The notes under the pieces are model-generated. The model was not told the DNA's origin. It made no database searches and saw only the letters and a program-made list of their open reading frames with translations. 34,555 nucleotides of DNA from a virus, in the IMG/VR virus record IMGVR_UViG_3300025132_000137, positions 1-34,555 of that record; one strand, written 5' to 3'. Positions 1 through 34,555 of the stretch are shown piece after piece. Made by a program: the position numbers and the translations under genes. The stretch's first letter is position 1, and each line of letters opens with the position of its first letter.

Positions 1-3000
1 ATTATTTCCCTCGAATCGAACATCTAGATCAACTCCTTCTTCATTAAAGGTTATTTCATCTGTACCACCTTCGGTAAAGTCGATCATATTCGTACCACCG
101 ACTGTAATATTAATGTCGTCTTCAGTAAATAATATACGGGTATCAGGGTCTCCAGCACGGGCAATTTTATCCACTATTTCTAGTCTTCCAAATGAACCCG
201 TTGAAGTTGTCGAACTGCTTATATTACCTGATGCTGTTATATTTGAAAGTGTTTGTAATGAACTTGAATATGTTCCATCTGGTATTGAAGTTATAAATGA
301 ACTTGTCTGTGAATTTACAACAAATGATGCTGTATTAGCAGATAACATATATGTTCCTAAATCTTGATCCCCTGTATTTGTTCCACTTAAATTAGAACCA
401 ACAATTGTTCCACTTGCACTTATATTACCTGATGCTGTTATGTTACCCGTAAATGTATGGGTATCATCGGAAGTATCTCCAAATATTGTAGAGCCTGAAA
501 GTGCTTGATATGTTATATCTGTAACTGAGGATGACACAACATAATTTTGTGCTATTATATTTCCAGTTACTTTTACATTTCCTACAACATGTAATTTTTC
601 TTCAGGTGTTGATGTACCTATACCTATTTTATCAGAACTTCCTACAACATAAAGAGCATTATTATCACCATTAGTCTTAACTTGAAAATCAACATCACCA
701 CCATCTCCAACCATTACTTTATCTTGTGAATCATCTTCTGTAATAGTAAGAATAGTTTCATTTCCGGCCACAAAGGCTATTTGGTCATTTGTAAAAGTAA
801 TTCTAGTATCTGTATCTCCGTAGTGATATATACTTTGTGGTACTGTTAAATCACTATGTAAGGTAAGTGGGCCAGCTACAGACATACCACCACTACCAGA
901 GAATTCAGCCCTTTGAGTATCTCCATCCATTGTAAGTATTGTCTGGGCTGCTGCTCCTGGGTCAGCTGGTAAATTAAATAATAATCTACCTGTTACACCA
1001 CTAACAGTATTGGTACCAACAGTCATCTTAATACTACCAGCATCTCCACCAGTTCTTAGGTCGTAATCAGCAGGTACTAGTTCTTCTCCTGTTCCTGCTT
1101 CAGAACCTGAGTCTGCTACCCATCTAATAGTTCCTAATACGTCACCAGCTTGTACAGCCGTTTTATTTAATTTACTACCCCTACTGAATTTTAATATTAT
1201 TTCACTACCAGTAGTTGCAGCTGCCGTATCATTTGCAAATGACTCAAAGTTTCCTTCTCTATTCATTTTTATACCTTGATCGGCATTTCTTCTTCTAAAT
1301 CTAATATCGTCTCCAAGTACCTCAAAATCTGCCTTAGGGTCTGTTGTACCTAAACCTATTCTACCTGAACCTGAAAAATACATACTTGCTGACTGATTTA
1401 ATGAGCTAGATATGTAGAAACTATTATCATCGTTAGGGTCTGTTTTTACCTCTCCAATTATAGCTGAACCCGTATAGTATCCTTGATTTGAACTTGTTGT
1501 AGCTGTACTACTTATAAGTTGTAAAGAACCAGATATAAATTGCATTGTTGGAGACTGTGGCTGTAAAAAGATTACTTCAGCATGCATGTGACCTACTTGT
1601 AAATCCTTATCATGAGGGTCGGAAGAATTAGGATCTGCGAAGGTAATTATACCAGTTGAATTGTTATAGGTTAAAATCTTTCCACCAGACTTATTGAATG
1701 TTTTTACCCTTACTGGGTGCTGAGCTTCTTCTTGTTCCTGAATATCTAGGTGGTATTGTGGAAATACTCCTATACCTAGACCTCTACCATCATCTGAAGC
1801 CGTTATTGTAGTTGGTGCGTCAATATCCATTCTAGTTGGAAAAACAACCAGTGCATTGTTTTCACCACCACCTACGCCAGTACCATTACCAACAATAAAA
1901 CAACTGTCATCTCCTTGAAGACGCCTATTATATCTACCAACAACAACTTGACCTGCCTCAGAACCAGATGCTGTAAGGTTTCTACCAAGACATATCAAGG
2001 CTGCTGTACCTTCAGAAGCATTTGAATTTCCTGCTAGTAATCCATAATCAGCATCACCAGCATAATTACTAGCACCTACTAAAAGTGTACTATCTGAAGA
2101 CTGGTTTATATTACCAGTACCAAGAGTAGTACTCGCATGTCCAGTAGATGTATTGTTTAGACCTTGTATTAGTGCCCTCATGTTAGCTTGGCCGGAATTT
2201 GTATTACCAGCACCAACAAATAGAGACTCTGCACCACCGCCTATGTTACTAGTACCCTGGGCTGAACCATTCCACTCACCAATCGCTACAGAACCCTGGA
2301 ACCTATGTACATCAGTACCAAATGTTCCATTCGATTCGTCTGGGTCTCCAGCTACAACATGTGCTGCATACAACTGGCCAGAAGCAGAAATAGAACCAGT
2401 TACATCAACATGCATAGATGTGGTTACATGGGTATTTCCTACTCTTTTCCAGTCATAATCTTCTCCGCCGCCAGTTGAAGTTGCAGATAATTTAGTCGAT
2501 CCAGTAGTTATCAATCTTCCATCATCGTCTAATCCTAAAATTCTTGTTATAGAACCAGAAGGTATACCTAAGAATTGTACCCTCGGTGAAATACCACTCT
2601 GCGATACTTGGAAAATATATGAATTTGGAGCAATTGCTGAATTTACATCTGGGCCGTCACTAATAACAACAGTTCTACCTTCTGAAGCTAAACCAAATTT
2701 TCTAGATTGGCTAATATATGTTGGTTGTATATGCCAATCAATATCTCCTACAAGAACGCTATCTAATGTTACCTTTTTTGTTCTTCCAAGTATTCCACTT
2801 GAACCAAGAAGATAATTAACACCAGCACTTGTGGTTACCTCTGCATCTGGTAAAAATAAAGTACCACTACGTATTATAGTACTACCAGAAATATCTAATT
2901 CGTATTCATAACTACCTGGTTGTACATTTTTATGTCCTACAAAAACTCCACCATATCCAACATTCTGAAAGTTAGAAGATTTACCAGTTGCTAGTTGAAG

Positions 3001-6000
3001 TGGAGAGGTCGCGCCAACACCGAATGCCATTACCCTTGCATGTCTTTCGTGAATTACAAAACTACCCTTGGTTACACCAAGCATCGTTGCTCCACCTGGG
3101 TCTTTATTTTCTTTATCTGTATATCCTATTAAAGAAGCTGTTGCATAATTATTTTGATTTATTATTATGTGGGCACTTCTACTAGCCGGACCTGAACCAC
3201 CTATATCTGAAGCTAATTCAAGAATTGACGATGAAAAAGATTCAGCTTTTATTACAGTGTTTCCACCTAATTGAGGTCTCTTTATGTGTAAAGCATTATC
3301 AATAGTTGTTGCAGAAAAATCACCAATACCTACATTTGCCTCGTGGTATATAGGATGAAATGTTTGAGGTTGTTCGTGTGGTAATATTGCAGAAGAACTT
3401 CTTTCTTTAATCCAATCGTTATCTCCAATAGGTGTATCACCAAAGAATGTTTCTATACTAGCACTTCTAAAAAATACACTAGTTGCTGTAAATACGAAGT
3501 CATTGTCAAATTCAACATTTTTTATGTCTGCAACATATTGAGCTTTTCTATGGTCATCGTTATAAAATTCAAATCTAAAATCTAATGCGTCTTTTGTTCC
3601 AACATTACCCTTTGTTGTAGGTATTATTGCATCAAAATAGTGAGGAGTATATCCAAAATGATCGAATGGTTTTACAGATACATCTGATATATACCATAAA
3701 CCATGATTTATTTTGAATTTAAGAAAACCAAATTCTGTTGCGTCAGCCTTAAATGTAAATTTTTCGCCTTTACTAATATTAAAATCAAATGGGTCTGGAT
3801 AATCTATTCTCTCTACGTTACTAACATCTTCAACTGTTCCAATCTTTTTACCTACAACATCTTGATAGTCAGATTTTACAGCTGGACCATCCATATAAAC
3901 ATCCATGTTAGGACTACCGTTTTCTAAGTTTGATGTTCTTATGGCAAAAGCCTTAAAAGATACCTGATAATATTGGTCCTTTCTTAGTACCATCGGCACT
4001 GAAGATTCTACAATCCAATAATCTGTTCCATTTAGTGCTTGAGATGAGTTTGGAGTTGAGTCACCTATTTGTAGAGATTCAACAACGGGGTTTTGTAGGT
4101 TATCGGTATTCATTTTGAATCCAATAAGCTGTGGAGCCGCAACAGTAGCACCAGGGCTGGCTGAAGATGTCCAATATTCATATAATGAAGAACTAACACC
4201 AAACTGAGAAAAGTCTCCAGCTGGAAATCTAGACCTAAGTGAAGCAGATTGAATCAACAATTCTGGAGCAAAAACTGGATTATCTCCAACCAAATGATAA
4301 TCATTTACTGTTTGGTCATTTCTTATGTATGTTTTTATTCTTGTAATATCACCAGTTAACGGTGTTAAATTATTAAATTGAACGTATGCATATGAAGTAT
4401 AAAACTTTTTGTTTCCATCTATTCTATCCTTACCAGCTAATGAATCTTCTTTTGATACTGGATCTTGACCCCAATCTAATCTAAATGGGCTGTAATCAAA
4501 TTTACGGTGGAATACTTCTTTTTGATTTGCTCTACCAAAACCTTGGAATGTGGTGTGAGGGCTATTTACTCTAACTTGTAGTGGAGATATTCTCTCTATA
4601 ATATATGTTGCGTATGCCCCTTGATTTGTATATATAAATTGTCCTGATCCTGTGTCTAAGGCACCGTTTCCATCACCATCTTCTAATTCATTATAATTTG
4701 GACTGTTATATGGTCCAGTGTTGGATGAAGGAAATGGACTTACTGGTTTTGGGAAAAATATAGTACCACCAACCATATCATCGGTAAAACCGCCAAAGTC
4801 AGGATTTGGTTCACAATATAAAAAGTATTTGTCTCCTTGTACTTCATATTTTATATTTGTAGACGTGTTAGTTAGGCCGTTATCAGATATTGAAGCTGTA
4901 GATACTAGTGAGTATGTTGAGCCGGTGTTTACCGATGTATTGATTTGGGTACCGCCTCCTAATTGAGCTTGAAGGCTTGTTGTAAATGGTCCATGAGTAT
5001 GTCCAACTCCGCCAGATAAATTTACCGTGTGGACAGCAGCCGTCGACGAAGTTGTTTGAAATACATAATTATTTCCATCAGAACCAGAAGGTATCTTAGA
5101 ATGAAAACAAAGTTCTTCATTTTCATACGACGCAGACATATGTCCTATTGAAGAACTATATGCAAAGAGTGATGAGCTAAAGTTAAAATGAGAAACTATA
5201 GTATTAGCCATTACTGTGTTAGATGTTCCAGACGGTATAAATATAGTTGGACCAGTGTCAGGGCCACTAGTTATATTATTGGCTCCATCAGCATATTGAG
5301 AACCTGTTATAGCAAATCTAACAGTATTAGTTTCAGAGTGTCCTACGAAAAAACTACCAGAACTAAAGTTCCAACCACTTGAACTCAACTCATTTGATTG
5401 GGTTCTAAACATAGATAAAGATTCATGTGATATACATACAGAAGCAGTATTTAATAATACAGAAAAAGAACTAGTGTATACTAAGTATTCATTACCAGCT
5501 ATACCTGGGGCAGAAGCAGTTATTCCTAATATAGATGTTGAAGAACCAGTTTGTGCTATTACACCTATTCCAGCAGCATTTATTTGGTCTCTAACAGCAA
5601 CAACGTCTTCTGCTATTGATGAGCCTGTACCAAAAAAGAAAACTGGTGAAGAATCTGTAGGGGTTGCAGTTGGACTAGATGCTATGAATCTATATATGAA
5701 TCCATCTTTTACATCTATCTGTACTTCTTGACTATTTGTAAATGGTGCTACTAATTCAAATGAGTTTGTCGCTTGATTTTGTGGAGTTGTAGCTAAATCT
5801 TGATTATAGTTTAATTTCCAATAGGGTCTTTTTATTTCTTCTATTGTTATATCTGGATTAGGAAAAAATACAATATCAGAAGTATTTCTTTTTCTAGGAT
5901 AACAATTTAATCTTTTTTGCCAACGTATATTGAATTGATTAACAAATCTACGAGGCATTCTTTCAGAGAGATTTCTTTGGGCAGCTGAATCGTAGGCTAC

Positions 6001-6363
6001 TTTACCCTTTACTACACCACAAACAGTAATTACTGCATCTCCTTCTGGTACACCTTCTGCTACCTCTATTGAAAATACCCGTTGTTGGCCAAATCCAATA
6101 TGGTCAAATGTTCTAACAGGTATTAAATTACCGTTAGCATCTAATACTTCTATTGCAATTTCTGAACCTGGAACTAAATTTTTTGTACCGGTTAAAGCTA
6201 ATAAATTTCTTCCAGCAGCTAATTCTTCAGGTACCTCAGTGAATCCAAAATAATCGTATGAATTACCACCCTCTTCTGCTATAAATACCGGGATGGTATC
6301 TAAATTCCTGTAATCTAACGGTGTGTAAGCATTAGGCTCTTTGAACCTTAATATTTTTGCCAT
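1..6363 (-). CDS. giant tail fibre / adhesin-like structural protein, 3' end outside window
   Basis: An open frame runs from an ATG at 6363, with an AGGAG site just upstream, to the window edge: 2121 residues with no stop. The N-terminus starts MAKILRFKEPNAYTPLDYRN and is followed by about 200 non-repetitive residues, a plausible baseplate-attachment region. The middle is Ser/Thr/Gly-rich and beta-like, with many TGS and SSS motifs. Around bases 1850-2300 there are YadA-head-like repeats (LLVGASNYAG, LLAGNSNASEG, VVVGRYNRR). Nearer the window edge come IGIGTSTPEEKLHVVGNV and TASGNISASG repeats, which are typical of marine phage fibres and often precede a C-terminal intramolecular chaperone. 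A module reading DTRI-FT-D-I is repeated near bases 60-150 and 740-830. Probably a trimeric host-contact fibre. The fibre class is well supported; receptor and exact role are unknown. Confidence 0.85.
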   Translation of the reverse strand, partial: MAKILRFKEPNAYTPLDYRNLDTIPVFIAEEGGNSYDYFGFTEVPEELAAGRNLLALTGTKNLVPGSEIAIEVLDANGNLIPVRTFDHIGFGQQRVFSIEVAEGVPEGDAVITVCGVVKGKVAYDSAAQRNLSERMPRRFVNQFNIRWQKRLNCYPRKRNTSDIVFFPNPDITIEEIKRPYWKLNYNQDLATTPQNQATNSFELVAPFTNSQEVQIDVKDGFIYRFIASSPTATPTDSSPVFFFGTGSSIAEDVVAVRDQINAAGIGVIAQTGSSTSILGITASAPGIAGNEYLVYTSSFSVLLNTASVCISHESLSMFRTQSNELSSSGWNFSSGSFFVGHSETNTVRFAITGSQYADGANNITSGPDTGPTIFIPSGTSNTVMANTIVSHFNFSSSLFAYSSSIGHMSASYENEELCFHSKIPSGSDGNNYVFQTTSSTAAVHTVNLSGGVGHTHGPFTTSLQAQLGGGTQINTSVNTGSTYSLVSTASISDNGLTNTSTNIKYEVQGDKYFLYCEPNPDFGGFTDDMVGGTIFFPKPVSPFPSSNTGPYNSPNYNELEDGDGNGALDTGSGQFIYTNQGAYATYIIERISPLQVRVNSPHTTFQGFGRANQKEVFHRKFDYSPFRLDWGQDPVSKEDSLAGKDRIDGNKKFYTSYAYVQFNNLTPLTGDITRIKTYIRNDQTVNDYHLVGDNPVFAPELLIQSASLRSRFPAGDFSQFGVSSSLYEYWTSSASPGATVAAPQLIGFKMNTDNLQNPVVESLQIGDSTPNSSQALNGTDYWIVESSVPMVLRKDQYYQVSFKAFAIRTSNLENGSPNMDVYMDGPAVKSDYQDVVGKKIGTVEDVSNVERIDYPDPFDFNISKGEKFTFKADATEFGFLKFKINHGLWYISDVSVKPFDHFGYTPHYFDAIIPTTKGNVGTKDALDFRFEFYNDDHRKAQYVADIKNVEFDNDFVFTATSVFFRSASIETFFGDTPIGDNDWIKERSSSAILPHEQPQTFHPIYHEANVGIGDFSATTIDNALHIKRPQLGGNTVIKAESFSSSILELASDIGGSGPASRSAHIIINQNNYATASLIGYTDKENKDPGGATMLGVTKGSFVIHERHARVMAFGVGATSPLQLATGKSSNFQNVGYGGVFVGHKNVQPGSYEYELDISGSTIIRSGTLFLPDAEVTTSAGVNYLLGSSGILGRTKKVTLDSVLVGDIDWHIQPTYISQSRKFGLASEGRTVVISDGPDVNSAIAPNSYIFQVSQSGISPRVQFLGIPSGSITRILGLDDDGRLITTGSTKLSATSTGGGEDYDWKRVGNTHVTTSMHVDVTGSISASGQLYAAHVVAGDPDESNGTFGTDVHRFQGSVAIGEWNGSAQGTSNIGGGAESLFVGAGNTNSGQANMRALIQGLNNTSTGHASTTLGTGNINQSSDSTLLVGASNYAGDADYGLLAGNSNASEGTAALICLGRNLTASGSEAGQVVVGRYNRRLQGDDSCFIVGNGTGVGGGENNALVVFPTRMDIDAPTTITASDDGRGLGIGVFPQYHLDIQEQEEAQHPVRVKTFNKSGGKILTYNNSTGIITFADPNSSDPHDKDLQVGHMHAEVIFLQPQSPTMQFISGSLQLISSTATTSSNQGYYTGSAIIGEVKTDPNDDNSFYISSSLNQSASMYFSGSGRIGLGTTDPKADFEVLGDDIRFRRRNADQGIKMNREGNFESFANDTAAATTGSEIILKFSRGSKLNKTAVQAGDVLGTIRWVADSGSEAGTGEELVPADYDLRTGGDAGSIKMTVGTNTVSGVTGRLLFNLPADPGAAAQTILTMDGDTQRAEFSGSGGMSVAGPLTLHSDLTVPQSIYHYGDTDTRITFTNDQIAFVAGNETILTITEDDSQDKVMVGDGGDVDFQVKTNGDNNALYVVGSSDKIGIGTSTPEEKLHVVGNVKVTGNIIAQNYVVSSSVTDITYQALSGSTIFGDTSDDTHTFTGNITASGNISASGTIVGSNLSGTNTGDQDLGTYMLSANTASFVVNSQTSSFITSIPDGTYSSSLQTLSNITASGNISSSTTSTGSFGRLEIVDKIARAGDPDTRILFTEDDINITVGGTNMIDFTEGGTDEITFNEEGVDLDVRFEGNN

Positions 6364-6385
6364 GTAAAACTCCTAACTAATCAAT

Positions 6386-6395
6386 ATATAAATAT
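6386..6395 (-). promoter_or_regulatory. putative promoter element ATATTTATAT upstream of tail fibre
   Basis: On the coding (minus) strand ATATTTATAT ends 22 nt before the fibre ATG, with the AGGAG site between them. The same 10-mer in the same orientation precedes four other genes here. It may be a phage-specific -10-type element. The gap 6364-6411 holds nothing else recognisable. Confidence 0.4.
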
Positions 6396-6411
6396 CAATT
6401 AAGAGTTGAAT

Positions 6412-9400
6412 TTAGTACAATACCTTGCTATAACCTTTGTTTTGTGTTATTTCTAATATGTTATCAGTTGCGTCTTTCATTAAATCTATATGAGATATTA
6501 CAATCATGAAATCAAAATTTAATTTTAGATAGTCAAATAGAGAAAAAATAGAATTTAGATTTGCAGAATCTAGATTTCCAAACCCTTCATCTATTGCAAG
6601 AAAGTTTGGCCTAGGTAGATTAGATACATTTATCAAAGCAACTCGTATAGCTAAAGAACTTACAAACTTTTCCATTCCAGAAGTCATTTCCAAGGCCCAT
6701 TTTTCATCATCACTATATACTATAAATGTATTTATATTTCTTCCATCTGTTTCAAATTGTATTGAAAAATCTGTTATTTGGGAAAGTATAATATTAACCT
6801 CTTCTTCTACATACGGAAGAATTTCAGATATTAGTTCATAAGGTACACCATCTCTCTGTATTGCACTTAGGTAATATTCATATGCCTTTAACCTTTCTTC
6901 TAGGTCATGCGCACGTTCAATAGAATCTAATATATTTTCTATTGTTTTTTGACAAACACTAATATCACTAAATGAAGTTTGTAGTTTAGTATTTACTGTG
7001 GATAGGTTATCTTTTACAGATTCTAATTCAGTTTCCTTTTTAGATATGTTTTCTGTTATTCTACTATTTGAAAGTATTGATCGCTTGTTATCATAATATT
7101 TTTCAATAGACTTATTTATAGATTTTTGTAATGACTCTTTAGTTGAAATATTAGATTTTCTAGTTATAGTTTTTACCTTTATTTCAGATTGATATTGTTT
7201 TATTAAAGATAGTTTTGCATCTAATTTATCTAGTTCCACAGACTTCATTACAGAATCAGATAAATCCTTTGATTCTAATTCTAGACTATTTTTAGATTTC
7301 AATAATTTTTCTGTATCTAATTTTAGTTTTGGTAATTCTTGTCTTGCTTTTTCAGCACTTTTAACAAATGAATTATCCGAACAGTATTCACAATCTGGGT
7401 CATACTCATGGTCATGGAGCTGTTTAACTATATCTAATTTACCATTAACCTTTACCTTCATCATTTCTATTTCATGGTTTATTTTTTGTAATAGCTTATC
7501 TACTTCAGAACTCCTTTGTGAATCTTTATTTATTTGTTCTCTATCATAACCATTTATTAACTTTGTTGCCTCTAGAAATTCTTTCTTGTTTTCCTGAGTA
7601 TATTTTTCATATTTTTCTAATTTTTGTTTTTCTATCTTTATATTGGATATTAGCTGTTTTGCATCAGATTCTAGTGTTTCTACACTCTCAGGTACTTCAG
7701 GATCTAGCTGTATTATTTTAGACGTATATTCTATAATCTTTTTATTTACAGATTTTTCACTTTTTAATAATTCTGCCTTTTCTTTTTCAATCACCTTATA
7801 TTTTTCTTTTAGTTCTGCTAGTAAAATATTTTCATCGTGTAATTTTTGAGAAAAGTCTGTATTCTTAAAATCCTTTAATAAGACCTGGACATCCTTTATT
7901 TCTTCATTTGCAAAATGATATAGTTCTTCAAAAACACTTATATCTAAAAACTGTGCTAAAAGGTCTTTTTTCTCTGTCTGGGTTTTATCAATAAACCCAG
8001 TATTATTATTTTGAACAGAAAGAGCAGTTAACGCAAAATCGTCATAGTTTCCTAAATAACCTCTAATATTCTTATTAGTATATACTCGTTGGTCTCCATT
8101 TAATGATATTGGATTACCATCTTCTCCAATCATCCAAAAGTCTACATCTACCCTTGCTCCTCCATCCTTTTTTCTTTTTCCTCTTCTCTCTATAAAATAG
8201 TCTACACCGTCTATTTCAAAATTTAGTTTACACTTAAATGTATTCTTTTTATTGTTTATTACGGCTGCAGCCATTTTTGTTCTAGAACATTTATCAAATA
8301 TACAATATGCTAAAGCGTCTAGTATTGCAGATTTACCTGCGTGGTTTGGAGCAAATATACCAATAGCACCCTTCATTTTATCAAACTCAATAACGTTATT
8401 TTCACCATAACTAAACATATTAGAAAACTCGAATTTTTTAGGTTTCCAATTTATATTTCTACCTATCTCTACATCTGGTAAAAGTTTATTTAAGTCTCTA
8501 TTTATGTTGCGTATTCTAGTTAATATTGAGTCATCAATCATAGAAAAATTTCTTTCTAGGTGTTCTTCTATTAACTTACTCTGATATTCTGAATCTCTAA
8601 TATCTTTTGTTATTGCTATACTTCCTCTAGAATTATTTGAAACACTAGATAATTTGTCTCCCTTTATTACTACAAAATCATGTACCTTGCATTTTTTTCT
8701 AATTTCAACAAGTAATTCTTTTATTTGTGCTTGTGTAGTATTCTCAGTTATAAATCTCAACCTAGGGTATTTTGGAATGTCATCAATATTTGGTAATATT
8801 CCATCCTTTATTCTTAATGTATAATATCCATAGTCGTTATGTATATTAAAAAATTCAGATTTTCTAGTCTTAACATCCCATATTAAATAGCCATGGTTTT
8901 CAAATGTTTCACCAAAATTTTGTTGTATTAGGGAACCAGCATATGCAACCGTTTCAGATTTATTTAGATATTGATACTTGTGAATATCTCCTAACATTAC
9001 CATGTGGCAACCATCAAATGTTTTTAACGGTAAATTTTCGTCTCTAACAGTATACCCAGCATCCGTCTTAGAATTATTAACTGCTCCATGAAAAACACCG
9101 ATTCTATTTTTTGACTTTGAATCTTTTGCATTGGGCCATGTATCAGAATCATTCAAAACAGAATAAACAATAAAATCTACATCTGCAATACTATATATGC
9201 CACTATCTCTAAGGTAGAATAGGTTTTCATTTGCAAGATTTTCTATTATTGGAGTTAAAGAATCTAACCTAGAAGAATTATTTAGGTTTGCATCATGATT
9301 TCCAGCTATAACAACGGTTGGTCTTATATTGGCCAATTTATTTAGAAACTCACTAACAATTTGTACTAACTCAGGACTTATATCTGTCTTAGTATGAACA

Positions 9401-9567
9401 ATATCTCCAGCTAAATATATTAAACTATTTTTAGGTAATTGTTTTGCTTCTTTATACAATTTTCTAAAAACTTGCCTATATTCCTTATGCCTTTTATAGT
9501 TTCTAATGTGTACATCAGCTATGTGTAGAATCTTTTCTACATTATCAAATCCAATATTAGTATGCAT
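6412..9567 (-). CDS. fused SbcD-SbcC (Mre11-Rad50; T4 gp47-gp46 type) nuclease-ATPase
   Basis: One 1051 aa frame carries a complete Mre11-like nuclease followed by a complete Rad50-like ATPase. Nuclease motifs: D18-x-H20, G54-D55, GNHD 89-92, H160 and GDIH 193-196, then GSLIQQNFGE at 211-220, typical of SbcD. The ATPase begins near residue 375: Walker A APNHAGKS at 406-413, two coiled-coil arms (about 550-720 and 735-890), a zinc hook C726-E-Y-C729, signature MTSGMEKF at 961-968, Walker B FLAIDEGFGNLD at 989-1000 and the H-loop His1026. All catalytic residues are present, so it should be active in DNA end processing, recombination and hairpin or branch cleavage, as gp46/gp47 are in T4. A GGAG site lies about 10 nt upstream. 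The start overlaps the primase stop by 11 bp, implying coupled translation. In E. coli and T4 the two subunits are separate proteins. Confidence 0.93.
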   Translation of the reverse strand: MHTNIGFDNVEKILHIADVHIRNYKRHKEYRQVFRKLYKEAKQLPKNSLIYLAGDIVHTKTDISPELVQIVSEFLNKLANIRPTVVIAGNHDANLNNSSRLDSLTPIIENLANENLFYLRDSGIYSIADVDFIVYSVLNDSDTWPNAKDSKSKNRIGVFHGAVNNSKTDAGYTVRDENLPLKTFDGCHMVMLGDIHKYQYLNKSETVAYAGSLIQQNFGETFENHGYLIWDVKTRKSEFFNIHNDYGYYTLRIKDGILPNIDDIPKYPRLRFITENTTQAQIKELLVEIRKKCKVHDFVVIKGDKLSSVSNNSRGSIAITKDIRDSEYQSKLIEEHLERNFSMIDDSILTRIRNINRDLNKLLPDVEIGRNINWKPKKFEFSNMFSYGENNVIEFDKMKGAIGIFAPNHAGKSAILDALAYCIFDKCSRTKMAAAVINNKKNTFKCKLNFEIDGVDYFIERRGKRKKDGGARVDVDFWMIGEDGNPISLNGDQRVYTNKNIRGYLGNYDDFALTALSVQNNNTGFIDKTQTEKKDLLAQFLDISVFEELYHFANEEIKDVQVLLKDFKNTDFSQKLHDENILLAELKEKYKVIEKEKAELLKSEKSVNKKIIEYTSKIIQLDPEVPESVETLESDAKQLISNIKIEKQKLEKYEKYTQENKKEFLEATKLINGYDREQINKDSQRSSEVDKLLQKINHEIEMMKVKVNGKLDIVKQLHDHEYDPDCEYCSDNSFVKSAEKARQELPKLKLDTEKLLKSKNSLELESKDLSDSVMKSVELDKLDAKLSLIKQYQSEIKVKTITRKSNISTKESLQKSINKSIEKYYDNKRSILSNSRITENISKKETELESVKDNLSTVNTKLQTSFSDISVCQKTIENILDSIERAHDLEERLKAYEYYLSAIQRDGVPYELISEILPYVEEEVNIILSQITDFSIQFETDGRNINTFIVYSDDEKWALEMTSGMEKFVSSLAIRVALINVSNLPRPNFLAIDEGFGNLDSANLNSIFSLFDYLKLNFDFMIVISHIDLMKDATDNILEITQNKGYSKVLY

Positions 9568-10477
9568 GTATTTTATACTCCAATAATTTTTGTGGTGTCA
9601 ATTTTTTTATAGACTGTATTATTTCTGTTATGCGCTTAAAACCTAATTCTGATGGGTCTTGCTCTGGTAATTCTACAAAGTGAACATCTATTCCTCTACT
9701 ATTAAAATATTCAGCCATTTGAATTGCGTTTTTCATTGCATCTTTATCCAAGGCAATATTCACCCTTTTAACATTATTTTCTAGAATTTTAATCTTTAAG
9801 TTATCTAATATTAGTTTACCAAATAAAGGAATGCAATTTCTCTTTACAGCAATTGCGTCAAATGCTCCTTCAACAATTGTAATTGGCTCATTCCAATTTA
9901 TAAACAGTTCGAATCCTACAATATCTTTTGAGACAGTAGGATTAAGATGCTTAAAGTTTACATCATAATAACTTCTGCCTGTAAAAAAATTTAATACACC
10001 ATCTTTATCATAACTAGGTATAATAATCATTCCACCATATTTTCCAGATTCACAAAAACCAATATTATGTTTTAGTATATCTTGACTAGTCAATCCTCTT
10101 TTTCTTAGATAAGACAGCGCATTTCTTGCCTCTGGATTAGATGAACTAGAATTAGATAAAGGATTAAATTCTCTTGGTAAAGATAATAATTCATATTTTT
10201 TAGAATCAGTTTTAGTGTGTGTTTTATTTCCAGTTATTTTAGATAAAGTATCAAAAAATCTTTTTTCTACTTTTAATTTGGTAAACAATCTAAATATTCT
10301 ATGTCCACCTATTCCACATACCCAGCAATGCCACTTCTCAGTTATTAAATTTACATTTAATTTCTTTTTATGGTGTTTACAAAAAGGACAATGAAATGTT
10401 ATCTCATTACTTTGCTGATTATGATTTCCTTTTAGCAGAACAGACTCTAATAATTGAACTAATCTTAACTTATTCAT
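9557..10477 (-). CDS. DNA primase, CHC2 zinc finger plus TOPRIM
   Basis: The 306 aa protein has an N-terminal zinc finger (C30-x2-C33 and C51-x2-C54), the DNA-binding CHC2 type of DnaG and T4 gp61 primases. A TOPRIM catalytic domain follows: EG at 203-204 with D207 (IVEGAFDAIA), then D244-K-D246 (ALDKDA) and a later DP at 274-275. It would make RNA primers for lagging-strand synthesis. Its length is close to T4 gp61 (342 aa) and no helicase domain is fused, so a separate helicase gene is expected elsewhere. No clear Shine-Dalgarno precedes the ATG, only an AT-rich 36 nt gap containing TATTATATTATACT, possibly a -10-like element. It overlaps the SbcD-SbcC start downstream. The family is clear; the gp61-type assignment is inferred from size and context. 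Confidence 0.88.
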   Translation of the reverse strand: MNKLRLVQLLESVLLKGNHNQQSNEITFHCPFCKHHKKKLNVNLITEKWHCWVCGIGGHRIFRLFTKLKVEKRFFDTLSKITGNKTHTKTDSKKYELLSLPREFNPLSNSSSSNPEARNALSYLRKRGLTSQDILKHNIGFCESGKYGGMIIIPSYDKDGVLNFFTGRSYYDVNFKHLNPTVSKDIVGFELFINWNEPITIVEGAFDAIAVKRNCIPLFGKLILDNLKIKILENNVKRVNIALDKDAMKNAIQMAEYFNSRGIDVHFVELPEQDPSELGFKRITEIIQSIKKLTPQKLLEYKIHAY

Positions 10478-10513
10478 TAGTATAATATAATAAAAATAAT
10501 TGATACTGTAAAA

Positions 10514-10930
10514 TTATTTTGCTAGTTTTTCACTTAACCAATCTAATGGGATTTCTTTATTTGCCCACAATATTTCATGTTTTTCACAGAAATCTGCATA
10601 AGTTGTTTTAGAACCTTTTCTTATTTTTCCATTTGGATTTTGAAATACTATTCTAATATCTAATTCTGGGTGTTGTTTTTTTATTAGTAGGTGTTTTTTA
10701 CGGTCTTCTAATACCCATCTACCCTTTGTTTCAATGAGTATACCGTTTGGTAGTGTAAAGTCTACTGTATATTTATGGTGTGTTTCAGGCTTTACATAAT
10801 CTATAACTGTTTTTTCGTATTCGAACTTCGTCTTTGATTCTTTTAACTGATCCGCAACCTTGTGTTCAAAACCTGACCTGTATCCATGCTTTATAGCATT
10901 GGATCTGGCCTTACTTATTCTTCTTGCCAT
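10514..10930 (-). CDS. T7 endonuclease I-like Holliday junction resolvase
   Basis: A 138 aa protein whose catalytic pattern matches phage T7 endonuclease I (gp3, 149 aa): E22 in SGFEHKVADQL, D57 in KYTVDFTLPNG, and E67-x-K69 in IETKGRW. T7 uses E20, D55, E65 and K67, so the spacing is identical with an offset of two. The N-terminus is basic (MARRISKARSNAIKHGYRSG), also as in the family. The enzyme forms an intertwined dimer and cuts four-way junctions and other branched DNA using two metal ions. In a T4-like phage it would take the debranching role that gp49 (endonuclease VII) has in T4. An AATAGGAG site lies before the ATG. It is the first of three DNA-metabolism genes, 12 nt after the fibre gene stop. 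Confidence 0.93.
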   Translation of the reverse strand: MARRISKARSNAIKHGYRSGFEHKVADQLKESKTKFEYEKTVIDYVKPETHHKYTVDFTLPNGILIETKGRWVLEDRKKHLLIKKQHPELDIRIVFQNPNGKIRKGSKTTYADFCEKHEILWANKEIPLDWLSEKLAK

Positions 10931-10942
10931 TTAATTCTCCTA

Positions 10943-13876
10943 TTAAGTGTCATATCTTACTACAATTGTAGTATCGTATGCATCTTCTTTTTTTAGAGCC
11001 CTAGACAATTTTCCTACAACTAATAATTGTCCAGCATCATTATATAACCCAACAGTAGAAATATATGGGCTCCATGGTGTATCAGTTACAAATGAAGCTA
11101 TCTTACTTTCCCTGTTTCCTTCCTTTGATTTTTCTAATATACTTGAATTCATAGTGAAGTTATATTCTCCCCTTTTTATATTCAAAGTATATTCGTGTTC
11201 TTGTATTTCGTATGTATTTTTGAATGATAATGTACATTCACTTAATAACCCAGAGTATTTTCCTCTAACTAATTCTCCTTCTGAATCTTGACTTTGAGAA
11301 GGATGTGTTACTACGATAAGGCCATGCTCATAAAATACATTACCAATAAATGGTGTACCGTTTGGACAATTATATAATAATTTTCTTTGGTCTGCATTTA
11401 GTGCTTTATCATATAACCTTATTTCATCAAGTGCTCCAGATATAGGTCTCATATATTCACGTACCATTTCTCTAGCTGGTTGACCATTTCTATTTATGAA
11501 TATATCTCCAGCATCGTTTTTCTTAAATTTACCCGATGCAGTCATTCTAGTTGCTACCCCAAAATATAAATCGTCATTGTTTTTACATTGCCCTTCATCA
11601 CTAGCCGTTAGCCTACATTCAAGATTATTATTTACATATAATTCTAACATAGAACCCGACTTTTGGTATAAAACATGATTCCAACTTTCAGTTACCATTG
11701 TAGATGATGATACTTGGAATAAGTTAATACCATCACTTCTACGAGCGAGTATTTGACCAGGTTGACCAAATCTTCCGTTTAGACTTTGCACTGCACTGAA
11801 GGTCATAGCAGTATTTACTCCTCCTTGGCTATCAAAACCATTTACTGCACTTTGGAAAAATGGGCCCACTATACTTGCACTTCTAAATTGTGGTACATTA
11901 CCATGCGTTGATGGCGTTACTTCATATTCAACACCAGTTCCTTTATTTGTATATAGGTCCCAAAATCTATAAACTTGATTACCATCGTATGGAAAGTTTT
12001 TAGCAGTTAGAGCTCCTGTAAAGGCAGGGTGAGATGTAATAGCTTGGAAAGACTTTGAAGCGATTGCAAAAGAATCATGACTACCAGACGAATAATTTGT
12101 TGGAGCACCTAAATCAATTACAGTTGTACTATGTGTCGTTATTCCATCAACACTCGAACTATGTAGTATTGGTGGAGCAGTTGAACCAGTCGACCAGTAA
12201 AAAACATGCCTTTCATAACTACCTGTTTCTGCGTGGTTTGTTGTTGTTGGACCACCATAGTTCTGGCCTCTAGTTGTTAAGACCAAATATGAACCAGTAT
12301 ACATCATTGCAGGAGTATATGGTCCATCGCCACCAGCAAAATCTGTAGATCCACCATTATTAAACGTATTATTTCCAGCAATACTACCATTTACACCATG
12401 CTTGGTTCCACCTATAACATTACCTGCTCTACCAGCAATCGACTGAGAAAATATTAAAGCTGCACCATAGTTTGATAAAGATTGAGACTCTTTAGCACTT
12501 GCACTTATAAGTAATGGAAACGGATTTCCAGATGCCGTATATCCAAATAATATTCCTTGATTTATCCTAGCACTAGCCTGGCTAGCCATTAGTGTTGCTG
12601 AAGAAGTTATTGCACCATGAAAACTAATTGTTGGGTATGTTGCTTGTGTTGTAAAATCTCCAGATTGTGTTGTACAGTAAAAATCTACCCTTGTTCCTAA
12701 TGCATCTTGTAGTCTTATAAATACAGATTCTGAAGGTGATGTTGTTGGGTCTGATGCAGAATGGGTTGCTTTATTAAATATTCTCAGCATACCATGTGCG
12801 TTTCTTTGGCTATTTCTATGTGTTAGTTTCCACCTCTCTTTTAACCCAGTTCTTTGGTTGTAAACTGCAACATCAAAGGGAAATCTACTTCTCCATCTCT
12901 TATTTGCTTCATAGTCATAATGGTCTCCTTGACCAGAAGTCATTATGTAATTATGGTATCCTGTTGTATCTGATTGAGATGTTGGAAGATTACACCAAAA
13001 ACTTAATGCAAAATCTTCATCTCTTCTAAAATCTATGTTTTGATGTTTTTTAGCTCTAAAATAACTCCACCTAGTATTATCATATATGTTAGCACCTCTT
13101 TTTCCTGCCAACATTAGTCCTGTTCCGTGGTGACTTTTACTTCCAGTATTAAAAAATAGTGTGTGACCTCTTGTGTCTGTAGCATATCTTGATTTATCTT
13201 CAAGTATTACTGGAAACGCTGGGCAATGAGCACCAACATGTTTTTGATGGTATTTATAATGTTCATTAAAGCCTACACTTAATACCAAACTACCAGTCAT
13301 AGATTGATATATTGACAATGGATTATCTAATCCACCAGCTTCTAGGTCATATAGGTTTCCATTTCCATCATCTCTTATTTCCATTAAATTTATACTTCCA
13401 GTTGCATCTACAGAACCAGATACAATTCTTACAGAAGTTTGATGGCTATCAGATGCATGTATCTTATCTCCAAACATTCTTTGAGGAATAGACATTACCT
13501 GGGCAGAACCATTTAATTCTCTATACTCATTAAAGTTTGGCTCAGCACAAAATGTATTTGATAAATCTCTAACTGAATTGTAATACATGTGTTGAAGAGA
13601 ATCATGAACAGACCTTTTTGCAAAATTGTTAGTAGTCTCTATTTCACTTCCAGAAGTAAATTCATTACCAATTATTATGTGTTGATATTTGGTTGGGGAG
13701 ATGTGTGCATCCTTTAAGAATGAGTGGGCATGTTTTGATTCATAGACATATATGTCAGCAGCCTCTAACCCGTTAAATGAGCCAGAGAAATCCTTAATAA
13801 GTAGCGTATACTTTTTATGAGCAGTATACGGGGATATTGCTACATCGTCTTTAGGAATTTTCTTAAATATTGACAT
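10943..13876 (-). CDS. large tail/fibre protein with LamG-like (concanavalin A-like) domain
   Basis: The 977 aa protein has an N-terminal region of about 270 residues with no family I recognise. It is followed by a concanavalin A/LamG-like sandwich that appears split: DEDFALSFWCNLPTS around 287-300, and, after a Ser/Gly/Thr-rich stretch, TESWNHVLYQKSGSMLELYV leading to GALDEIRLYDKALNADQ at 814-830. Such domains usually bind carbohydrate. The last 90 or so residues form a module ending in YISTVGLYNDAGQLLVVGKL (from 938), shared with the 407 aa protein just upstream. Position between wedge genes and DNA-metabolism genes, together with the lectin fold, suggests a fibre or receptor-contact protein. 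A weak TAGG-containing site precedes the ATG, 17 nt after the previous stop. The LamG call is good; the biological role is inferred. Confidence 0.8.
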   Translation of the reverse strand: MSIFKKIPKDDVAISPYTAHKKYTLLIKDFSGSFNGLEAADIYVYESKHAHSFLKDAHISPTKYQHIIIGNEFTSGSEIETTNNFAKRSVHDSLQHMYYNSVRDLSNTFCAEPNFNEYRELNGSAQVMSIPQRMFGDKIHASDSHQTSVRIVSGSVDATGSINLMEIRDDGNGNLYDLEAGGLDNPLSIYQSMTGSLVLSVGFNEHYKYHQKHVGAHCPAFPVILEDKSRYATDTRGHTLFFNTGSKSHHGTGLMLAGKRGANIYDNTRWSYFRAKKHQNIDFRRDEDFALSFWCNLPTSQSDTTGYHNYIMTSGQGDHYDYEANKRWRSRFPFDVAVYNQRTGLKERWKLTHRNSQRNAHGMLRIFNKATHSASDPTTSPSESVFIRLQDALGTRVDFYCTTQSGDFTTQATYPTISFHGAITSSATLMASQASARINQGILFGYTASGNPFPLLISASAKESQSLSNYGAALIFSQSIAGRAGNVIGGTKHGVNGSIAGNNTFNNGGSTDFAGGDGPYTPAMMYTGSYLVLTTRGQNYGGPTTTNHAETGSYERHVFYWSTGSTAPPILHSSSVDGITTHSTTVIDLGAPTNYSSGSHDSFAIASKSFQAITSHPAFTGALTAKNFPYDGNQVYRFWDLYTNKGTGVEYEVTPSTHGNVPQFRSASIVGPFFQSAVNGFDSQGGVNTAMTFSAVQSLNGRFGQPGQILARRSDGINLFQVSSSTMVTESWNHVLYQKSGSMLELYVNNNLECRLTASDEGQCKNNDDLYFGVATRMTASGKFKKNDAGDIFINRNGQPAREMVREYMRPISGALDEIRLYDKALNADQRKLLYNCPNGTPFIGNVFYEHGLIVVTHPSQSQDSEGELVRGKYSGLLSECTLSFKNTYEIQEHEYTLNIKRGEYNFTMNSSILEKSKEGNRESKIASFVTDTPWSPYISTVGLYNDAGQLLVVGKLSRALKKEDAYDTTIVVRYDT

Positions 13877-13893
13877 ATCATGACTAACCTATC

Positions 13894-15117
13894 CTAATAC
13901 TCAAGTTTAACCCTTATTAGTGCTTCTCTGTTATAAGATTTTAATAATGGTTTACTCATTTTTGCAACTGCTAAAAGTTCATTATTGTCGTTATATAATC
14001 CAACAGTAGTTATATAAACCTTAGGGTCCTTGAAAAATGATGGATGAGTAAATGTTCCTTGCGAACCAGAAGTAAAAGAAGGATTATTACTAAAGTTATA
14101 ATCTTGGTTTCTTACTCTAACAAAATAATGGGTTGCGTGAACTGTTTCTTTATTTCTTGCTGCAAAATATGCTGAACCACTAATAGAGTGGAAAAATGCT
14201 GTTGTGTTTGCATTTGAAACTGTTACTGGAGTAGCACAATATGCATGTGAACCGGAATTTATATATAGTCCAATTGCACCGTCTATTCCTTCTGAATCTA
14301 GAATAAATACACCATTATCAGGATAAAATAATCCATATTCTACAGGTGTACCAGATGTTTGAGCTGGACCATTTGCTATTGTACCACTTACAATTTTATA
14401 AACAGTTCCTGCTTCAGCAACTGTACCATCTGAAACAGTTGAATCATCAATAAGTTTTATTACTGAATTAGATGGAATCAATTGACTAGCATATGGAGTT
14501 TGAGGAGCACCAGAATGATGACCACCCCAACCACCAAGATGTAATTCCCAGTTTCCTGGATCAAGTCTTTCCTTTAGTCTAGACCTTTGCACGTTAATAA
14601 AGTGAAACATAGTTAGGTTATTTGGTAATGAACCAGACCTATTTGTCAATGTAAATTGTTCATCTCCTGGAGATAAAAGTAAATTTGCGTATTGAGAATG
14701 TATTGCTCTTGTTGGAGTAAATCCTTCAGTTGCGTATTGTGGTACCTGAGAGCCTGAACCCTTAAAGTGGCCATATCCAAGAGAAAATTGAACTTCTCTA
14801 TCTGGATTTGACAAAGCAGTTTCTCTATATACATCTAAATAATATTCACCAGAACTTGCACTTTGAACAGTAGATAAATGATATTCTCCACTAGTTAATA
14901 CACCGTCCTGATTAGAAAATAATGCAGATGTTACTGTATCAGTGTCACCACTATCAACAATATCTTGTCCGCCAAATCTTTTATAGATTGGCTGCATTAC
15001 GGGCTGAGTAGGCCTTCTTCTTACTTGTCTTATTCTAGGTAAGTCTCTTGTTCTACCAACCCTTTCTACCTGGTTTCTTCTTGGTGAACGATTAAATTTA
15101 TCTGCGTATCTAGCCAT
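13894..15117 (-). CDS. virion structural protein with VGLYND-type C-terminal module
   Basis: 407 aa. The first 45 residues are strongly basic (many Arg, for example RRNQVERVGRTRDLPRIRQV), followed by a Ser/Gly/Thr-rich beta-like body. The last 82 residues carry the module NPSF...YITTVGLYNDNNELLAVAKM (TVGLYND from residue 371), paralogous to the C-terminus of the 977 aa protein that follows. I associate this module with proteins of marine T4-like phages, where it is found on tail or fibre structural proteins. The ATG at 15117 has an AGGAG site 6-7 nt upstream and lies 16 nt after the previous gene. No enzymatic motif is visible. The two genes sharing a module probably act in the same fibre or at the same attachment site. 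Confidence 0.72.
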   Translation of the reverse strand: MARYADKFNRSPRRNQVERVGRTRDLPRIRQVRRRPTQPVMQPIYKRFGGQDIVDSGDTDTVTSALFSNQDGVLTSGEYHLSTVQSASSGEYYLDVYRETALSNPDREVQFSLGYGHFKGSGSQVPQYATEGFTPTRAIHSQYANLLLSPGDEQFTLTNRSGSLPNNLTMFHFINVQRSRLKERLDPGNWELHLGGWGGHHSGAPQTPYASQLIPSNSVIKLIDDSTVSDGTVAEAGTVYKIVSGTIANGPAQTSGTPVEYGLFYPDNGVFILDSEGIDGAIGLYINSGSHAYCATPVTVSNANTTAFFHSISGSAYFAARNKETVHATHYFVRVRNQDYNFSNNPSFTSGSQGTFTHPSFFKDPKVYITTVGLYNDNNELLAVAKMSKPLLKSYNREALIRVKLEY

Positions 15118-15133
15118 TGGTTATTCTCCTATA

Positions 15134-15805
15134 TTAGTACATTGCCTCTTCTAAGATATTACTACTTAGATTTTCTTTATTAACTGTAACAGTGACAGTA
15201 ACGACTCCACCAGTTTCATTTCCGATAATAGTTATTGTAGCCGTTTTTGTTTCAATTGGTTGAGGCTTTGCAACTACTTGGAACCTTCTTCCAACTATTG
15301 AAATAGACTTAGTTGAATCACCAGCAAAGTCAGCCACAGTAGGATTATATCTTGAATCTATTCCTCCACCTGGAGCAACGTTAAGATAACAAACATCTGA
15401 ATCAGATAATATAGCAGTATATCCGTATGTTGCATTTCCATTGGCAAAATTAGTTGTTGTAGGAGATATTTGGGCATTTTGTCCTGCACTAGTTAAAGTA
15501 AGTGCTGTTGGAACAGCAGTAACTGTTGGCATTCTTGCAATATTTTTTGGTAACGTTACTAGCTTGTACTTACAAACTTGAGTTTCGTCCGGTACAGCTT
15601 CAACTAATGGTAATGCTTCAATAGCTTGTCCATAGTAATTACTACCTAAAGAGTGATTAACATCCCATAAGTTATAATCTATTTCATCATCTGCTAATGC
15701 AAACTGAGTAATTTCAAAAAATTCAGAACCTTTAGCTAAAAGTTCTCTACCCTTTTTTGTTAAGATTGCGTCTACCGTAATTGTTGTTTTGTCTAAATAT
15801 CCCAT
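15134..15805 (-). CDS. conserved phage structural protein with C-terminal Ig-like region
   Basis: 223 aa. The N-terminus (MGYLDKTTITVDAILTKKGR, then ITQFALADDEIDYNLWD) is a block I recognise only as recurring in marine phage structural clusters, without an assigned function. Residues about 95-215 are rich in alternating beta-type sequence (TVTAVPTALTLTSAG, TATITIIGNETGGVVTVTV) consistent with a bacterial Ig-like fold. Small size and position between the wedge protein and fibre proteins suggest an adaptor or connector. It is preceded by a 54 nt gap with an ATAGGAG site and a copy of the ATATTTATAT motif, so it may start a transcription unit with the fibre genes. Confidence 0.7.
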   Translation of the reverse strand: MGYLDKTTITVDAILTKKGRELLAKGSEFFEITQFALADDEIDYNLWDVNHSLGSNYYGQAIEALPLVEAVPDETQVCKYKLVTLPKNIARMPTVTAVPTALTLTSAGQNAQISPTTTNFANGNATYGYTAILSDSDVCYLNVAPGGGIDSRYNPTVADFAGDSTKSISIVGRRFQVVAKPQPIETKTATITIIGNETGGVVTVTVTVNKENLSSNILEEAMY

Positions 15806-15831
15806 ATTATTGCTCCTATAATTTATTTCAT

Positions 15832-15841
15832 ATATAAATAT
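15832..15841 (-). promoter_or_regulatory. putative promoter element ATATTTATAT upstream of the 223 aa gene
   Basis: On the minus strand the 10-mer lies 26 nt before the ATG at 15805, inside the 54 nt gap 15806-15859, with ATAGGAG between. It is flanked by further AT (gatATATTTATATAtga). No hairpin terminator is seen in this gap. Confidence 0.4.
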
Positions 15842-15859
15842 ATCTTTAAGATGATTTTA

Positions 15860-18800
15860 TTAACTTCCTCGGTTAAAGTTTCTACCTCTTGGTGCTGGTG
15901 TTGCTCCTCTTAAATTTTGCCCAGGGGGTTGTTGAAATGTTCTACCAACCGGTGCTTGTTGTTGTCTTATTGCTAATTGCTGTCCTATACCTTCACCAGC
16001 AGTTAATAATTTTCCGTCTGCATTTTCATCAGCTGCCACGTATTTGAATGGACTTACATCATAATATTCTACAACAGGTCCACCATCAACTGTTTGTGCT
16101 GATTCCATATTAAAGTCTGAACCAACTAATTTACAGCCATGCCAGTAAAGATTTTGTAAAGCTGTTTGTTTGAAATCTTGGTATTCAGCTGATTCACTTA
16201 AACTATGACTTGGCATAGAACCAGAAGGAATACTCGATCCTTTATAATTTATGTGACCAGTTCCTCCTAAAACAGTAGGATTACCCCAGTTTTGTATGTG
16301 TCTTCTTGGAATAGCTTTACCCAATGATTGACTAAATTCAGATGCAAAATAATATAGTTGCCTATATCTCTCAAAAGATTTTCTTGATTGACTTATAAAG
16401 GGTACATATTGTTCTGAAGTATGTTTTCTATTTAATCCATATCTAACATATCCATCAGTTACGTCTGGAGCTGAAGAAGCTGTAAAATTATCATAATTGT
16501 ATCCATGAGGACCGTGTATTCCTGGATGAGGTGGAGTATGAATAGTCATTCCCCATGCATCTCTACGATAGTATGCATTCCAAACTCTAGCACCAAAAGG
16601 GTCTACTCCGGTACCTGTCTTTTTTGGAAATTCTACTGTTGTATGGATATATCTACTTCCATATTCTTTTACAAAATAACCATACTTATCATCCCATTGA
16701 ATACCGCCCTCAAATTCTCCAACTGTTCTATGGTCTAAAGACGCTAATATCTGTTTATTAGATTGAGGCTCATCTGGTATTGTTTTAGTTAATTGATGTT
16801 GTGAATGAGATGGAGTAAACATAAAGCCACCTTCTCTTCTTCCTAATCTATTAGAACCGTTTCTATGAATATTAGAACCACCCTTTAATCCAGTGTATAT
16901 AAATGGTCCTCCTTCACCAGCACTATAACCAGATAATGATGCAGATTCATATGGAGCAATATAAGCATCCAATATAGTCATATCATTAGCTGGCTTTTCG
17001 TCTACATTAACTTTATATCCAACCTTACTTGCACTAGGATATTTTAATATTCTAGGCCTTTCTAATAGGTGAGGTTTAACTAATAAACCTACTTGTCCTT
17101 TTGCTCTTGCAGGTATTAGTTGTCTAACAGTTCTAAATAATGATGCATCAAAGTATCTTAATATTCTTAGGAACTCGAAGAAATTCGGGTTTCCAAGGTG
17201 TTTTTTCCAATAGTGGTTATTAAGCCTTATCAATTCTGTATATTTTTTATTGTATGTATCTCTAGGGTCTCCAACAAAATTATCAAAGTCAAAAGGACCT
17301 AATTCTGAAGCTATATCTAAATCTATTTCATCTGTTGGAGAGAAAAATACACCAAGTTTATTTGAGTCTAATGGATTTCTATCAAATGAACTTATTTCTC
17401 TTTTCTGTATTGGATGTAGGTCTCCTCTTAATTTATTATCTTCTATTCTAATTTTTTCAGAGTAATAAGTTGGACCAATAGACCTAGGCATTAGGGTATA
17501 ATATCTCTCTTCCTCTTCGCTATACCCCTTATTTCTTCTTGCAGTATTTGTTAAATCATCCTGAGATAAATGTTCGAACCCATTTAGATAACCTTTAGTA
17601 GGCAAAAACGGTGTACCACTGGATGTTTGGAATCTAGACCTACCGTATGGATGGCTAGAAGACATTAGTAAACTATGTGAAACTGGGTATCTTAATAAAT
17701 CTGCACCCATTGACCATCTAACTAGTAATTCATCATAAGAACCAGTTATATTATTTGCAGTTATAGATGTTGGTGATTGAACATGATACGTAAATGAAGA
17801 TTCAGATAGTGGTGTTTGCCATAATCTAAATTCTTGTACTGACCCTGAAAAACCTGATATAGGGTTTGGTGCACCATAATGGCTTCCACTTACTGCTAAG
17901 AAATCATCTCCTGCATCTGATCCAGTTGCTCCTCCTAAATAGTGCCTTAGTGTTATTGGAAACTTAGAATCTATTATAGGTAATGTTGATGAACCAGAAA
18001 CAGATTCAAAAGAACCCCATGCCCTGTTATAACTTCTATTAGGTTCTCCTAAAGAACCAGATATATCTAAGCTTGCACTAACGGCCCAATTTATTCTACC
18101 AAATCTAGAATAATCAGACATTTTTTTACAGAAAAGATCGTATCTTAAATCCTGTGCTTCATGGTCAAGTAAATTATTAGAAGATGTAAATGCATACCCA
18201 GTAATTTTCTTAAATCCTGGTTCTGTTCTTGTAAGCATTACACTCCACCAATCATTATCGTATAATGGCGCCCATTCAGTAGATGCTGTTATATACTTAT
18301 GGTCTCCTCTATGGCCAAATGAACCAGATCTTAATCCAAATACCATTCTTCCATACACACTACCAGAATCTTTTGCAACATATGAACTAGTGTGTTCCAT
18401 CCACACAGCAACACTACCACTATACGTATTCCAAAGTACCATGTCATGTTTATTTTCTTTTTTGTCAGGTATATTAAACCTAACTTGCATAGTATTTGGA
18501 TAACTTATTTTATTATTTGAACCCGTTACAGGTGACCATGAACCTGTTACGTTTGAACTAGGTGTAAGATTTAATGAATAAGAAAATCTATCATGTATGT
18601 TTTTTGAGTGTCTTCCAGGTAATTTTTGAGGTCCACCATACTCATGTATTTTTAATATTGTTGAAGGTAAACCGTAAGCGCTTATTACACTTCTAATACT
18701 TTCTTCAGTACCCTTTGTCTTTAGTATATGTGGAAGATTATTTAACATTCTCTTCCAAAGCTCTTTTGCTATATCGTCTTTAGAAATAGGGTCTATCCTT

Positions 18801-20725
18801 TGACTATTTGAAGCAGATGTAGGTCTATCTCCTTGAACACTAAATACAGACTGTGTGGCTGTTCCAACAGTAATTGTTGGCGTTGCGGTTGCAGATAAAT
18901 CTTTAGAATCTCTAACCCTTACAAAGGCATTTCCAACACCTAAATTTGATATTGACGGAGTAGATGTTAGATATGAATTATTAGTTGGAGCCCCTACATT
19001 ATACCATTCATAACTATATGGTGGTGTTCCTCCATTTATTCCTGTTACAGTTACCTTTCCATTTTGTAAAGGAGCAGTTGATGTTTGCTGTACAGATGCT
19101 GTAAACTTAAGGGTTTTGTCCCAACTTCCACTAGCAGTTATACCAAGATTATAATCCCATATAGTATCAAAGTCAAAGCTTTGGTATGGTTTCCACCCAA
19201 ATGATTTTAATACTGGTTCTAATAGTTCTTTTGCAATACCTTTATTTATTTTATGTTCTCTAGAATGAATATCTAAAGCGTGTTTAATATATAGATAGTG
19301 TTCATCATAATGGTCAGCAACCATGTTTACAAAATTAACATATTCACTATTTTCTTCTGAAAGAGCTATGTGTCTTGGTATCAATTTTTCTAGATTATTG
19401 TCATTAAACATATCATATCTAGATGCAGAATATAATAGTCCAGTATTATAGTAATCTCCAGTAGGATTATCAATTTGACCATACCACTTTAGTACATCTG
19501 CAGATTTTACTGGAGCCTGTACATATGGATAAGCCGCATTTAATTTTGGCCATGAGAATGGTATAAATTCACCAAAAGAATTACTAACATATGATTGAGA
19601 AGTATTATATAAATGTGATTCAAGCGGAGTAAATGCTCCTATAAGTTCATTCTTTTTATTTTCCCACTTTAATTTATTTGATTTGTAGAATAGGGATCCA
19701 GTTGCTCCAGCACCAGAAAGACCTTCTAAGTCTGACGATACTCTATTTATGTTTGCATCATAGTTTTCTATCTGTAGTAATTTGTACTTAAAATTCTCTA
19801 ACTTGGTTACCATTGAACCAAAGTGACATACATTCTTAAAACCATCATAAACGTCATCACCAATATGTTGAGGTATATCAAAATCAATATTTATTTTTAC
19901 ATCACCATAACTACTACTGTATAGTTTTCTAAGTAATATTTGTTGAGTTTTAGTATCACTACCCTCTAATAAGTCTGCTTCACTTTTCCATCCTGTTGGG
20001 GTTGGTTTATCTTGTGTATAGGCTAGAGAAAAATCTGGAGGAGCTAATTCATTTGAAAAATATGTTTTAGCATTTATAGTTAACTTAATATCTTCTACAA
20101 CTGATTCACATACTTGTTGTACAATCCAACATTCATCTCCATCTTCCAAAGTATCTGGAAGAGGTTCATATAACTTAAAGATTATTGAGTGTGGTTCACG
20201 TGGATAGGCCTCATAGTCCATAGCAAAATTAACTGCTAAAGCTAATACGTCTTGGCCAAAGTTTAAGTGTATATCCGGCCACCAATCATGTCCAGATAAA
20301 ATTGAACCTTCCATTCTTTCACCAAATGACATGAAGTCCCGTCTTAATTCTGCATTAATTGACCTAGGCCTTAATCTTATCTCTTTTCTATCACCGGATA
20401 TTTCATCAATATATAGGGTTTCATCTGGACTACCAACAAGTTTTCTCATGAAATTATACTTGACACCAAAGGTACCAGTATTATAACCCATTCTCCTAAT
20501 ATCACCATGAATATCTATTAACGTAGAAGGAGCCCTATTTTTTGTTGCCTTTTCGCCTATCTTAAAGTCTACACCGTAATTACTCTCTAATACGTTTTCG
20601 CCGCTATATATGTGAAGTTCTAGGCAGTCCTTAAATCTAGGGTCACCAAAATTAGTAAATATTGGTTTTGACCTAAGTAATTTTAAGTCTTTTTCTTCGT
20701 ATGAAGGTAATCTTTCTTCTGCCAT
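15860..20725 (-). CDS. baseplate wedge protein, gp7/gpI-like, with SprB-like and LamG insertions
   Basis: 1621 aa, directly following gp25 and gp6 and two accessory genes, where contractile systems usually place the gp7/gpI wedge subunit. Supporting stretches: residues 460-525 (helical, EYVNFVNMVADHYDEHYLYI onward), 648-690 (KELWKRMLNNLPHILKTKGT, then IRSVISAYGLPSTILKI), which resemble tail protein I sequences, and a late block FFEFLRILRYFDASLFRTVR then LIPARAKGQ. Between the first two, at about 543-620, sits a SprB/PKD-like module (GGTPPYSYEW ... ISNLGVGNAFVRVRDSKDL). A LamG-like region follows at about 710-1010, ending in GFSGSVQEFRLWQTPLSES. The tail end is Gly/Gln/Arg-rich. An AGGA site precedes the start. 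The wedge role is inferred from order and partial resemblance; the added domains probably decorate the baseplate or touch the host surface. Confidence 0.72.
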   Translation of the reverse strand: MAEERLPSYEEKDLKLLRSKPIFTNFGDPRFKDCLELHIYSGENVLESNYGVDFKIGEKATKNRAPSTLIDIHGDIRRMGYNTGTFGVKYNFMRKLVGSPDETLYIDEISGDRKEIRLRPRSINAELRRDFMSFGERMEGSILSGHDWWPDIHLNFGQDVLALAVNFAMDYEAYPREPHSIIFKLYEPLPDTLEDGDECWIVQQVCESVVEDIKLTINAKTYFSNELAPPDFSLAYTQDKPTPTGWKSEADLLEGSDTKTQQILLRKLYSSSYGDVKINIDFDIPQHIGDDVYDGFKNVCHFGSMVTKLENFKYKLLQIENYDANINRVSSDLEGLSGAGATGSLFYKSNKLKWENKKNELIGAFTPLESHLYNTSQSYVSNSFGEFIPFSWPKLNAAYPYVQAPVKSADVLKWYGQIDNPTGDYYNTGLLYSASRYDMFNDNNLEKLIPRHIALSEENSEYVNFVNMVADHYDEHYLYIKHALDIHSREHKINKGIAKELLEPVLKSFGWKPYQSFDFDTIWDYNLGITASGSWDKTLKFTASVQQTSTAPLQNGKVTVTGINGGTPPYSYEWYNVGAPTNNSYLTSTPSISNLGVGNAFVRVRDSKDLSATATPTITVGTATQSVFSVQGDRPTSASNSQRIDPISKDDIAKELWKRMLNNLPHILKTKGTEESIRSVISAYGLPSTILKIHEYGGPQKLPGRHSKNIHDRFSYSLNLTPSSNVTGSWSPVTGSNNKISYPNTMQVRFNIPDKKENKHDMVLWNTYSGSVAVWMEHTSSYVAKDSGSVYGRMVFGLRSGSFGHRGDHKYITASTEWAPLYDNDWWSVMLTRTEPGFKKITGYAFTSSNNLLDHEAQDLRYDLFCKKMSDYSRFGRINWAVSASLDISGSLGEPNRSYNRAWGSFESVSGSSTLPIIDSKFPITLRHYLGGATGSDAGDDFLAVSGSHYGAPNPISGFSGSVQEFRLWQTPLSESSFTYHVQSPTSITANNITGSYDELLVRWSMGADLLRYPVSHSLLMSSSHPYGRSRFQTSSGTPFLPTKGYLNGFEHLSQDDLTNTARRNKGYSEEEERYYTLMPRSIGPTYYSEKIRIEDNKLRGDLHPIQKREISSFDRNPLDSNKLGVFFSPTDEIDLDIASELGPFDFDNFVGDPRDTYNKKYTELIRLNNHYWKKHLGNPNFFEFLRILRYFDASLFRTVRQLIPARAKGQVGLLVKPHLLERPRILKYPSASKVGYKVNVDEKPANDMTILDAYIAPYESASLSGYSAGEGGPFIYTGLKGGSNIHRNGSNRLGRREGGFMFTPSHSQHQLTKTIPDEPQSNKQILASLDHRTVGEFEGGIQWDDKYGYFVKEYGSRYIHTTVEFPKKTGTGVDPFGARVWNAYYRRDAWGMTIHTPPHPGIHGPHGYNYDNFTASSAPDVTDGYVRYGLNRKHTSEQYVPFISQSRKSFERYRQLYYFASEFSQSLGKAIPRRHIQNWGNPTVLGGTGHINYKGSSIPSGSMPSHSLSESAEYQDFKQTALQNLYWHGCKLVGSDFNMESAQTVDGGPVVEYYDVSPFKYVAADENADGKLLTAGEGIGQQLAIRQQQAPVGRTFQQPPGQNLRGATPAPRGRNFNRGS

Positions 20726-20737
20726 TATTATCTATTC

Positions 20738-22120
20738 CTAAGTTCTATCTATTCCAGAAAAGTCTTGAGGTAATCCTCTAGCTGCTCTATGTTCAAAGTA
20801 TTCAGAATCACTTGCAAAAGTATATGAAATTCCTCCTGGCGCTGAGAATGATATTCTAGAAGATCCAGCTGGTTGTGAATATTTTCCACCAACAGTTCTA
20901 GTAACAGCGTCTGCTGCTGAAAGTTCACCGTCTATTCTCTGAACAGGATTTTCCTCATCTCCTTGAGCTGACTGTATAGATTGTACAGCTGAACCAGGGG
21001 TTGTATCTTCTACCCAAGAACCGTTTATATAATTTAATAAAACCCATCTACCTTGACTAGGTAAGAAATCAAAGTAAGGATCGAATCTAGAAACATTTGC
21101 GTCATGTCTTTCATCTCTTATAAAGTTTCCTGTTGGTACGTATACAACAGTTGCATCTGTACCGTCAGCGTCTCCTCCAATTGTTTGTGGTTCTAATTCT
21201 TTTAATAATCCACCAAGTACATTTATAAAATATGACTTTGAAGTCCTCGTACCTTTTTCATTACTTACTTCAAGATGGTATCTACCTCGATGTTGCAATT
21301 GCGCGTTTTGTATTCTTAAAACAGGCCCAGTTGAAACTACCTGATCTCTAGCTTTTCCAATACCATCAGCATTAAATTTCCAAGTAAATGTTAAACCACC
21401 CCTAATCCTAGTGTTATTTTCGTTTCTATAATTAAATGCTCTAGACATCAATACTATTGTCTCATTTGCTGCTATTTGTAAAGATGGTTCACCTATTTCA
21501 GGCAATACTTGTATTCTATATCCATCACTGTATTGTCCATCTAATGTTCCAAATCCAGGATAGCACTGAACAGTTTCTATTATTGGTGCTTCTTTAGGAC
21601 CAAGTATTGCCTTAGAAACCTGTCTTAATTGATTTATTGCTGTATCTACTACCTCTATATATTTTCTAGATTCAAAGACATGTTTTACATTTGGTACAAC
21701 ATATGGTTCTGGGCCAGCAGCAACTGTTTCTGGACTAGACATTATTACACCAAACCTATTTCTATTTGCTTTAGTTGTTTGACTAACACTACCATCAGAT
21801 AGGTTTTGAGACAGTCCACCAAAACTACTATACATGCTATCACGAGTTTCATATGTAGCCTCATTTTCTCCTGTTTGATTAAAATCAGATTCAATCTGAA
21901 CAGCGCCATCATAAGGTGTTACCATATCTTTTGTAGATATAAAGCTTACATCATTGGTTTCAGAAGGTTTTCTAGATATTTTTGCTGGAGAGTCTCCTGT
22001 ATAATATGGAGATTCTCCTCCAGAAGAATATTTACCCATTGTTTTTATCTTGGGCTTAGTCATATTTTTACTGTAAGTTAGCTTAGAAGCCTTTGTAGTT
22101 TTCTTCATTCCATAAGCCAT
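20738..22120 (-). CDS. structural protein with an immunoglobulin-like domain
   Basis: 460 aa. Residues 1-125 are polar, basic and probably disordered (MAYGMKKTTKASKLTYSKNM and Ser/Gly-rich sequence). At about 208-302 an I-set Ig-like fold is visible: LTFTWKF, then VLRIQNAQLQHRGRYHLEVS with the typical G-x-Y of strand F but no disulfide cysteines, then SYFINVLGG. The C-terminus (from about 310) is unrecognised. Ig-like domains are common on phage tails and capsids, where they bind surface sugars weakly. The gene starts 4 nt after the previous stop with a GTGAG site, and ends 12 nt before the wedge gene, so it should be co-expressed. No T4 equivalent is assigned; it could occupy the position of an accessory wedge or short-fibre attachment protein. 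Confidence 0.7.
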   Translation of the reverse strand: MAYGMKKTTKASKLTYSKNMTKPKIKTMGKYSSGGESPYYTGDSPAKISRKPSETNDVSFISTKDMVTPYDGAVQIESDFNQTGENEATYETRDSMYSSFGGLSQNLSDGSVSQTTKANRNRFGVIMSSPETVAAGPEPYVVPNVKHVFESRKYIEVVDTAINQLRQVSKAILGPKEAPIIETVQCYPGFGTLDGQYSDGYRIQVLPEIGEPSLQIAANETIVLMSRAFNYRNENNTRIRGGLTFTWKFNADGIGKARDQVVSTGPVLRIQNAQLQHRGRYHLEVSNEKGTRTSKSYFINVLGGLLKELEPQTIGGDADGTDATVVYVPTGNFIRDERHDANVSRFDPYFDFLPSQGRWVLLNYINGSWVEDTTPGSAVQSIQSAQGDEENPVQRIDGELSAADAVTRTVGGKYSQPAGSSRISFSAPGGISYTFASDSEYFEHRAARGLPQDFSGIDRT

Positions 22121-22124
22121 AATT

Positions 22125-23309
22125 TTATCTCACAACCTTAAATGTATAATCTGAATTATAGTATCTTTGTATTGTTGGTGATTCTAATGAACCACTTATT
22201 ACCTTAAATACAAAGCCATACCTTCTTTCTGCATAAAACTGTTTCATCCATAAATCAAAATAATTTCCTTGACTATCACAACTTATCACAGTGCTAGAAG
22301 TATTAAATGGTATTACTATTTCGTCAGTTGTCATGTCTTTTACAGCGTAATAAGAAGTACTAGGCATATACTTTACTGCTAATTCTGCTGAAACAGTATC
22401 ATATGTTTTTGTAGGATATTTTTCTCTACCAACAATTCTAAATCTTTCTCTACTATCCTTATTATAGTTTTTTCTTTTATTTTTAACATAGACTATATTA
22501 TCTTTAGCTATATCTAATGGAGATAAACCTCCAGTATTAAATGAAGAATCTGGCCAAGTAACTGCTAGTTTTGGTTGGTAAACAGTATGTGTTTCTGTTG
22601 AAAAGTATTGTAAGTGTCCATATGGTCTTCCATTTTTTTCTTCATTTGTTTCTATGTCTGATGGATGAGATTGGTGGGCATTTTTTCTAAATACAATAAA
22701 GCCTTCGTTTGGATTTGTACCATTTAACCAATCTTCAACAATAGGTGTAACGTTTATTTTTACATCTGTTTGTTCATAGTCAAAATCTTGGGCGCAAGTA
22801 TACACAATGTTGTTTACTGAACCGGTAAACCATGTACCTCCACCACCAATCGTGGCAAATGACCCAGTAGTATTACCAGGAGAATATGATTCAGTTGCCC
22901 ATGTATTACCAAAATATTCTTTACCATCTCTGTACTTCCAACTTACACCTTCTTCTTCAAAAACTAATGCACCACTATTTGATAATTTTTTAGTTTGTGT
23001 TCTACCCTTACCCATTTCCCATGATTGAGATACTGGATATGCTTCTAATCCATATTTATAAGCTAATCCTTTTGCTTGCACAGTGTATAAACAAAGAGAA
23101 TATGTTGCGTTTGTTATTGAACCATTTACAACTGATCGTGATATTTCACCTAAAGGAAACTTAATTAGTATTCTAGAGTTAAGTATATCAGCAGTACTAG
23201 ATGCTGAAACAACCTTTTGTATCTCTAAAATCTCATCAATTCCAGAGTTAAGGCTTTCTGACCTTTCATATATTGTTGCATCTTTTTTTGCCGTTATAGA
23301 GTAATACAT
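22125..23309 (-). CDS. baseplate-associated protein with DNRLRE/CBM96-like domain
   Basis: 394 aa. The N-terminal half has the hallmarks of the DNRLRE/CBM96-type beta-sandwich: DATIYERSESLNSGIDEILE at 10-29, a following SRILIKFPLGEI, and later INVTPIVEDWLNGTNPNEGF with IVFRKN. In bacterial surface proteins this fold binds polysaccharide or acts as a stalk. The C-terminal 125 residues (NIVYVKNKRKNYNKDSRERF to the end, including CDSQGNYFDLWMKQFYAERR) form a second, probably virion-specific domain. It begins after an AGGAG site, 9 nt after the gp6 stop. Position next to gp6 suggests a peripheral baseplate component. Domain call moderate; role inferred. Confidence 0.68.
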   Translation of the reverse strand: MYYSITAKKDATIYERSESLNSGIDEILEIQKVVSASSTADILNSRILIKFPLGEISRSVVNGSITNATYSLCLYTVQAKGLAYKYGLEAYPVSQSWEMGKGRTQTKKLSNSGALVFEEEGVSWKYRDGKEYFGNTWATESYSPGNTTGSFATIGGGGTWFTGSVNNIVYTCAQDFDYEQTDVKINVTPIVEDWLNGTNPNEGFIVFRKNAHQSHPSDIETNEEKNGRPYGHLQYFSTETHTVYQPKLAVTWPDSSFNTGGLSPLDIAKDNIVYVKNKRKNYNKDSRERFRIVGREKYPTKTYDTVSAELAVKYMPSTSYYAVKDMTTDEIVIPFNTSSTVISCDSQGNYFDLWMKQFYAERRYGFVFKVISGSLESPTIQRYYNSDYTFKVVR

Positions 23310-23318
23310 TTTTATCTC

Positions 23319-25202
23319 CTAGTATGTTACGGTTTTACCACGAATATCTATTGCTGGATACTTTATCTCAAATATTGCTGGATCTTGAGAAGGATAAACA
23401 ATTTTATTTTTAGTTGCTTCTTGTATATTATAAAAATTACCAGAATAACCAGATGCAGCATCATGCTTACAATATACGTTTATATCTTGAACAGTTTGTA
23501 CGCCTTCTATTCTATCTAACTCAGTTGCAATATTTGCTAAAAATATAGGCTCATTAAATTGCCATCTGGTAATATTAAATATTTCATTTATTTTACGATT
23601 ACACCTCAATAATACGGTATTGTTGTTGTGGCCAGGTAAGGTTATTATAGAATAATCAATACCTAAGTTTATAATAAACCCATCCTTTATATTTATTGCA
23701 TCTGTTAATATTCTAAACTTACTTAGATAATTTCTAACATTTTCCTTTGTTGTTGGATTAGAAGGGGTCAATTGACCAAATCTATTATACGATAAGACAT
23801 ACAAGTTTAATGCCAACGGATTTTTTTGCTCAACACCAGTTTCAGCATTTGTCTGTTCATCTGGTATAATAAAAGCCTTTGCAATGTTTCCAAACCTAGA
23901 TGGCATAGAATATACTCTAGATACAAAATCTTCTCTAGTTACAGTTCTATTTTGAGCAGCATAAAAGCCCATTGCATTTTGTCTTATTTCATCAACAGTT
24001 TCTGAACCTTTACCTCCAGTTGCAGGCACTGGATTATTAACGGCCAGTGATTTTTTTGTAAATTGAACTGTTGCACCATTTAATCCATCCTGATCCAGGG
24101 TAAACGCTACAGCAGAAATTTCTCTAATTGTTCCAGCTCTAACATTGTCCTTTAATCCTCCACCGACAACATACTTAAACTCCAAAGTAGTATTATTGGG
24201 GGCTTGTCCATATGCTCGCGTAAACATAGCGTTAGATGGATCCCAAGCATTATCCATAGCAGAAACATTTCCATAAGGCAAATGCATTCCCATATTATTA
24301 GGGTTTGGAATTATTATTTCATCAGCAACATTAGAACTACCAGCACCAAAACAAATTTTTGTCCTTAGGTCAGGTAATACTTTAGTCTGAAATCTCCTTC
24401 CAGTTTTTCTTATCTTTAATAGATAAGGAGTTTCTTCTTTGAATTCAGCAAAAAATGGGTCTATTGTTTTAGTGTTTCGAACCTCTTCATAAACAAAATT
24501 TTGAGATAAATAGTCTACCTCATACCATCTATTGCCGTCTGGGTCTCTACAATCTACAATTTCAGTTATATCTTTTTCTTCAAAAACTATTTCATCATAT
24601 TTTTTAGGTTCTTGGAAAGTAAATTTTTTATATCTTATTCTTCCAGAACGGGCCTTTACATTTTTTTTAAGTAGATATGTTTCAGGATTACCATTTGCAT
24701 CTATCTTATATACTGAAACATCTGTTGGGTCAAGAGAACTAGAAGTTCTAAAATCTACTGGAGCTAATGTGTAAAACTGATTTGACCCAGGATCTGAGCT
24801 ATCAGCCTTTAATCCTTCTTTTACAACTGGAGCATATCTCCAGTCTGGAGCAGCTGTTATTCCTGTTCCAGCAGCTGGTATCAAAATAAATAAATCTAAA
24901 TCAACTGATGAAGGAGCAGTTGCTATTGTCTTATATCCAAAACTTTCAGCTATATCTGAAACATTAGATCGTTCTTGTGCATGTAATAGTAAACTTTCTC
25001 TTAACTGATTATCTATGTAAAATGAAAGAACATCTCCAACATAGGCAGACATTTCAATAAACATTTGGCCTGGAGATGATTCATTAAAATCATTACTAAT
25101 ATCTGGGAAGTAGGTTTTTGCATAAGAGTTTAGTTTATCTTTGAAGCCCTTAAAATCTTTATTTAAGTAGTTTAATTTTTGTGTTTGTAATTGTTGTCCC
25201 AT
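23319..25202 (-). CDS. gp6: baseplate wedge protein gp6 (baseplate J-like)
   Basis: 627 aa, close to T4 gp6 (660 aa). The N-terminus matches gp6/baseplate-J proteins of marine T4-like phages: DFKGFKDKLNSYAKTYFPDI, then SSPGQMFIEMSAYVGDVLSF at 42-61, YIDNQLRESLLLHAQERSNV and ESFGYKT. The central family segment GSETVDEIRQNAMGFYAAQN with RTVTREDFVSRVYSMPSRFG spans about 399-437. The C-terminus is a beta-rich domain with GINLG-like turns. In T4, gp6 dimers form the inner ring of the baseplate wedge with gp25 and gp53 and drive the change of conformation. The start lies one base after the gp25 stop and is preceded by AAGGGA inside gp25, indicating coupled translation. Confidence 0.92.
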   Translation of the reverse strand: MGQQLQTQKLNYLNKDFKGFKDKLNSYAKTYFPDISNDFNESSPGQMFIEMSAYVGDVLSFYIDNQLRESLLLHAQERSNVSDIAESFGYKTIATAPSSVDLDLFILIPAAGTGITAAPDWRYAPVVKEGLKADSSDPGSNQFYTLAPVDFRTSSSLDPTDVSVYKIDANGNPETYLLKKNVKARSGRIRYKKFTFQEPKKYDEIVFEEKDITEIVDCRDPDGNRWYEVDYLSQNFVYEEVRNTKTIDPFFAEFKEETPYLLKIRKTGRRFQTKVLPDLRTKICFGAGSSNVADEIIIPNPNNMGMHLPYGNVSAMDNAWDPSNAMFTRAYGQAPNNTTLEFKYVVGGGLKDNVRAGTIREISAVAFTLDQDGLNGATVQFTKKSLAVNNPVPATGGKGSETVDEIRQNAMGFYAAQNRTVTREDFVSRVYSMPSRFGNIAKAFIIPDEQTNAETGVEQKNPLALNLYVLSYNRFGQLTPSNPTTKENVRNYLSKFRILTDAINIKDGFIINLGIDYSIITLPGHNNNTVLLRCNRKINEIFNITRWQFNEPIFLANIATELDRIEGVQTVQDINVYCKHDAASGYSGNFYNIQEATKNKIVYPSQDPAIFEIKYPAIDIRGKTVTY

Positions 25203-25203
25203 G

Positions 25204-25662
25204 TTATAAATCCCTTATGTTTATCACAACTTCTTCTTCGTCTATAGTGTTATTTACTAATCCAATTGTTAAGGAAACAAATATTCCATGAAATCTATCA
25301 ACTAAATTTCCTTCTCCAGTTTCTGGTATTTTAACATCCAATTTTTTTATTACTATATATGGAAGCCAAACCTCTACAGCTTCTCTTATCTCTGTTCCAA
25401 CTGCATCTCTTAAGACCTGGTAATTTGGTTCAAATAAATAATCCTGTAGATTTGTACCAAATTGAGGGTGGTTTACCCTTTCACCTTTTCTAGTTAGTAA
25501 TAAATTTTTTAGATTTGTAATTGCAGCGTCTATTGATAAAAATGTTAAGTCAAATAAAGAACCCTCACGTGTATTAAATGGCAAAGATATACCTAAAGCT
25601 ACATCTTCTCCATCAATTGCTGGAGTACTAAAAATTTCTCTATCTGGACCGTACTTTGGCAT
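25204..25662 (-). CDS. gp25: gp25-family baseplate wedge / sheath-initiator protein
   Basis: 152 aa; T4 gp25 is 132 aa. The family core is clear: ISLPFN followed by SLFDLTFLSIDAAITNLKNL and LLLTRKGERVNHPQFGTNL (56-72), DYLFEPN, and the helix AVGTEIREAVEVWLPYI. GPW/gp25 proteins sit at the inner baseplate, bind gp6 and start sheath polymerisation through the same kind of strand-swapping seen between sheath subunits. They are the most conserved baseplate protein of contractile systems. An AGAGGA site precedes the ATG, 3 nt after the previous stop, and gp6 follows directly. The gp25-gp6 pair fixes the identity of this region as a contractile-tail baseplate cluster. Confidence 0.95.
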   Translation of the reverse strand: MPKYGPDREIFSTPAIDGEDVALGISLPFNTREGSLFDLTFLSIDAAITNLKNLLLTRKGERVNHPQFGTNLQDYLFEPNYQVLRDAVGTEIREAVEVWLPYIVIKKLDVKIPETGEGNLVDRFHGIFVSLTIGLVNNTIDEEEVVINIRDL

Positions 25663-25665
25663 TTA

Positions 25666-26118
25666 CTATTTTCCTCTTTTCTTATCTATAGCCTTCATTA
25701 GTTCAGAATAATCTCTTGTTAGGGCATTTCCTACTTCTTCTGGTACTTCAACATGTTTTTTATCATCTGGTAACATTTGTTGTACTGACGGCTTTCCACC
25801 AAACATTTGATCAGGTGTTTCCATTCCCATCATAGCTGCAAGGCCAGGTTTTCCGCCTCTTGCATCATTTGCACCAAGAGTCTTGTTTCCCATTGTTGGC
25901 CAGGAATCTTGATTAGCTGTTTCGTTTAATACATCATTTAATACTGGGTTTTTAGTATAACTTTGTTTTGTACCATTAAATAATTTGTCAGCATGAGACA
26001 TCATACTTGAAAACTCCTCATTAGTAGAATTCTTTTTACCAAATTCTTCTTTTAGTACAGCTTTTACTTCTGCCCTTACTGCTTCTCTTATTATTTTTAT
26101 TAAATCACCTTTTTTCAT
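25666..26118 (-). CDS. conserved phage hypothetical protein, charged N-terminal helix
   Basis: 150 aa with no recognised domain. The N-terminus MKKGDLIKIIREAVRAEVKA is a strongly amphipathic, charged helix of a kind I see in small proteins of marine myoviruses. The rest is polar with Gly/Asn/Met-rich sequence (GANDARGGKPGLAAMMGME), likely flexible, and ends in a short charged helix. Position directly upstream of gp25 suggests a baseplate assembly or structural role, for instance at the place of T4 gp53, but no sequence feature supports that identity. AGGAG precedes the ATG, in a 64 nt gap with a promoter-like motif. Confidence 0.6.
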   Translation of the reverse strand: MKKGDLIKIIREAVRAEVKAVLKEEFGKKNSTNEEFSSMMSHADKLFNGTKQSYTKNPVLNDVLNETANQDSWPTMGNKTLGANDARGGKPGLAAMMGMETPDQMFGGKPSVQQMLPDDKKHVEVPEEVGNALTRDYSELMKAIDKKRGK

Positions 26119-26153
26119 TTTAATCTCCTAGTTATTAAAGATTATATTACACT

Positions 26154-26163
26154 ATATAAATAT
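26154..26163 (-). promoter_or_regulatory. putative promoter element ATATTTATAT upstream of the 150 aa gene
   Basis: On the minus strand the 10-mer is 35 nt before the ATG at 26118 in the 64 nt gap 26119-26182. It directly abuts a perfect 12 bp palindrome, TATAGCGCTATA, at 26161-26172, which could be an operator or a chance AT-rich inverted repeat. This element would drive the gp25-gp6 wedge group. Confidence 0.4.
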
Positions 26164-26182
26164 AGCGCTATAACATTATTTA

Positions 26183-26623
26183 TTACATCCAGGTGGTAGT
26201 TGCACCTGTTGCTGTTTGTACAGCAGTTCCACTCATAAACCATGGAAGAGTTACTGCCGCTAAAGCTGGTCCAAGTAATCCTATTGTCCCTGTACCATCT
26301 AAATCTACTTGTGCAAAACCTTGATAACCCATTGGAGGTATTGCTGCAAATAAAGGAAGCATTCCTGGCGCCATTTGAGCCGCAAAAACACTAACTCCAC
26401 TGTTCATTAAGTTTTTACCATTATTATCATTTTGATATGCTGCTAAAAATAGTCCTTGCATTTGTGCCTTTCCAACCTCTGCTGTTAGAGTTGGTGGAGA
26501 AGGTTTTCCGAATCCAGCATAAAATGCATCTGCCCATCCGCTAGCAAAAGATATTGCATCCCCTGGAGGATTATTTTCTAATTGTGTTACCGACGATATA
26601 AATGCACCTGCGTTAAATGCCAT
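26183..26623 (-). CDS. small hydrophobic phage protein, probable tail/baseplate component
   Basis: 146 aa, not recognised. The sequence is low in charge and rich in Ala, Gly, Met and Pro (AAQMAPGMLPLFAAIPPMGY; GLLGPALAAVTLPWFMSGTA), but has only short hydrophobic runs broken by Pro and Gly, so it is probably a soluble or packed structural protein rather than a typical membrane protein. The start has no clear Shine-Dalgarno (CACTATAAAATATG) and lies 3 nt after the preceding stop, so translation is probably coupled. Placed between the spike-tip-like gene and the gp25 group, it may be part of the hub. Function unknown. Confidence 0.6.
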   Translation of the reverse strand: MAFNAGAFISSVTQLENNPPGDAISFASGWADAFYAGFGKPSPPTLTAEVGKAQMQGLFLAAYQNDNNGKNLMNSGVSVFAAQMAPGMLPLFAAIPPMGYQGFAQVDLDGTGTIGLLGPALAAVTLPWFMSGTAVQTATGATTTWM

Positions 26624-26626
26624 ATT

Positions 26627-27016
26627 TTATAGTGTATAATTTTGTGCACTAAGCACGTTTTTAGCTGTTGATTTTGCTGTTGAAAAACCTGATGGGTCTA
26701 TCAATCCAGTTGTTGGTCCTTGACCGTGAGTATGATTATGTGTCATAATTGCTTGAGATATATCTTCCATCCATTTAACCAGTGTATCTCCAAGTACCAT
26801 CTTTTCAGTTGCATCTAGGCCTAAATAAATTGCAGGACTATTTATAATTGTATCTTGACCTGTATCTACATTAAACGTACCGTTTGTTGATATACCAACA
26901 GACTTATCTGAAAACATAAAAACTGAATCTGTTCTAGCATTAAATAATATTCTATCAGAACTTATCAGTACCTGTTTTCCTGCGTATTCAGCTGGTGCCT
27001 CTGGTTTATATGCCAT
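26627..27016 (-). CDS. short beta-rich protein, candidate central spike tip
   Basis: 129 aa. Residues about 15-75 alternate in a beta-helix-like way (VLISSDRILFNARTDSVFMF, then GISTNGTFNVDTGQDTI, INSPAIYLGLDATEKMVLGD), similar to the C-terminal strand repeats of gp5/VgrG-type spikes. A histidine cluster HNHTHG lies at 93-98. Alternating His-x-His motifs coordinate an iron ion at the tip of P2-type spikes, so a metal site is possible here, though the cluster is 30 residues from the end. It directly follows the three gp5-like genes. An AGGAG site precedes the ATG. Spike role is inferred from fold-like pattern and position. Confidence 0.6.
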   Translation of the reverse strand: MAYKPEAPAEYAGKQVLISSDRILFNARTDSVFMFSDKSVGISTNGTFNVDTGQDTIINSPAIYLGLDATEKMVLGDTLVKWMEDISQAIMTHNHTHGQGPTTGLIDPSGFSTAKSTAKNVLSAQNYTL

Positions 27017-27035
27017 AATTTAACTCCTCTTCTTT

Positions 27036-27045
27036 ATATAAATAT
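27036..27045 (-). promoter_or_regulatory. putative promoter element ATATTTATAT upstream of the 129 aa gene
   Basis: On the minus strand the 10-mer lies 19 nt before the ATG at 27016, followed by GAGGAG, in the 62 nt gap 27017-27078. No terminator hairpin is evident in the gap. Confidence 0.4.
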
Positions 27046-27078
27046 AGTTTTATTAGTAATTTTTGCAAATTAACTAGC

Positions 27079-29508
27079 TTAGAAATCATAACGATCAAAA
27101 TGGTTTTCTTCAAGTTCATCAATCTTTGCCTGTATCAACCTAATATAATTTTCGTTTGTAGGAGATATTTGAGGGTTTTGAGCTTGAGGAGAAACATCAT
27201 TACCATCTAAGAAGTTTACACCTGTACCTTCCTCCCAATACTCATCAATATTTTCTATAGCCTCTTTAACATAGTCGGCCGATGGATCGTATCCTGGAGG
27301 GGCAACCATTTTATAACCTTCATCTTTTCGCAATACGAAATAATAATCAGCAGGCTCAGAATATATTGTCGACCTTATCTGACTTTTTGTATACGATTTT
27401 TCCTCTATTATGAATCCTTTGTATCCAGTTGGATTTTCCGTTTGTTCTGGATCAGGTTGAGGGGTTGGATTAGGTCTAGTTGCTTGTGTCCCAGCATTTA
27501 CCCTTTTTCTATAGTCTTCTGGATCTGCTGGATAGAAATTAGTTTTAGCGTTCCTGTCTCTGTCATATCCACCAATAAATGTTACGTTTTCATATTCATC
27601 TGCTATTTGTTGTAGCATGTCGTTGAAGTTTAATCCATTCCTACTATTTCTGTTATCACCAATACCACACAGTTTAACAGTACAATTTAGGTTTTTTAAG
27701 TCGTCTAATTGCATTTTAATAAATTTAATGTCATTAGATGTAGCGCCATTATTTCCTGCTCCTCCACCACCTCTCAACGTAAAGGCGTTAATCATTTGTT
27801 CTATGGTTTGAGATACATTTAGTTGAGATTTTGGTACTACTAATTCCCTATAAAAACGCTTATCTTTAGGTCCTGGCGGAGTTCCTTCATATGGCTTAAA
27901 CATTCTCTGTCCATCAGCAAATGTTCTGTTCCAGTCATGAAAAGTATACTTTCCTACAGTGTTTTGCTGTTCGTTACCTCTTGCTATTTGAGCATCAACT
28001 CGATTAAGATAGCTTCCTTCTCTAGCTCCAAGACCCAGTATCATATCACCCACCCATTCTCTACCGTGTTTTGAAACAGAATATACCCCTTCTCTTGCTG
28101 TTGTTTCATAAACATCGTACGATATTATTTTATTATTGGCTCTTGGGTTAAGGTTTGCCGTCAAGTGAACAACACCAGGCTTAAAATCAACTGTGTGAGC
28201 TATTAAACCACTGCTAAGAACAACATTTTTGTCTCTAAGCTGGTCTTCTGGATAGTCTCTTATAAATGCAGCAACTGAAGCAGGAGAGGCTAGATATTTA
28301 CTAGTACCAAATGGTCCATCAGGGTGGTCTGTTATTTTTCCTGTTCCAGGCCTATTTGCTAACTTGTGTGCAATTGCGTCTCCAAATATATAATCCTTAA
28401 TTTCACTACCATCATCATTAGTTTCTGGACACACCTTGCAGTCTCCTTTCTCGTCTCTTTCAGGTATAGTTCCATCAGGGCACTTTTCACAAGGTGTTTT
28501 TTCTTCTTCTACTATTTCATCCTGATTATCATTTGTATTTACCTGTTCTCTATCATCAACGTTTGGTTCATTATCGCCGCCTAGTTCCTGTTCTTTAATC
28601 ACCTCTTCATAATTTAATTCTGACTTGTTTTGTTTTTTAGCTGTTGGGGTATGGTCATATGAGTCCCACCTTATATTATCTCCGTCTTTTGATATAATTT
28701 CTATAGGTATTATTTGGGTACAAGCAAGTACAACAATACCACCATCATTGTTAACATCCTCTATCTTGTAGTCTCCACCAGGAGTTGGGTCGTGGTCATC
28801 ACTTATTATTGTTATTGGGTCTCCATTTTCTCCAGTATTAGACCACCAATTCTTATATTCTGCATTTTTGACAGTACTACCCATTCTAATACTGTGGCCA
28901 CATCTACCCTCAAGTATTATATCTCCCTCGTATGGAAAAAGTCTCTGTACCTCTTTTTCTTCAAATATAAAACCTAATTCAACTGGTGGATCAGGTTGAG
29001 GCCTGTTTTCTGAGCCTGGGTTTGATGTATACTGTCCTGAAGGATTACAGTCTTCTTCTTCAGATGTACCATCTCCAATCCTATTAAATTTATAACTAGC
29101 TCCTGGTAATTGATTGTGATTTACATCTTGCCATATGTTTAATGGTGGTAAATAATACATCTCTTCAGACTTATTATCCCTTTGAGCACCACTACCTAGA
29201 GCAGAAACTAATTGAACAGTTTCTCCAATAAGGGGTGGTATATATATTCCGGCTCCAAAATATGGATTGTAGTAATTCAAAGTACTTATGTCGCTATTAA
29301 ATTCTTCTTTAAGTCTTCTAGCTTTTACAGAACCAACAATTACTTTAAGCTCAGGATTATAATCTGGATGTTGGTCATTCAAAACAACATCAACAACCTC
29401 TGCAGTAGAAAACCTAGTTAATCCAACCTTTTGTTGTTTTCTTACATCTACATTGTTACGCTTATTACTACGCTTACTTTTATTTCTTGATGTCTTAAAC
29501 CTTGCCAT
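27079..29508 (-). CDS. gp5-like baseplate hub paralogue A with degenerate SGNH-like domain
   Basis: 809 aa. Residues about 35-135 are the OB-fold block shared with the next two genes upstream (VVDVVLNDQHPDYNPELKVI, PPLIGETVQLVSALGSG, YYLPPLNIWQDVNHNQLPG). Residues 150-275 are the second shared block (CNPSG, LFPYEGDIILEGRCGHSIRM, PITIISDDHD, IEDVNNDGG). A linker holds two CxxC pairs at 340-360. Residues 370-670 resemble a phage SGNH hydrolase: FGDAIAHKLA at 375-384, NVVLSSGL at 428-435, VKLCGIGD, then VTFIGGYDRDRN and NFYPADPEDYRKRV. The usual GDS serine is Ala, and the DxxHP stretch reads TNFYP, so catalysis looks lost. A long insert lies at about 440-590. The last 115 residues share a module with paralogue B. 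The ATG is 6 nt after the previous stop, without a strong ribosome site. Confidence 0.8.
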   Translation of the reverse strand: MARFKTSRNKSKRSNKRNNVDVRKQQKVGLTRFSTAEVVDVVLNDQHPDYNPELKVIVGSVKARRLKEEFNSDISTLNYYNPYFGAGIYIPPLIGETVQLVSALGSGAQRDNKSEEMYYLPPLNIWQDVNHNQLPGASYKFNRIGDGTSEEEDCNPSGQYTSNPGSENRPQPDPPVELGFIFEEKEVQRLFPYEGDIILEGRCGHSIRMGSTVKNAEYKNWWSNTGENGDPITIISDDHDPTPGGDYKIEDVNNDGGIVVLACTQIIPIEIISKDGDNIRWDSYDHTPTAKKQNKSELNYEEVIKEQELGGDNEPNVDDREQVNTNDNQDEIVEEEKTPCEKCPDGTIPERDEKGDCKVCPETNDDGSEIKDYIFGDAIAHKLANRPGTGKITDHPDGPFGTSKYLASPASVAAFIRDYPEDQLRDKNVVLSSGLIAHTVDFKPGVVHLTANLNPRANNKIISYDVYETTAREGVYSVSKHGREWVGDMILGLGAREGSYLNRVDAQIARGNEQQNTVGKYTFHDWNRTFADGQRMFKPYEGTPPGPKDKRFYRELVVPKSQLNVSQTIEQMINAFTLRGGGGAGNNGATSNDIKFIKMQLDDLKNLNCTVKLCGIGDNRNSRNGLNFNDMLQQIADEYENVTFIGGYDRDRNAKTNFYPADPEDYRKRVNAGTQATRPNPTPQPDPEQTENPTGYKGFIIEEKSYTKSQIRSTIYSEPADYYFVLRKDEGYKMVAPPGYDPSADYVKEAIENIDEYWEEGTGVNFLDGNDVSPQAQNPQISPTNENYIRLIQAKIDELEENHFDRYDF

Positions 29509-29514
29509 ATATTA

Positions 29515-31821
29515 TTAGTCTATTCTTTCACCGTCTTCATAATTATCAATATCGTCTTGAATACTTTCTTTAATTAGTTCTATATCATTTTTTCCTTGAG
29601 AGATTGAACCACGAACCAATCCACTCGACGCCCAACAAACATATTCAAATACAGTTCCCTCTTCATTTTGTTGTGGATGGCCAACTACTAAAGTAGAACC
29701 ATAGTTATCATTCTTTTCCATTATATCATATCCTAAATATTTTTCTATGAATATAGTTTGTGGAGGAGTACCTGATTGGGCTTGAGCATTATCTTGGGCA
29801 GAAGGTATGTCACCTATAGGTAATGAGGATATTGGTTCTGGTCTAGGCTTTGTATCATCTCCAAGAGGAGTATCTCCATAATATAAATTCCAAAGCGTTA
29901 ACGAGTCTGTTGCAGCTTCACTACGTTTTATTTTTGTTTTTTCCCAATCTTTTGCAGGGTCTCTCAAACTACCCTTATGGTAATATGGTTTCTTTTTTCT
30001 ACGAAGAAACGATCCAGGTACTTCAAAGTTGGCAACAACCAAAACAGATATATCTTGTTCGTCTGCTAACTTTACAGTTGAACCCTTTTGTTGTGCTGTA
30101 CCCGCAAATTCTTCTGATACATTTGACTTTCCTCCAGGCGCATATTTTACTGTGTATTCATGTGTTGTCATAGCCTCAAAGGTTGGCTTATATCTAGAAC
30201 TTTTAGTTATTTCTTCATGCCATAAATATGCACACTGAGCAAGTACACCGACTTGAGGGCCAAGCTTAGGACAATTATATGTAGCAGTTCTCAAGGCTCT
30301 ATTGTATGCATCTCTATTATTTGGCCTAGGATTAGATTTTCCATAAGGAGGACCACCTCCACCGTCATAAAATCTTAAGTTTCCTATCAGTGATTGTTCA
30401 ATCCTTGTCCTTCTTTCACCCGTCCACTGTGCTATTCCTACACCTCCAGACCAGTTTGAGTATTCTCCTGGTCCATACTTTTTGCCATTCCATTCTGCAT
30501 CTTGTTCATATACTCCAACACCAACCCAGTTTGATAGAGCAGGGTCTCCTGAATTTCCTCTAGCATGATTTTTAGAAAATCCTGGCCTTGGTACACCTCC
30601 CCACATCTCTAATTCTGCTGCACACTGCTGTGGGTACCCTCCAGTAGTTTTTGCAACACTTCCCATTCCTTCAGAAAGTAAATTACCACATAAACCGGCA
30701 GCTCCGTGAGGTGTTGCTCCATTTTCAACAAAATAGTTTACAACTTCTGCATAAAATTCTGCATTAGGGCTATCTGCAATTTTTTGTACCTTTCTGGTTA
30801 TAAATTCAGTATTTGTCTCTACCTTTTTTTCAACTCTTTCTTCGTCTTTCTTTTCATCCTCTATATCTGATTCAGTTGCATTCTCTTCGTCTTCTACAGT
30901 TTTGTCCTCTTCTTCATCTACGTTATCATCAACTGTGTCTTCGTTTCCTCTATAATCTATTGCAGATTGAATAGTATTATCTTTATCAAATTGTACTTCG
31001 TATGAATCAAAGTTATCTGATGCAGTTGTTATGGGTATTTTTTGTCCCTCACAAAACATTATTACTGCACAATCCCGGTTTATATCTTCTATGTGGGCAT
31101 CACTATCTCCTGGTGTTACATGGCCATTACTTATTATAGTTATTGCATCTCCATTTATTCCTGCCCCAGACCAGTAGTTTGGGGTATCAGCATTTAGATT
31201 AGTTGCTCCAAATCTTATACTTTGGCCAAATCTACCCTGTAATATAGTATCGCCTTCATATGGAAACAGTGGTTTAATTTCTTTTTCTTCAAATGTAAAA
31301 CCTAAGGGTGGCTGTTCTGTACCTTCTCCAGTTTGTTTTTCAGGACCAGGATTAGCTGAATATACTCCAGATGGATTACATTCCTCTGCTTCACTTATAA
31401 TCGATTCTCCCCTAGTAAAGGCTATACCAGGATTTTGATTATGATTTACATCTTGATACACGTTAACAGCTGGTAAATAATATTTTTCCTCTCTAGATTG
31501 ATTAAACTGGCCGGCCTTACTTATTGCAGAAACAAGAAGTACATTTTCGCCTATCAAAGGGTATCCAGCATATAGATTTGGAAGCATTGGATTATACCAA
31601 GATAGGGTTGATGGATCAGTATTAAATCTAGATAATGGTCTAGCCTTTATACACCCAACAATTCTTTGCATTTCAGGATTAAATTCTGGGTGGCTAGGGT
31701 GCATGATAATATCTAAAACCTCAGCTGGTTCAGAAACTTTTTGAACCTGCTTTGTTATATTCTTTCCAGCAGTATTTCTATTGAAGCTGGTTTGGTTTTG
31801 TGTATTACGTGATCTTCCCAT
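29515..31821 (-). CDS. gp5-like baseplate hub paralogue B with phage tail lysozyme domain
   Basis: 768 aa. It shares the OB-fold block (AEVLDIIMHPSHPEFNPEMQ, AGYPLIGENVLLVSAISKAG, YYLPAVNVYQDVNHNQNPG) and the second block (CNPSGVYSANPG, LFPYEGDTILQGRFGQSIRF, ITIISNGH, IEDINRD) with its neighbours. A very acidic linker (about 293-335) follows. Residues 345-545 form a phage tail lysozyme: AAGLCGNLLSEGMGS at 374-388, with E384 as the expected catalytic acid, and GGVGIAQWTGERRTRIEQSL at 459-478. It would cut peptidoglycan glycan strands during injection, like the lysozyme domain of T4 gp5, though from a different lysozyme family. The C-terminal about 90 residues (YLGYDIMEKNDNYGSTLVV onward) match a module in paralogue A. 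The start lies 3 nt after the previous stop, with a TGAG site. Confidence 0.9.
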   Translation of the reverse strand: MGRSRNTQNQTSFNRNTAGKNITKQVQKVSEPAEVLDIIMHPSHPEFNPEMQRIVGCIKARPLSRFNTDPSTLSWYNPMLPNLYAGYPLIGENVLLVSAISKAGQFNQSREEKYYLPAVNVYQDVNHNQNPGIAFTRGESIISEAEECNPSGVYSANPGPEKQTGEGTEQPPLGFTFEEKEIKPLFPYEGDTILQGRFGQSIRFGATNLNADTPNYWSGAGINGDAITIISNGHVTPGDSDAHIEDINRDCAVIMFCEGQKIPITTASDNFDSYEVQFDKDNTIQSAIDYRGNEDTVDDNVDEEEDKTVEDEENATESDIEDEKKDEERVEKKVETNTEFITRKVQKIADSPNAEFYAEVVNYFVENGATPHGAAGLCGNLLSEGMGSVAKTTGGYPQQCAAELEMWGGVPRPGFSKNHARGNSGDPALSNWVGVGVYEQDAEWNGKKYGPGEYSNWSGGVGIAQWTGERRTRIEQSLIGNLRFYDGGGGPPYGKSNPRPNNRDAYNRALRTATYNCPKLGPQVGVLAQCAYLWHEEITKSSRYKPTFEAMTTHEYTVKYAPGGKSNVSEEFAGTAQQKGSTVKLADEQDISVLVVANFEVPGSFLRRKKKPYYHKGSLRDPAKDWEKTKIKRSEAATDSLTLWNLYYGDTPLGDDTKPRPEPISSLPIGDIPSAQDNAQAQSGTPPQTIFIEKYLGYDIMEKNDNYGSTLVVGHPQQNEEGTVFEYVCWASSGLVRGSISQGKNDIELIKESIQDDIDNYEDGERID

Positions 31822-31824
31822 TTA

Positions 31825-33912
31825 TTAACTCATATTATTTTCTGAACCGTATCTATTAGGAGAAGCACTCCTATAATCACCACGTCTAAAATACATATCT
31901 TGTCTTGCAGATACTTCTTTGTCGTCGCTATCACAGCCACCATAAACATATCCATCTAGATAGTATTTACTATTAGGGTCAAATTTATCCTTACAAGCAG
32001 GATAGTATTGATTTAATTTATTACATCTACCTCTACAAGCAGAAACTTTCTTATAATCACCAGAACAGTATATTTGCATTAGTCTCTCAGCATTATAGTT
32101 CGCTTTTTCTGCATTTTCATTTATATAAGCCGGAGCAGAGTTTAGGCAACTCATAAATATTGCGTATTCTCTAGCTGTCTTTGCGCCAAATTTAGGGATT
32201 AGTTCATTTACCTTTTTTCCAAACTTCTTCCACACTGCATCTGACTGTACCTCTCTAGAGTATTCATCTAAGTTTACAAAGTCTCTCATACCCTTAAACC
32301 ACCAATCGTAATTTAGTTCTTTAGTATCTGCATTACATGAAAACTCTACCAAAACATCTCTAGTTACTCTTACAGTTTTACCTGCATTTTTTCCATTGTA
32401 AAATAGGCCTGGTGCAGACTTATAGGCTGGTATTTTTACTGACCTTGGCCAAGCTGCCTCTATAGCAGTCTTTCCAGCTAGTCCTCCTGCACTTGGTGGA
32501 AATACATATTCGTCCATTGCATCGTATAATGTTTTGATTGAACAACCCGTCCAATGTAATATTCCTACCCATGTTTCTCCTCCACGCTTAGATAACTCTC
32601 TATTATATTCTCCTTCCTTAAATCTTGGGTGAGGTACTCCATATTTAGCAAGAAACTTATCATCACCGTCTGTTTTTCCAGGTCTACTGTTTCTAAATCC
32701 AGACATCCAACCTAAATCAGTATAATTTTTACCCAATACTACTGGGGCCAGTATTGAAGCTACCTTTTTATTCCATGGGGTAGCTAATCCGCATGTGTGT
32801 TCATCTGTATTTCCAGGAGGTGGGATTGGTTCATCTTCTTCTAATACCTTATCTACACATTTACCTTGGTCATCTTTTTCTTGTCCTTCTGGACATGGCT
32901 TATCTAAGTCTTGTTTTTTCTCTTCAGATGTAGCATTTCCCGCTGCTTTTGCTTCTTGTTTTGCCTCTTCTGGAGTTGTTGCAACTGGTCCAGGCCTTTC
33001 TCCTGGAAAAGCGTCTGGCGTAGGTGTTTGTGCGTAATCTTCTTGCGGTATTTCTTCTAGAGTCTTTGAATCAAAGGTTGTTTCGTAAGAGTCCCAATTG
33101 TCAGATGGAGGGTTAAATTTTATTGCATTACCCCCAGCTATCAACAATAATGCTCCATCTTGGTCTACATCCTCTATATGGTTCATTTGTTCCTCAGCTG
33201 TCCTATGTCCGTTACTCAATATAAATATACAATCATTTGTGCCTGGCCCAGATGACCATGAATTTGGTGAGGCTCCAGTTTTATTTGTCGAGCCAAACCT
33301 AATACTTTGACCATATCTACCCTCAAACATAACATCCCCTTCATAGGGCTGTAATTTTCTTACTTGCATCTTTTGAAATATTCTTCCTAGAGCTGGCTCT
33401 AAGTCTACGGGCTGTTGCTCTGTTGTTTCTGAACTATATACTCCTGATGGATTACATTCTTCTGCATCTGACTGAACTACTGTTAACATGTTTGCGTCAA
33501 ATGTTGCAGCCGGTACTTGATTATTGTTAGGGTCTCCCCAAGCATTAACTGCTGGTAGGTAATATTGTTCTACCCTAGATGTACCATCTCTACTTGCTTG
33601 TCCAGAAGCTTCAACTAATAATACTATTTCACCAATAAGGGGTACGCCAGCAAATACATTTGGCCATAATGGGTGATACCATTGGCACTGAGCAATCGGT
33701 AAATTAAAGTTAGAGGCTGGTCTTGCCTTTATATCTCCTATTTTTCTATATGGCCATCTTTCTGGGTCATATTCTGGATGTCTAGGGTCTAGAATTACAT
33801 CAATAACCTCGGCCGATTCCCCTAAAGAGGCCTTTGCAGAATCAAATTGTTTAGCAGGGCCTTTTGGGTTTGGAAAACTAGTTCTATTTCTTGATGTCTT
33901 GTTTCTTGCCAT
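31825..33912 (-). CDS. gp5-like baseplate hub paralogue C with unrecognised Cys-rich C-terminal domain
   Basis: 695 aa, the first of the three paralogues in the transcript. The OB-fold block (AEVIDVILDPRHPEYDPE, AGVPLIGEIVLLVEASG, YYLPAVNAWGDPNNNQVP) and second block (CNPSGVYSS, LQPYEGDVMFEGRYGQSIRF, IEDVDQDGALLL) are intact. A linker carries CPEGQEKDDQGKC at 340-352. The C-terminal 320 residues are not a family I know: GGETWVGILHWTGCSIKTLY at 444-463, WWFKGMRDFVNLDEYSREVQ at 537-556, AREYAIFMSCLNSAPAYINE at 580-599, and a Cys cluster at 616-660. GILHWTG is placed like GIAQWTG in paralogue B, so a lysozyme-type cell-wall hydrolase is possible but unproven. The ATG overlaps the preceding gene by 29 bp. 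Confidence 0.82.
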   Translation of the reverse strand: MARNKTSRNRTSFPNPKGPAKQFDSAKASLGESAEVIDVILDPRHPEYDPERWPYRKIGDIKARPASNFNLPIAQCQWYHPLWPNVFAGVPLIGEIVLLVEASGQASRDGTSRVEQYYLPAVNAWGDPNNNQVPAATFDANMLTVVQSDAEECNPSGVYSSETTEQQPVDLEPALGRIFQKMQVRKLQPYEGDVMFEGRYGQSIRFGSTNKTGASPNSWSSGPGTNDCIFILSNGHRTAEEQMNHIEDVDQDGALLLIAGGNAIKFNPPSDNWDSYETTFDSKTLEEIPQEDYAQTPTPDAFPGERPGPVATTPEEAKQEAKAAGNATSEEKKQDLDKPCPEGQEKDDQGKCVDKVLEEDEPIPPPGNTDEHTCGLATPWNKKVASILAPVVLGKNYTDLGWMSGFRNSRPGKTDGDDKFLAKYGVPHPRFKEGEYNRELSKRGGETWVGILHWTGCSIKTLYDAMDEYVFPPSAGGLAGKTAIEAAWPRSVKIPAYKSAPGLFYNGKNAGKTVRVTRDVLVEFSCNADTKELNYDWWFKGMRDFVNLDEYSREVQSDAVWKKFGKKVNELIPKFGAKTAREYAIFMSCLNSAPAYINENAEKANYNAERLMQIYCSGDYKKVSACRGRCNKLNQYYPACKDKFDPNSKYYLDGYVYGGCDSDDKEVSARQDMYFRRGDYRSASPNRYGSENNMS

Positions 33913-34264
33913 TGTTTACAGCGTCATCTTCCCACTCAACTTCTGTTGTCTTTTTAACAGTGTTTAGTAATTGTTTTTTCTCGTCTTCTGTTAGTGAAAA
34001 ATCTCCACCATCAGCTTCTGTCCTATTCATTGCTCGCTGTATTATTCCAGCCATTTTTATTAAGGCATCATCATTTTTAATACCAACGTCTAAATAGTCC
34101 TTTATTAGTGGTACTAATATTGTTGCGTCTGTTATGTTTTTAACTAGTGGCTGTAGTTGAGCTATCAATGAATTTATTTGTTTTTCTTTCTTTTTAGAGT
34201 TTGTGTGTATTTCCTTTAACAAATCTGAAAAGCTTTTACCTTCAAATATTTCGTCGTCAAACAT
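33884..34264 (-). CDS. conserved phage hypothetical protein, helical
   Basis: 126 aa, predicted largely alpha-helical: SFSDLLKEIHTNSKKKEKQI, then NSLIAQLQPLVKNITDATIL, VPLIKDYLDVGIKNDDALIK and AGIIQRAMNRTEA, ending in an acidic then Lys-rich tail. I recognise the general pattern as a small protein recurring near baseplate hub genes of marine phages, but know no function. It opens the structural operon: the ATG at 34264 has an AAGGAG site, a promoter-like motif and an intrinsic terminator of the previous unit upstream. The stop (TAG) is inside the start of the first hub paralogue. It could be a hub assembly factor or small baseplate component. Confidence 0.65.
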   Translation of the reverse strand: MFDDEIFEGKSFSDLLKEIHTNSKKKEKQINSLIAQLQPLVKNITDATILVPLIKDYLDVGIKNDDALIKMAGIIQRAMNRTEADGGDFSLTEDEKKQLLNTVKKTTEVEWEDDAVNNGKKQDIKK

Positions 34265-34282
34265 ATTATATCTCCTTGTTTA

Positions 34283-34292
34283 CTATAAATAT
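34283..34292 (-). promoter_or_regulatory. putative promoter element (ATATTTATAG variant) upstream of the hub operon
   Basis: On the minus strand GATATTTATAGT lies about 19 nt before the ATG at 34264 and directly downstream of the terminator at 34311-34340. It matches the ATATTTATAT motif at 9 of 10 positions. Being just after a terminator, this copy is the best-placed candidate for a true promoter. Confidence 0.5.
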
Positions 34293-34310
34293 CAGTTTGT
34301 TATAAAAATA

Positions 34311-34340
34311 AAAAAGCCCGGAGCGATTAACTCCGAGCTT
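34311..34340 (-). terminator. intrinsic (rho-independent) terminator
   Basis: Read on the minus strand, AGCTCGGAG, loop TTAATCG, CTCCGGGCT, then a run of six T. The 9 bp stem has one G-U pair. It lies 24 nt after the stop of the small membrane protein gene and before the hub operon, so it ends the upstream unit. Its bacterial form argues for a bacterial host. Confidence 0.9.
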
Positions 34341-34363
34341 AATTTAATGACTTATTTTATCAA

Positions 34364-34555
34364 TTACTTCTTGACAAAAAATGATGCCACAATTACTAGT
34401 ACTACTAGTCCTGCGAATCCACCTTGGCCAAATCCATTTACTAATGAAGTAAGATTTGCAATTACATCCATTCCGTAGATTGAACCACCAGTTAGTACGA
34501 ACCATAAGATCGTTACTGGTAATACAGCCATTAAGATTGAACCTAATCCACCAAA
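34364..34555 (-). CDS. small two-helix membrane protein, 5' end outside window
   Basis: 63 residues are readable in frame from the window edge to a TAA at 34364. Two hydrophobic segments are visible: ILMAVLPVTILWFVLTGG (residues 7-24) and GGFAGLVVLVIVASFF (45-60), separated by a polar loop and ending in KK. An internal ATG at 34531 could be the start, but the frame stays open to the edge, so the 5' end is unknown. It is followed by a strong terminator. Ile is coded by ATC/ATT and never ATA here, unlike the ATA-rich neighbours, which suggests high expression. A holin-like or small virion membrane protein is possible; no family is recognised. Confidence 0.7.
   Translation of the reverse strand, partial: FGGLGSILMAVLPVTILWFVLTGGSIYGMDVIANLTSLVNGFGQGGFAGLVVLVIVASFFVKK

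Follow-up and report, generated by a model that had tools for sequence, protein, structure and literature searches.

How might a contractile tail, which carries one central spike, use three spike-like proteins encoded in tandem? The question is raised by the window, which is itself a virus record of 34,555 bases. On its minus strand, a 126-aa gene is followed by three paralogs, designated A, B, and C in order of transcription (slots 1, 2, and 3) and separated by intergenic gaps of 3 and 6 bp. Downstream lie a short gene, T, two small genes, and homologs of the baseplate wedge proteins gp25 and gp6, a neighborhood typical of a contractile-tail central spike (Table 1). Six ORFs of 223 to 1621 aa that come after gp6 (10943–23309) gave no PHROG match at 1e-3 and probably encode tail or fiber proteins. 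Beyond the tail genes, at 9557–10930, lie a primase-like gene (phrog_47, E = 5.6e-37) and an endonuclease-like gene (phrog_945, E = 1e-50).

Table 1 Features of the spike locus and adjoining baseplate genes (positions in the window)
Feature	Position	Strand	Basis
Spike paralog A (slot 1)	31825..33912	-	intact ORF, 695 aa; slot-1 orthologs in other trio contigs
A N-block: predicted short helix, OB-fold, first part of beta-stem	33043..33912	-	AlphaFold2 and VIA-align, residues 20-273
A payload: Cys-rich helical domain, invariant GGExWxGILHWTG	31828..32799	-	ten-sequence alignment
Spike paralog B (slot 2)	29515..31821	-	intact ORF, 768 aa; slot-2 orthologs
B N-block	30955..31821	-	sequence homology
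B stretch matching Phage_lysozyme2 (PF18013), phage tail lysozyme	30394..30750	-	E = 7e-9
B C-terminal module, common to C	29521..29766	-	hhalign
Spike paralog C (slot 3)	27079..29508	-	intact ORF, 809 aa; slot-3 orthologs
C N-block	28618..29508	-	sequence homology; Foldseek top match P1 baseplate chain, E = 3.8e-3
C payload: SGNH/GDSL fold lacking catalytic Ser and His	27487..28398	-	VIA-align; motifs
C C-terminal module, common to B	27082..27450	-	hhalign
T gene: putative stem and tip of spike, 129 aa	26627..27016	-	profile match; H-rich tip motif
gp25-like baseplate wedge protein	25204..25662	-	PF04965, E = 3.3e-11; phrog_261, E = 8.4e-16
gp6-like baseplate wedge protein	23319..25202	-	phrog_219, E = 5.2e-14

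A, B, and C have about 285 N-terminal residues in common, at 35–45% identity (E = 1e-50 to 1e-72). The alignment that the initial annotation had proposed as a check confirmed their homology: in blastp comparisons, A and B were 44.8% identical over 290 aa (E = 2.9e-72), B and C 42.0% over 345 aa (E = 5.6e-69), and A and C 35.2% over 366 aa (E = 7.5e-50), with strong homology ending near residue 285–350. All three contain, in the same order, the OB block and the PYEGD...GxSIRxGST...IEDxNxD block that the annotation had described. This shared region, hereafter the N-block, gave no Pfam, PHROG, or PDB sequence match that would assign it directly to a family.

Single-chain AlphaFold2 models of A and C had a moderate mean pLDDT of 65, with most of the N-block at ~70–90. 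Both models begin with a short helix, followed by a strand barrel at residues ~31–119 and more strands at ~194–262, which corresponds to the order expected of a spike, an OB-fold near the N-terminus and then a beta-stem. In VIA-align, central spikes topped the match list of model A, namely those of A-1(L), P1, eCIS, VgrG, P2 gpV, Mu, and T4 gp5, all within residues 20–281 and at Z scores of 5.1–6.0, which are modest, given that a Z below 8 can reflect a common arrangement. The alignment with T4 gp5 spanned gp5 residues 9–439, which extend from the OB-fold to the beta-helix beyond the lysozyme. The single scores are modest; the assignment draws on how densely spikes occupy the highest-ranking matches. 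Taken together, the spike matches and the gp25 and gp6 neighbors make a convincing case that the N-block, as modeled, comprises a central-spike OB-fold and the start of the beta-stem, of the gp5/gpV/VgrG type. The initial annotation had named structure prediction as a way of disproving its reading, and on this count the reading held, with VIA-align and Foldseek both pointing to spike OB-folds. Its description of the proteins as gp5-like also stands; "hub" was used loosely, as the hub ring in T4 is gp27 and the exact term for gp5 is central spike.

Downstream of the N-blocks, the proteins carry three different payloads. The initial annotation had recognized this in reversed order; in order of transcription, A bears the Cys-rich domain, B the lysozyme, and C the SGNH-like domain. 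Its claim that the three diverge completely does not hold, as a C-terminal module of ~80–125 aa (YKGF...I..IDE.IEDW; hhalign probability 96.8, E = 2.8e-10) is common to B and C and absent from A. The tail lysozyme read in B was upheld: PF18013 scored 36.4 bits against a curated cut-off of 28.2 and was also found in slot 2 of two further contigs, L012 and L017. A G-N-x3-E-G motif, containing a conserved Glu, is invariant in nine payload-B orthologs.

The SGNH fold in C was likewise supported by structural matches. Residues 371–674 of the model aligned with TesA (Z = 10.9) and OatA (Z = 10.5), SGNH proteins made up nearly all of the best 50 matches listed, and the payload is predicted to adopt the three-layer SGNH architecture. 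The catalytic Ser of the GDS motif is missing, the motif reading GDA in the window and GDA, GGY, or GAS in orthologs, and the block-V His (DxxH) is absent from every payload-C sequence that covers this block. With Ala replacing this Ser in the window and the block-V His likewise absent, payload C is probably not a standard hydrolase; it would be a probably non-catalytic SGNH fold that may bind envelope glycans. The earlier idea of a spike with three activities is not borne out on this point.

Payload A is possibly enzymatic. It gave no match to Pfam, NCBIfam, or PDB sequences. hhalign yielded no link between it and lysozyme B, no link was found to a neighbor of the Mel-JY01 spike-like gene annotated as a chitinase, and a GH46-like motif found no support. 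Model A also matched a BFVD protein named GH19 (E = 3.9e-7); this match may rest on the N-block alone, and we did not use it to identify the payload.

Where, then, are the tip and the remaining stem encoded? Spike-like proteins of Microcystis phage Mel-JY01 (WWT39504.1), the 484-kb phage LR756508, and Flavobacterium phage immuto, all annotated only as hypothetical protein, belong by sequence to the same N-block family; they differ from A, B, and C in being present in one copy and having no recognized payload. In Mel-JY01, LR756508, and many IMG/VR contigs, the N-block is followed in the same chain by a further conserved block. A profile restricted to these C-terminal blocks of single-chain spikes matched T at E = 2.3e-31; matches of T to VgrG stems were weak (E = 0.27 and 1.1). 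Close to the tip, T proteins carry H-rich motifs (HNHTH or THPTP, followed by GP) that resemble the metal-binding tips of gpV-type spikes. Judged by its sequence, T putatively makes up the remaining stem together with the tip, a part that single-copy relatives have in one chain with the N-block. The T gene downstream of C is a fourth part of the spike system, one that the initial annotation had left out.

In every surveyed locus covering both genes, a large payload on the N-block goes with a separate T gene downstream, and the fused genes of the surveyed loci have no recognized payload separating the N-block from T. The pattern runs in one direction only: T is likewise a gene of its own in certain loci whose N-block gene lacks a payload. 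At L034:5698-6234 and similar loci, a stand-alone gene for an M15 peptidase (E = 1.7e-14) separates the N-block gene from T; in other loci the peptidase is fused.

The N-block is encoded in at least 559 IMG/VR stretches. We found the trio in ten contigs, counting the window, always in the slot order 1-2-3 and with one T gene each; two of the ten contain almost identical viruses, and one was read as two separate pieces. The same layout in ten contigs rules out an assembly artefact. As the trio represents one lineage, its constancy amounts to one event followed by retention and not to ten independent cases. In the tree of N-blocks and their homologs, an analysis also suggested in the initial annotation, the slots separated: slot 1 formed a clade (support 100/98), as did slot 3 (99/96), and slot 2 was nearly a clade, its monophyly being unrejected (AU p = 0.18). 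The duplications are thus older than the divergence of the trio viruses. With dN/dS values of 0.03–0.30 in all slots compared, none of these is decaying. A search for slot-specific fixed residues found none, an uninformative result.

Payload exchange on this scaffold is supported by two cases. In L017, an A-type payload sits on a slot-3 N-block, and joining that N-block to slot 1 (AU p = 0.0009) or to the contig's own slot-1 gene (p = 0.0022) was rejected. Long branches leave the relation between the two A-type payloads of L017 uncertain; the module shared by B and C had been suspected in this slot-3 protein but went undetected at E < 1. At L047:2955-6867, a recent and independent tandem pair outside the trio clade has N-blocks with 90% DNA identity over 514 bp and unrelated payloads, the second of which has no Pfam match and looks amidase-like by eye. 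Payloads have accordingly been exchanged on duplicated N-blocks at least twice, and the slot tree together with these two loci supports the history of duplication and subsequent payload exchange that the initial annotation had outlined. In relatives, payloads on the same N-block family include VanY (2e-13) and M15 (8.7e-9) domains, and one gave a weak C39-like match (1e-4, below cut-off); on these matches, wall-active domains appear to be the usual cargo. The only relative found in a bacterial genome collection, L105 (SHWW01000027.1), comes from a Flavobacteriaceae MAG. Together with Flavobacterium phage immuto, it gives a hint that some members of the family infect Bacteroidota; the hint does not bear on the virus in the window in particular.

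How would these parts assemble? With somewhat better than even confidence, we propose that four genes encode one contractile-tail central spike, an A:B:C heterotrimer on a T homotrimer, with three payloads as exchangeable modules. Each of A, B, and C would contribute one N-terminal chain with its own payload hung on, and T would supply the remaining stem and tip. One copy each of A, B, and C would form a pseudo-threefold heterotrimer on the T homotrimer, and every virion would bear all three payloads. On tail contraction, the spike would pass through the outer envelope, payload B, as a tail lysozyme, would cut peptidoglycan, and the payloads would help breach the wall so that the tail tube can pass. 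Duplication of an N-block gene gave rise to the trio. That the heterotrimer is obligate, its threefold symmetry broken and its payloads exchanged between fixed slots on a separate tip trimer, we regard as only slightly more probable than not. One spike per tail, one operon, a single tip gene, and conserved slots together favor this 1:1:1 stoichiometry. To our knowledge, the structurally known phage spikes are homotrimers, which counts against the heterotrimer, and literature searches of incomplete coverage turned up no description of a heterotrimeric central spike in a phage.

The known systems resemble parts of this arrangement. In T4 gp5, too, the OB-fold, stem, and lysozyme all lie within the spike, with the payload between the OB-fold/early stem and the remaining stem. 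In T4, proteolysis downstream of the lysozyme divides gp5 into gp5* and gp5C, whereas here the two putatively corresponding halves are separate genes. T4 has one gene and a homotrimer, whereas the window has three N-block genes with different payloads; the lysozyme here belongs to PF18013 and follows the first stem block, whereas that of T4 precedes the stem. The gp25 spike of Anabaena phage A-1(L) has an N-terminal helix, an OB-fold, and a beta-strand stem (PMC10966104). It and P2 gpV share the order of helix, OB-fold, and beta-stem with the N-block but differ in being payload-free homotrimers encoded by a single gene.

By analogy, the nearest precedent for a mixed spike is the Vibrio cholerae T6SS, in which a VgrG1/VgrG2/VgrG3 heterotrimer was reported as required (PMC8668125). 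There, as in the window, one system has several spike paralogs with different C-terminal domains: the three VgrG proteins carry different extensions, one of them peptidoglycan-acting. It differs in being a secretion system whose genes carry their own hub and stem, whereas the window has a separate tip gene and its three paralogs in one tandem. Serratia VgrG1 and VgrG2, in contrast, were found to stay unmixed (PMC4924876); nature thus offers examples of both outcomes.

The Serratia result, the homotrimeric state of known phage spikes, and the purifying selection on all three N-blocks would suit a different reading, in which A, B, and C are each homotrimeric on the same T tip, each particle has one payload type, and the virions of one burst differ. 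We consider this rather unlikely, and equally so its interpretation as bet-hedging over hosts or envelope states: with one central spike per tail, homotrimers only would leave most particles without lysozyme, and they would need neither one operon and a fixed slot order nor three long-kept N-block clades. Less probable still is that only one paralog is the structural spike, with the other two located at a different site in the virion or active on the wall as free proteins at infection or lysis. One N-block gene is enough for a tail in relatives, and the peptidase is a separate gene in the L034-type loci; however, A, B, and C all keep a complete, constrained N-block of OB-fold and stem, and a free enzyme needs neither. 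Alternative spikes with stage- or host-specific expression, also raised in the initial annotation, are very improbable, as nothing specific was found in their favor and the three genes lie adjacent on the same strand, 3 and 6 bp apart within one operon, before one tip gene.

Beyond the initial annotation, the analysis adds a tip gene split from the spike, a phylogeny of the slots, and the swapping of a payload, and with the tip encoded separately, the question of assembly becomes tractable with four proteins. Phage central spikes are treated as homotrimers; the conserved three-gene spike proposed here, an A:B:C heterotrimer on a T tip, would, if true, equip one puncturing device with three different tools, much as V. 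cholerae VgrG does. The family would then offer a natural series of exchangeable payloads, lysozyme, VanY, M15 peptidase, SGNH, and others, on one scaffold.
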